From Paramacrobiotus metropolitanus (lineage: Eukaryota > Tardigrada > Eutardigrada > Parachela > Macrobiotidae): a stretch of DNA of 64,000 bases. Location of the stretch: the NCBI RefSeq assembly GCF_019649055.1, contig NW_026570330.1, positions 186,001-250,000 on the forward strand, given 5' to 3'. The notes below the pieces were generated by a model. It ran no database searches. It saw only the letters and a program-made list of their open reading frames with translations, and was not told the origin of the DNA. Below, one piece after another: positions 1-64,000 of this stretch. The position numbers and the translations under genes were made by a program. Positions within the stretch are counted from its first letter, which is position 1, and each line of letters begins with the position of its first letter.

Positions 1-214
1 CGCGTGTTTGTTGACATTCTTGTACTTTCTGTATTTCTGTTCTTTGTCCTTCGTCCAAGCAACGTCTGTGCTTCTTTTGTTCTCTGGTTACGGTTCTTTC
101 CACTACATTCAGTCAGTTCTTTGCTCAGTTGCGATACACATTAAAATGCTACAATACAAGTCCATATCGTACGCTACCGTATACATAACTACAGATCTCA
201 CAATGGCGTGAAGG

Positions 215-730
215 ATGAGATTGTTGGCAGCGGACTGTGAGACGCCGTCAGATTTGGATGCATTGACAGAGCAACTACACAATGAAATAAATTACGGCAT
301 TACGCTGCGATCGCTCCTTGGTCTGAAAACCGTCAGGTACCAATGCCTTCGTGGAGCATTATTCTTAGCACAAAGCGACAAAAGATGCTCCGATTCTTCA
401 TAAATTGGAGACTTAGAAATACCCTTGAGAATTGGATTAATTGCAAGCGTAAATCCGGGCAGGATTTAAAAATACAGTTAAAAGCGCAAAACGTCGATAC
501 TTTCGAGAAAATTTTACACCGAACCATCAAAGCCTTCAGTCAATGCGGCCAAAGAGATCTATTTTACTTAACCCGCGGTGTTCCTTAAGGTTTTCCGCTT
601 TCTCCACTGCTTTTTATTATTTTCCTTGATAACCTTTTAAAGAAGTTTATTAAAAACACTGGATTCATGGGACAAGCATACGCAGACGATCTCATGGTGG
701 TACTCCGATCAGCCAGTTACCTTTTTATCT
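215..730 (+). mobile_element. LINE reverse transcriptase relic
   Basis: The forward frames read as a decayed non-LTR retrotransposon reverse transcriptase. At 571-720 one frame reads TRGVP, a stop, GFPLSPLLFIIFLDNLL, and then AYADDLMVVL. This matches RT motif B (R-G-V-P-Q-G-x-x-L-S-P) and the catalytic Y-A-D-D (679-690). The expected Gln codon CAA of VPQG is TAA at 586-588, and upstream pieces (215-570) lie in different frames. No complete ORF, 5' end or poly(A) tail is visible, so this is a dead fragment. The LINE clade cannot be named from so short a piece. Confidence 0.75.
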
Positions 731-1056
731 GGCCATCTTTGTTTTCGTTGGCGCACTTGTACGTTAAATAGTTCCCAGGAGTAAGAAGCCACACCACTAA
801 CGGCTAACCCGGCAAGCCACTCCAATTAAGGCGTTCGCGTTTCTGGCGCGTTGCTTTAGTTCTGGCGACATCTGCCTGAGCTTGAGGTGGCAGAGGGTCT
901 CCACTAGCCACCTTTGGTTTTCTGGGTCGCCGCTTCTTCGCGGGAGAGGTCTTTTATCCTTTATAATAAAAGGATAAGGGGGGGGGGTGTGGCCATTATG
1001 TTTGCGCACCTACCCAGAACACAGTACTGCAATGGTTTTTGCTATCTATCAAAACT

Positions 1057-1106
1057 GTACTCAAGGGGTCAGCACTCCTTGAGTACCCCTTGAGCCCCTT
1101 GAGTAC
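1057..1106. repeat. Inverted repeat with 12-bp arms
   Basis: GTACTCAAGGGG (1057-1068) is the exact reverse complement of CCCCTTGAGTAC (1095-1106). The 26-nt loop carries two more partial copies of the CTTGAG core. Flanking AAAACTG and CAGTTTT extend the symmetry after a gap. It could be a remnant of a small inverted-repeat element. Confidence 0.6.
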
Positions 1107-1897
1107 GTTAGCCCCCAGTTTTGTATCTATACATCATTTGATGCCCCTAAGTGAACAGGTTTTTACAATTAGTTTGTTTGAGAAATCAATAAGGTCATAA
1201 AGAAAACTGTGAAAAAAGTTACTATACAAAGTCTACGGAACATTGTAACAGCCAACCAGAAAATTTGAAATTGCTCCGATACCACTTGGTGGTCAAGTAG
1301 CTGCCTCAAGAAGCGGTAGGCTCACTTTGTTGTTCAGCAGTATGCAACCAGATAGTGAGAAAACGGTGTGTACGTACAATTTTACTGTACAGATAGTTCT
1401 AGATCTATCTGTTATTTATTAAATGTTTTTCAACCGTTTCGGTTTATAATCATTATTTACCCAATTTTAGTTCTTGTGAAGCAGATAAAAATCATGGTAC
1501 AAGGTATGGTACAAATAACCCTGCTGGTTATTTGTACCAGCGTACAAGCAATTTTTTTGTTTAAAATTTTGCTGGATACCTAAACGTTTGTAATACCAGA
1601 TTAGTACAGTACTTCTACTTCAGTTTGCATGGTTTATGGAATTAGGTAGTACCAAGATCACGCTGATTCCGGTATGGCAACTGGGAGCCGTTTCACATTC
1701 TGTACACGGGGTTGTGGAATACGTGACATCGTGCGGTACAATTTTAATTTTGCTAAAACACATTTAAAGACAGCAAATGTGTTGCACGCTATACTCCATT
1801 GTACAGAACGTACATAAATCCAGCATTGATTGTCACTGGATTTGCACACCGGTGTGTTCTGGAAATAATAGCACAATTTACTTACAGCCGACTTATT

Positions 1898-2009
1898 CCG
1901 CGCGATTCGCGCGGAGTCTGCCAGTTATAAGCTAATTTTGTATTCGTGAGTTTGTGTCTTTTGCATTTTGTAACCCATCGCTCATATTTACTCCGCGCAG
2001 TTTGCGCGG
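1898..2009. repeat. Two GC-rich 6-bp hairpins with 5-nt loops
   Basis: CCGCGC-gattc-GCGCGG (1898-1914) and CCGCGC-agttt-GCGCGG (1993-2009) have identical stems and different 5-nt loops. Each is followed by a similar GRGTC...TATAAG tail. They stand out in AT-rich DNA; function unknown. Confidence 0.5.
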
Positions 2010-2737
2010 GGTCCACTATAAGATTTCATAATGGCACAGTACGTAATCAAGAAATAATGACAACCTACAGCGCTTGTGTTCAGCAATGCGATCTCGATAA
2101 GCTGATGACACAAATACCAAAAAATATAAACAGTACAACAACTTTTAAGGAGAAATGATTCTGCAAGTGTACGTCAAGCCAACAATTAAAATTCTTCCGA
2201 AATTCAAAGAAATTTTTTCCGTTTATCATCTAGACCTGAAAATAAATCATATGTGTTGGCTGTAGGTTATTATATATTTCGTGAAAGGTCATCGCGAACA
2301 TTATTATTATCAAGTAATACTGCACGGTTGCTGGTGCAAACAGCTATCCTATAAAGTGCTTCAAAGATGTAAAAATGGTTATGCACATGGTTTGAATACA
2401 GTTTACACGTTCGCGTTCACAATTCAAGGTCATAAGAAGTTGTGGAAACCCCATTCTTCCGTGATTAGCGCTGGAAAACACTGTTAGAAAATACAAAGCT
2501 ACTGCAAATCGAAATTGCAAGAAAGCCGGTGAACAATAAACCGACAAACAGAAATGGCAGAGCTTAGAGGAACGGAAGGCATTAAGAAGTAGGCCATGTC
2601 ACTTCAACGTCGAAGTTTGTCTTGGTAATGCGACAGTACATGAGATACTGCACCATTGGCGTCAGCTGGCTCACATCAACAGAGAGAAGTTTGTTACCGA
2701 AGGATTCAAATTCAAGTAACTGATTCCGGCAGGTTCC

Positions 2738-4003
2738 TTATGCTGACGCCCACGTTGAATCTGCAAGCGCAAAACCCAATAATAAATTATACGGCGCAGC
2801 AGTTCCAACGGCGTTGCAAGATTGTTGTAGATTTACCATCTGCAGGCTTTTGGTAACAGTGTGATTGCACTGTTCACGGCCGTCCAATACATCGCAGAGA
2901 TGATTCTTCTGTTGATCGTCTAGCAGAGGGCAGCTTTGCTCAATCATATCCCACCAATCAGTGACAGTGAGACGCCGCTCGTGACTCATTCTTCCGAAGG
3001 GAATGCGCAGCCTTATCGGTACGCAACCGTCCGCGAAAGATGCTGTAACCTGGCACGTGAAGTTCTTCAGGATCAAGTTACGACAAATCGCCACCAGCGA
3101 GTCAAATGCCTTTTGAAGAGCGGCAATGTAGTCGTACTCGTAAAACGGCACAATGCAGCAGGCAAGATCTTTTAGTACAAGATTTCCCAAGAACACTTTC
3201 CGGTCGGCTCTTGGCATTTTCTCAGGCAGGAAAAACTCGTCAAATGAGAGCCAATCCAAAGGGTCTTTCTTGCACACCGACCAAGTAACGGCTGCATCAC
3301 GATTTCCGCAACAGCGATGTGCACATACATCAGCGATGTAATCAGAGCCACCGGAAGATAAGGAAAAGCGCCGTCGAGCTGAGCGGTCGCTCGTTTCCGA
3401 TGGGAGCTTAATTTGCACCAAGCGTTTCAATGCGGCAGATGTGAGGATGCAGTTCCAACCGGCGCACACCGTCCGCAGCCAGTCCACAGTTTGCAGGTAC
3501 TGGAAGGCCTCAGCCATAATTTCCACGGGCAGGCATCGGAGTCCGTCAAGTTCGGAAGCTGTCGATTCCGGGCTGTAATTATCTGAATTATTCAGTTAAT
3601 TAGAAGACGCTTCTAAAAAAAACGAACCAGAAAAGTGGAAAATACTGACATTGCCAATAACGCAAACTAAGACAAAAATGACAATAATTTAGAAAAGAAA
3701 TATTAATAAGAAATGACTCAAGAATAATTTGTTTTCAACTATTTCGAGGTATAAAATAAAATAGTATGTCTTTTGAGTGCGATAGTATCTTAATTTTGAG
3801 AAAATACCTGAATCGACGCTACTGGAATTGGGAAAAGTTACAGGACCAGTGGAACTCAATGCAAATGGGTCGTTCCGTTTGCCTGCGCATGAATAATTCA
3901 CGGCCACTTCGTTTTCTGAAACTGCTAATATTGTGCCACAATTACGCGCTCCCTTTTGTCCACGAAATTCCACGACAACATCAGAATCCTCCATTTTCTC
4001 CAT
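2738..4003 (-). CDS. F-box protein, two exons
   Basis: Proposed exon 1 is 4003-3808 and exon 2 is 3582-2738 (minus). The donor is GTATTTTC and the acceptor ATTCAG; both junctions are phase 1, giving about 346 residues. The start is the ATG conserved in the neighbouring duplicate; in-frame ATGs also exist at 4024 and 3994. Exon 2 opens with an F-box: LDGLRCLPVEIMAEAF followed by a Val-Cys-x-x-Trp core. F-box proteins bind Skp1 and recruit substrates to SCF ubiquitin ligases. The remaining 230 residues are unrecognised and hold many Cys. Exon 1 encodes a small beta-rich stretch (DVVVEFRGQKGARNCGTILA) that may be Tudor-like, loosely echoing exon 1 of the 31-61 kb array. The F-box call is fairly firm; the exon join is inferred. 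Confidence 0.65.
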
Positions 4004-4021
4004 CGAATTGCAATCGTAGTA

Positions 4022-4246
4022 CATCGATTTCGCCCGTAAATTGCTCAAACTCGCTTTACGGGCCAGCAGCTTGCTCACCAGCAACAGCCGCTTTCTCTGT
4101 TCTGTGTCTCGATCAGGTGCGCATGGCTAAAGCCGCAAAACCGGTTCTGCGGCTTTGACCGTGTGCTGATGTCCATTTTACGTGAGTGAGCAACCAGCTG
4201 ACCTGTACAGTACCGTGAGCTAAGCAATTTACGGGCGAAATCGATG
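4022..4246. repeat. 225-bp imperfect palindrome beside the F-box gene start
   Basis: A 24-bp arm at 4022-4045 (ATCGATTTCGCCCGTAAATT core) recurs exactly inverted at 4223-4246. Inside are CCCGTAAA/TTTACGGG and a hairpin with 9-bp arms AAAGCCGCA/TGCGGCTTT. It is MITE-like, but no clear target duplication is seen. It abuts or overlaps the 5' end of the minus-strand F-box gene and may carry or disturb its promoter. Confidence 0.6.
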
Positions 4247-4496
4247 CATTTCACCACCCAGTTTTCAGATTAAAACTGCTTAAATATTAACTCCAGATGG
4301 CCGATATAAAATTAATAAATCACCAATAAACGAACACTTAACTTAACTTTATTGAGTTCTAGGCGAACACTGGATAAACATAAACCGGGGGTAAATGTAA
4401 TTTATTGTAAAAAATACGTCATGCTTCGCGGCTCAGCATCGTAAAATTGAAAAAGTATTCTCTCATAGATCTTCATAATTTAATTTTCAGAATTAC

Positions 4497-4721
4497 CTGA
4501 ATCGACGCTGCAGGGATCAAGCAAAGTTGCGGGACCCGAGGAACCCACTGCAACTGGGGTTTGGAGGACTTTGGTAAAGGGGCCACATTCGTTCCGTCTG
4601 CCAGCTCTTGAAAATCCGGGGCCCTTTGACTGTCTGAAACTGCTACTGTTATGTCACAATCACGCACTCCATTTTCGTGACGACTTTCCACAACACCAGC
4701 AGGATTCTTCATACTCTCCAT
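4497..4721 (-). pseudogene. Duplicated, frameshifted copy of the F-box gene's exon 1
   Basis: The minus strand reads an ATG (4721) and a segment similar to exon 1 of the adjacent F-box gene (SRHENGVRDCDITVAVSDS against FRGQKGARNCGTILAVSEN). It ends in a matching GATTCAG|GTAATT donor (4496). The last part matches the parent only in another frame (a codon run reading CSVDS), so it is frameshifted. No F-box exon follows. Flanking non-coding DNA (GGCCGATATAAAATTA, CGATAAACGAACAC) is duplicated too, so this is a tandem duplication of roughly 0.7 kb. Confidence 0.6.
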
Positions 4722-6894
4722 CGATATAAAATCGAAGTTATTCACCCCTCCGGTTTTAAGATTAACACTGTTTAAATATTAACTCCAGATGGCCGATATA
4801 AAATTAGAATTAAGACACCGATAAACGAACACTCGATATATAAACCGGGGATGGCCGATATCAACTTAGAAACAGTGTGTGTAGTTAGAAGGATTGTACA
4901 GAGAATGCTTACAGAGTATTATAGTATGAGTGTTATCACATTCAAATAATTATGTTTTTTTAACGTTTAAACTTCAATCATTTTAATTAGTCTTAATCTG
5001 CGCAAGCGTATTGCTCTGTGTACTGGCTGCTGCCGAAATAAAAAGAAGCTGTTTTAATTGATTGGTCAGTGATAAAGCTGATGCTGTAATCGGTAGCCTG
5101 TGGGCGGTCTGTGTTCCGAATTTCTACCTTCTGTGAAGATGAGAATGAGTTTACGGAAATCAGTCGGGCACGGTGCTGCTTCGCAGCCCACCCGCACTTC
5201 TTCAATTGCTAATAAACTTTGATGAGAAAGCTTTTTTTCTTTCGCTCGTTCGATCGTTCGTTCGGAATGACCTTTCGTCTTCCAGCGATGGTCAGCGAAA
5301 AGATTGCACCGGATCTGGGAAGAGTGATTAACTTGTGCCTGCTATCAAACAGTAGACAACGCGCCACTGCGAAAAATTTACGGTGCGTCCTGGGAAACAT
5401 GATACGACAAACACGGCGCCACGAGGCGAATGCTCAGTTGATAGTTGCCGACCAATGCGTGTGTGGAAGTCAGCTGGCAAGCAGCAGTACTTCAACGTCT
5501 TAAGAAAGAACGGGTTTGGCACACATTTTCGTCGAACAACTGGAAAGTGGAACCGTGCCGTTTCTGGGTAGTTGTTGCTTGTTTCAGCACTTATTATGAC
5601 ATCCATCCCATAGAAGGAAAAGTATTACAGTTACAAACTAGTTGCTGTGACCCGATCGTGACAGTATTAAGTGTGTGCTTTTTTAGTGGGCGGTTGTAAT
5701 GTTTAGTTAATGGTAAGTCGGTAATGTCCGCAATCGCATATTTCCAGCAACTCCATATTCCCTGCTCAGCTCTCTGCCATGCTCCGGTGCAATTTACATT
5801 TATTTACTTACTGAAAAGCTTTTGTCCCCGTCATTTATCTCCGAGGTAAAAATACTCGTAACTTGTTACGTACCTGACAAACGAGAACATTATTAGTTTC
5901 AAGTTACTGGTTTTATCGCATTCTCCCAACGGAATGGGCTTTTTTCAGGCAGAGCGAACTGGAAAGCGAAGAAAGTTTGTATCGTGCCGAAGGGTTTGTT
6001 AGTTTAATTAGCGAAGTTTCTGAAGCGCTTTGACATCAGGATAATAACAAGGATATCATTAGCGTTCAGTATCATATCTTGTTGTAAATGTTTTGGGGAT
6101 GACGGAGGTCAGGGTGCCCGAAATGGCGCCGGCTCGAGGATTTTTCGTCGGATCAGTTCTTCATCGACAGTGGAAATTCTTTTTTTCTTCAATAGGTGTA
6201 GAAAATAAGTTATGTAGCAAAAATATATCGTTGTTGTATCGATACAAATGGGGACCCGGCAAAATAGAGGAAAACATCTTCCGGAATAACCTCTGTATCA
6301 CAGGCATAATCGCCGGCCTGGCTACAATATGATTTCACGTTTTCGTTACACAGAAGCCGCAAAATGCGTTCATAAAAAAAGGCCGGCTCACACTTCACAG
6401 TGCCTCAAGTGTCAGCATGTGATAATCTTGGTTGCGGCAGGTTTGTCAGTGGGCTTTGTGAAGTGGTAGTAACTAGTAATTAGTAAGAGATGGAATAATA
6501 ATGGCAGTGACAAAACATAAAAAATTCTCTAAACATCCAACGAGAAACAGAATCCGTATCTAAACGTCAGGGCATGAACTTGGAAAATTTTACATTGCAG
6601 AAAATCCTTGGCTGTTTGTAGGCCGTTGGCGTCACATATGTGCTAATTTGGTCTTTATATCACAAATTGCATGTTTCCTGGACGTAGGAAATAGGACGGA
6701 GAGAACGATTGTTTCTGCAAAAAAATTACAGATTTTAGATGTCCAATAGCATACTAAAATGTTTGCGAGACTGCGACTGTGCTTACATGGCAGCAGTTAT
6801 TACCAGGCACTAGTTATCCTGTTAAACTACGTTTTAGCGAAAGGCGCTTGTTAGGTACAGCACGCTAATTACATGTAATGTATAGCCAACTTAC
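4722..6894. other. Intergenic region, no supported gene
   Basis: Several overlapping 60-95-codon frames exist at 4990-5700 on both strands, but none is recognisable. A stretch near 4950-5016 (TTTTTTTAACGTTTAAA...TCTGCGCAAGCGTA) recurs at 39487-39545 and so is a dispersed repeat. Confidence 0.4.
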
Positions 6895-7264
6895 ACCGGT
6901 GGCGGGTATTCTAGACAGGCTTTGTGAAAGCATTCCCGTGTTGTCTCATTTGGAAAGCAAATGCGGACGCAGACGTTGGAACCGTAGTCTACAACCATTG
7001 CGCTTCTATCATGCTTCGATTTCCTCTGCTTGTAATGTGGATCTATCGTGAAGCCGGTATCACTGACGTGCCAGTTCTCGGAGACTTCGGGACATTGTTG
7101 AACCGCTATATAAAGACCTTCATGTGGTGAATTGCTAACCACGATAATGCTCGGATGGTATCGATCCTTTGGAACCTGCGACGGATGTTTTTCGTGCAGC
7201 TTATCCGATACGATAGCCACAAACGCGGACGATGATGTCTGAGTTAAGCTGGTTGTTGCATCCC
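6895..7264 (-). CDS. Internal exon of an unrecognised gene
   Basis: An open minus-strand frame of about 120 codons is bounded by a good acceptor (TTTTTGCTCTGTTAG, exon from 7264) and a perfect-consensus donor GTAAGT (6894-6889). It includes DRYHPSIIVVSNSPHEGLYI and SAMVVDYGSNVCVRICF. There is no ATG, which suits an internal exon. Partner exons were not found with confidence; a 62-codon frame at 6398-6210 (minus) is the only nearby candidate. Function is not recognised. Confidence 0.4.
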
Positions 7265-7876
7265 CTAACAGAGCAAAAACACCGTTTTCAGGAGCACTTC
7301 ATACGATGGTAGCAGTAAGATATTTCGAAAGTAGCTTTTCACATTAGTTTTAAAAGGGTCAACTGTTCCACGGATGGATGTTGAGCAGAACTACAAAGCA
7401 ACGAAATGCGTCATTTCGTGCCATTTGTTTCCCATCGGGATGGATTTTGCGGGCGGTCTTTCGGTTCGGCTGCCGATCATCATCAAACCTGAATTCGATA
7501 TTAATTTTACTAGGAAAGCTGCAAAAAATGATTGGTGAAAGGCGATTTTCATTTTTATGTTTGTTTACATGTAAAATTCGAAAAAGATCGGTTCATATAA
7601 ATATAGTTATAACTTGCAAATTGTACGAGGAAACTTGTACGAGAAAATGCGGCATTGGGGACAGAGTCGATAGGGGCAAACTTAGACCAAATTTTCTCTG
7701 TGATTAGGCCGCCTCTGTCGATTGATGCTTAAAGTTAATCGTTTCGTTTCTGAAGTTATTGTGAAACGTTTCTGTGAAAGTGGTATTTAGCAGTTGATAA
7801 AAGTGACATGTGCGTTAACTGTTTTGTATCCTATATGTCACCCATATCTCCGCAAGCGGATGTTGTGCACTCTAGC

Positions 7877-9550
7877 TCAATCAAGTTTACCATTAATTTC
7901 GGAAGCCACGGTCGAAGTCATCTCTTTAAGACGCGACGCATAATCATCGATGAATTTGTCATATTCCTGTGGATCGTCAGCGAGAAACCACAATTCACAC
8001 CACTGGGTAGTGCCGCCGTGATACCGAAAGGGAATTCGCAGTACGAGGAATGTCCTCTCCGTGTGCTCAGGGTCGGCAATATGGGTTAGTACAAATGTCT
8101 GCTCCGTTTGCTCACGGCCCTTGACATGGAGTAGCAGGCTTCTGTCCACCAGCATGCGCATGTACGTTGTCTTCTGGCCGGCATCACTGTACACTACTTC
8201 GATATAATGCAAATTGGCGTTTCTCACCAGCTTGGTGGACAATATCAGGCTACAGGAATCCAGGGATACGATATCTTTCTGTCCAACCGTGCACAGCTGG
8301 CCAGATAACACAAAAGGCGGACGACTGTTGACGAAGATATCTCTGACTGGTCTGGCTACGCTGGTTTCCTGGGACGGTACAATCGCTGCGAGGATCTTAT
8401 CCATATTAACGACCAGACCCTCCTGTAGGCGGTACAACTGCTGCTGTTGATAAGCATTTCCCACCACATAACTGGCGATGGCGGCGCCAAAGGCTTCCGC
8501 ATCATCGACATAGCTGGAAACCATTTTGTTTAGAGGCTTCTTCAGTTTCTCCAGTGCGCGGCGTAGCAGCAGCAGTCTTGAGTTTTCACCCACCAGGACA
8601 ATCTCCACAATGCCGCACTGCAGTGTATCCGGATTCATGATCCCAAAAGCCCTTAACTCAGCCGTCAACCGCTGTTCAATGATATCAGTAATAGGCTGCA
8701 AAACCATATCATGCATTTCCCTAGTTATCGTCACCGTGACATCCTGCGCCGGCGAGCAGATATTCACCTGTTGGACACGGGGGTCATGGAACTGGGCGAT
8801 CTGTTCTAGCCAGTCTTTCTCGAATTCAGCGCGCATTGGATCGGTTAGCGGGCGCATACCGGCATTCTGCAACTGCTTGTAGACCATCTCCAGAAGACTG
8901 TGGCGTGACGCACGTAAGCAATCTCGCACCATACTTCCAGTCCCAGCACTCTGATATTTGACCACGTAGTTGTCGCTGACAATCTCAAAGACATCCACCT
9001 GGAAGTGCTCTTCGTTGGCATTGCAGACGATCAGATGGCAGTCTTCGGTGGAGTACTTTTTAAGTGCATTGCGATCCAGGGTCTGCGCGATATACGCCAG
9101 AAGAATAGCGGTGGTGTCAGAGATGCAGAAGACGTTACTGACATTGTTGAGTTGCCAAGCGTCCACCACTAGCTGGTGCATCTCGGTACTATCCTGTAGA
9201 CTATGCGGCAGAACCACGGCAACACCGTGCACCTCGTTCTGGCCTCCGATTTCCACCCTGGCTTTGACGTAGGCAAACAGCCGGTGTAGTAGCTCGGGTA
9301 ATATCGGATCCTTGTTCACATGCCCACCATAGTCCAGCAGCATTGCTTTCATGTTGGGACGGTACTCGAAATTAGGGTCCGTGCGATAACCGCGAGCTTC
9401 CAGGCCGAAATACCATTCGGTTCTGCTGGCCGCGCTAAAAGCGGCCACGGCGGGGAACTTGGGCACCGGCATACTGGGGACACCTTTATCATACACTGTG
9501 ACACCGACATATCGAAATCCGATCTCGATTCCCAATCTTATTGCCGGCAT
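7877..9550 (-). CDS. Divergent Hsp70-like protein (actin-fold ATPase family)
   Basis: Single-exon frame of 557 residues, starting at ATG 9550 (an upstream in-frame TTG is ignored). The N-terminus, PAIRLGIEIGFRYVGVTVYD, aligns with the Hsp70 phosphate-1 start, but the hallmark D-L-G-T-T is degenerate. Residues around 300-360 carry VEIVLVGENSRLLLLRRAL and EAFGAAIASYVV. These match the Hsp70 adenosine motif (V-L-V-G-G-S-x-R-x-P) and the following D-E-A-V-A-x-G-A-A. The phosphate-2 motif is not recognisable. A beta-rich C-terminal part follows, with no lid or EEVD end. With the catalytic glycines and threonines lost, ATP hydrolysis is doubtful. It lies head-to-head with the Hsp70 at 10450, 0.9 kb away. 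Hsp70 ancestry is a confident call; the role is unknown. Confidence 0.75.
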   Translation of the reverse strand: MPAIRLGIEIGFRYVGVTVYDKGVPSMPVPKFPAVAAFSAASRTEWYFGLEARGYRTDPNFEYRPNMKAMLLDYGGHVNKDPILPELLHRLFAYVKARVEIGGQNEVHGVAVVLPHSLQDSTEMHQLVVDAWQLNNVSNVFCISDTTAILLAYIAQTLDRNALKKYSTEDCHLIVCNANEEHFQVDVFEIVSDNYVVKYQSAGTGSMVRDCLRASRHSLLEMVYKQLQNAGMRPLTDPMRAEFEKDWLEQIAQFHDPRVQQVNICSPAQDVTVTITREMHDMVLQPITDIIEQRLTAELRAFGIMNPDTLQCGIVEIVLVGENSRLLLLRRALEKLKKPLNKMVSSYVDDAEAFGAAIASYVVGNAYQQQQLYRLQEGLVVNMDKILAAIVPSQETSVARPVRDIFVNSRPPFVLSGQLCTVGQKDIVSLDSCSLILSTKLVRNANLHYIEVVYSDAGQKTTYMRMLVDRSLLLHVKGREQTEQTFVLTHIADPEHTERTFLVLRIPFRYHGGTTQWCELWFLADDPQEYDKFIDDYASRLKEMTSTVASEINGKLD

Positions 9551-10449
9551 TGTGCAGCTGCAGTTGTCTACCAAATCACCGGGACAGGCTACGTAAATTA
9601 ATTTTGCATCGGGTAGTTAGATCACGTACGTGATAAATACTGGCACTTTCGGTTTTAGTAGATCTCGCTAACCCTGGCCTGAATAAGTACTGTTTATTCA
9701 AAAAACAATGTTTCTCAGCCGGAAAAAATGAAAAATGCGCAGCAGTTAAAATTATCGCCCGCCTAGGATGCCGTGTAGACTATAAATTACGAAGGTTATA
9801 CCGAGATGAAACTACCGAGATGAACCTCCTAACTGTTAAACTACCGTGATTAACCTGTTACTATTAAACTGCTACCGAGATGAAACCATTAAACTATAGA
9901 AAACTGCGCTTCCGAGCGTATATGTGTTTAGCTACATAAGAGTACGGCATAAAATCTAATGGCGGCAAAGACAGACACTTTAGAGTTTGCACGAAGTTGA
10001 TGAATGGTCAGTAAATACTATGTATGGCAGTGCGATCCTGTTATCGAAATGATTTACTGCACTCCTGAGACAAATACCGAAAGAGTGCCAAATTTATCCA
10101 CAATGATTTATTCCAAATGCATATTTACAGTTCTCAGATCTTCGTCTTCCTTATCATATTATTATATGCACACATTGTTTTGATATCACGCTCATAAATT
10201 ATTCCAGTTTATTATTTGCGTTTACTTTGGTTTTCATGTGCAGTTATCGTAATTGTAGGAGTATAAACATAAAGTTCTGACATCGTGACCATAAATTACG
10301 CTTTGCAGGAAGCCCGAGTTAATCAGGTGAGCAAACATTGCGCTTGCTCGCCAGAGTTAACATAAGAATTTTTGAGTAAGCAACGAGGAATACTTCCCTT
10401 GAAAGCCCTTAAAGGTGCAGTTATTTCTACAGCCATCCACAACAGGCTG
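9551..10449. promoter_or_regulatory. Shared upstream region between divergent Hsp70-family genes
   Basis: This 0.9-kb spacer must hold both promoters. An imperfect repeat of CTACCGAGATGAA occurs three times at about 9795-9890. A TATAAAT lies at about 9781. I found no clear nGAAnnTTCnnGAAn heat-shock element by eye, so heat induction is not supported. The assignment as regulatory DNA rests on position only. Confidence 0.35.
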
Positions 10450-12488
10450 ATGGCGGACGGTGTGGGAATTGATTTGGGCACCACGCACTGTTGTCTGTAT
10501 GTCTACAAATATGGACGCAGTGCGCAGGTGGTAAAAAACAAAGCGGGTGATAACACCACGCCCAGCTGGGTCCGCTATGAGAATGACGGCGAAAATGTGG
10601 GAAAATTTGCCAAAAAGCAAAGCCCAGAGAATCCACAGAACACCGTTCGTAATGCCAAGCGACTGATTGGGCGCAACTTCCAGGATACAGCTGTTGAGAG
10701 TGAGCGTCGTCTTATGCCGTTTAAAATAATTAACGATAGCGGAACAACGGCTATACAGGTAAGCCTACAGTATGTGGACTGCGTACTGCTAATATATGGT
10801 GCGTTAGAGAGAAGAAGTCCGATAATTAACGCCCGATGTGTTTACAAATAATACCGTAATCTCAAATAGGCAATATAATTCAAAATTGGTAAATGTCAGT
10901 ATGCACCAAACTTATGTACCGGTATGATGGTATCTGAACGAGAACTTCCGTTTTCGCGCACTCTCAAACCACTTTTTTGCATTGCTTTATGACATTGTGT
11001 AGCCAAATGGTTGTATTATGTACTGGTGTGGAAATTAAGGGTTATGGGTGAAATTTTTGTCCATCTCAATTTTCGGCATATTTATGCAAACCGTTACGCT
11101 TCTGTCAGTTCTGTGCTACAGTGTCGGACGAATATACAGTAGCAACTTCTACTAGTAAGCCGTAAACGTCGGTAAGGCAAATAAGCGGCGCAAGTAGTCA
11201 AGCGTAATCTTTCATCTTGATTATCGCAGGTGGAACAGGTGAACGCATCGGGCGACCTTGTATGGGAAAAAATATTATGCATCCGGAGGATGTGAGTGCT
11301 ACGATTCTACGCTCTCTGAAGGGCCTAGCAGAAGACTTCTTAGGCAGCGAAGTCAATGGCGTTGTGGTAACCATTCCCGCCAACTTCATGGAAACGCAGC
11401 GACAGGCCACACTCAACGCGGCCCGACAAGCCGGTTTCCGCAATGTCAGCCTGCTAAACGAGCCCACCGCAGCGGCCATTGCGTATGGCGGAGTGATTGA
11501 TCAGCAGTGCACCGTTATGGTTTTCGATTTCGGTGGTGGAACCCTGGACATTACGATTATGAAGGTTGAGGGTCGCGAGGAGTACCGCATGCTGACCACG
11601 GATGGGAACATGTATTTGGGTGGTGAGGATTTTGACAACGAAATTGTCCAGTATTTTCTGGAGGATATCGAAAAGAAGACCGGGCACAATCTGTCTGAGG
11701 ATAATAAAGCCCGTGCACTGCTCAAACTGGTGGCGGAACAGGCAAAGATTGCCTTGTCTAACGATATTCCGCGATACCATGAAACGGTTTATTCGCTGGA
11801 AGCTCTTTTCGGCATACAGTACGAGGCCGAGTTGACGAAGGAGACATTTCAGGGAATGTTCCAAGGTCTTCTGAAGAAAATCCTCGAGCCCGTGAAGGGC
11901 GCTCTGGAGGCCACGCAGCTAACGGTGAAAGATATTGACCGTGTTATTCTGGTGGGTGGCAGCTCAAAACTGCCCGCTGTGAAATCGACCCTGGAAAAGT
12001 TTTTCGGTCGCAGCAACGTGGTGTGCGCTGACGCCAACCCCGATGAAGCCATCGCGCATGGCGCCGCCATTCAATCGTACCGCCTAAACAACGGTCAGCC
12101 CAGCAACTTTCAGGAGGTCACCGCCTATCCCTATGGGATCGAGGTGCTGCATCGCAACTGGCTGTGGAGAACGACACGCATAGCCGAACTGATTCCCCGA
12201 GGACAGCCGTACCCGTACAAAACTACGGAATGCTTCGAGACAGCCTACGATAACCAGACCGCGGTGACGTTCCAGATATACCAGAGTAAGCGGGGATTCC
12301 ATGTGGACAAGTTCAGAATCGGCCTGTTTACTATTCCTAACTTGCCGAAGCGGATGAAAGGAGAATGCCAGTTTGAGCTGACCTACGACATCGACAGGAA
12401 CAATATCTTGCACGCTACAACGCAAGGCCGCAACAACATTGCTGATTACAAAAAGAATCTTGATATCCAGCTGGACAATATAGCATGA
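10450..12488 (+). CDS. Hsp70 chaperone lacking the C-terminal lid
   Basis: Exon 1 (10450-10758) starts MADGVGIDLGTTHCCLYVY, the canonical phosphate-1 motif, and ends at CAG|GTAAGC. Exon 2 (from about 11239) carries the rest of the ATPase domain: LLNEPTAAAIAYG, the phosphate-2 motif FDFGGGTLDIT, LGGEDFDNEIV, and the adenosine motif VILVGGSSKLPAV. The substrate-binding beta-sandwich follows. The frame stops at 12488, about 110 residues short of a usual 640-residue Hsp70, so the helical lid and EEVD tail are absent. Exon 1 ends in phase 0, but the best acceptors (before 11230 and 11239) put exon 2 in the wrong phase. The only in-phase AG nearby starts an exon at 11289 and would delete about 12 residues. 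An unseen mini-exon, an unusual splice or a frameshift must explain this. Family call firm; functionality open. Confidence 0.8.
10905..11075. repeat. Fragment of a dispersed inverted-repeat element in the Hsp70 intron
   Basis: The stretch TTCGCGCACT...CACTTTTTTGCATTG...GACATTGTGTAGCCAAATG closely matches 40009-40065. Its CGCGCACT core matches the arms of the element at 31827-32546. It is one of at least three copies in the window. Confidence 0.55.
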
Positions 12489-14419
12489 CTTTGGCAATTA
12501 CGGTTTCCATTCAGAAGAACGTAATACGTAAAATGTTTGATGCTAGCCTGCTACTAGAAATGCTGAAATTGTCCGGTTGACTGTATCTGCTGATGGAATG
12601 CTAAGGCAAGACATAACGACACTCATTCGCTTTGTCGTGTTTTTCAGTTAATTTATTGACTTAGTGCTTTGTTCCGCTTGGCTGATCAGGAGTTTTTCTC
12701 TGCGTATCGGGTAGCCGAGCACCAGTCCCCATGCGGCGCCAAATCAGACTGCATGTCAACAGAATGTAGTTTACACTATCCAGTCACAAGGAACACCTCG
12801 AGCCAAGACTATGGCGTTTAACATACATAAGATCCGTGATATCCTTCAAATCTGTCTGGCTGAAATTAGCACAACCGTCAACCACCATATTATAGCATCG
12901 CAGCTTTGCAGATACGCTTCCGTCTACGGTTTCGCTACCATCTACCGTTTCGATTAGAGTAGTTGATGCCGAAACCGTGGCGACAGCAGTAACTGTGCTA
13001 CCAGTGAATCCAAGGTGTCCCGTGCCCGTATTATAGAGTGACAGATACTTACATAATTCGAGTTCACATTATTATAAGGATTTTCATCGACGGGAAATAA
13101 TGTAAGCTGAGATTTTTCGGAACATACATTAACTCTCGTCCAGTTCTCCAAAGAAATATCTGCACTGCAGGTAAAGGTCACAAAAACGGAACGCTTAGGA
13201 AGGCGAGGGTAATATGAGCACTGAGTATACAACTGTAGGAACATGCTTCCAGACAAGCAAGTACAGCTGACCAGTTCTGTACCTTAAGCAATAGAACCTT
13301 TGACGATTATGTATCTTGTTTGCCTGGCAGTCAAGGCATATTGGGATCTAAAAAAAGTCCGTGTGCTATAAAGAGCGTACTCATAGCTATAAAACAAGTC
13401 GTAAGTACTTTCCAAGCTGCTAAGTCGACGCACACAACAAGCAGATCTGCAAGTAACTTAAATGGAACATTTTTAGATAATATCTCCTGCCAGCAGGAGA
13501 GAGACTGCGGTCTCCGATCTATTGACTCATGACCACCAAATAGTAATTCGACACTAACGGCGGCTATTACTTTGCAATAATATCTGAAGCTTCCTTTAGA
13601 CAATATTTTGAACAGAAGAATATTATGAGTTTATGACCATGCGGATACGGTACATTGATTTAATAGTACAATAGTCCGTGTACTCCAATAAAAACTGACA
13701 GTGCCGCATTTAAGTGCACGGCTGTGGCTACGAAGACCACCCTTGGCGTGACACAGAATACAGAGCAACCATTAACACTTCGAAACCACACAAAGGCTCC
13801 CCAGTAAATACGCTTGTAGTTGTAACACTTTAACTGCAGATGTAGCAGGTTCGCATTTTAAAACGCTCCAGTCTTACGATAATAACGGTACTTATGCGAT
13901 AATAATAATAACCAGCAGTTGTGTATCTTGGCAGCGTATTACTGTATGGGTTTCAGCTTATTGAACAGTTACCAGCCTAACACAACATACATATTCAAGG
14001 ACCTCAAAAATTATTAATGTAATATTTATAGCTAAAATCTATAGCAAATCTATAGCTATTATCTATAGCTAAAATCTTAGTATTTGTGAAATCAGTCACC
14101 AGCAAAAGTTCAATACCACAAAATTAAACAATAAATTAAAAATTTTCTTCTGAACATAGATTTTTTCACTATAGAAATGCTGTGCGCGAAAACACTTAAT
14201 ACGTGCCATAAATCTTATAATTATGTAATTCCAGCACTTTGGCTCTATTGGCGCACTTTGCTTTATAACTTGCACGTTTTCGAAGCGTAGGAAATTGAGC
14301 AGAGCAGAGGAAATTACCGGCTTCCAAGTAAGTGCGAATGATAGGCGCACTTTTTCCATTTTCTCAACAGCTTCAAATGGATACAACATAATATTCAGTA
14401 CTATATCTGTTAACATTTC
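12489..14419. other. Intergenic region, no supported gene
   Basis: AT-rich, with only short overlapping frames of non-protein-like composition. CTATAGCTAAAATCT-type short tandem copies occur near 14030-14080. No RNA gene or transposon end is recognised. Confidence 0.35.
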
Positions 14420-16450
14420 TGCAGACGTAGCAGTGTTCTTGTTTTAAAACGGCAAGCTTTTCATGTGTACGATGATAACTGAGTTATCGCCGCCCTACCA
14501 TTTAGGCATAAGGACATAAAAAAACATAAGAAAACATAAAAAACTTAAGAAATTCAAGAAATTCAAAAATGGTTATAACATTATGGTTACTGTTTAAAAA
14601 CGTTCCAAAGAAAGATTTGGACAAAATAGTCACACAAAAAACAATTTTTGCGAAACAGTAGCATGCCGAAACGCTCTATGCCGAAATTTCCCCCTGCCCA
14701 AATGGTCAGACACGCATTTCGGCATATGAACGGTGGCGCTTTTCGATTGCGCTTTGCGCCTGCGCTTTTCACGTGTACCGGTGTACGGTGACAACAGAAT
14801 GATAATAATTACCAACAGGCAACAGTTTTCCTGGCAACGAATGACAATATGAACTGGAAGTTGTAGCACAGCTGCAGAAACATATTCAGGTACTCATTAA
14901 GCAAATTCCGTACTCAAAAAATCTACAGCGCAAATTTTAATGCTTGTAATTGCTGACAAAGTTCAATGCTATTTGCACAGATATCAGCAGTAAAAACTGT
15001 GAACCTTTTTTAGGTGCAAAAATGCTGAACGCAAACTTGCAAGTTCTACTTTACGGACATTCTACATGTACAGATACATTGAGCTGTATTAGAGGACATG
15101 ATTAACCGGACGAAGATGTGCCTCTATTCCATCATATTTCCATGCCTCTAAGGAAGCGGCGTACCAGGTAGAAAAATATTATTACAGTTTCTTTTTTTTT
15201 CGGCAATGAAGTTATAGAACATCTCTGAACGCACGAGTAATAAAAGTATGCTATACTGCTTTTGGTAAAACCAATATTTATTATATCAGTGCCATGCGCT
15301 TCTTATACTGTACAATGTCATAGCGTACATTGGTTTATGTTTAGCAGCGACCTTAATTTTCATCTCGGCCGGTTGCTTGGAATTAGGGATAAGGTCCTCC
15401 TAAGGTCCTTCCTAAAACAGTAGTGCCTGCCTTTTATAAACGGCTTACTCTCAGCTGACAGATTAACGAATTTTAACCATGATACGGCGTAGACCCGATC
15501 CAACTTGACCACCCGCATGACGGCGCAACCTAGTTTAATTGCCGCTGGATTTGACCGCAGTGACGGTAGAGAATCGCCACGATTCCGTCTTTCTTAGCTG
15601 TAGAGGACTCGTTCGTATAAGAACTTTGCATATCAATGAGTAATTTCAAATCTATCCGATAACATAAGGATATCTGTACCTGTTCCAAATTAAAGCTCGC
15701 ATGTCGAGAAACATCCGCCCGTTGAGGTAAATACATGTACAATCGTGACATATTTCGTAAGATGTAAAGGATTATCGTAAGCATGTTATATCTAACGTCG
15801 AAAGTGGCAGTTTTGCCGTTCGTTATGAAAATATTTTCATGTACGAATATTTTTTTGCGAAATTTTCGTTATCGTAACGAAAAATTAACTCTGAAATTTT
15901 AGTTTTTGTTCCGAAAATTAAAAGGCAGAGATTTGTTGTTTTCGTAACGAAAACGAAAGGTCTCTATTTCTCACGAAAGTACACGTTAAATTCGTATGCG
16001 TTACGTAAACGGAAGTTTTTTTCGTTTTGGACAACACTAGAAATTCAAACTAGCAAGCTCGCGGTTTACTGTTAACGGTGGCTCAGCGCGGATAAACCGG
16101 CTTCTGCTAGGGCATTAACTGACACCATTTCCGGCGGTATTTTATAAAACACCGCTGTTTTGGTGTTGTTGTTATTCTTGTGCAGTAAGTCGCTCTTCTG
16201 GGATTTTCAGTTACGAAGGATTCTCCACTTCCCTTTGCAGGTCATCTGGGGAAATTCTCTTGAATACGTTTCAGTGTCTCAGCATATTCTGGTTCACGTA
16301 CTGAAACGGCGTTTTAAGTAACGCCCTATGAAGCGATTCCTGCTCTGAAGTGTAAACTGCAGAAAGAACAACCAGTTTGCAAAGTTTGCAAACATAAATA
16401 AATGCAAAATCATTCCGGACATCTCGTCGAGTGAAACATGTACAGTAGTA
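14420..16450. repeat. Segmental duplication, copy A (partner 22640-24520)
   Basis: Many collinear matches link this stretch to 22640-24520. Examples: GCAGACGTAGCAGTG at 14421 and 22648, CAGATATCAGCA near 14980 and 22920, GGTGCAAAAATGCTGAACGC near 15015 and 22955, ACGGCGCAACCTAG against ACGGTGCAACCTAG near 15520 and 23565, and AAACCGGCTTCTGCTAGGGC near 16095 and 24155. Divergence with many indels indicates an old duplication. Confidence 0.7.
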
Positions 16451-17189
16451 AAGTAATCATGGTCAGTAATGGTAAGCGTACCGTAAAAGCCTATTAAACT
16501 GTTTACCGAGTAGACTCAATACCAGCAAAATCAGTTAATTGAATAATCCCAAGCGGCGCGAATGGTGTCGCCGCGGATTTTCTCCCACACATTCTGATAT
16601 GCCGCGCAGTTTGTATCTCCCATTTAGGATATTTTGCAATAATGCGGGTTTAAGCAACAGTTCGCTGAACCTGGATGATGGAGGTCTGTTCTTCCTTGTT
16701 CATCTGGCTTAGTAAAGAGTTCCTGTTTCACATTGGAGAAATTACAGCTTACTTGCAGACTTTTTGTGTATGATCTTCCGTACCAGTGATGACTGTCCAT
16801 TTTAATCTGTATAAATTTTTTCATACAATTCCGATACAGATTATTCCATTGGATTATTGGGCTTGCACACCGACAAGGCCTCGTTCGGGTCTGTTCGGCA
16901 GTTTCGTTGCCGCGCGGTTCACGGTTGCGGTTCTTCTGACGCTAATAAACCGGCCTCTTCCGCCGCTGGCGCCCGCTATCGCTCCCGGGTGCATTCCTCT
17001 TTCGCAAAACTGTGTCAGGTCTCCCGTTGCATTAGATGTCTTGTCGTTGTAGCACTATGGACTCCGGCAGCAAATCCGGCTGGTGAGGCTTGGCAAAAAA
17101 TGTTTATGTCCACCACCATTTAATAGCAAAAACAAAAACGAGCAGCGTTTTTGTTGGTTTTTACTTAATTCTGCAAAGCGATCTAGCGT

Positions 17190-17690
17190 AATGTTATTCC
17201 AGTTTGCACTGCCTTTTTGCACTTCGTCACTAATGACAATACGGATGCTCGGGTGCTCTTTGGAGTAATGACTTCGATTCCTGATATAGTTTCAACTGTA
17301 TTCAATACACGTTCCAGAATTGTGTTCAAAGCCCAGACTTTCCAGTCCCCGTTTTGGCGTTGACAATTATATATGTGTTAGGGCGGCGCATACAAGACAT
17401 GTCATCGTTAGGACGAACCGAGACAATCGCTCGGGATCCAACGGTTCCTGCCCCGGGAAGCAGCGGTATTGGGATCAGCAACTCCGAAGGCAGCCCACAC
17501 GATTTTACGAACTCGTGCAAATCTTTCGTCAGTACAGTCGAAAACACGTTTCAAAGTTTGAAGATGGTCCGCTCTCCATTTTTCATACCGATAACAACAC
17601 ATACTGGCTCCGGTGTATGTCACGCCGGCTCTGTCACCAAACTGCACGGATTCGACATGCAGAACATCAACAGTAAAATCACAAAGTAGA
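17190..17690 (-). pseudogene. Gene fragment paralogous to 29036-29530, copy A
   Basis: Minus-strand frames encode FTVDVLHVESVQFGDRAGV, then TKDLHEFVKSCGLPSELLIP, GTVGSRAIVSVRPNDDMSC and TYIIVNAKTGTGKS. The same order occurs at 29036-29530. The two copies share protein-level similarity, so this was once coding, but neither has a continuous frame: the first segment is in a different frame from the rest. FTVDVLHVESVQFG loosely resembles the Hsp70 phosphate-2 neighbourhood, which is a weak hint only. Family not recognised. Confidence 0.45.
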
Positions 17691-17869
17691 CGCTGACGAC
17701 TTTGTCAAAACAGATTTTAATTTCTCGTTCTACCAGTTTAAGTTTTCGATAATAAAGGTATCTGTAATTATTATACGTAGTTCTGCGATGCAGGGAAACC
17801 GATACAGGTAACGTGTTCTGGTTAGCTTCTTATTTTAATTTTGCAAATCTGATCAGATTCTAGCATCAA

Positions 17870-18050
17870 ACGTTATTCCAGTGTGCCCAGTCCCGTTTTC
17901 GACCGCGTTGTAGAAGATTAACACAATCTTCTAAACGACGATCGGTAATCGGGAAAGGTGCTACTGCGATACCGGAAGTAAGGAAGTTCGAGCAGTTTAA
18001 ATTTTTGAGTAATCTAGGAACTGCTACACTGTAGTGGCTTCACCATTCTC
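17870..18050 (-). pseudogene. Recurrent terminal exon-like repeat, copy 1
   Basis: The minus strand reads PFPITDRRLEDCVNLLQRGR and on to DWAHWNN before a stop. Diverged versions lie at about 25640-25820 and 29720-29850, with weaker ones at 63590-63700 and 63860-63970. The first three copies share the surrounding words GTCCCGTTTT and GGTAATCGGGAAAGG. Conservation of the peptide suggests a shared exon rather than random repeat DNA. Family not recognised. Confidence 0.4.
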
Positions 18051-18477
18051 TCCACTTATTAACTTATGAAACAGGAAAGTAAGATGTACAAACTACAAAG
18101 TATTTGTGTTTGTACCACTACCACAGTACATTGTTGTGGTGTCCGATATGCTATTAAATTTTGTTAAAAGGCTTCATATGATTGCGCAAGTATTCAAGCT
18201 GGCGGAACAAAACATTCACAAGTTTTCTGTAAGCGTTGATTTGTTCTGATTACATAGCCGTTCTCTTGGCTACGCGTTACTGTATACTGTATAGTGTATG
18301 AGGAAAAATATATGAGGCAACCAGAATCTGCCAGAGCCTTGGCAACAAAGATGGCAGATCCTTCCTGCATCGGTATCGTGTGACTTGTTATCATAGGAAG
18401 ATAAACAAGTGCGAACACAAACGTAATAACTTAGCAATAATACATTTAGTTGGATGTTTAGGTCCAGAAAATTAACT

Positions 18478-19357
18478 TCATACTTTGCTGCGAGAATTAC
18501 GAGGCGATGGAGTGCTACCGCCTCCCGCTCGAAGCTTCCTACGCGTTGCCGCCTTTTCCCGACTCTTTTGCGCAGCGTGACCTTTTGCGCTGATCGGGAC
18601 ACCAGGTCTTCTCTGTCGTTGGGCAACGCGTGAACTTTCCGCTGCAAAAGGCGCTGGCGAAGCCGCCGATGGATATGTTGAGTAATAGTAATACGGCGTT
18701 GATTCACAGGAACAGTAGCAGCTATACGGTCCCGTCTCAATCACTCGGCAACTGTCGCCGTAGCAGATGAGTCCATTACAGGGAAAGCGTGTCGGGTAGG
18801 GCGTGGTCGTGGCGGGATTGAACAGCGACAGGCCGCCCTCCGCCGCACTAACCATGGACATTCCCGTGCCGTTGCCGGCGATCTGCGACTGCCCGGCCAC
18901 ATTGTGGTGCTGGCCGTCGCTGGTACTGTTGGAGCGGCTGATTTGGTTGTGCTGCACGACACCGGTCATAGCGTTGCCAAAGCCCGTCACCAAGCTGTTG
19001 CCGGAGGCGAACGCGGGGTTGGCAATCACGGTAGGGTCATACTGCAGGCTGGAGCTGCTACTGCTCCCCATGTTCAACGTCGTGCCGGAGATGAGGGCCT
19101 GGGATTGGCCCACGGAGTTCGGGTTGCCGTTGTCCAGGGTGGTGGCGTGCTGGCTGTTTAACTGCACCTGGCCGTCGGTCGCTCCACCACTGGCGGACGA
19201 CTGACTGGATCCGCCGGTATCACATGCAAATACACCGTGATTATGAAGCGTACTTCTGTTTTGTATTAGCTAAAAGATGCATACCACGAGCAAGGGGCAA
19301 GATAACAGCTATAGCTAATGCTAATAGCAACACAGTGAGCGGCAAATGCTGCATCAT
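18478..19357 (-). CDS. Secreted Asn/Ser/Gln-rich protein with Cys cluster, paralog 1
   Basis: Exon 1 (19357-19285) encodes a signal peptide, MMQHLPLTVLLLALAIAV and on to a Leu/Ala-rich end, with donor G|GTATGC. Exon 2 (about 19217-18478) encodes roughly 240 residues. These comprise a Gln/Asn/Ser/Gly-rich region with recurring N-S-x-x-x-Q-S-Q patterns, then a six-cysteine motif (CNGLICYGDSC ... CYCSC), a Tyr run, and a basic tail with PRNSRSK. No known domain is recognised; an extracellular structural or matrix role is a guess. The acceptor position conserved in paralog 2 (TATAG|GC) reads GATAC|CG here. No other AG gives the right phase, so splicing may be impaired. A TATA box lies 91 bp upstream. 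Confidence 0.6.
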
Positions 19358-19447
19358 TATTACTGAAATGAAAGAGACTCAAGATTTCCTAATGTGGAAT
19401 GCTTCTCAGAATTCTGTATGTGTCGTTTTCGAAGAAACGTTTGGTGC

Positions 19448-19455
19448 TTTTTATA
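19448..19455 (-). promoter_or_regulatory. TATA box of secreted-protein gene 1
   Basis: TATAAAAA on the minus strand lies about 90 bp before the ATG at 19357. The same ATTTGTATAAAAA block precedes the paralog at 21805, supporting it as a true core promoter. Confidence 0.55.
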
Positions 19456-20887
19456 CAAATGGCCCACCAGCGGCAGTACATTTATGCCGCGCTAGCTGGT
19501 AAATACGGAAGCAGTTAAATAAGCGACAGACAAACGTTTGGTGTTCTTTGATCTGTTCGAACTTCATCGCTACCAGCGGCACATTCGTTGTGCCGGAAGC
19601 GCAAGCAGACCGTAAAAACAACGATTATTGACCAGTATCGTACAAACCATTTGACAAGTACGTTTTTTTAGTTTTTAGATTGGCTGATCGGGAATGATTT
19701 GTGCCCGATGTTGTTTTTCTTGGCAGCTTTGCTACGGTGTTGTTTATATGGATTAAAAAACCATTTGACAAGTATCGTACAAACCAAGCGTAGTGATGGC
19801 TAAAAGACATTGGTTTCCCGCGGCTTTCAGTGCGTATTAATCCCCGGAAAATATCTTTCAGAAATTTCAGAAACAGGAGCGTCGACCGGGATGTAATGTA
19901 ATTACGAACAGCGCAAAAAAGGAGCAATATGGTTGTTCAACTGCGCCACTCCGTTCGGCATTTTTATTCGCCACGGTGTTTGCTGACTGCGCACTTTTCT
20001 AGATAATTTGCCAGGAAAAAAATCAAACACAGATGAACTCCACGTTACTACGTACATATCTAACGTGATTTACAGATACTTATAGTTTTCTGATTTACAG
20101 TAGTCAACAGACTTAAGGGCCAAATCAAGTACAAGTTGTACAACTGCAAACGTTGACAGTTGAGTACTGAAGAATTAAAATTTAACGTATAAACTGCTGG
20201 CCCGATTAATTTTAAGAACTTATACATTCCCTCACGTGCCCCACTGCCAAGAGGCCTGTTTCTGGCGTGACTATTTTTCCCGTTTCCTGAATGTTTATTG
20301 GATATGTTGTAAATTGCGTTTTAAGGTAGCTTTTTTTTTGTTTATAGGTACCTGCATTTCCAGGAGCATTCGGCACGTATCGAGAAATACTCGTTCAAAT
20401 TTCTCCCGCTCGAACTCTGATATGTACTTCGTATATATGTTATGTTAATACGCGAATGCGGTATCGGCAGTGTTTTTGTTTCTTGGCCAGTTTTCAGTTT
20501 ATTGTCATATTAATTTTCCTACTATTTTTCTGCCGTCCTTGAAGCGCAGGGAAACTTTTGCGAAGAGTATAAATGCCATCTGGCGGGATCCTTGTCAGTT
20601 TGAGACTACGAGCTTTGTGGATATCCTGCTGGTTTCTGCTAACTTTTTATAGCTTTCCTGCTGTAGTGCAGCCACTACCACGCTATAACAGCTTAGAATC
20701 TGATTATTCCACAGACTATCAAAAGCAAAAAATGCTATAATAATTAGAATTATTTGCCCCGGCCTGCAAACTCGGTCCCTCACATGTACAGTTGCATCGC
20801 GCAAAAGAGACGCTCTGGAACGCATAAATTAGCATCGACAGTTAACATCGAGTAGAGATTATCAGAGTACAGAGTACATAACGCTGA

Positions 20888-21722
20888 TCATGCTTTGGAG
20901 CGGGAATTGCGGGGCATGGAGGTACGACCGTGTTGGTTAGAGTTATCCCGCGTAACCATATGCTTTTCGCGACCCTTCAAAGCATTATGTCCCTTAGGGT
21001 TCGTCGAGGTCGCAGGTCTTCTCTGGCGCTGATACGCTGTTTGAGGCGACGGAGTGGGTGGTGCCGAGGGTATGTTGAATCATAGTAGTACCGCGTTGTA
21101 GGGCATGCACAGTAGCAGGAATACCCGTTCTCAATCACCATGCAGCCGTAACCGTTACACGTGACACCCATGCACGGGAAACGGGTAGGGTACACCGGGG
21201 TGGTGCTGAGCAGATACAGACTGCCACTGGCACTATTACTCATGTGCATTCCCGTGCCGTTGCCGGTGATCTGCGACTGGCTGGTGACCTTGTGGTGTTG
21301 CCCATCGCTGCTGTTGGACTGACTGTTCTGGTTGCTCTGCAGAACCCCGGTCATGGCACTACCATCGGCATTGACGGAGTTACTGCCGGAGACTGGCGCT
21401 GGTTTAGCGATCAACGTAGGATCAAACTGCAGACTGGTACCAGCGTTCCCCCCAATGTTCAGCGTTGTGCCGGCGATGACGCCCTGTGATTGAGCCACGG
21501 AGTTATGGTTACCGTTGTCCAGGGCGACTGCTTGCTGAGTGTTCAACTGCATCTGGCCGTTGGTCGCTCCACCGCTTCCGTATGTTCCATCGGAGCCACC
21601 GCCTATACACGCATCGTGATATATAAGAAAACTCGCATACCGGACCTTCGAGTCAACTTACCCAGAGTAATGGGCAAGGTTGCAGATAGCAAATATAGAA
21701 CTAGCGGCAGTTGTGGCATCAT
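20888..21722 (-). pseudogene. Secreted Asn/Ser/Gln-rich protein, paralog 2, frameshifted tail
   Basis: Exon 1 (21722-21662) encodes a signal peptide, MMPQLPLVLYLLSATLPITL, with donor G|GTAAGT. Exon 2 begins at 21602 after TATAG, and the phases agree. The body matches paralog 1: NGNHNSVAQSQGVIAGTTLN, the same six-Cys motif and a Tyr run. Just after STYP (about 21066-21070) one base is missing relative to paralog 1. The open frame then reads a foreign tail and stops at 20977. The conserved tail (QRQRRP ... PRNSRSK) continues in the next frame to a stop at 20888. It is either a recent pseudogene, a protein with a changed C-terminus, or a one-base sequencing error. TATA box 83 bp upstream. Confidence 0.6.
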
Positions 21723-21804
21723 TGCTACGTTACTGGAAAGGAAGGAAAGAGTCTTTAGTGTAAGGTATTTTTTAAATTTTTGCTTTCCAAGAAGCGCTTG
21801 ACGG

Positions 21805-21812
21805 TTTTTATA
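21805..21812 (-). promoter_or_regulatory. TATA box of secreted-protein gene 2
   Basis: TATAAAAA (minus) sits in the same ATTTGTATAAAAA context and at almost the same distance from the ATG (83 bp) as in paralog 1. Confidence 0.55.
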
Positions 21813-22639
21813 CAAATGATCCATCAGTACTGGTGCGGTGCCTCGTAAATGCGGAAACAGTTAAGTTAAGTAAGTGACCGCGTTCTGACGTTCTTTGATC
21901 CGTTCGCAGTTACTCGCGACACACTCGTTGTACCGGATGTGGAAATTAACCAAGAAAACAGCACTATAACACCTTTTCCGGCCGTACGTGCAGCCGTTAG
22001 ATACTGTTTATAGGGGACTGCGTACGTGAATGTACCACGTGCTAAATCTCGCAAGGTAACACTTTCAGCTCCCTTTTAGAGACTTCTGACAAACAGAGTT
22101 GTCCGATTTTGAGTTCTGTTACGTTAGCACATTGACCATGGTGAGATGTACAATACTGTTTTTATACTTCCGGCGGGTTTTTGCGCATGTCGACTGATGT
22201 GCTATCCATATTGCAATTTACTACAGATTGTTGCAGTATTATTGTATCTCTTTTTATGGAATTTCTGAGAGCTTGTGCTTCCAAAATTACGGGTGCTGGA
22301 ATTTTATTTTGTGGCCTTAACAGTTAACACTGAAATGCCAAGAGGCTATACAGATGGCTACAGTAATACAGAACGATAGTCACATACACACTACATTTAA
22401 TGTAGGCTGCCGATCCTGCCTCGTTTAATATCATTACCATATACATATTTCAGACATATAAATAAACAGACAGAACATAATGTAACAGACATACAGACAT
22501 TGCAGTTTATACATGTCTTTTAAAGACCAGTCCTTTAAAGAGACAAACAAATCCAAAGACTAAAGAGGTTCGTTTGGTGACGTACCTACGCAAAGCGCGT
22601 ACGGTATCTGTATAAAAAACTATAACTAATACTTGTATC

Positions 22640-24520
22640 AATTCTGCAGACGTAGCAGTGCTCGTGCTTTAATGTTGTCCACGCTTTTCATGCGCACGGT
22701 GATAACTAATATACAATTGTCGTATTATTACCAACAGGCACACAGTTGTCGTAGCAACATGTTACGGAATGATCGAGCTGGAAACTGTTGCACACACCAT
22801 AGCTTCGGAAACACATTTAGGTGGTACTTAATAAATACAGATGTTCTACATTTAAAAAAAAACCCAATATAGGGAATTTTAATGCTTGCTATTGCTGCCA
22901 GTGTTCAGCGCTATAAGCCCAGATATCAGCATGAAAAACTGTGACCTTTTCGGTGCAAAAATGCTGAACGCTAACTTGCAAGCCATACTTTTCTCATTCT
23001 ACTGCACGTTCAACTGTATTGGCGTACATGTTAGCTTGACGAAGATGTGGCTGAATCCCATGTCTCTATGGAAGCGGGGTACCAGGTTATTGTGGTTTCT
23101 TGGTATTCGAAAACGGACTTATAGAGAATCTTTAAACGTGAGAACATACTAATTCGAATTTGCTGCACAGCTTTCGGTAATAAACCTATCATTTTTAAAT
23201 CAGTGCTATACGCTCCTTATACTGTGCAGTGCAGAAGCATATACGAACTGTAAGTTGCTTTATTATGACATTAATTTATTATTAGCATTTATTATTATTA
23301 GCATTTATTATTATTAATTCATTATTATTATTATGACATTTATTATTAGCAATGACATTAATTTCCATTTTCGCACGGGCGCTTGTTTTCAACGTTTGTT
23401 GAACTACGGTATGTGCCTTCTCTGAAAGGAGCATTTTTGTAAGGTTCTTTCCTAATAAAACGGTAATGTCTGTCTTTTATAAGCGGCTTATTCTCAGCCC
23501 ACCGATTAACGAATTTTAACCATGCTACGGCGTCCACCCGATATCCAGCTTGACACCTACATGACGGTGCAACCTAGTTCAGTTGACGCTTGGTTTGACC
23601 GTAGTGACGGTATGGAATCGCTACAATTCCGTCTTGGTTCACTGTGGTGAACTCGCTCGTATATCAAACCTTGCATATCGATGAGTAATTTCAAATCTAT
23701 CAGATTAACATAAGGATGTCTGCACGAGTTCCAAATTAAAGCTCTGCATGTTGAGAAATATCCACCGGTTGAGGTAAATACAATTGTGACAAATTTCGTT
23801 ACATAGGTACATGTAGATGTAAAGGGTAAGCTGTATGGCAGGCACCTAACCCCATGTTATACCTGACGTGGAAAGTGGTAGTTTTGCCGTCCGTTACGAA
23901 AATATTTTCGTGTAAGATTTTGTAAAATTTTCTCGTTATTCTAACAAAAAATCAACTCTGAAATTTTTAGGTTTTGTAAAAAAACTAGAAGGCAGAGATT
24001 TTACGTTTTCGCAACGAAAACGAAAAGTCTATATTTCTCAGGAGTGCACACGCTAAATTCGTATGCGTTACGAAAATGTTTTTGTTCGACAACATTAGAA
24101 ACTGAAACTAGCAAGCCATCGCAGATTACTGTTATCGGAGGCTTAGAAGGGAGAAACCGGCTTCTGCTAGGGCTTTAGCTGACACCATTCCCTGTGGTAT
24201 TTTGTAAAATAACGTTATTTTGGTGTTGTTATTATTCTTGTGCAGCAGGACGCGGCCAATCTCTTCTGGGAATATCGTTTCCGAAAGGTTCTCCAATTCC
24301 CTTTGCAGCTCATCTGGGGAAATGCTCAGCAAGGCATTCCAATGTATATATTATATGCTCAGTATATTCTGGGTCACGAAGAGCAACGGCGTTTTAGGTA
24401 ACGCCACATGCAGTGACTGTTGGTTTGAACTTTGAAGTGTTAACAGACTACAAAAAACAGTCAATTTGCGAACATAACTAAATGCAAAATCAGTTGCGAC
24501 CTTTTGTCCAGTGATGCGTT
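22640..24520. repeat. Segmental duplication, copy B (partner 14420-16450)
   Basis: Collinear with 14420-16450. Near its end (24332-24132, minus) it retains a 67-codon open stretch, SISPDELQRELENLSETIFP and onward, which is broken in copy A. The ancestral segment therefore probably held an exon of a minus-strand gene. The product is not recognised. Confidence 0.65.
23258..23360. repeat. ATT/TTA microsatellite
   Basis: Runs of TTATTATTA interrupted by AGCATT and GACATT form an imperfect trinucleotide repeat of about 100 bp. It is absent from the matching part of duplication copy A. Confidence 0.75.
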
Positions 24521-24587
24521 TAGTTAAACACAGTAAATGTGCGTAGCAAAAATGTAACAGAACCGTGAAATTTGCAGCATCTTGATG

Positions 24588-24955
24588 TCATCCGCCGCTG
24601 AACAGATACTTGAACAATAATTGCAGCTTCTCTCGGTTTATTTCCAATGTGCTGCGCTTAGTGAAGAATACCAGCATCGCATGGCTAAACCCACCAGTTG
24701 AATCGATGTCGCCTCCGAAGAACATTAGCACGTTCCCGCCTTTACATCCCAAGGTAACTGGCGCAACACAGGAATCAGCAGTGTGGGTAGTGGTTTCCTG
24801 GTTATTGCGCACCCAGACAGGCCTCGGTGGTTGCATTAAAGCCGCTGCGACTGCTTCCGTTACCCAGTTTCCCTGGGGTCTGTCCTTAATCCAAGACGGT
24901 AATAGTTGGCGGTGTGCTAAAGCCATAGCACACTGCCTTGTTTCCTGAAAAAAAA
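24588..24955 (-). CDS. Terminal exon of an unrecognised gene
   Basis: A minus-strand open frame follows a strong acceptor (TTTTTTTTCAG). It encodes about 118 residues, starting ETRQCAMALAHRQLLPSW, with GCKGGNVLMFFGGDIDSTGG in the middle, and stops at 24588. An upstream exon is suggested near 25090-25010. That stretch has a frame containing KVRCEQCARSVYY and a perfect GTAAGT donor, but its phase does not match cleanly. No family is recognised; the CEQC...QC spacing could bind zinc. It is probably a real exon, because long open frames are rare in this AT-rich stretch. Confidence 0.4.
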
Positions 24956-25639
24956 GACATCGGAAATGATTACATGAATTGACATAACTATCCATTCATA
25001 CTTACTCGTAGTACACACTTCTTGCGCACTGCTCGCAGCGAACTTTTCCTTCAGAACCATCGGTTTTCTTATAATTTCGCAAAGCAGAAGTTAAAATTTA
25101 AAATACATATTCTTTATCATATTTAAATTCTAAGAACCCTATTTCAACCTATCTGATGTTTTTATTCAAATTTTAGTTGTGAATTTCCATTTATTTTTCG
25201 ATCAAATTAGTCATTTTGAATTTAATTTTGAAAGTATTTTTCATCCATAAATTTTTTTTGCCTTCCAGTGTCTTAGCATATTCTAGGTAACAAACTGAAA
25301 CGATGTTTTAAGTAGCGCTTCATGAAGATGTTCCTGTTTTTAAGAGTGAACAGACCGCGAAAAGAATAACCAGTTTGCGAACATAAATAATTAAATATAA
25401 AATCATTCTGGACATTTCTTCAAGTGAAACACGTAGTAAACTTGGCTGCTATGATAAATCGTCCGAGAAACGTTCCGTGATTTTTTTGCGGTTATAGCTC
25501 TGTTTAGGTGTACTGGTAAGGCTTTGCGAAAAATGTATGTTATGTCTACACTAGTTAACAGCAAAAACGAGCGTCGTTCTTGTTGGCTTTTACTTAATTT
25601 TGTGAAGCGATCTAGCAAAGTACTATTCGATCCAATTGC

Positions 25640-25820
25640 CCGGTCCCGTTTTCGACCGCGTTGTAGAAGATTAGTATATTCTTCTAAACGACGGTCGGTA
25701 ATCGGGAAAGGTGCTACTATGTACGATGCCGGGAGTAAGGAAGTTCGAGCAGTTCAGACGTTTTTGTGTATGCCTCTAACCTATGAACTGCTACACTACA
25801 GTGGCTTCGAAGTACCAACT
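25640..25820 (-). repeat. Recurrent terminal exon-like repeat, copy 2
   Basis: Shares GTCCCGTTTTCGACCGCG, TTGTAGAAGATTA and GGTAATCGGGAAAGGTGC with 17890-17990. The peptide frame differs slightly, and flanking DNA (CGATCTAGC, TTTTACTTAATT) is also shared, so a larger unit was duplicated. Confidence 0.5.
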
Positions 25821-25829
25821 GCAAAGTAT

Positions 25830-27840
25830 TTGTATTTGTATCACAGTACATAATTGTCGTGTCCGATTTGCTGTCTGTTATAAGCCTCCATTATTATGAT
25901 TACATAAATATTTAAATTGGCGGTACAAAACACTCACAAGTTTTTTGTAAACGTTGATTTGAACTGATTACACAGCCGTGACGTTATTGTTAACGCGAAC
26001 TGTTCACGACAGTATAAGCCAGTGACGCCTTCGCTGAAGATGTGTCAGAGTTGCGTGCTTTATAGCTGCCCTTCACATGCGATCGTACAACGATAAAACC
26101 AACAGTTGTCTTGGTAACGGTAACACATCACTGTATGAGGCAAAATCTACTAGCATAGTTTCGGAAGCATAATTTTTGACCAGACGTATACAAAGAAAGA
26201 CGTGAGCATTTTACAGCGAAAACTGGAATGTACAAAGTTAACTGTTAGTAGATACGCACACGCATAACACGCACGCACGTTATATTAACACGCATTTTAG
26301 ATAGGTTAAAGGTATTAATTTTTTCCCGTAATCCAATGCCGGCCCGAAATGTACTTTTTGCTGTGTTGGTGCACGTGAATCGGACATAGCTGAAAATGGA
26401 ATTTTTCCGGAGACGTGGAGGACCGGATACCCTGATATCATGATCTCCGATTTGCAGTATTACCGAGTTTTACAGTAAATTCTTGCAAATGCTGCCCGCT
26501 TGTCGCACCTGCTCGATTTTGCGCGGAAAGGTAAGAACCATACTACACCTCGAGAATAGCGCACTGCTTTCTATCACGCTAAAAATATACTCTAGCCCAC
26601 GTAGCAACGTTCATGTACCTGCTCAGTACGTCAGTATATACAGGTATGTGTACAAACTATGTGTAATTATACTTACGCTCACCACAAACCACGGCCTATG
26701 GTGGTCTATACACGCCCCACATTTTCCGGCGTAGAAGTACTAGTATACATAAAATAACGTCATATTTTTGCAGAACATTTTGTCCGTTTTTAGTTGGAAG
26801 TTGGGACTTACAGATATGGGCATACAATTTAACGCAATGGTGCACGCTTATTATGGTGGCGGGTGGTTTGTTTTCCAGCCAGCAGCCAACAAAATTCCGC
26901 TGGTGCCTGCACGAAAAAATGGCCGTTTACTGCGTAACCGTATAATGTATCTCCAAAAGTGCCTTTAGCGCTGGTTCCTCCTTTAGAAACGTAATTTATT
27001 AGCTCCTAATACTGAAGTAAAAAGCTGATATGTGGAACGCTCATGTTTATCTTAATAGCACACATTCTTTGGAAAAATTAAAATATTTTCTTTTTTCCAT
27101 TGCGAATATTACAGAACAAAATACTGCAGAAATCCTTCATGCTTTTTCGATTGGTTTCCAGTTATATGCAATCTGCGGTGCCGGGGCTTGTCGTACTAAC
27201 CGGAATTGGAAACGCAGCGTCGAATGACTTATTATTTTGTCTTTGGGCGTAACTGTAGTGATAGTACTTTACGGACTTGCATTCCCGTAATTTCTTAGTT
27301 GCCTACAAACTGTAATGTATATTGAAAATATTGCGGGAAAGCATTTCTACCAAACCGACGCTAGCAGGGGCACAAAATCCAAAACATAGTCACGCATTAT
27401 GCCAACAAATTATTAATTCTTTGATCGTGTCTTTAGTCGTCCATCGAGCAGTACATCCACTCCCTCCCATGCGTGCTCTAATATTTGCCATCAGGTCGAC
27501 TCGGGCGACCTCGTTCACCTCACTCCATAAAGCGCTTGAGATGGTTTTCGTACGGTTGCCGCGGTTACCTCGTCAGCATGGAATTCTTTGCCGTGCGCAT
27601 CAGACAAAGCGAGGACATGCTACCAGGTCTCCCGTCTTCTCGTGCGGTTCACCGCGGATCCGGTATGGGGAAAAGAAAGTGCGTCTCGGTATTTATTGCA
27701 AAAAGACCCACAACACACTGAGCTCTGTCAGCTGACTAAACGCTGATAGCAACATCGTTGCTACCCTACGCCACATCGCCAAGTTTTCGCTTCTTTCGCT
27801 TGACTCGTTTGCGTTTGACAGCGGCGTTCGCTTCCGGTCG
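25830..27840. other. Intergenic region, no supported gene
   Basis: AT-rich, with scattered unrecognised frames of up to 137 codons at 27322-27735. That one overlaps a second frame in the same GC-rich patch and has no visible domain or splice support. Confidence 0.3.
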
Positions 27841-27847
27841 TGGACAT

Positions 27848-28065
27848 CCGTCTGTAAGTATTGTTAACGTACCGTATAATAACGTACCACATTGATGTTA
27901 ACTGTATCTCGTCAGGATTTAATGGATTGGAAGTAGATGGAGCAGGCTTGGGCGGCATACGGCCAAAACAGTTTCACGCCAATGTCAAGTATTGTAAACG
28001 TACCGTATACAGATAATGCTATATACATTAATATTATTTTATTGATGTTAACTGTATCTCGTCAG
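27848..28065. repeat. Two direct copies of a 70-bp AT-rich segment
   Basis: AAGTATTGTTAACGTACCGT...TTGATGTTAACTGTATCTCG at 27848-27915 is repeated with changes at 27991-28065. They flank the 5'-proximal side of the reversed gag relic and might be degraded terminal sequences. Confidence 0.45.
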
Positions 28066-28109
28066 CGAACGTACTAACTGCTCACACAATTGTACGCGAC
28101 AACAGCGTA

Positions 28110-28690
28110 CATTAAGTAAGTAGTATTTAAGCAATCAGGAATATAAAAGATCATAAATATTGATATGAGGGTACACGCGACCGGCAAGGTCGCACATATA
28201 CCACACCCGCGTTCTCGGGAGCGATGTTGATGTTGATGCCCATGAGTGCCATGACGTCGAACTTCTCCTCGACGAGCATGGTCCGGCTGCATCTCGCTGT
28301 TGCTCCCTCTCCTTCGGTTCTGAACAGCACACTTGGCAATGTGGCCTCTCTTGCCACAGTTACCGCATCGTACGTCCTTGCCCCAGCAGTCAGCCTTCCT
28401 GTGATCCAGGTCACCACAGCCGGGAACTCCCGGTCAACTGACCACTGCCTCGTGCATCCGGGCTATCTCCACTATTTCTGCCCCAGTGCTCCTTCTGGCT
28501 TCACCGTCGCTTCTTCACTCAAATCCGCTCGATTGACCTTGGGTTCGACCTTGGCCACGCCCTTGCTCAGCACTGCGCACGAGTGCCACGTCAGGCGTTT
28601 CCATGTTCGGCAGTCCACGCTTGCTGGCCGTAGCCGCCTCGTACTGCTGTGCCATCTCAAGGGCTTTCTTCAAAGATAGTAAGACGTCAG
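28110..28690 (-). pseudogene. Gag relic with two zinc knuckles, related to the 36-38 kb element
   Basis: Minus-strand frames read LKKALEMAQQYEAATASKRG, then GDLDHRKADCWGKDVRCGNC, then GKRGHIAKC, then VEEKFDVMALM. The gag at 36348-37819 has the same blocks in order (LEKALEFAEQYE, GDQDHMRANCWAKDVKC, GKRGHIAKVC, VEDEFDVM). The knuckles follow C-x2-C-x4-H-x4-C. An in-frame stop and shifts between frames show decay. No LTR was recognised around it. Confidence 0.75.
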
Positions 28691-29035
28691 CTGACTGCTT
28701 CGCTACGGCTTTTCAAAACCCGCCCTGCTTTTTGATGACTTTGAAAGTACGAATTCTCTGAATTCGTATGTATTCTCTGAATATCACCTTTCACTGTTTT
28801 TTCACAATCAACGCAGCGAAGTACGTGATAGTGACAGCCTTCACTATTGCGGAAAACAATTTTCGATACGATTCGCAGGGTTACTGCCAAGGGCCCAAGA
28901 ATATTGTTAATGTTACTATCATTTTGTTAGTACGAAAGATGACCCCTAGCAAAACTTCTTTACGCATAGATATGCTGCTGAGGCAACTGAAAAACTGCGG
29001 AAATGCAAACCCGTTAAGAACTGACAAACAGATTA

Positions 29036-29530
29036 ATTTTCCAGAGCCCGCATCTCTTTCATTATGAACACAGCTGCCTTTTTGCATTGCGTCAGTAAGG
29101 ACAATACGGATGCTCTGGTGCTCTCTGGAATAATGATCTCAGTTTTCGATAGTTTCAACTGTACACGTTCCAGAATTGTGTTCAAAGCCAAGAACTGTCC
29201 AGTCCCCGTTTTGGCGTTGACAATTATATAGATGTTAGGGCGCGAACACGACATGTCAGCGTTAGGACGAACCGAGACAATCGCTCCGGATCCAACGGTT
29301 CCGGCCACGGCCGCCAGCGGTATTGGGATCGGCAACTCCGAAGTCATCCCACACGACTTTACGAACTCGTGCAAATCTTTCGTCAGTGCAGCCGGAAACA
29401 CGTTTCAAAGTTTAAAGATGGTCCATTCTCCATTTTTCAGCTCGAATAACAACCCATACCGGCTTTTGTGTACGTCACGGCGGCTTTGTCACCAAACTGC
29501 ACGGATTCGACATGTAGAACATCAACAGTA
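29036..29530 (-). pseudogene. Gene fragment paralogous to 17190-17690, copy B
   Basis: Contains YDFTVDVLHVESVQFGDKA, a stop, and then, in another frame, a 122-codon open stretch with TKDLHEFVKSCGMTSELPIP, GTVGSGAIVSVRPNADMSC, ALNTILERVQLKLS and IIIPESTRASVLSLL. The long stretch is better preserved than in copy A. The frame switch is shared in both copies, so it may be a real intron boundary rather than a mutation. Product not recognised. Confidence 0.45.
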
Positions 29531-29719
29531 AAATCATACAGTAGACGCTGACGACTTTGTTATTACAGATTTTAATCTCTCCTTCTGCCAGTTTCAGCTT
29601 TCAGATATCTACAATTATTATAGTCTCTGCGATGCAATTAAACCGATACAAGTATCGTTCTTGTTAGCTTCTTATTTTAATTTTGCAAATGATCTGATTC
29701 TAGCATCAAAAGTTATTTC

Positions 29720-29850
29720 AGTGTACCCAGTCCCGTTTTGACCGCGTTGTAGAAGATTAATGCAATCTTCTAGACGACGGTCGGTAATCGGGAAAGGTGT
29801 TTGAACGACGATGCCGAAAGTAAAAAAGTTCCAGAAGTTTAAACGCGTAC
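29720..29850 (-). repeat. Recurrent terminal exon-like repeat, copy 3
   Basis: Matches 17890-17990 (CCCAGTCCCGTTTT, GCGTTGTAGAAGATTAA, GGTCGGTAATCGGGAAAGG). One base is missing in the GTTTTGACC word relative to GTTTTCGACC, so the shared peptide frame is broken here. Confidence 0.5.
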
Positions 29851-31826
29851 CGTCTTCATAACATACAACTCGTACAGTCTTTTAACTGCTGTATTAGACG
29901 GGAATGACTGGTCTGTTTTAACCATCTTCGGGTACTAAATCTATTGTATACAAGTTACAACAACTGTATACAACATAATAAAGAAGTGGAAATTACCTGT
30001 TTGTGTTTTGTAACACTCTATTGCATTGATAACATAATAGTGAGCCAGTAACGACAGTCGTCAGTACGAAGTACAGATTGCCCAGTGTTCGTGTTTCAAA
30101 ACTTCAATTTACTGCCTATGCACTCACGTGCATTATGCACTCATATACGGTAATAACACCAACCGTTTTTAGGTGAAATTAACTCGCACAAGTTCGGAAA
30201 TATAATTTTAATCTGAAGTATCCTACTACAGGATAATTTTGAATAATCCTACACGGTCGACTGCCAAAATTCTTACAGATAATGGCACACACGTGAGATT
30301 GGGAGCTAGCTTTATGTCGATGTAAGAAATGACTTGCGGGAAATATGCTTTCCGTAAACCAGTCGATTATGCTTACCACTACAGTGGCGTACATGAATAT
30401 AAAACAAAGTTGCTGTATGAAAGAGCAAAACACTACTCGAACAGAACTAGAAGGCTACTAATAGCCTGCTTTCCATTATAATATCAAATTTCAAAACCGG
30501 ATCAGGTCAAGAACACTGAAAACGATACGCTAAATACGGTACCATTCTTTGTCAAGTACGCTTTTTACGAATGGGGTGAACATTTGATTAAAGAAGCCAA
30601 AACTGGCTACGGATACTCTGCCTGTGTGTGAAAGAAACTGACAGTTGTCTCCGAAGATCCGGGGTCACGCGTGCGTGCTGACAAAGCGACTGCCATCAAG
30701 CACTCTATGCTATCATCCTTCGCTCACCCACTAAAGCATTTCACTACAATCTACATTCAGTACATTGCAATGGTTACCTAATAATTTTTGTTCTAACAGT
30801 AGATACAGTTAACGACGATTTCACTGTTATTAGTAATTACAAACACACCAACATTGGTAACTCTTCATACTGGTAATTTGGATTTGGTTTTTCTTATGGG
30901 AATGGACAAGCACCAAGCTCAAAGTTGTGTCAGCCGCCGAGAATGGGGCTTCATGAATTATGTACTCATAAAACGCGAAACTGGTTGGTGACTGGGAATG
31001 ATTAAAGATCTCCGGGAAGAGGAGTTCTTTATCGACTTCATGTCGTCTACAGTGGCCGCGTGCTGGATCCATTCGCGCCATATCTGGCTCTATCATCCCC
31101 TCCTGCACCGCTCCCACACGGCACACCCTAATACTGACCCAGTTCAGGTTGCTGTGAAGCAGGACGGCCAAGGACCCTATGTATTTCGCCCCGGTACGCT
31201 GCATCCACCGCGTAAAATTGGCAAACCTGAATTCCACCACGTTGTGCTGGATAACCCAAACCAGTCTGGATTGACCCGATGCAGCATCGTTCGTTCGTTT
31301 CAGGTTCTTGACCGCCTGCCACGACCGGATGAGGCATCCGTTTATGGCATGTGCTCGTCACCACGCTTTGTCTGGGTCAAACGTGTCGTACCCTTTGACA
31401 AAGCCTGCTTAATTCAGGCCAATTTAAGCCGGCTTAAGAATTGCGTTTGGTACTACCAACCGTGCACGGCGTATTCTGATCGCAATCCTAACGACGTTAT
31501 GTCCATGGCTAACGCGCGAGGGATGCACATTAGTGTCAACAGCGACGCGGTGACGTTGATTTTTTTGGAACAGCACAGCGATAATCCCGGGGAAACGATC
31601 GTGTGTCGAGAGGAAGACTTGTATCACCACTGTAAATGGCACTACATGAAATGCGCCAAAGCAGAGGACGCTGGTCGAATATCGGTCGGCGCCCATGCCC
31701 ATTCCAACGCAGTGGATCTTGATACTGGTATGAACGTGCATTACGGCAGCACAACAATGAGTGTTGCACGAGGACCTAATCTATAATCTCCTGTTGTCAG
31801 GATGCAATCTCATAATGTTAAGGAAA

Positions 31827-32546
31827 ATGACCCGGTACATCGTGCCATAAGTGGTATACTGTATACATACACTAAAACTTTCGCTTTCGCGCACTTCGAA
31901 CTACGTACTTTTTTGTACTTAATACTTTACGTTATTCTTAAGCTAAATGATTATACATCGTTCTGAAAACCGTTTGCGCGCGTGACATCCGGTTGCCGAG
32001 GTATGATGAATTAAAATCGGCGAAAAGTTAAAACGCATTGTTGTGTACCAAAAGTCTGGTAATTACCCGATCATCTTGCTGCAAAATTACTTTGCTGCAA
32101 AAGACACATGGCCATAAATTCGAAAGCGAACCAATATCAGATTCATAGCATTTTTTTCCGATTTTAAAACGAATTTCAAACATTTTAAAATTCATTTTAA
32201 AAGAATTGGAAAATGCTATGAACCTGAAATTGGTTCACTTTGGACCCAATGGCCGTGTTTCTTTTACAGCAAAGTTTCAAGAAGGACTTGTCTCTCTCAC
32301 ACACACCTCACACCGTAGTGGCGTTAACGATCAGTAGCGTGACGTGCCAAAGCACCTTGAATGGCTCACGCCCACGCTTTTCAAATATCCCGTTTACAGC
32401 GGTCTACAGGTTTGAAAACGGGCTTGTATAATCACTAGCTTTAGAATGACGTAAAGTATTAAGTACGAAAAAGTAATAATTCGTAGTGCGCGAAAGCGAA
32501 AGTTGTAGTTTATGTATCCCATTTTTGACACCATGTACCGGGCCAT
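31827..32546. mobile_element. Non-autonomous element with ~115-bp terminal inverted repeats
   Basis: The left arm starts CCCGGTACAT (31831-31840) and the right arm ends ATGTACCGGG (32533-32542). The arms pair imperfectly for about 115 bp, including ACTTTCGCTTTCGCGCACT and its complement. A second nested palindrome is centred near 32180 (CAGATTCATAGCATTTTTTT against ATGCTATGAACCTG). No ORF is present. It fills the intron between exon 1 and the F-box exon of array copy 1. Related copies lie in the Hsp70 intron and at about 39960-40640. Confidence 0.7.
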
Positions 32547-33313
32547 ATCCCTTGATAGAAATGCGTGACTTTTATGTTATCGCAGAACTCATATACAGAC
32601 AACCTCCCGATTCCAGTCCTTGAGGAGGTTCTTCTAGGCTTGGATCTGCTTTCTCGATTTTATGCAGAAAGGTTGGTCCAACAGTTCAGTTGTATAGAGC
32701 GTATTACCGTGTTTCTTATGTCCGTGGCCCTCTTACAAAAAACCTCAAAAAATAACCTCGTCAAAAATAACCTACAAGACCGGTCTTTTGTACTTTTTGA
32801 ACGCCGTAATGCCCTTTCTGTATTTGTAGAGTGTGCGCTTTGTGGCAGTCGGTTCTTGCAAGTCCTTCCACAAACCGGCATCATCTCATTTATGCCCACA
32901 AGATTCAGTCCGAAGCGGAAGAAACTACCCTACGTGGTCATTGGCACGAGTACATCTTAACCGTGCTTCTGGAAGAATCCATCACGCACCACACCCGAAC
33001 CATTACCTACATCTGCTGTCACTGTCGTGGATGCCAAGAACTATTAATGCATACTACGCACTTGATGCGGATTAAGACCGTCAAGTTAGATAGGCTCCTC
33101 GTTAAAGGCGGTTACGAGGGGGTTACCATTCTGCACCATCGCAACGAGTCAGAGTTTGGCTTTGACTGGACCGGCACCTTTGTGCGAGAGTTCCTCCCAC
33201 TTTGCCACCAACTGATTCTCGTCGACTACACCATTGACGGGGTGCTAAGAACCCCCAACCGCATGCGCGAGGTTCTCTGTCGCACGCTCCATTCTAAATT
33301 GGGCACTGAGTGG

Positions 33314-33697
33314 CTGAGATCCCCACGGACAGCTGTTACAGAGTCAGCCCTCAGTCGGCTGTCCGTGGGGATCTCAGCGAGGAGGGCGGTTCCGCTTCTG
33401 CAGTAGGCAGTCTGGTTCCCGTCCGAGCCAACGCTGCTTGTCTGCTACCATGTTACAGAGTCAGCCCTCAGTCGGCTGTCCGTGGGGATCTCAGCGAGGA
33501 GGGCGGTTCCGTGAGGCATTCGCAAAAATGGCGATGGAGCGGAATCGAACCGCTGGCTACCGAGTGAGATCCACGTAGCACAGCCACTGTGCCATCGCCG
33601 CTGTTGGCGAAGATCAAGATATTTGTGCTTGAGCTTGAGTCAACCAGGTAGGCGGCGGTATGGGCGGCTGTCGTGGGCACAGAGTAGTCTACTCTAA
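33314..33697. mobile_element. Repeat insertion with inverted and direct repeats plus a tRNA-like unit
   Basis: CTGAGATCCCCACGGACAGC (33314-33333) is the exact inverse of 33358-33377. The unit from TGTTACAGAGTCAGCCCTCA to GAGGGCGGTTCCG is repeated directly (33334-33389 and 33452-33512). A tRNA-like sequence follows at 33530-33599. Array copy 3 has continuous coding sequence at the corresponding place, so this is an insertion with loss of some exon 3 DNA. A near-identical GGCTGTCCGTGGNGATCTC block occurs inside the 14-kb LTR element at 54942. Confidence 0.6.
33530..33599 (-). tRNA. tRNA-derived sequence (anticodon arm abnormal)
   Basis: The minus strand has a perfect acceptor helix (GGCGATG/CATCGCC), an A box (TGGCACAGTGG), a perfect T arm (AGCGG-TTCGATT-CCGCT) and the B box GGTTCGATTCC. 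The D arm is shortened. The anticodon arm (CTACG...GGTAG) has an over-long loop with GGATCT, so no normal anticodon can be assigned. Likely a tRNA-derived SINE head or pseudogene; RNA polymerase III transcription is plausible. Confidence 0.55.
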
Positions 33698-33958
33698 TAA
33701 ATGGTAGCGAGCCTGGCATATCCTGATGACTGGAAGTATATTCGGATCATCTTACAAATGCAAGTTTCAAAAGTAGCTACTAGTGTTTGTGTATTTGCAA
33801 TTTGCATTGATATCTTATGGCTGGCCTTGTACAGATATAACGGATTCTGGACTGATGGATCGGCGCGAAACTCGGATGATGTAGACTTACGAAATCTGGA
33901 TGTCTCCCGCCTGACCAAGATGGCCCTGCGAGTAATGGATGCGATTTTCAGACTGTAA

Positions 33959-35280
33959 ACGTAACCACCCTCACTGGTCTTGCAAAAAGTAGGAATATCA
34001 TAAGTAATCGGCTAAAACTGGCCAACCGTCGACCGTTCTGCTGCTATTGTGAAGGCTAGGGTTGTGACATGTTAATACCGATACGGAATTCTCGTGTTGC
34101 TGTTTACACGCAGTTCCGACCGCAAGCTATGCAAGTTGACCCTCGTTGCCATTATTGTACTGACTATAAGTTGTCCTCATGTTGATAATATTACAGGTTT
34201 TAGTTTGCTGTTTATTCCTGGTTTTTAAAACGTTGTCTTGATAGTGCATATGTTAAGGATTTGAAGTTTTTCCAGACTGGTTTTTATTCTCCTCAATGAA
34301 TCAACATTTGCGGACGCGTCAGCAAATTGCACGCTATTTAAATTATTTCTATCTGGACGCCCAGCAAGTATATCGAAGGGTCGCCTTGAGTCAATAGTTT
34401 TGATGGAAGTCTTGTGCTCTACATACACTTTTCTCCACATACACATACACCTTTCTCTGTCTCCGGATCAGCTCAAAAAGTTTCATGGTTTAAGTTGTCG
34501 AACCTGTCAGCCTGCACAACAAGTCAATGTGTACTATTAGTACTACTCGTAGAGATCGAAATACTTGAGTGCGGCAACGCCATAAAGCAGAAAAGCAGAC
34601 ACAGCCTGACATAATCAACAGTTCCGAATTTGCGATAACCACCCGGCCGACCGGCATGGTGTAGCTACTATCAGCCAGGCGCAATCCGAGTGAAACCGAG
34701 AAACGGCTGAAAAATGCAGCGATGGGGGAATCGAACCCCGGCTACGTCGATAGATCCGCGTAAGCAGTACCACTGCACCACGGCGCCATACGTTAAAATC
34801 CTTTGAAACATTTTGTCGCTGTGCGTGAGTCGCTTCTGTGTATTTTGTACTCTGTGTGTTATTTTGTACAACCGATATCCACTTTCTTTTTGGTCAGTCC
34901 CTGTTTCTGTATGAGCAGCTCTATATTAGCTGTTTTTCGTACAACAAATGCCATTCAGTTTCGCGTCCTCGATTTTAGCCAGCGTGTGTATTTATCGCCA
35001 GTTCAGAGAAACTGCTGTTTTTCTTGAAGCCAGCCTGACAGCCAGTCACACATCTGATTTTTGATCTGGCTAAGCGAATGCCATGTCCTGCGAAGGTTTA
35101 TGGCTAACTGCTAGCGTAGACCGGTAACGTATAAATACTTGAGCAAGGGAAGCGCATGCACTTTCACGCCTTCAGTGGTACCATTGCACTGTTGGCTGTT
35201 GCCGATTGGGGTGGCTGAAACACAATCGCGGGCTATGTTGTTGCATTTAGTTACAACATCACTTAAGTTTTATTCATAAA
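33959..35280. other. Spacer between F-box array copies 1 and 2
   Basis: No gene is supported. It contains the tRNA-like unit at 34716-34787 and otherwise AT-rich DNA with short frames. The promoter of copy 2 should lie at its right end. Confidence 0.35.
34716..34787 (-). tRNA. Second tRNA-derived sequence
   Basis: Minus strand with A box TGGTGCAGTGGTA, B box GGTTCGATTCC and T arm GGGG/CCCC. As in the unit at 33530, the anticodon position shows TTACG...CGTAG around a 12-nt loop containing GGATCT. The acceptor ends (GGCGCCG and ATCGCTG) do not pair, so it is not a functional tRNA. The shared odd loop shows both derive from one tRNA-derived repeat family. Confidence 0.5.
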
Positions 35281-36168
35281 ATGAACGACTGCAAACCGCA
35301 AAGCTGGGCAGAAATCCGAGAATGGGGTCAAATGAACTACGTACTGGTGAAACACGAGAACGATTGGTGGCTGGGAAAGATTAAAGACCTCCGCGACGAC
35401 GAGTTCTTTATCGACTTCATGTGCCGGTCCGTAGCCGTGTGCTGGATCCATTCGCGTCACATTTGGCTCTCGTGCACCGCGTTTCCTCTCAACTGTGCAC
35501 GCTTTCCGTTCACGTGGCGGTTCGACAGGGCGACAATGGCCCGTTTGTCTTTCGACCCGGTACGCTTCTTGGAACGCCTCTGTATTCCTTTCATTACGTT
35601 GTTATGGGTGACGAACACGGTAAGGAACACGAATCCGGAATGATCCGCTGCAACATCGTTCCCTCCTTCCAGATTATTAACAGTCTGCCTTTACCGTATG
35701 AGGCGCCGATTTACAGCTTGTCTGAGTCACCGGGGCTGGTGTGGGTCAAACGTGTCGTACCCTTCGACCGAGCCTACCTAATCCGGACTAATCTCCACTG
35801 TCTTGAACCGTGCATCGCGTATAAGAGACCACGCGCTGGGAATAGCTTACGCCATACAACTGATAACATTGCTATGTCCCCAACTATGGAACCAAGAATG
35901 TATATACGCGCCGACAACGATACAGTGATGTTTATTTTCTTGGAGCAGCACAGCAAAGTGCCAGGACAATCCCTTCTGTGTCGAGAACGAGCCTTGATCG
36001 TCGGTTGTGAAAATCGTTACCTTTATTGCACTGCTCCACTGCCGGAAACCCGCGTCCGCGTCAGTTTCGAAGCTGCGGATTCGGACACTGGTAAGCGCCT
36101 GCATTCAAGTAAAAACCTAATGAAGCTAACGGATTTTCGGAAGGCGAGATAATGGAATCTTTACTTAT

Positions 36169-36289
36169 TGTAATGGAGTTATACTATGTCTTAGCAACGG
36201 CAACGGTATCTGCGAATACCAGCTGCAGATTGTCAGTCGACCTGTGCACGAGCAGCAATAAATAACAGCGTATTTGGCAATACGTGACA
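36169..36289 (+). repeat. Left LTR of the gag-only element
   Basis: TGTAATGGAG ... ACGTGACA, 121 bp, with polyadenylation signal AATAAA at 36257-36262. Confidence 0.88.
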
Positions 36290-36347
36290 AACTGACGTGT
36301 AGGCTGAGATATTTCGAACTTTGCTTTGATACTCCACTTGCGTACGG

Positions 36348-37819
36348 ATGGCGCCTCCGAGCGGAACGGCTAGTGGTACGGAGAGTAAGGGGAAGGAGGA
36401 GAGCGTGGGCCTGTTGAAGTTTGATCCGCTGGTGATGACCTGGAGATCCTGGCAGTTCCGGTACAGGAACTACGTTAAGCTCCGAAAGGTCACCGATAGC
36501 GATGAACAAAAGGCCCTGCTGTTAGATTCCCTGGGCATCGACGCATTGGAGATGCTGCACGCAATGTGCTTGCCGAAAGATCCCGATGACTATACGACGG
36601 CCCAGATAGTCGACAACCTGGAGCACGCGTATGTGAAAAAGACGCTCAAGGACACGGAGTGGGCGAATTACTTTTCGCTCAAGCAAGAGTCTGGAGAAAC
36701 ATTGCTAGAGTTCTCCAACAGACTCCGGAAGAAAGCCTTCAACTGCGCATTCCCCGCGGATGTCCTCGAAGGGAACATGAAGGCGACCTTCCTGAATGGC
36801 TTGGAGAACGATGCCACCCGAATGCACCTGTCGTCGAAGGAGTACTCGACGCTGGAGAAGGCGCTGGAATTTGCGGAGCAGTACGAGATTTCCCGCAGCA
36901 GCCGCCGGAACCAGAACGCCGCAGACGTGGTCGCCAAGGTCACTGGCGGAGAAGGGCGTGGCCGTCCCAGCGCACAGAGCCAGAAGCGCGGCGAAGCCTC
37001 TTGGCGCAGCGGCCGGAGCAGGGAAAGAGGCGGACAGGATGGCGGTTCAGACGCGCGCGATAGTGGTGGCACACGGAGGAAGTCTGCCGATGGTGGGCGT
37101 GGCTGTTACGGCTGCGGTGACCAGGACCATATGCGTGCGAACTGTTGGGCTAAAGATGTCAAGTGCCGGAACTCGGTAAACGCGGACACATCGCGAAAGT
37201 TTGTCGCGCTGAACCCAGGGAACTACAGGAGGCAGGAAAGAAGACCTTTCTAGTTGAAGACGAGTTTGACGTCATGGGCATTCAGGTGGCCGAAGAATTT
37301 GACGTGCTGCCGACGTTCTCGCCCAGGCGTACAGTGAAGCACTGTTGGCAGGAGCGAAAGAGAAGCCAGCTGGCCAAAAATGACCTGGCTTGCCTTCGCG
37401 ATATGTACCGGACACTGCAAGATGTCCAGTGCCAGTTAATCGAGCTGGCCGACGTGGTTACGGACCTGAAATGTCCTAAAGAGCATCCCGATTCGGTTAC
37501 GCCCGCGGCCGCGCCGGATGAACGGGGAGAATCCGATGAGCTGACATCGCATAAGAAATCAGCGAGCTCGCATGGAGCTGGATCACAAGACAGCGAGGCA
37601 GACGACACAGCGACAGTGTGTTTGGCCGAAGACAGCAAAGTAGTGGACGGTGCTGAGGATGCGACCGAGCGTTTGTGTACGACCGAAAATGCGGAACCGG
37701 AAACGTGTTTTGACAGTGATGGCGTATCACGGGTAAGTGTTCGGAAGAAGAAGAAAAAGCGTAAGCGCAGCAAGCTGAATGGAAATGCTGAAGATACCGA
37801 AAGCATTAGGCTGAATTGA
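36348..37819 (+). pseudogene. Gag with zinc knuckles, frameshifted
   Basis: From ATG 36348 a 301-codon frame runs to 37253. It comprises a capsid-like helical region (WRSWQFRYRNYVKLRKVTDS ... FSLKQESGETLLEFSNRLRK), an Arg/Gly-rich linker, and a first zinc knuckle CYGCGDQDHMRANC. The second knuckle is cut: after KDVKCRN its remainder (GKRGHIAKVC) is in the -1 frame, which stays open to 37819 and ends in a Lys/Arg-rich tail. The 28-kb relic has an unbroken second knuckle, so one base was lost near 37173. Gag packages element RNA into particles. Confidence 0.8.
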
Positions 37820-37913
37820 TATTACCTACTATAATGGAATTGGAATTATTACTTAAATAAATGGCTTTATAATTTCTTCAGTGAGTGATGAATGGCTTCA
37901 CCACTGGGGAAGA

Positions 37914-38034
37914 TGTAATGGAGTTATACTATGTCTTAGCAACGGCAACGGTATATGCGAATACCAGCTGCAGATTGTCAGTCGACCTGTGCACGAGCAG
38001 CAATAAATAACAACGTATTTGGCAATACGTGACA
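37914..38034 (+). repeat. Right LTR of the gag-only element
   Basis: 121 bp, differing from the left LTR at two visible positions (TATATGCG for TATCTGCG, AACAACG for AACAGCG); AATAAA at 38002-38007. Confidence 0.88.
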
Positions 38035-39067
38035 CTTATCATTTGTTATTGCTTAAAGTTTTAAAATTATAATGATTGTATCGTGTCATCGCAATGCAAG
38101 GTTTATTCTGTTGCCTGCATTTACCCAGTAAATGAGGCAGAGTATTGGCAGAAGTTCACAGTTTATTCCATTGCCTTAGGCCCATAAACAGCCTCCCGTT
38201 TCCGATACTGAAAGATGTCCTTTTGAGTTTGGATCTGCTGTCTCGATTTCTGTGAAAAGGTTGGTGAACAGTGACAACGATTATTCACCATACAGTCCAT
38301 ACCAGGTGGCTGAACACAATTGTCGTGACGTGGGGAGGAGGATGTACCCACATCGTACGTCCGGATGCCTCTAAGATGTCCGCCTTTACCTGCAAATACG
38401 AACCACAGTGTTATTATCTAGTCATCTCTCTACCGGTGATTGGCTGTACGTTAAATCCCTAGCGATGTATGCCGTACAACCGCCGTGTACTTCTGCTAGT
38501 CTATATAAGCTCGAGTGATGCCTAATATCGGTAGCGGTCAGGAATTAGTCTCTTGATTTCTGACATTCTTACTTTTCTGACTTCCATGTGTTGACGAGTA
38601 CAAAGTATATTGGATTAAAGGGCAGTATTTTCTAAAGGTTACTTAGAAGTTCGGGATTCTCGTCTAATCTTAGCTTTGGGTACCGCAGTATACTCGCGTT
38701 CGCGTTACAATTAACCTTCGCCTTTATTTGATCCTCGTACAAATGCGAGACCGGGAGTGAGAAGTAAGGCAACCTTCGTGTATTCGTATGATTGGCAGGG
38801 CTCCTGATAGGGATTCTTGGTTCCTGTGTTCCTGTTAGTTCCTCCATCGTTCCTCCAAGTTGTTTTCGCTATACCAGTTTGAGAGAGAAGAGTGCTCATA
38901 CCGCTTTGCGTGGCTGGGAAGTGGTCTAATAAGCCCGTCCAGGCCTTTAGATACGACAGTCGGCTTCTTTCTTCTAGTTTCTTTCTCATAAATAATCTGC
39001 CATTCCTGAACTCATAAGTTAGCAGTAAAAAAACTGACAATTGACAGCCTCTTGGGCTGTCAGACAA

Positions 39068-39383
39068 ATATGGTAAACGGCCTGACGGTATGACCTTAAT
39101 TCCTGTGCGCGACGATAAAGCAGTGGTTTGGGACTCAACGTGTTGGGACACTGTGGCCGGGTCCCATATACGAGCTAGCTCTATGAAAGCCAGAAGTGTT
39201 GCACAGCTGGCTGAGGACAGTAAACGCCGGAAGCACGATTTTGTCGAGGAAATGGGATACCTCTTCTATCCTTTGGTGGTTGAAACGTTTGGGACATTCG
39301 GTACGGCTTTCGCAGAACTGATCCGCTTCGCCGGCCGGAAGAATCGTGAAGTTACGGAGAACCTCGATCGACGGCCTTTTTAA
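39068..39383 (+). mobile_element. LINE ORF2 C-terminal fragment
   Basis: The plus-strand frame reads KRPDGMTLIPVRDDKAVVWD, STCWDTVAGSHIRAS, EDSKRRKHDFVEEMGYLFYP, LVVETFGTFG. The pattern K-R-P-D-G-x-T-x-x-P, V-W-D-x-T-C, K-R-x-K-x-x-x-L/E and x-P-x-x-V-E-T-x-G is the conserved C-terminal block seen in many animal non-LTR reverse transcriptase polyproteins. The catalytic part is absent. It lies in the long interval between the F-box exon and exon 3 of array copy 2. Downstream, 39487-39545 repeats 4950-5016 and may be this LINE's 3' tail. Confidence 0.7.
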
Positions 39384-39959
39384 GACAGCGTTTAAGTCTA
39401 GCAGTGGTTAGAGGAAATGCAGCAGCCGTTTTGGGCACTTTGAATAGACATCCTAAGGTTTCGCGTGATACTAACGATTTCGGGTGTTTTTTTAACGTTT
39501 AAAATTTGATCATTTTAATTAGTGTAAATCTGCGCAAGCGTACTGACACTGACAATTTAATTAGGTAGAAAAACCATTACAACTTGTCCTGGCAAACAGA
39601 AGTGTATTTTTTATTAACGGCTAACTAAAATGCCGTTAAATAAAATTGTGTAAAGTACTTAGTACGTAGTATACGAATTCGTCAACACAAAATTTCGTGC
39701 CAGATTTTTCTGTTTTTCTTGAACGAAATACTTACTTTAATGCGCTACAGGTGTTTTTACGTGGTGAACACCTTCGGCATTTAGTAGAAAAAGAAGTATT
39801 GAAAAGGTGTACGGAAAAGGATAAGCTGTGCGGTCCTCGCAATTTTCGAAAAAAATTCAGTTCTTACATTAATTGTTTTGCTTGCTTCAGTTGCACTGTT
39901 TTGATGCATGACCTGCTGCAACAATAACATATGGAAGTGTTCACTTGTCAAGCTAAAAT

Positions 39960-40640
39960 AAGTGACCCGGTATATAGCACTAAATGCGTATACATCCAAG
40001 GAGCTATCGCGCACTTCCAAACACTTTTTTGGGTTGCTTTTTGACATTGTGTAGCCAAATGATTTTTGTATGAACAGGCGTAACATCCAGTTGCGGAGTT
40101 AAAAAGGTAACGAAATTCCAAAAAAGCTCAGCTGCGCTTAGGTGTACCGAAAGTCTCATTATGGACCAATCTCCTTCAAATTTCGCACATAAATACTCGT
40201 ACGCGTAAATGCGCATAACCATGAAGATCATTCTGACACCGGTCCACACTCCCATGATTTTGTTTAAATTCCAAAGTTAATTCCAAGTAATCTGAAATTA
40301 ATTTTAAAATTTAAAAAAAACGTGATAGAACAGTGGAGCGGTGCAAGAACGACCTTCATGGTACTGTGCCTTAAGTGCAAACTTTGGAGGAGATCGATCT
40401 ATAATGGCACTTCTGGTACACCTGTGACCTGAATGCATTTAAATTTTTTGGAATTTTTATTACCTTCTTAACTAGGCCACCGGATACTGCGTGCGATAAC
40501 GGATTCATGCCTCCTGTGCATGCAGATCAGTTGGCTCTGCTGCAGAACAAACCAAAAAAGCGTTTGAAAGTGCGCGAAAGCGAAAGTTTCCGCGTATATA
40601 CACGAACTTGGTGCTCTGAGCTGGCACTTCCGGTAAGTGA
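39960..40640. mobile_element. Diverged copy of the 31827 inverted-repeat element
   Basis: The left part (GACCCGGTATATAGCACTAAA ... CGCGCACTTCCAAACACTTTTTTG) and the right part (AAGTGCGCGAAAGCGAAAGTTT) match the arms of the 31827-32546 element in opposite orientation. The outer right end is unclear. The GCACTTCCAAACACTTTTTT...TGACATTGTGTAGCCAAATG word also matches the Hsp70 intron copy. Confidence 0.5.
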
Positions 40641-41891
40641 TTGCCCTTTCAGAAATAAGTAGTTTTTGAGGGTTGTGAGGAATTAAGTACTTCAACGTAA
40701 ACCGACCGCTAGCAAGCTTTACGCGAATTATTCTGCTGAGTCGTGCTGTTTTTCGAACACGTTCAGTACAATGTCGGAGTTCTTTTCAGGGGTAAAGCAA
40801 GGAACACCCACTCTGCCCGAAATAATGCGACATCTAATGTTCCTTGTTAATTAAATACAAAAGTTGGTTCAAAAAGGCGCAATTTATTGGACCAGACCGA
40901 TGATTTTTCAGCCACGTACACGATCGGCATAGGCGTACACAAAAGACTTTTTAATCTGCTTTTTCTTGCGCTTTTAGGGTCTGTGCTTTGTGGCGGTTTG
41001 TCCAGCCTTCAACAAACCGGCATCTTCTCATACAGTAGATGCACGCAAAGCCCAGGCCGCAGCGGGAGTAACTACGCAGTATGCACCTGGGCACCGGGTG
41101 TGGAAATACCAATTCGTCTTGCTTTTAGAAGAATCCATCACGATTCACACACGAACCATCACCTATATCTGTCAGCCCACTGATCCCGACACCCCCCAGT
41201 TCTTACAAATCATTGCTCACTTGCTTAGTATTAAAGCAGCCAAATTACACAGCATCATCGTTAAAGGCGGCGACGTTGCGATAGACATTTGGCACGCTCA
41301 CCGCTTTCGTTCGCGGTTTATGATTCACTGGGCCTGCACCGGCTATCTGGAGGGGTTTCGCCCACTTTGCCATCGATTGATTGCCATCAGCTGCACACTT
41401 GACGGCGTGCTACGGAGCGCCAACTTCGTGCGTCCGCCATTCCACGATTACCTATGTTTGTCCTAAAACGGGCATCCTATGGCACGATGCTATTACGGAG
41501 CGGGAACTCTCCATGGATGTTGTGGTATCCCGGCTAGTTATTGACGGCAGTGATTCAGACAATCAAACAATCCGCAATATACTGCTAGCAAGCGCGAATA
41601 GTTACCCTCCTGTCGATCAAGCCGTATATAACCGCCTTACGGCCGTTCATCAACGAATGCTAGCCACTCTGACGTATCCCGACGACTGGAAATATATTCG
41701 GATACTCCTGCAAATGTAAGATACCCAGTGGTGTTTGATGTATTTTCTAACTAATGACCGTGTGTAGATATAACGGATTCTGGCCTGACGGATCCACGCA
41801 AAACTGGGCCGATGTGGATTTACAGAATTTAGATATTTCGCGCCTTAACGGTATGATGCTGCGGGTTATGGATGCGATTTTTAGACTATGA

Positions 41892-43143
41892 CTAAAACTT
41901 TCCGCGCCGGGCTTGTCGAGCGCCGAAAATAGAATACTGGAACCGGCAGAGCGAGCTTTTGCGTTTGCAAATAATGCCCATTTTGTTGTATATCTAGCGC
42001 TCACTGCTAACAGAGTCACGCGCAATCTGCTCGCGATAGCAGATTAGAATAATTAGGCTTTAGCTGACACTTTTGCGATACGAAGTTTTGAACCGTTTCG
42101 GCATCATACATAATTATTTTAGTACCGTATAATTATCTGGGCAGTGACTCAGTGGTATGATTATTATGCTAAGCCGTGCATCATTTGAAGGTGCAAACTG
42201 AAACACATTTTTACCAAATTGGAACACTTTTTTCCTTTTCTGTTGGGCCTGCAGTCCCTCTACTTCTATGCCATAATATGAGTTAGACTTTCTTATTTCA
42301 CGCAGATTTACAATAGCGTGGCGGAATAACACTGCAACAGGCAGATTGTATGCGGAAGCTCTCAAGCGCGAGCGCCAGCTTTATTTTAACGCGCAGTGGC
42401 GGTAACCGTCTCGGGCAGAGCAAGACATTCAACAGAATTAGACTACGAGAATTCTGAAGAGGTAGACAGCATGAGCAAGCACATCTCTAGGGAAGGCGCT
42501 AATCCTAATAGACGCAATACTATTGTCGAGCGGCAATGTTTGAACGCGGCGACGCCATAAAGCGGAGAACAGATGCCGCTTCCGCCTGGCACCATTAACA
42601 GGTACGCCGCAGCAACACTGTGTTATGCGCCTGTGAGGCATGCTCGCTTCTTTTGCCCTGCTAAAAGTGACGCGAGTCGGCGGTATATCCAGGTTGATAA
42701 CTTGATACAGGGTGCAGACATGACTTTGCCTATGCTTTCTGCATTCCAGATTATTACTCTGTATGTACACGGTACTGTCGTAGTTGAACAGACAAGATAC
42801 TCATACAATCATAAGAGAGTAGAAGAAGGCAGGGAGTTCAGCTAGACTAAGATTACACAGACATGCCTGGCCTAAACGTGAGAGTAGCAGTCAGACAGGC
42901 TGGCACACAACTGATATATTGATTAATTTTGTTCTGACACGGCGAATGGCTGACTAGCATGCTCCGCGGATCCATATAAATGCATAACGGTTTGCTCGCG
43001 CGACGCGCTGCTCCTGCAGTTTGACGACGATTTCAATGGTTTTACTGCTGGTGGTTTGCTGATTGTGGTACGGCTGGAGATACATTTGAGCTTTATATTG
43101 TTGCGTTTATTGGCACAATACCATTGAGTTTTATTTATGAAAA
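41892..43143. other. Spacer between F-box array copies 2 and 3
   Basis: No gene or transposon end is recognised. The promoter of the intact copy 3 gene should lie at its right end. Confidence 0.35.
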
Positions 43144-46100
43144 ATGACCGAGCGCAAACCGCCAAGCTGTACAAAAAGACGAGAATGGGGTTATATGAAC
43201 TATGTACTAGTTAAAAAGGAAAACGATTGGTATCTGGGAAGGATTAAAGACCTCAGAGACGACGAATTCTTCGTCGATCTCGTATCCCGGTCGGTAATCG
43301 CGTGCTGGATCCATTCGCGTCACATTTGGCTCTATGATCCTCTCCAATATTCCTCTCACAAGAACGGGGTTTCCGTTCAAGTTGCCGTTCGACAGGGCGA
43401 CGATGGCCCGTACGCTTTTCGACCCGGCACACTGTTCAAACCGTCTTCTTCTTCCTTTAATTATGTTATTATGGGCAATCATAACCAATCCGGATTGCAG
43501 AGATACGACATCCTTCCCTGGTCCCGGATGATTATTAACCGCCTGCCTTCACCGGACGCGGCGCCGATCTACAGCATGTCGTCACCGGTGTGGGTCAAAC
43601 GCGTCGTACCCTTTGACCGAGCCTACCTAATCCAGACTGAACTACACCGTCTTGAACCGTGCTTCGCGTATGGGGTGCCGCGTGATAGGGATTCTGAGAG
43701 CGCTCGCTATACAAGTAGCTTCATAGCCCGATATAAGGAAAAAGGAAGGTACGTACGCGTCGACAACGATACAGTGACGTTTATTTTCTTGGGGCAGCAC
43801 AGAGTTGAGCCACGAGACGCGGTACTATGGCAAGAGCGAGCCTTGCTCGCCGGTTGTAAACGACATTGCGTGGAGTGGGGAGGCACTGCTCCATCGCCGA
43901 CACCCGACGCCCGCGTCTACTTCGAAGCTGTAGATTTGGATACTGGTAAGCGCGGAATTCACGTAAAAGATTTAATGAAGTTAACGGTTCGGTAGGTGGG
44001 AAAGTTGAGCAGCTATTATTAATTATTGTTTTAGCGTAGAAATTTTAATGACAATAATTTTAATTGTCGCATCGCGATGCAGATGCCGTTATTTTCGGTT
44101 GCCTTTCCCACTAGTTTATTGTATTTGCGGAAGTCCTCTGTTTTTTTTAAATACCGTAGGGCACATAGGCAGCCTCCCGCTTCCGATTCTGGAAGACATC
44201 CTTGGGCGCCTGGATCTGCCTTCTCGATTTTCTGTCAAAAGGTTGGTGAACACTGACTGGCCCCTATTATGCCGTAATGAATACTGGTGAACGCGGAATT
44301 CAAAAATATTTTAGAAATTTGTGATACAGTAGACCCAATCAATCCTACCCGGAAGCTAAACTTCTCGAGAGAGATATACTAGCAACTGTCAAATTTACCA
44401 CGTATTGGGATTCAGATGCGAATTGTATCTAGGTCAAAACGCTCGAGCGCGCTCCAACTCACGCACTGATTTGTGAGTCAGACAGATTCACTGATAACGC
44501 TGCGCGCACTGGTCAGATGGAGAATCAGTTGCTGAATTATAAAACCGAGCTGTTGAGCTCGGTTTTATAATTCGTGGCCACATTCACGACCGCACATCAA
44601 CTCGTTAAAGTTATCCTGAGCTGCTTATAAATGTTCGTGATGATTCCGTGCTGCATTAAACTGTATGAAATTACGCTATAGTCCGTAATTAAGTGTTGAG
44701 ATAATATGGTTTAATTAACTTAATTAACTAATTACTAATTAAGCAAACTTTAATGAACAGTTATAACTAGAATCATTTACGCCTAATTAGAACATTTAGC
44801 ACCTAATAATTGATTTTGCACTTAAGTAGTAGTAATTTTGCACCTGAATTTTTAGCACCTAATTAGCAATTTTGAAGAAAAACTAAATTATTGCATGTCA
44901 TTGCTTAAATTATTTTTCTTATTAAGTTTGAACTTGTTGTGTTGCGTTGACCATGGCAATAAACGGCAATAAAGGCTGATTTATTGCAGAATTCACGGTG
45001 CTCTCAGATATGGTATTTTTTTCTACTCGTTGTTGGGCCAGTCGCTATGGCAGCCTACGAGTATGGCAGCCAGCGATAGTCCCGCTTCCGGTGTGCTGAC
45101 TCACACCGAGTCGCACTCGCTGTCGAGCGCTAGATCGGCCTCGACTCAGGCAGCTTTCCGCCCAGCCTTACGTCTCGGCCAATCATCGGCCTCGATGTAG
45201 GCGGAGCCACGCCCCACTTCCACATCTCGGCCTATCAGCGTTCGTTCGCTCGTGTTGGATCTGCCCAGTATGCCGCATAGGCTTTTTCCATGCTTTGGCT
45301 CGATATGCCGTTCATTCTATTTCACTAGCATTATCATTCACTGTTTTTTGCACGATACTGCTCGCACCTCGAGCCTTTGTATGTTGGTTCTTCACTTTAT
45401 TGCTATCCACAATAAAGCCTTTTCTCACGATCGTGAGCCTTTGTTCGCCAGCTGTCACATGATAGCATATCGTTGAGTTTTCCTTCAACGGATCCTTTGA
45501 GACCACGGTGTAGACTTACATCCGTAAACGGCCGACGAGAAGACAGGGGAGAACCAAAGGTTCCTATCCCCATCTGATCGCCGCCAGCCAGAACGGTCTG
45601 GTCTCGTTTGTCTCTCTTGCGGGCAGAAAGCCTTGGCAGAAAGCCTTGGCAGACCCTCTTCTTGCGCGTGGACGGAACGTTCCTCGCGAAAACGACCCTC
45701 GGACGGACTTGGCCCGGGTCGATTAGCGGCTACCGCGGATCCCCGGACAGAACGGACGGCACGGACCCAGCGGACCCTCTCAGCCTCATCAATCGGGGTC
45801 GCCTTTGCCTTAAGTGGCACCCGCAACTTTAACAGCGCGGGATTCACCGGACGAACGAGCGGAACGACTCGGATTAACCCGGTAAAAAGGGTCGATTGAC
45901 CCTCGGTAAACCCTGTAGAGCCTCGGTAGACCCGATATAGCCGGGCTATTTTGATTTTCCACCGCCGAAAACTAGTTTCGGTCGGCTAAAAACCTTTTTC
46001 ACCCGGAAAAACGGGCTTAAAAACATCTTTCACGGGTAAAAATAGGGTTAGCCAACCTTACTAGGTCGGACCCTCGGAGCCTCGGTGTAGACCCTCTGAG

Positions 46101-49100
46101 CCTCGGTTAACAACCTTTCTAAATTTACGAAAATTAAGGAGCTAATTTCCCCCGGCTAAATTAATTTTTGGTCGGCGAAAAATAACTTTTCATAATTTTT
46201 CCGGAATTTTCGCCGATTTTCCCACGGCAAATAAAATTAATTCAAATTAAAAATTAATTGTGACGTCACGACGGCCGATTTTACATTATAAAATCTGACC
46301 AATCAGGATAGCGGGGAGATTCCCTATGCTATAGGCCCGTAATGAGTCATAGTTTTTTCGGAATTTTGCGCGCGGCACGCAGAATCGTGACGTAGGCAGC
46401 AATTTGCAAGACCACTTAGTGGTGTGTGACGTCATAGCATTCAGTGCTGTAGTATAGGACGTACGTAAGCTGTACCCTGTATTGACAACAGTACTGAGTT
46501 GCAAGTAGTACAAGCACATCCACACCATCACCCCTCACCCCACCGGACCTCTGCCCCCCACCGGACCTTAGCCCCACCGGGCCCTCGGACCTTCAACAGG
46601 CAAAAAGCCTCATCAGCCTCGGACAAGTCCCCAATAGGGATAGTCTGACTTTTTGGCCGAAGGGACAACCCGGAGGCTACTTCACAGCTCCAATAGAGCT
46701 ACCACCGAAGATGTCCGACCGATCGAACCCATACGAACGGAAGTTCGATCAAGGCTACGCCCGAAGGGATAACGCAGGCGGATACACCTTCCGTCATACC
46801 GGCCCGGGCAACGAGCCTCATTCGTCGGACTCCAACCGATCGAGCAAGTCCGGCAAATCGAACCAGTCGACCAAATCGGCCAAGGAGAAGCGAGATGCGC
46901 GGATCCTAGCGAACGACTTCACCTAATCGCCGGAGGATAGCTTCGAGGACGCACACGACCGGACGTTCCTCGAGCTACCACAGGCTGAGCCGGAGATTTT
47001 GCACGGCCCAATAGGTCGAAATGCGAACTCCGAGCCTGCGGCTGGACTTGTGCACCCAATAGGTGCCTCGCCAGTCTTCTTCCCGGCCATCACCCCGGAC
47101 AATGGAGCCTCGAGCCCGGCGCTAAGCAGCTCCGAGGTGTCACCGGACATGGGTGACCCTGTGCAGCCCCAACAGGGCGGCATGGCGGGATCAAAACCGA
47201 GGCAATGCCAGATGAGCCCGAGCCAATTGAAGGGTACGGTATCATCGACCCGGGGGTGACCCACAAGGCGGGTTCACCAACTAAGTCCCCACCGAGCCTG
47301 GCTCAAAGCCCCAAACCAACGGGCAACAACCCAAAATCTTCGGACAACAGTCGGAAATCGACGTCGCCGGACCCGAAACGACCCTACGGGACTCCGAAGG
47401 CGACCACACCGGACCCTAGGACCCTCACCGGGACTCCAACTCGGACTTCGAACTTATCGAAGCCGACCTCGGGAACTTCCAAATCACCAACGGGAAGGTT
47501 GCAGTCGGCTAGAGCCTCGGACCCCGAGGCTCGGACCCCCAACACCGGGGCTCGGACTCCGACCCAAAAGGTCGGAACATCCAAAACCCGGCCGGCAACC
47601 CCCACTTCTTCGGCGAAAAAAGCCGTTTCTCCGGTAAAATTCCGGATTTCATCGGTCGGAACGGACATAGCCTCCTCGGACGAGGTTGAGGGTTCGGTTA
47701 CCGAGGTTAACTTAACCTCGGTTGGCGGACCGTCATCCCCGAAAACCATGACCCCCGGCAGTGAACCCATGCTGACCCGAGCCAGCCGGATTGAAGCCTC
47801 ACAGGCTACTCGCAAGTCGAAATCGGCTTCACCGAAGGTTGCAAAGCCAACCACGGACCTTCCGGCTACACCACCGATGTTCGAACCCTCGAACTCCGGG
47901 GCCAGCAAAACCCCATCACCGACCGATGATATATTCGACGGAACCGTGTTACCCAATAAGGTAACCGAGCGTCCGGATAGCAGGAAGGGCTTCAGGTTTC
48001 CGTCACCGAAGCAGTACCCAGGCTCACACATCGGAGCCTCGGACTATACGCCTCGGCGGTACCTGACCAAGACCCCTCCGGAGAAGATCGATAACCCACA
48101 GGTCCTCCGTCAACGGATTTATGAGCTGCAAAACCAGCTCTTGGCCGGGCAAAACATCGTCGAATCGACGGAGAATGTTTTGTCCCAGACGGTAACTTCG
48201 CACAAGCAGGAGCGCAAGAGGCTCACTGATGAACTTGAACATGCGAACACCGTCATTGATGACCTTACCCAGGAGATTGAACGGTTAGAGGCCCAGTTGC
48301 AAGTAACTGAGGAGCCCTGCCGTTACGATCAGACCGAAGTCACCAGACTCCAGGACATGCTGGAGCAGTCTCGGGCCGAAGTGGTCACCCTGCGCCAAGA
48401 CTTGGAGCAGCGGTTAGAGACCCTCGGCTACTCCGAGGCTGGCTCGGCCGAGCTTCACAAGATGTTCGGCCGGGTGGATGAATATCGGGAAGAGAAGCAT
48501 CACCTCAAACAGGGCATCATCGGCCTGGAGGGAGAGATCGACGAACTAAACTCGGAACTCGACTTCCTCCGGACAGCCTATGAGAACCTCCGGTTGAACC
48601 AGAACGACCCGGAGGGTGTAGCCGTAGACCTTCGGCTATGCCAGGCCCAACTCGGCCAGCAGATCCTCGCCCTCACCACCCATCTTCAGAATGAAACAGC
48701 CCGGTTTGAACAGGCTCGCGTTGAGAATCTCGCAGTCATCGAGGCTCAACGAGCCCGGATCACACAGCTAGAGTCTGAGAAGACCCGACTGGAAATAGAC
48801 CAGGATCGTCTCCTAAAGTACCAACAGGAGCTTTATAACTTCGGTACGGATGTATCCAACAAGTACACCGACCTGTGCGGGAAGTACAACCAGCTGGCCC
48901 AGGAACGAGAAGACCTGGGCATCGAGGTCGCGTGCCTGAAGGAGGAAAAGACCCACCTGGAGGACTCCATGACCGAGCAACCTCCATCCTACCGGACTAC
49001 CCAAGAGCAGGATAAATGTCAACAGATCGATGACTACCTGCGTCGAGACAACCCCCTGCTGAACCCAATAGGTCAAATGGGGGCTCTCGAGGGACAAATC

Positions 49101-52100
49101 TACCAGGTCGGAATGCTACGGACTGAACCATCGGTTGGACCCATACCGAGGCCACCGGTAGTACCGTCAGCCCCGGAGCCGGAGCGAAACACTTCGACGG
49201 CTACCCCTAACGCACCGACCCATTCCACTACCACAACAACTACGGCTTACGGAGGGACATCCACAACGACGATGTTCTCAACCGGAACTAGGCCCGTAGC
49301 ATCGACTTCAACCGGACAAGACCAGCCCCGAGGCTCGAACCCCCGAGCCCCGGCAACCGGACCTGGCATGGGACTTCGACCGCCGGCGAACGCTTCGGTG
49401 GGAAGCTCTCAACCCAATTCGGGGAATTCCAACCGGGACCGACAACGTTCAGGCTCCCAGAACACGTACCCGCCGAGGATCGAAGTACAACCCGTATCGG
49501 CAGGGCAGCGCAATTGGGCTGACCCGGTACGCCCCGGCTATCCAGATAACGCACCACAGCAGCCTCGGCTAGATAACCGTGACCCAATAGGTCTGGTTGG
49601 CCCCGGCGCTGTTGGCAATGTCCCCTATCAGCCCCAGCAAGGCAACATGGGCCCAATAGGCCCGGTGCCCCAGGCTGACCAGTATGTGGTTATACCACCA
49701 GGGATGTGGCTCGACCAGAACCGAGTCCTCCAGAGGATGCCTGGGTATGTGGCACCGAACCAACCGCCGAACCAGGGGTACGGAGCACAGAACCCTCCGC
49801 CCGGACCGGGACAGCCGCAACAGCCGGCACCCCCTGGCAACCCTTATCCTCAACCACAGCCGTACCCACCTCAACCCGCCCCGGCTGCGCAGAACCAGCA
49901 AGCGGCCTATCCAATAGGTTGGAACCCTCCGGTAGCCCAACAGGCAATGCCGGTGGCCCAACCTCGTCAAACCCCACCACCCGATGAGCAGGATATTGCT
50001 CAAGCCCGACAAGAAGGCTACGAAGAAGGCCGGCGCCGTTATGAGGAACGGAATAACCGGATCCTGGCTCGGAAAAACCGGGCGGAGTTGCCGAAGTTTA
50101 ACGGCGACGGAGCCAAGGTGGAAGGCTGGATCACAAAGATCCGGCGAATCTATCGCTCGGAGGCTGACGACGTCGCAATGACGAACGTCGCCTTCATGAC
50201 GGAGCTGGAGGGCGCCCTTACTGGACAAGCCCTGGAGTGGTACCAGAACCAGTCAGCTCTGGAACCTGAGGAAAATGGATGGACCGTCGATTATTGGCTG
50301 CAGCAATTTGCGGCCCGGTTCATGGACCCTGACAAACAAGTCACGGCCGTGGCGGACATCACCACTAGGAAGTACATGCTGGGGCAAGAGACCCCCGAGC
50401 AGTACTATGACGCCATCATAAACCTCAAACAACGAGGCAACCTCACCGATGAATTAGCGGTCTTCTACCTGCGGACGAACGTCACGGAGCCAATCCTTCG
50501 GGCAGCTTTAGACGTCCGAATGCCGAAGACGACGCGTGAGTTCCGGGACTACGTACGGGACTTCACCCGGGGAAAGCCGATGTATCAGGTAGTTAAAGGT
50601 GGTAATACCACCAACTACATCACTGTCAGGACGGCGACTCCCGTCTCCGCGACTCAGCCGGCTCCCGGATACATCCAACCCAATTCGCCAGGTTACCAGA
50701 ATGTGCAACCGGGGCTTCATCGACAGAGCCCTCCGGCGACACCACCCCCTCAAGCCCGTGGTCAGATTGAACAGACTTGGGCGGCAATGGCGGCGTTGAA
50801 CCTGAATGGGGCCCCAACAGGGACCATGGTCACGCCGCCTGCCTATGGAAATAGCGGCCAACCGAGCCAGCCTCGGAGCCCCGGCTACGGCCAACCTCAG
50901 AGCCAGGGTTACTCCGGCTATGGCCAGCCCCAACAGGGCTATGGCCAGAACTCCGGCTACGGCCAACCTCAGAACCAGGGGTACGGCTACGGAGGCGGAT
51001 ATGCACGCGGTGGAGCCTCACAATATGGTGGCTCCGGCGGAAGATGCGGCGGCAAGAATCGCGGCGGAAACTTCGGCAACCGCGCGGGTGGAGGCGGCCA
51101 GGCCCAGAATGTGCAACGGCAGCCCCGGACACCACAGCAGGAGGCTCGCCTACAGGCAGCCTATGTCGATCGGATGGAAGCCAAGTTCTTCCAGTTGACC
51201 CAGAACGGAACGTTTACCTGCGGTCACTGCCTATGGGACAACCACAACCAAGCGAGTTGTGGCTATGCCAACCTCCGGCCGGAAGACAATCCGAACCGGA
51301 GATGGTACCTGGATTGGAGGTACCGGTACGATAATGGATGGCCATTAGGTTCGGCGAATCAGAACTTCCCGAACATCGTACCACCCCCGCGCCCCCGTCA
51401 GCAGAATGCCGGCGGATTCGGCGGCCAAGGCAGCCCTAACCGGCAGCCTGGCCAGGGAAATGGAGGGAACCCCCAGAATGGCGGTCGACCCCCATTGGCA
51501 ACCCCGCCACCAGCCCAACGGCCCCAACTGCCGCCGTCCCCGGCCCCCAATAGGGGCCCGGGCGGATTCCAACCGGCAGTTGGTGGGCCCGTCCCGGGTA
51601 CATCCCAGGGAAACGCTTGAGGTCGATGAGCTCCGGTGACTCGTTCGACCTCTGTCATCCGACGGAACCACCGGATAAGGATAACCCCACTAACCGGAAT
51701 AACCCTTTGGACACAACTCGGAACCTCAACGAGGATTTAGCCTCCGCAACGGTCAGCGAGGCCGCTAGAATCTTAGCGGCGGGGACGGTAGCCCAATTCG
51801 GCGCCGAACATCCCCGGTTCGGATACTCGGAGAATCAACCCGAACCTCGCCACGCCGATAATGCGGCTCCCGGACCAGAACAGGTACCCGGGAGGATCGG
51901 CCAAGGAACTTGGATCCGATCGGCAGCCGGGACACAGAATGTGCCCGGACCCCCAGGTCCAGAAGGTGAAGCCGGGGATGTCGGCCGGAGAAACCGGATC
52001 CGACCAGCCGGGACGAGAAATGTCACCAGGCTGCCCGGACGGCTCAGTGCCCAATTAGGCATTACGAGCCACGGGCCAAGCGGAGAATCGGGACGCCGAC

Positions 52101-55100
52101 CCGCAACCTTACAGGACGCCAGAATGACGCCTGAACCGTCCTTGGTAGGCCAACCAGGTAGACGGCCGGAGGCTCCGACCGACGAAGTAACGGAGTACTT
52201 CGAAGACTGGGAATCAGTACCTTTGGAGGCACAGGTGCCCGCCTACTGTCTGCAGCAGGAAGCGGACCTCTTCCAGCGACAACCGGCACGAACTGTAACC
52301 GGATCGCGTACGTTCTTCAACATGCAATATAACCTCTCAACCCTGCGAGAGGGTCAACCATCTATGGAGGAACGGATAGCAAGCCGGATACACCCGGTGG
52401 AAACCGCCGAATCGTTGACGGACGGAGTAGCTAACCGTTCGGAGGCGAATCACTTGGTTAAGGAAGTTCCATCCGGGCTACCAGGCTTACCATCCCCGAC
52501 AGAACGGCTAAGTCCACACCGACCCTCGGAGGGCTACCCACAAGACGGAGTAGACCCACCAAGGCTGGACAGAATTGCATCACCGCCGCGTGTAGACACC
52601 AATAGTGTCCCCGGCGGATCAACAACACCTTTAATCCCGGTCGAAGTGACCATTAGGGAAGTAACGATTGAACCGTTACAGACCACCGGGCGACCAAAGG
52701 TAGTCCGGGCATGGACACACGAAGTTCAGATTGGACCAGCCACAACCATGGCTATGTTGGACACCGGAGCCGAAACATCCCTAATAGAGGAGCGTTTCTG
52801 CCGGGCCAACAACCTTAAATTGGAATCCCTGGGCTATTTCACCAAAATACTCGGTGTCGGCGGACAAGTCGCCTTCATGGTAACCCATTGTTGTACCGTA
52901 CCGGTAACCTTGCAAGGATTCACCAGCCCCCATACCTTCCACGTCCAACCCAATAATTCGGACGTTCCTGTACTTCTTGGATGCGACTATCTGCACTCCA
53001 AGTTTGTCTTCACCCGGGCGCCAACGACCCCCAATGAGGGTCAGCGGAACCCATCTTCGGGTGTAGTGCAGCCCATCCCGATGCCAGAGGCATCGGGCAC
53101 GGCAACGAATGAGGCTCGGATAAATCGGCTTGATCACCCGATGAACCCCGGACCCCCGATCTGCCCGCAATGCTCGGACACCGAACGAAGCCTCGTAACG
53201 GAGCTGCAAATCCATAACGCCATCGAACAATACTTGGCGAAAGTACGGACGACCCGACTGGAACCAGTCCGAGGGATACTAAAGTCTATCCCGATACCAG
53301 AGGCATCGGCCTCTGGTATACTCAATCAAAGGTACCGAACTTGGTTTACCGGCATTCGACACCTCCTTGAAACCCGAACGATCGGCATAAAAACCGCACT
53401 CGAACGAGTTGGTGCAAGGACGGACGACCAGATCCGAGCTGCAAGGGAGGAATGCCAAGAAGTAATCGACCTAACTGAAGCCCTAGAAGAAGAAATTATC
53501 GAGTGGGAAGAAGAGCGGATCGTACTCCATGCACAATTCGTGGAACATCAGCTCCCCATACCGGCGATACTGGAAATCCAGTCCCACGAATTGGGCCGAC
53601 GACTCATTTGGCACTTCCGAGATCCTTATCACTTCGGTACCTTGGATACTGCCTCCTTTTGGAGTCGATACGGCGAAGACACCCGTATAACTAGGGTCGT
53701 GCCGGACTCCGAACCCCCGATTGAGCCTTGCAACTGGCACCAGGCTAAGAAAGTAAGGTACTCACAGTTTGTACTCACCGAGGCACAAGCAGCCATGGTG
53801 ATCACTGCAGCTAGAGCGGCCCAGGGTTTGCCTGAATACCTTGGCAACATCGAACCCGAAGCCCGGGGAGATGCTCCGATGGCTTTTCAGACGGCTTTGC
53901 GACTGATTTTCGCGGCCCGACTTGGCCACCATCACAGCCATTACACCCTGTACTGCGCGTATCGGAACAACAACATTCCGCCCCGACTTCGGACGGCGGT
54001 GGCCCGGTTAAGTACGCCAATGAGAGACACAGTGGTGGGATTATGGTTGCGTGACTTCCTGCTAACAGCGGAGCGATGGCATAAGGAGTACCAGTACCAT
54101 CCGGACGACGAAAAGGATGTCGACGAGCCTTCGACCCTCTCGGAATGGTGCCGGACCCATCGCCACTTGCCACCCGGGTTTACATCACCACCGATGCCCG
54201 AGGGTAAGTCATCTTACAGGTATAACATGTGGCCTGGTTCATCATCCTCGGGCAGGAACCGCCGAAGACGCGAAGCCCGCCGAACTAAAGCCGAAAAGCC
54301 CGGACAGGAAGCCTCGGAATCGCAGTCAACCTGTACCCAGGAGGCTACATCTTCAAACCACCCAGGACGACGGGATAAGGATGATGACTCGGAAGGCTCC
54401 CACTTCGGTGGCGGAGCCCCGGTCAACGTGGACTTGGAATAAAAGAGACCGGTAGCTGGACCCCAATAGGGTTAGGCTAACCGCAAAACCGGTCACACGG
54501 ACATGACGACGCCTCCAATAGAGAAGTATACCCCAGATGGAACCCAACCGAGGAGCCGCAGATCGCTGGCCAACCACCTCGCAGTTCGAACCACGACAAG
54601 CTAAAAACGCAGACCGCGCCTATTAACCATGATCGGCTACCTAACCGGACCCTCAATAAGGGATACGGAGGTAAAGCCCGCAGACCGCGCCCGATAACCA
54701 CACCCGTTACCAGGCCGCACCCTCAATAAGGGAAACGGTCCAAGAGCAGTGCAGATCGTATTAACCATGATCAGCTACCCAAACCGGACCCTCAATAAGG
54801 GACACGGCGGTAGACTTGACCCTGCGTCCAAACGGCCTGGAATATAACTTTTGCCCGAGCCAACTTCCACTGTACCGCTGCAGATCGCAGTTGTAACCAC
54901 GTTCTGCTACCATCGAAACTTATAGAATCAGTTACAAGTATGGCTGTCCGTGGCGATCTCAGCGAGGAAGGCAACCTGCAGACCGCACCTAACCACGACG
55001 CTATTACGACCAAGTAACCTGTCTTTCGATCCAAACAGATTGCTCGATACCTCACCGGACCCTAAAGGCTCCGGGGTACGAGGCCCAATAGGCCTCCACC

Positions 55101-58100
55101 TGTGGACGAAAATTCTAAGCTCCGTCCCTCCGACGCGGGAAGCAACGGTACCTACATCGCGGGAACGGAAATACCTCGGATCGAAAGACAGAGTCCAAAG
55201 ACGTGGACCTGACCGGACTCCATCCCATGAAAGGCTCAACAGCTTTTTACCTTGTGAACCCAAAAGGTTCCGAGGCGAGTGCCCAGCAAGGCCTGGCCAG
55301 GACCACCAAAATATGGATCTCACCTTACCCTCCTGAAGCGGACGGTTTGAAGCGAAGGCGAATATGGCACAAGAACCATTCGATAACTTCCCCGTGAACC
55401 CAATAGGTTCCAGGGAAGGTGCCTAATAGGCCGCCAGAAAGTTAGCGGAGCCTGATCCTCCGCGGACGACTAAGGCGGAAACTTAGACCTCGTCGTCAGT
55501 AGAGGATAACCGAACCGGCAACCCTCGGACTACCGTAGTTTTGGAAGAGAAGCCCCTAAACCACGTTAGTCCGGACCTTCGTACGAAAGGCGGTTTGTCG
55601 GCGCAATGCAGCATCATCAGCCGCATTGCACCGATAACCCACTCCGGCGGAAGAGCCCGGAATCGAACCTTGGATGGATCCCTCGGATAGACCCGATAAG
55701 TACGAGTTCAACCTGGACCGTACCGGACGTCTCCCCTGGTCTCCCCTGGATGAACCGGACAGAATGTTCTGGTCTCCGGCGACAATGACAGGAGGCGAAC
55801 CGAGCCAAGCAGCGAGGGGATTCAACCGAACTAAAGGGTTAGCCGACCCCCGACGGTTAGCTGGCTCCAGCTGGATCAGCGACTCCGCCGACCTGCTATC
55901 CACGGAGCTAAAAAGGGAACATCATAGGCCGTGGCAGAAGCCCGACCCACCATTGACTTAGGGAGTAGACCCCAATAGGGATACCCCGACGTCCAACCCT
56001 CCAACCCTCCAACCCTCCAACCCTCCGACCCTCGGACTAGAAGGGTCGAACCTGAAGGAAACCCCAGTTCACCGGGATAAATCGCACGAATAGCGGCTGG
56101 CTAGCGGTGAACTGTGACTACACAATTCATCTCTCGTCAGCCCCTCCGGCAGAAGGATCCTGGAGGCTGAGCCCCGGATAAAGTGGAACGTCACATCGGG
56201 ACGAATCGTACGAATAGCGACTGGACAAGCACAACTGCGCAACACACAGTTGTCCTTGCTCAGGTCCCTCCGACAGGGGAATCCCGGCTGACCTGTTCCG
56301 TAACTCGGACTATAGAGCCCAATAGGCTCTTACCCTCGGATCCTACCAGCCCGGACCCTGTTGGCATAGGAAGCAACAAGCCCTATACCGATGAAGCCCA
56401 GGTGACAGCCTGATCATCGGACCCTTCGCACGTAAGGAGGTTGACCAGGAGTTCCCAGCATGATCTGCCGGGTATTCCTGCTCGCACCCAACCGGCAGAA
56501 GGACTCTCGGAGGATGCAAGCCACCGCAGATCGCGTGTAACCACGATCTCTACCTCACCAAGGATGCCCTTTGAGGCCCAATAGGCCTCCATTCCACACC
56601 GGAACGGATGAAGTTCCTCGGGATCAGCCGAGGAACGGACCATCATGGATTCCGTCTTTAAAACTTAGAGTGTCTACCTCGTGGCTTAGACCCAACTAGG
56701 TCTTATACAGCCGCCGAGGAACCTCTGTCTGCATAATTCTTGCTAGTCACCCGGTGGACATCTCTAGCATCAAGCGGACTCCCACCAGAGCATGTTGGGC
56801 CAGTCTCGTTACCGAGGTTTGGACCCTGTCCAGAGGCCAACTGACCCCGGACACCGAGGCTAACTGACCCTCGGATACCTGCTCGGACCCTGTCCAGAGG
56901 CACTGACCCTCTCCAAGTTACCCAATAGGCGACGGGAGACGTTAAAAAGGGTTTTGCCCGGGCAGAATGCCTTGGGACCAGCCTTAGCGGATGCTGACTA
57001 CCTTACCACCGAGGCTACCCCGGACACGGAGGCTGCCCCGGGTAGCAACTTCATCTTACCGGTGAGACCCTCGGTAGAGTTGCCCAATAGGCGACCTGCA
57101 CCGTTAATAAGGGTTTTACCGGGAGGAAGCGACCATCAGACTGTCAACTATCAATCAACCGAGGCCAACCGACCCTTGGACCCTCGGACTTTAACCTTCA
57201 AAGTCCGGAACCCACCCTTCACGTGTTACCCAATAGGTAACCAGAGAGGGACTTGGGATTTTTGACCGGACAGAACACCTAGCACATCGCGTAACCACGA
57301 TCTGCCGGCACAGCCGAGGGTACATCGGGACTTTACCTCGAGTACCGAGGCTGCATCTATCGACCCTTCGAACCTGGCGAATATCCTCTCCGAGTTACCC
57401 AATAGGTGACAGGAGACGAACATGGGATTTTCAGCCGGGCGGACCATCACTGTACCCATTTGCCAGAGCAGCCGAGGGTATAACCCGGACTCTAACTCGA
57501 GTACCGAGGCTGCCAATGGATTTAGACTCAGTAACCGAGGCTGAGCTTGGACTCTGATTTTGCAACCGGAGCTGATCCTTGGTTACCGAGGCTACCATCG
57601 GACTTCAAAACTTTGAAGCTAACCGTATACAGGGTCGGACTCCCGCACAGAGGCCATAACATCGCTCGGACCAGAACGTGGCTTACACTGCACGGTGCGG
57701 TGTAAACCACGTCCATCAACCATTCAACCCCATGGAGACCAGGCATCAACCGGTCCTTGTTACCCAATAGGTGACAGGACATGACATTACGGTTTTTGCC
57801 TGGATGGAACCTCGGATCACCGGACATTTCGGACGATCCACCGATTAATAGACCCAATAGGTCTTATCCTGCACCCAGAGAGGGTACCTTACGGTATTCG
57901 CGGAAGCGACGGTGCCTCTCCATCAACCTTACCCGATGAACCTCGGTCGGCTACAAGTACGAACTTGTTTGACCCGGCTATGAAGGTTCCAATCAAGCTT
58001 TTACCGAAGGATCCTGGTCGGAAAGTGTGTTTCACGCCCGTTTCACACCCGACACCGGAGATCCATACTCTTTACCCGAAGTCAATAGGGTCGAACCTTC

Positions 58101-61100
58101 GACCCTCGGTGAATTGAACCGGTACCATTGGGTATCCCGAGAACCGATGCCTCGGACCTAGATGACCGGACTTCCAGTGGACTGGAGCCCCCGTGAAGCG
58201 GACGAGCTCTAGTCGGAATAAGCACCCGGCCCAAAGCCCCGGACCAAAGACTTTGAGTTTATTTTTTTTTCTAATCTCAAAATGATGTTCTCATTTTATT
58301 GATCTTTTTTAACCTGCTCACCAGGAATTGTGATGTTATTTTTACTAGAGAGAGAGACAGACGGAATAATACTTTATTTTTTTACTTTTCGCCGTTACGG
58401 ACCCGACCAACAGATGCCTACACCGGTCCAACAATACCACCGACCGACCTTCGGATTTCGGCCGTGAGTTGTATCGCCACCACGGGTCCGGAGGAGAACG
58501 CGGCTCGAGACACCCCATCATCGGATACCTCCGAGGCGCAGCCACCGACCCCAATAGGGTCGTGTGCGGAGCGGGCACTGGAGCGGTATGAGGCCGGTCC
58601 TTCGCAGGGGCTCGGACTCCCGCCCAGAGGCATGTTGGGCCAGTCGCTATGGCAGCCTACGAGTATGGCAGCCAGCGACAGTCCCGCTTCCGGTGTGCTG
58701 ACTCACACCGAGTCGCACTCGCTGTCGAGCGCTAGATCGGCCTCGACTCAGGCAGCTTTCCGCCCAGCCTTACGTCTCGGCCAATCATCGACCTCGATGT
58801 AGGCGGAGCCACGCCCCACTTCCACATCTCGGCCTATCAGCGTTCGTTCGCTCGTGTTGGATCTGCCCAGTATGCCGCATAGGCTTTTTCCATGCTTTGG
58901 CTCGATATGCCGTTCATTCTATTTCACTAGCATTATCATTCACTGTTTTTGCACGATACTGCTCGCACCTCGAGCCTTTGTATGTTGGTTCTTCACTTTA
59001 TTGCTATCCACAATAAAGCCTTTTCTCACGATCGTGAGCCTTTGTTCGCCAGCTGTCACATCGTGTATCTGTTATCACTGGTGGGAACATATTTCAGTTT
59101 TTTTCTCTTAGTCATAGAAGAAAGATGAGTAACAGATACGTGCGCAGCAGTCGTGTCGCAGATACAAGCGGGCTGCTGATATCTGACAGTTGCTACTGAA
59201 ATAAAATTAATGTGAAAGCAGTATGTGTCCCTGATGGATGACACATCCCTTATGGATGACACGCCCCAACACATCAGAATGCCTTGGACCAGTAATAAGC
59301 AGTGGACTACCGGAAAAAGCGCATGAATTGTGCTGCAGGGCCGCAGGCGCGTATATTAGTCCGCATATGCTTGATGGTGATTATAATTTAATTTACCAAT
59401 CTTAACGGAATGATGTAATTTCGTTTACTCAATGTAGCTTAACTGGTTAATTAGCGTAATTAATTAATGTGGTCAGACTAAATTACGCAGTAACTCAACC
59501 TATACATCCTTGCTAATACAAAATACTAACAGTAATCACAAATAGTAATTACCTTAAAGGAAATGGCTATAGACACCCCCTTTCACCCACGTTGTCTATA
59601 GGCACCCCTTTCGCACCCACTTAGACTGTAGGCACCCCGTCGTCGTGTGCGAACTATCGTGGCATCCCCCTATTGTCTGTTGCTATTTTTTAAGGTCGGA
59701 TTTTCGTGACCTTAGAGAATTTGCAAGAAGTCAGTGCACTACTGGCTCCGGATTTTTGCCTGTTGCAATGTATGTCTGTTGCTGCCGCAGAAACGGCTCT
59801 GTAATAATAATGTCTGACAGTTTTACAACAGCCTGAACGTCACATTCGCACCCAACGCTATTTTTTAAGGTCGGATTTTTGTGACCTTAGAGAATTTTCA
59901 GAAAGTCAGTGCACTAATGGCTCTGAATTTTTTCCTGTTGCAGTGTATGTCTGTTGCTGCAGCAGAAACGGCTCTGTAATAATAATGTCTGACAGTTTTA
60001 TATACAGTCTGAACGTCACATTCGCACCCAACGCTCTTTTTAAGGTCGGATTTTGTGACCTTAGAGAATTTTCAAGAAGTCAGTGCACTACTGGCTCCGG
60101 AAATTTGCCTGTTGCAATGTATGTCTGTTGCTGCAGCAGAAACGGCTCTGTAATAATGGTGTCTGGCAGTTTTATACAACAGCCTGAACGCCGCACTTCC
60201 GAAGCACATTTGCACCCAACGTGCATGGGTGGCAGACGCCATCTAATAAAAAAGGGTGCCTGTAGTAAAACAGGGTCCAAAAGGGGGTGCCTATAGCAGA
60301 CGGGGGTGAAAGGGGTGCTTATAGTCCACTACCCTACTAATCTAGTTACAAAATCGGCAATCAGCGAATTACTCATAGTCTGTTACTAATAGAAACTTTA
60401 ACGCTTAAGTCTAATGGGGTTAAATCGATTTTAAGGCGGGCATGTGACCCCCGTCCCCGGAATTTTTTACAAAGTGGGCACTCGAAAAGTTAAGTAAGAA
60501 AAACTTTTCTTATGAGCCCTTCTTTCTGTGTTTTTAGAGTCTGCGCTTTGTGGCAGGATGTTCTTGAGAAGCCTTCAACAAACCGGCATCTTCTCATCGA
60601 TGCACGCACACTGCAGGTCCAAGCGGTAGCAACCACGTTTCGTGCTCCTGGGTGCTGGAAATGGGAATACTTATTAGTCGTGCTCTTGGAAGAATCCATT
60701 ACGATTCTAACTCGAACCATCACCTACATCTGTCAGTCCGGCGATAAGGACAGCCACCGCTTCTTAACACACATTGTGCACTTACTTAGCCTTAAGGCAA
60801 CCAAATTAGACACAATCCTCATCAAAGACGGTGAACTTTCGATAGACATTTGGCAAGCCCACCGTATTCGTTCGCAGTTCATGATTCACTGGACCAGCAG
60901 CAGCTATCTGGACGAGTTTCGCCCACTTTGTCAACATCTGATCGTCGTTAACTGTACACTTTGCGGCGTGCTAGAGAGCCCTAACCGCTCAAGTCAATTA
61001 TCATGTGACCCCGTTTATTCTAAAATGGGCGTCGTGAGGCACGACCCGCTTATGAATGCCGAACTCTCCCTGAAAGCCGTGGTATCCTGGCTAGTTATTG

Positions 61101-61459
61101 GCTGCAGTGATTCCAAGTCTCAGATGCTTCGCACTATATTGTTAGCCAGCGAGAAGAGTTTCCCTCCTGTCGAGCAAATCGTTTCTGCTCGATGTGCGGC
61201 CGTTCATAAGCGGATGCTGACGACCTTGACGTATCCCGACGATTGGAAGGGGATTCGGACTCTCCTGCAGATGTAATAACTAATAAGATACCGAGTGCGT
61301 TTGATTCAGTTGCTAATTTACCCGGTCTACTGTAGATACAACGGATTCTGGCCGGATGGATCTACGCGAAACTGGGACGATGTGGATTTACGGGATTTGG
61401 ATATCTCGTGCCTAACCAACATGACCCTGCGCGTACTGGATGCCGTTTTCCGACTGTGA
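43144..61459 (+). CDS. F-box protein, intact array copy 3, split by a 16.3-kb intron
   Basis: Exons: 43144-43991, 44173-44241, 60538-61272 and 61336-61459. All junctions are GT-AG and the phases agree (2, 2, 2). The total is 1,776 nt, 591 residues plus stop. Exon 1 encodes about 280 residues starting MTERKPPSCTKRREWGYMNY, with VLVKKENDWYLGRIKDLRDD, a Tudor-like feel that is unproven. Exons 2 and 3 make a classical F-box: LPLPILEDILGRLDLPSRFS then VCALWQDVL, for Skp1 binding in an SCF ubiquitin ligase. The C-terminal 270 residues (TITYICQSGDKDSHRF ... TYPDDWKGIRTLL ... YNGFWPDGSTRNWDDVDL) are unrecognised but conserved in all three copies. Intron 2 (44242-60537) contains the 14-kb LTR element. 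Whether that intron is still spliced is unknown. Confidence 0.75.
44534..44573. repeat. Perfect 18-bp hairpin with GTTG loop
   Basis: GAATTATAAAACCGAGCT (44534-44551) and AGCTCGGTTTTATAATTC (44556-44573) are exact inverse copies around a 4-nt loop. It lies in intron 2 of F-box copy 3, before the LTR element. Confidence 0.8.
45031..45459 (+). repeat. Left LTR of the 14-kb element
   Basis: 429 bp, TG...CA. It holds the polyadenylation signal AATAAA (45411-45416) and a perfect 14-bp palindrome CTCACGATCGTGAG (45424-45437) near its end. No clear TATA box. Confidence 0.92.
45460..46710 (+). other. 5' leader of the 14-kb element
   Basis: Long untranslated leader rich in short complementary segments, such as CCCGATATAGCCGGG, CCGAAAACTAGTTTCGG and CCCGGAAAAACGGG. 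It has a tandem AGAAAGCCTTGGC pair near 45626-45651 and two CAATA-loop hairpins (46632, 46691). It probably forms a structured RNA; packaging is an inference. Confidence 0.5.
46711..47259 (+). CDS. Upstream Ser/Pro-rich frame of the 14-kb element
   Basis: A frame opens with ATG at 46711 (MSDRSNPYERKFDQGYARRD), stops at 46924-46926 and continues open in the same frame to 47259, overlapping the Gag start. Composition (Ser, Pro, Asn, Gly) and codon choice resemble the Gag N-terminus. It could be an upstream ORF or the decayed original start of Gag. Confidence 0.4.
47205..51620 (+). CDS. gag: Giant Gag polyprotein of the 14-kb element
   Basis: 1,471 codons from ATG 47205. Approximate order: Ser/Thr/Pro-rich region (10-290); long coiled coil rich in Glu, Leu and Gln (300-600); Pro/Gln/Gly-rich linker (650-940); capsid-like retrotransposon Gag domain (960-1120: EGALTGQALEWYQNQSALEP ... 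TRKYMLGQETPEQYYDAI). A Gly-Tyr-Gln repeat tract and Gly/Arg patch follow (1225-1300). A single zinc knuckle CGHCLWDNHNQASC (C-x2-C-x4-H-x4-C, 1339-1352) precedes a Pro-rich tail. Usual Gags are 300-600 residues, so this one is exceptionally long. Its stop lies 3 nt after a slippery heptamer. Confidence 0.85.
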   Translation: MPDEPEPIEGYGIIDPGVTHKAGSPTKSPPSLAQSPKPTGNNPKSSDNSRKSTSPDPKRPYGTPKATTPDPRTLTGTPTRTSNLSKPTSGTSKSPTGRLQSARASDPEARTPNTGARTPTQKVGTSKTRPATPTSSAKKAVSPVKFRISSVGTDIASSDEVEGSVTEVNLTSVGGPSSPKTMTPGSEPMLTRASRIEASQATRKSKSASPKVAKPTTDLPATPPMFEPSNSGASKTPSPTDDIFDGTVLPNKVTERPDSRKGFRFPSPKQYPGSHIGASDYTPRRYLTKTPPEKIDNPQVLRQRIYELQNQLLAGQNIVESTENVLSQTVTSHKQERKRLTDELEHANTVIDDLTQEIERLEAQLQVTEEPCRYDQTEVTRLQDMLEQSRAEVVTLRQDLEQRLETLGYSEAGSAELHKMFGRVDEYREEKHHLKQGIIGLEGEIDELNSELDFLRTAYENLRLNQNDPEGVAVDLRLCQAQLGQQILALTTHLQNETARFEQARVENLAVIEAQRARITQLESEKTRLEIDQDRLLKYQQELYNFGTDVSNKYTDLCGKYNQLAQEREDLGIEVACLKEEKTHLEDSMTEQPPSYRTTQEQDKCQQIDDYLRRDNPLLNPIGQMGALEGQIYQVGMLRTEPSVGPIPRPPVVPSAPEPERNTSTATPNAPTHSTTTTTTAYGGTSTTTMFSTGTRPVASTSTGQDQPRGSNPRAPATGPGMGLRPPANASVGSSQPNSGNSNRDRQRSGSQNTYPPRIEVQPVSAGQRNWADPVRPGYPDNAPQQPRLDNRDPIGLVGPGAVGNVPYQPQQGNMGPIGPVPQADQYVVIPPGMWLDQNRVLQRMPGYVAPNQPPNQGYGAQNPPPGPGQPQQPAPPGNPYPQPQPYPPQPAPAAQNQQAAYPIGWNPPVAQQAMPVAQPRQTPPPDEQDIAQARQEGYEEGRRRYEERNNRILARKNRAELPKFNGDGAKVEGWITKIRRIYRSEADDVAMTNVAFMTELEGALTGQALEWYQNQSALEPEENGWTVDYWLQQFAARFMDPDKQVTAVADITTRKYMLGQETPEQYYDAIINLKQRGNLTDELAVFYLRTNVTEPILRAALDVRMPKTTREFRDYVRDFTRGKPMYQVVKGGNTTNYITVRTATPVSATQPAPGYIQPNSPGYQNVQPGLHRQSPPATPPPQARGQIEQTWAAMAALNLNGAPTGTMVTPPAYGNSGQPSQPRSPGYGQPQSQGYSGYGQPQQGYGQNSGYGQPQNQGYGYGGGYARGGASQYGGSGGRCGGKNRGGNFGNRAGGGGQAQNVQRQPRTPQQEARLQAAYVDRMEAKFFQLTQNGTFTCGHCLWDNHNQASCGYANLRPEDNPNRRWYLDWRYRYDNGWPLGSANQNFPNIVPPPRPRQQNAGGFGGQGSPNRQPGQGNGGNPQNGGRPPLATPPPAQRPQLPPSPAPNRGPGGFQPAVGGPVPGTSQGNA
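51608..51652 (+). promoter_or_regulatory. Programmed -1 ribosomal frameshift signal
   Basis: In the Gag frame the bases read G GGA AAC (51608-51614), a canonical X-XXY-YYZ slippery heptamer. The Gag stop TGA is at 51618-51620. After a 4-nt spacer, GAGGTCGA (51619-51626) pairs perfectly with TCGACCTC (51645-51652), an 8-bp stem. Slipping back one base enters exactly the frame of the protease ORF. Spacing and layout match known retroviral gag-pro sites. Confidence 0.85.
51617..54442 (+). CDS. pro: Protease ORF of the 14-kb element (no polymerase)
   Basis: 941 codons in the -1 frame relative to Gag. The first in-frame ATG is 51626, but expression by frameshift from 51608 is more likely. About residue 382 (52760) is the retropepsin active site LDTGAETSLIEE, followed by a flap-like GVGGQ and VLLGCDYL, matching the I/V-L-G-x-D-x-L end of the fold. 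The N-terminal 370 residues are low-complexity Pro/Arg/Gly/Thr. The C-terminal 450 residues (TRTIGIKTALERVGARTDDQ ... FWSRYGEDTRITRVVPDS ... basic tail RRRREARRTKAEK) match nothing I recognise. Reverse transcriptase motifs are absent. Retropepsins act as dimers to cut Gag in particles. Confidence 0.85.
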   Translation: MRSMSSGDSFDLCHPTEPPDKDNPTNRNNPLDTTRNLNEDLASATVSEAARILAAGTVAQFGAEHPRFGYSENQPEPRHADNAAPGPEQVPGRIGQGTWIRSAAGTQNVPGPPGPEGEAGDVGRRNRIRPAGTRNVTRLPGRLSAQLGITSHGPSGESGRRPATLQDARMTPEPSLVGQPGRRPEAPTDEVTEYFEDWESVPLEAQVPAYCLQQEADLFQRQPARTVTGSRTFFNMQYNLSTLREGQPSMEERIASRIHPVETAESLTDGVANRSEANHLVKEVPSGLPGLPSPTERLSPHRPSEGYPQDGVDPPRLDRIASPPRVDTNSVPGGSTTPLIPVEVTIREVTIEPLQTTGRPKVVRAWTHEVQIGPATTMAMLDTGAETSLIEERFCRANNLKLESLGYFTKILGVGGQVAFMVTHCCTVPVTLQGFTSPHTFHVQPNNSDVPVLLGCDYLHSKFVFTRAPTTPNEGQRNPSSGVVQPIPMPEASGTATNEARINRLDHPMNPGPPICPQCSDTERSLVTELQIHNAIEQYLAKVRTTRLEPVRGILKSIPIPEASASGILNQRYRTWFTGIRHLLETRTIGIKTALERVGARTDDQIRAAREECQEVIDLTEALEEEIIEWEEERIVLHAQFVEHQLPIPAILEIQSHELGRRLIWHFRDPYHFGTLDTASFWSRYGEDTRITRVVPDSEPPIEPCNWHQAKKVRYSQFVLTEAQAAMVITAARAAQGLPEYLGNIEPEARGDAPMAFQTALRLIFAARLGHHHSHYTLYCAYRNNNIPPRLRTAVARLSTPMRDTVVGLWLRDFLLTAERWHKEYQYHPDDEKDVDEPSTLSEWCRTHRHLPPGFTSPPMPEGKSSYRYNMWPGSSSSGRNRRRREARRTKAEKPGQEASESQSTCTQEATSSNHPGRRDKDDDSEGSHFGGGAPVNVDLE
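53294..53319 (+). repeat. Perfect 11-bp hairpin inside the protease ORF
   Basis: ATACCAGAGGC (53294-53304) pairs exactly with GCCTCTGGTAT (53309-53319) around an ATCG loop. Another CCAGAGGCATCGGG word lies at 53082-53095, so the left arm is duplicated within the ORF. Confidence 0.75.
54443..58632 (+). other. 4.2-kb structured non-coding region of the 14-kb element
   Basis: No supported ORF (shadow frames only). It contains about 18 CAATA-loop hairpins, five copies of a 58-nt module (CAATA hairpin, then GGGWTTTT and CCGG), and about seven copies of a GCAGAYCGC...TAACCAYGATC module. A 15-bp copy of the LTR edge (CATGTTGGGCCAGTC, 56791-56805) is internal. Most bases can be assigned to these motifs or to CCGAGGCT/CCCTCGGA-type spacers, so it reads as an RNA region under structural constraint. 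Confidence 0.6.
58633..59060 (+). repeat. Right LTR of the 14-kb element
   Basis: 428 bp; differs from the left LTR by a C/T, an A/G and one T in a run. AATAAA at 59012-59017, palindrome at 59025-59038. Confidence 0.92.
59567..60330. mobile_element. Inverted-repeat element carrying a 175-bp satellite
   Basis: Both ends carry inverted ~55-bp termini built from a doubled CTATAGGCACCCC word: CTATAGACACCCCCTTTCACCC at the left, and its complement-like GGGTGAAAGGGGTGCTTATAG at the right. Between them lie three tandem units of 175 bp (59692-59866, 59867-60041, 60042-60216), each with AAGGTCGGATTT, GTGACCTTAGAGAATTT and ATGTATGTCTGTTGCTGC. No transposase is present. It lies in intron 2 of F-box copy 3. 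Confidence 0.7.
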
Positions 61460-64000
61460 AACACAACGCTCGCGCCGGCGTGCAGAATGTACGAATGAGC
61501 ATTAGTATACAACTGTTAAAAGGAACTCGCTGACACACTTGCTGTGTTGCACACTGTTATATGATGATAAGCTAGAGGCTTTTTTCTCTAGAGGAACTTG
61601 CCACGCTACTCTAGTGTTTTAACGACTCAGTATTTCTGTTCAATGGAAAGTGTCATGCGTTCGTTAGAGTGCGCTCATACTTGAGATCAACAATCAATTT
61701 CATTTTTGTTGTATTCAGTTCTTCGGAAAAAGCAGGCTTGAATTGCACAGTGCTACTCTGATGGTGTACCTTACGGGATAAAGGTAAGCAAAATCAAGAG
61801 ATTTGTTATCAAAGAAATCTTTCATTGAAAAGGCAAACTGGAAAGTTCGATTGCCTAATCGGACGTTGAAACAAATTACTGTTGCACTGCTCCGGTACTG
61901 TTGCATTAAAAATCAAATGGGAATATGGGACAGCCATATAAGCAAACGAATTGTTGAAAAGTGGGCACCTCAAAAATTAAGGTAGTGTAAGTAAAGTATT
62001 CCTTACAAATGTTAATCAACAATGTAAAAAATTGAGGAAATATTTTCTGATTGAATTTCTAACGCTTTTCCCAGTGGAACCGACTGTTAGCTTCGCGTTC
62101 CGCGCAAAAGTAGCTCTGCACTGCAATTCAATAAAAGAATTTAACATTCATGCGTGAAATATACGCAGTATATGCGCTCACATGCTACTGCACTGTTAGT
62201 AAACCATGCTCCAAGAAAAAAAACTTCATAAAAATCTAAAAAAACTTCATAAAAAAACTTCATAAAAATCTATTATTTTTTAAAGAGTTTCTAACTATCC
62301 CCGGTCAGCTTCGTGTTCAGTTTCCACGGTATACTGTACGTACATTATGTTGTTGAGTAGTTACGTTCTCTCATTTAATACGAAATAAACCATTCTTCGC
62401 AACCGAAATTCGTAATAATTTATTATTTTTATAGAATTTCTGGCCATTTCCGCAGTGAAAATTTGCGTCGGCTTCGCGCGAAAAGCACTTTCCTCTTGAA
62501 CTCTGTACGGGACACAGCGGTGCTTACTTGCCTTTTTACTTTACGCTTAAAAATACTTCCAGTTATTGCTGCCTTTTATAATATTTAGCTGTTCCATGGG
62601 ACGTGCCGAAAAGCTGTTTCACATCGCTTTGCCAGCATAAGATCCCGCATTTTTTTGTAACCGTCCTTGTAATTAACCGCAGCGTAATGTTCGCCAGTTT
62701 ATGGATGAACGCTGTACTGCCTTGGCTGCTCTATCTCGTGGTATCTTGCTTTTTCAAACGATACGGCCAAGTTAGGAGAGGCGGACACCTGAGCAGTCGA
62801 ATCGTCAGTGTCGCTTCTATCATCATCGGATGCATACGCCTGTGGAAGCCTTTTTTTAAAAAATGTTTCACAGGGCGTTGAGGAGAACAGTTTTAGCGAT
62901 TTATTCTGGAGCTCTTCTGCTCGCAGTGCTTATGCAGTATACTATGGTCCGCAACCGTAGTCAACCTGGGAAAAGCGCTGGTCACCAAAATATTCAACAA
63001 ACAAAGGTCCGCTCGGTTCTGCTGCGGGCCTTTTCAGCATCTTTTCGTACTTTATAAAATGTCGACCGATTAAACAGACTTTTAATTTTTTTACACGACC
63101 TTCACAGTTAAATAGTAGAAGCGTAGATCGCTGCATTTCCGCTTAACTGTTTCGTATTTCATTCGTAGACACTTACAGAAGTCCAATACGGCTCCGGTAA
63201 AAAGTGTACAGATAGACACAGTATTTTTGGGTCTTCTACGGAATGCAAACGCTCGACGCATTCCGACGCCCGACGTGCGCCAAGAACATCGTGTCAACAC
63301 CGCATGCCAGCTCCAACGTCACATCGTTGAACAACAAAATAACCTGATAAAATTTACCTACTTACTTATTGGCGTTTCTAGAACCGCGCAATTTTTTTAT
63401 TTTTATGATCGCGGCCAGCCTATTTTTCTGGACCACAACTCTGGCTAACGCGGTGTTAATAAGCGGATGTACTGTAGATTCACGCGCTTACTAGAGTACT
63501 GGTAGTATTTTGTTCGCTACCAATGTGAACGTGTCGCCAGTCGTGATTTTAAATAATTATCGATTGAATAACTAACATTATCAGGTTGTAGGCGACGATC
63601 GGTATTTGGGAAAGGGGTTGCTGCGTTACAAAGGTCGCTCAGTTTAAATAAATTTTCGTTTAAAAAAATGTAGAAAATATTGTCCTTGAAATCGGCACTT
63701 CACAGTGGCTTCGCTAGCTAGTACGTCACCGTTACATTGAAAAACTTCTTAATTCAGAGTGATTCTGGCAGTTTTTCTTCCTGTTCACTGAACGTTAGGG
63801 ATGAATGTACTGATACTGCGTCGAGTATCGTATAACTGTGTACAGAAAGTTATTGCAGTGTCCAGTCCCCTTTCCATCATGGTGTAAAGCACTGATAGGA
63901 ACTTTAGCAGCAGGCGGTAATGGGAAAGGGTGCCGGAAATTACGCAGATTCAACAGTTCAGTATAATTTTTGAATACTATACTCGTACGCTTGCAAATTT
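61460..64000. other. AT-rich region after the F-box array
   Basis: No supported gene. An A-rich tandem (CTTCATAAAAA three times) occurs at 62222-62270. A hydrophobic 64-codon frame from an ATG near 62690 is unconvincing. The right end holds two diverged repeat copies (next entry). Confidence 0.35.
63590..63970 (-). repeat. Diverged copies 4 and 5 of the recurrent terminal exon-like repeat
   Basis: 63590-63700 (GGCGACGATCGGTATTTGGG AAAGG) and 63860-63970 (CAGTCCCC...GGCGGTAATGGGAAAGGGTGCCGGAAATTACGCAG) resemble the words at 17890-18000 and 25640-25820. The minus-strand peptide begins PFPNTDRRL in one and APFPIT in the other. Both have lost the rest. Confidence 0.4.

Follow-up and report, generated by a model that had tools for sequence, protein, structure and literature searches.

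Does the run of hairpins sharing the loop CAATA in one LTR element of the tardigrade Paramacrobiotus metropolitanus represent RNA structure under selection, and what might such an array serve? The question was addressed in a window of 64 kb (the whole stretch of DNA analysed), and all feature coordinates are positions in this window.

Structure of the element

The preliminary description placed the hairpins at 46632..58556 within one LTR element. A single element does contain them, but it is longer (45031-59060) and is organized as follows:

45031..45459, +, 5' LTR, TG...CA, 429 bp; target-site duplication TCGT at 45027-45030
47205..51620, +, ORF1, Gag-like, 1471 aa; weak Pfam matches, domains given below
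51617..54442, +, ORF2, 941 aa, retropepsin domain; spans the internal deletion at 53758/53765
54443..58631, +, 3' noncoding region, with the highest hairpin density
58632..59060, +, 3' LTR, 2 mismatches and 1 indel relative to the 5' LTR; target-site duplication TCGT at 59061-59064

ORF1 comprises a coiled-coil-like part, a capsid-like region, a Gly/Tyr- and Arg/Gly-rich stretch, and a single CCHC knuckle that carries a conserved extension. The CCHC is conserved in the Gag of all three families considered here, while Pfam Retrotrans_gag matched the capsid region weakly and in family B only (14.1 bits, below the cut-off of 24.1). The knuckle region showed no match to RNA-binding proteins of known structure, and a search of viral contigs with the Gag knuckle alignment found no relatives.

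The full element, of the Ty3/Gypsy type, measures 23-27 kb or more, and the copy in the window is shortened by an internal deletion private to it. Its pol is absent, falling within the deleted part; in copy C4 (L016:787-4476) the order is RT, RNase H, H2C2 and rve, and the protease is present in the window. The TG...CA LTRs with a short target-site duplication and the pol order protease, RT, RNase H, integrase are those of the Ty3/Gypsy type. Several long ORFs of the element lack Pfam matches, e.g., a 1532-aa ORF after pol, for which no homologue was found among 8000 candidates scored.

Excess of CAATA-type hairpins on the sense strand

The pattern CCCAATAGG matched the window 20 times, always on the + strand, at 46630-58558, and within the LTR element. 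The expectation was 0.31, and shuffled sequences (n = 100) reached 2 at most. Under a fixed rule allowing G-U pairs, 31 CAATA-type hairpins were obtained on the sense strand of the element and none on the antisense strand:

46626..46642, +, leader, loop CAATA
46685..46701, +, leader, AGCTC/GAGCT; GGCTC with GAGCC in other copies
47003..47019, +, leader; compensatory changes among copies
47051..47067, +, leader, GCACC/GGTGC
47164..47180, +, loop CAACA
47948..47965, +, ORF1, hexaloop CAATAA
49579..49595, +, ORF1, peptide DPIG
49648..49664, +, ORF1, GGGCC/GGCCC; GGACC/GGTCC in other copies
49906..49922, +, ORF1; of 11 other copies compared, one retains the loop (gain/loss)
49932..49948, +, ORF1, loop CAACA
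50809..50825, +, ORF1, loop CAACA
50925..50941, +, ORF1, loop CAACA
51015..51031, +, ORF1
51542..51558, +, ORF1, peptide PNRG; codon position differs from the DPIG site
52046..52063, +, ORF2, hexaloop CAATTA
52594..52610, +, ORF2, peptide TNSV
54458..54474, +, 3' noncoding
54648..54664, +, CCCT/AGGG
54718..54734, +, CCCT/AGGG
54787..54803, +, CCCT/AGGG
55080..55096, +, GAGGCC/GGCCTC
55395..55411, +, GAACC/GGTTC
55967..55983, +, hairpin
56314..56330, +, AGAGCC/GGCTCT
56573..56589, +, GAGGCC/GGCCTC
57079..57095, +, with a G-U pair
57225..57241, +, GTTACC/GGTAAC; compensatory changes among copies
57394..57410, +, one G-U pair
57759..57775, +, one G-U pair; copies C1 and C5 have GTTGCC/GGCGAC
57849..57865, +, hairpin
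58546..58562, +, CGACCC/GGGTCG, nearest upstream of the 3' LTR

About 28 hairpins had been described earlier, with positions and stems that proved correct, except that the one given at 49655 lies at 49654. The G-U rule gave four hairpins on the + strand of the ~50 kb outside the element, all with CAACA loops. When perfect Watson-Crick stems of at least 4 bp were required, the + strand of the element had 94 pentaloop hairpins, 18 of them with CAATA; such CAATA loops occurred neither on its antisense strand nor on either strand of the remaining window. When the loops CAATA, CAAYA, CAATTA and CAATAA were counted together, the sense strand of the element had 22 hairpins against 0.18 in shuffled sequences (maximum 2, n = 200) and the antisense strand none; the corresponding + strand figures for positions 1-45030 were 2 and 0.68. 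The comparison with shuffled and antisense sequence, proposed as a check in the preliminary description, thus came out in favor of the array. Chance or composition as its cause is excluded by the shuffles, including those scored for the best motif of any kind.

The stems are ~6 bp long, and 28 different 6+6 stems occur among the 31 hairpins. Local duplicates are present (three CCCT/AGGG hairpins and five copies of a 59-nt unit), and CAATA is unpaired at 45410, 52951, 53228, 58432 and 59011, the site at 47954 being a hexaloop. The LTRs of the window copy had no hairpin of the CAATA type. Longer copies carry roughly 40 hairpins, compared with about 31 in the window copy, and the pol region has fewer of them than the ends of the element.

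A covariance model (R1) was trained on the hairpins of the window itself and run over 254 kb. Its 72 matches at E <= 0.5 were confined to the sense strand of the window element and of pieces of its family (family A); the shortness of the motif kept single E-values weak (0.14-0.5). R1 had no matches in the remaining window or in L025, L026 and L034-L036. Among the viral contigs, one exact hairpin match, in L037, was assumed to be chance. An Rfam covariance search of 45000-59100 returned nothing above the gathering score, its sole match being mir-551 at 57523-57594 (E 0.28, 23.1 bits against 51), away from the listed hairpins.

Paired changes within the element and between copies

Covariation within the element was scored at 34 of its 36 CAATA sites irrespective of pairing, the unpaired LTR sites 45410 and 59011 being excluded. 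The score was 0.669, compared with 0.198 (sd 0.034) for shuffled sequences, and 77.1% of cells were paired at these sites against 48.5%. The pairwise change of stems under CAATA noted earlier was therefore confirmed, with the qualification that some CAATA sites are unpaired and some hairpins are local duplicates.

When genomic copies were compared, pairing was kept in 117 of 139 double stem changes; with partners slid by +1, +2, +3 and -1 the values were 22, 23, 30 and 32%. The other 22 double changes broke pairs, as did 138 of the 291 single changes. Most double changes thus stayed paired in other copies, contrary to the outcome that the preliminary description had named as refuting. Of the 98 reference hairpins with a counterpart, 32 had undergone one or more compensatory changes. 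Counted as distinct cases per reference, family A gave 40 paired and 9 broken double changes; its pooled counts are non-independent, as one site enters via references in several copies and copy C23 has a duplicated stretch. For references in the window, the share of double changes that broke a pair was 10 of 24 for ORF1/ORF2, compared with 1 of 17 for the leader and 1 of 9 for the 3' region. Single sites are dispensable, as other copies lack some of the window hairpins.

In the same comparison the loop was the slowest-evolving part of the hairpin. Substitution rates were 1.7-2.8% at loop positions 1, 2, 3 and 5 and 9.3% at position 4 (T/C), compared with 10% in the stem and 14.2% in the flanks. 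The hairpins occupy all three codon positions as well as noncoding DNA. It is near certain, judging from these patterns, that RNA structure in the element is under selection, and shuffles, covariation and copies alike give strong support to the original proposal of structure selected both within coding sequence and beyond it.

Single changes of a Watson-Crick pair led to G-U in 40 distinct cases and to A-C in 20 (p 0.013 if independent). This bias lends moderate support to sense RNA as the selected form; the argument is no stronger because the G-U to A-C ratio in family B is only 15:10 and flanking C/T changes exceed A/G changes (4214 vs 3303).

Related families with other loops

A related family in the same genome, B, shares this layout; its loop is CACRKAA, 7 nt long, and its sampled pieces lack CAATA hairpins. 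CACAGAA loops occur in 5 and 6 hairpins of two 10-kb pieces (shuffles <= 1). In the gag piece of this family the commonest loop class numbers only 5, where shuffles reach 4. All 22 double stem changes in family B remain paired, which amount to few events because its gag copies are closely related. The third family, C, probably uses the 6-nt loop AACRRN. The 15 AAC hexaloops found there, against at most 5 in a shuffle control taking the maximum over all motifs, support this assignment, but the consensus is provisional because it was discovered and counted in the same 5.5 kb.

The loops of families A and B do not cross. Against a clean split, AACRRN occurs in family B (3, 3, 4 and 1 vs shuffle maxima of 2, 2, 2 and 1), in family A copy C68 (4, equal to the shuffle maximum) and outside the element at 59100-64000 of the window (3 vs 1). 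The loop difference is thus shown for A and B at the sequence level and is provisional for C. By eye, the knuckle regions of B and C are near-identical, and their loops are similar, both containing ACR; the family A knuckle region is 54-56% identical to those of B and C, and its loop is different. Further gag families exist at about 62% identity to P0003.

Proposed role of the hairpins

We consider it somewhat more probable than its negation (about 0.55) that the hairpins are dispersed RNA recognition sites, most likely Gag-binding packaging or assembly signals with a family-specific loop. The RNA of the element would bear ~6-bp stems of free sequence under a fixed loop, CAAYA or sometimes CAATTA. 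That the loop is fixed while the stem is free suggests that sense RNA is read by a single RNA-binding surface with sequence specificity. The most likely reader would be the Gag of the element itself, which could contact the hairpins with its CCHC knuckle, the conserved extension and the Arg/Gly-rich stretch; acting jointly, many weak, like sites might select the full-length RNA, compact it and bring about its packaging into particles. Since the loops of sister families in this genome are different, the loop may act as a family tag that restricts each Gag to its own RNA. The multivalent Gag- or coat-binding role suggested in the preliminary description fits this picture and appears strengthened by the family-specific loops. 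Against it stand the smaller number of hairpins in the pol region than at the ends, the failure of the knuckle region to match RNA-binding proteins of known structure, the weak capsid match, the dispensability of single sites, and the stem changes that break pairs. More tentatively, at slightly under even odds, each giant family may have evolved its own repeated loop code (CAAYA; CACRKAA; AACRRN), co-diverging with Gag, as a self/non-self label that reserves capsids for its own RNA.

A different reader, either another protein of the element such as the 1532-aa ORF product or a host protein, acting in export, translation control or RNA stability, is unlikely, though it is the rival that we take most seriously. 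The connection between Gag and the loop is one that we infer, sites dispersed over the whole RNA would equally suit an export or RNP-coating protein, and of the several long ORFs without Pfam matches the one searched had no relatives; ORFs of this kind (1532 aa and more) are alternative candidate readers, which counts against Gag. A host reader, however, hardly explains different loops among families of one genome, and loop similarity tracks similarity of Gag, the one protein compared, in the three families. A main role in compacting a very long RNA, or in shielding it from small-RNA or RNase attack, with the loop incidental, would suit a giant element structured in leader, ORFs and 3' region; yet the loop is most conserved while stems are free, and compaction needs no single loop sequence, single strand or family-specific loop, so we regard it as improbable. 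Loop-loop kissing is excluded, because on direct reading the loops are not self-complementary.

Retroelements pass through a single-stranded cDNA stage, and the motif could in principle act as DNA, forming cDNA hairpins or protein sites in reverse transcription or integration. The preponderance of G-U over A-C favors sense RNA instead and the LTRs lack such hairpins, which makes this reading very improbable. Least credible of all is an array produced by local duplication or by a repeated peptide with no selection on structure. Some hairpins do share flanks (families D5 and D8) and PIG is encoded at four ORF1 sites, but the stems are diverse, many sites are noncoding, and those in ORFs differ in codon position and peptide, which excludes a coding repeat; duplication as the whole explanation is refuted by the paired double changes between copies.

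Comparison with known systems

If true, the loop-code reading would make this an LTR element whose dispersed packaging signals form a code that can be read straight from the sequence; our literature search found no comparable hairpin array described for an LTR retroelement. It suggests how giant element families might avoid cross-packaging. Dozens of stems on a fixed loop, together with natural loop swaps between sister families, make loop specificity directly testable, and the approach offers a route to RNA-protein codes from a single genome.

Giant Gypsy-like LTR elements such as planarian Burro (over 30 kb; PMC6431247) and plant Ogre share, by their descriptions, giant size and extra ORFs with the present element; in the available text of that review, the two mentions of hairpins concern Helitrons and no LTR elements. 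Retroviral and Ty1 Psi signals likewise act in cis, as RNA structures that Gag is thought to bind when selecting RNA. They lie close to the RNA's 5' end (PMC8396678), in contrast to the 31 like sites that the window copy has all the way from its leader to its 3' region, and Ty1 Gag is described as having high affinity and low specificity.

Among the closest likenesses, as far as the accounts available to us go, is that to the dispersed packaging signals of single-stranded RNA viruses (MS2, enterovirus, parechovirus), where many hairpins of the genomic RNA likewise combine a short common loop motif with variable stems; STNV and HBV are further such viral systems. As in these, hairpins with a shared loop lie across the genomic RNA here, and motif and pairing are conserved in evolution. 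The MS2 loop rule (x)xYA (PMC6281560) resembles the CAAYA of family A, a likeness absent for families B and C. EV-E has 29 putative packaging sites (PMC7793301) with a triplet of 75-100% purine as motif, compared with which the tardigrade loop is stricter. Packaging through many weak RNA sites is supported in that literature by SELEX, cross-linking and cryo-EM, and coat-protein binding has been shown for the viral signals, whereas the tardigrade array is known from its sequence. It differs from them further in belonging to an LTR retroelement, in being visible from sequence alone, and in having a loop that differs between sister families.

Structure of the element and its surroundings

The hairpin-bearing element (family A) and its neighbours are listed below by window position; the last line refers to pieces L016 (from copy C4) and L017.

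36348-37253, ORF with a PNMA (Gag-derived) domain match (Pfam 26.3 bits, just over the cut-off of 25)
41004-41891 and 60570-61459, duplicated stretch flanking the element on both sides (longer blocks 73-80% identical)
45031-59060 (+), Ty3/Gypsy-type element with 429-bp TG...CA LTRs and target-site duplication TCGT
47205-51620, ORF1 (Gag-like)
51617-54442, ORF2
59682-60195, a ~175-bp unit repeated three times in tandem, ~0.6 kb past the 3' LTR
L016:4639-9237 and L017:1-4011, long ORFs downstream of pol with lengths of 1532, 790, and 546 aa (the 790-aa ORF is cut by the piece end)

The two LTRs differ by 2 mismatches and 1 indel, suggesting that the insertion is young. Part of the element is missing from the window copy. 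Alignment of other copies to it stops at 53758 and restarts at 53765, and when a 201-base stretch covering this junction was searched, 40 matches were scored and the window's own was the only one to span it; hence the internal deletion is private to the window copy among those matches. The two halves lie ~7.6-19.8 kb apart in other copies (match coordinates). The four fetched two-LTR copies (C68, C5, C4, and C1) measure 22.7-26.7 kb end to end, and the larger gaps would give an element of up to ~34 kb, provided that they contain no foreign DNA. The segment absent from the window copy encodes RT, RNase H, and integrase in copy C4, together with further long ORFs. The window copy has thus lost these and other ORFs, yet its LTRs are almost identical; either the loss followed insertion, or the copy was mobilised by its relatives. 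The three ORFs after pol gave no Pfam match, and no relatives of the 1532-aa ORF (residues 300-1500 searched) were found among 8000 scored candidates.

Hairpin number and strand

The core motif CCCAATAGG occurs 20 times in the window, always inside the element and on the sense strand. When perfect pentaloop hairpins with at least 4 Watson-Crick (WC) pairs were counted, CAATA formed the loop of 18 of 94 in the element, the runner-up loop accounting for 3. A preliminary description had reported about 28 CAATA hairpins across this one element and proposed an antisense comparison. By a fixed rule (pairs 1-3 formed, at least 4/5 paired, at least 3 WC), the window copy holds 31 sense hairpins and 0 antisense, in agreement with that account. 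Five longer copies gave 43, 45, 39, 47, and 41 sense rows vs 0, 0, 0, 1, and 0 antisense; one site may count twice among these rows, and the pieces (two for C23, which carries a duplicated stretch, and three for the others) include some flanking DNA.

Stem covariation and loop conservation

Within the element, 34 of the 36 CAATA sites were taken irrespective of pairing, the two LTR sites being excluded. Both sides vary at all 6 stem pairs; 77.1% of cells were paired vs 48.5% after shuffling, and the covariation score was 0.669 vs 0.198 for shuffled and 0.237 for the best slid version. Pairing is high at pairs 1-6 and drops at pair 7. The paired stem changes of the preliminary description are thus recovered, and they recur in other copies, the comparison that it had named: 117 of 139 double changes at paired positions were paired, vs 13/59, 23/100, 31/104, and 26/82 in slid controls. 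This set comprised 113 reference hairpins from four copies, selected because they pair, of which 98 had counterparts (566 hairpin-copy comparisons); the comparisons are non-independent, and counted as distinct cases per reference, 40 stay paired and 9 break. Restricting the set to the 70-82% identity class gave 62/73 paired. Single stem changes left 153 of 291 paired. Judged from these comparisons, the stems are under selection for pairing. Distinct single changes from a WC pair yielded 40 G-U, 20 A-C, and 41 transversions; the excess of G-U over A-C moderately favours the sense RNA as the molecule that would fold. In the divergent copy C68, counterparts were found for 21 window hairpins, and 17 of them retain loop and pairing. 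Sites also turn over by gain and loss: the loop at 49912 is retained in 1 of 11 other copies.

The loop is the slowest-changing part of the hairpin between copies: four positions change at 1.7-2.8%, compared with 10% for the stem and 14.2% for the flank. The fixed loop described earlier holds at these positions and is less strict at position 4 (9.3%). Structure had also been claimed inside and outside coding sequence, and double changes from window references were paired/broken at 16/1 in the leader, 14/10 in the ORFs, and 8/1 in the 3' noncoding region. A coding effect was ruled out: loops start at codon positions 1, 2, and 3 in ORF1/ORF2 and the peptides differ. Family B, a related family, likewise uses all three in its ORFs, the third being commonest. 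We put the probability that the sense-strand RNA forms selected hairpins whose loop is fixed at about 0.97.

Related families with other loops

Of 7998 candidates scored against Gag residues 930-1471, one protein reached E <= 0.001: P0003 of Paramacrobiotus metropolitanus. It lies on contig C201 of the genome that holds the window (100% identity, residues 567-1096), pointing to this tardigrade as the host, and it defines family B. In the family B pieces (gag loci L026-L033, and L034 and L035 downstream in the C5:1.07M copy), CCCAATAGG was absent. CACAGAA formed the loop of 5 (L034) and 6 (L035) hairpins with at least 4 WC pairs; in 200 shuffles its mean was 0.01 and 0.0, respectively, and the most frequent loop, whatever its sequence, reached 2. 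Neither CAATA in family B (16 contexts) nor CACRKAA in family A (21 contexts) showed preferential pairing. Across eight family B gag copies, pairing survived all 22 double changes and was broken by 10 of 44 single changes. Genome-wide (169.8 Mb, 533 contigs), GACCACAGAAGTC occurs 299 times vs 7 for its reversed control, and CCCAATAGG 1360 vs 710 for control. A second hairpin type, the perfect hairpin CCGACCTCAGGTCGG, is present five times in the 3' portion of a family B copy (L035:7467-8070).

In family C (one 5.5-kb piece from C19), 12 of 90 AACRRN occurrences formed hexaloop hairpins (maximum of 60 shuffles, 2), and 15 AAC hexaloops were found, where no trinucleotide-by-length class exceeded 5 across 100 shuffles. 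Since AAC loops exceed shuffles in family B too, B and C are not cleanly separated by loop. Related families evidently use loops other than CAATA.

Candidate reader of the loop and comparison with known systems

We consider it very probable that a specific protein recognises the hairpins. Gag binds genomic RNA in retroelements and is therefore the default candidate reader. The C-terminal end of ORF1 carries a Gly/Tyr- and Arg/Gly-rich stretch, a CCHC knuckle, and then a strongly conserved extension. Family A shares 54-56% identity with B and C over the knuckle region, and the B and C sequences there look near-identical. Loop similarity follows this pattern (CAAYA in A, ACR loops in B and C), the three families compared being too few to prove co-evolution. 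That Gag is the reader, with a role in packaging or assembly, is somewhat better than an even bet. At ORF1 residues 1227-1249 (window 50883-50951), a Gly/Tyr repeat, the match is split in two frames in at least 15 copies and is open in the window copy.

No published description of a comparable hairpin array in an LTR element was found in a literature that covers subscription journals thinly. A curated tardigrade repeat study treats Hypsibius exemplaris and Ramazzottius varieornatus, and neither 'hairpin' nor 'stem-loop' is present in its main text (PMC11071193). PMC8396678 locates the packaging signals of retroviruses and Ty1 close to the 5' end. The window element shares its hairpin layout with the multiple dispersed packaging signals described in PMC6281560 and PMC7793301.
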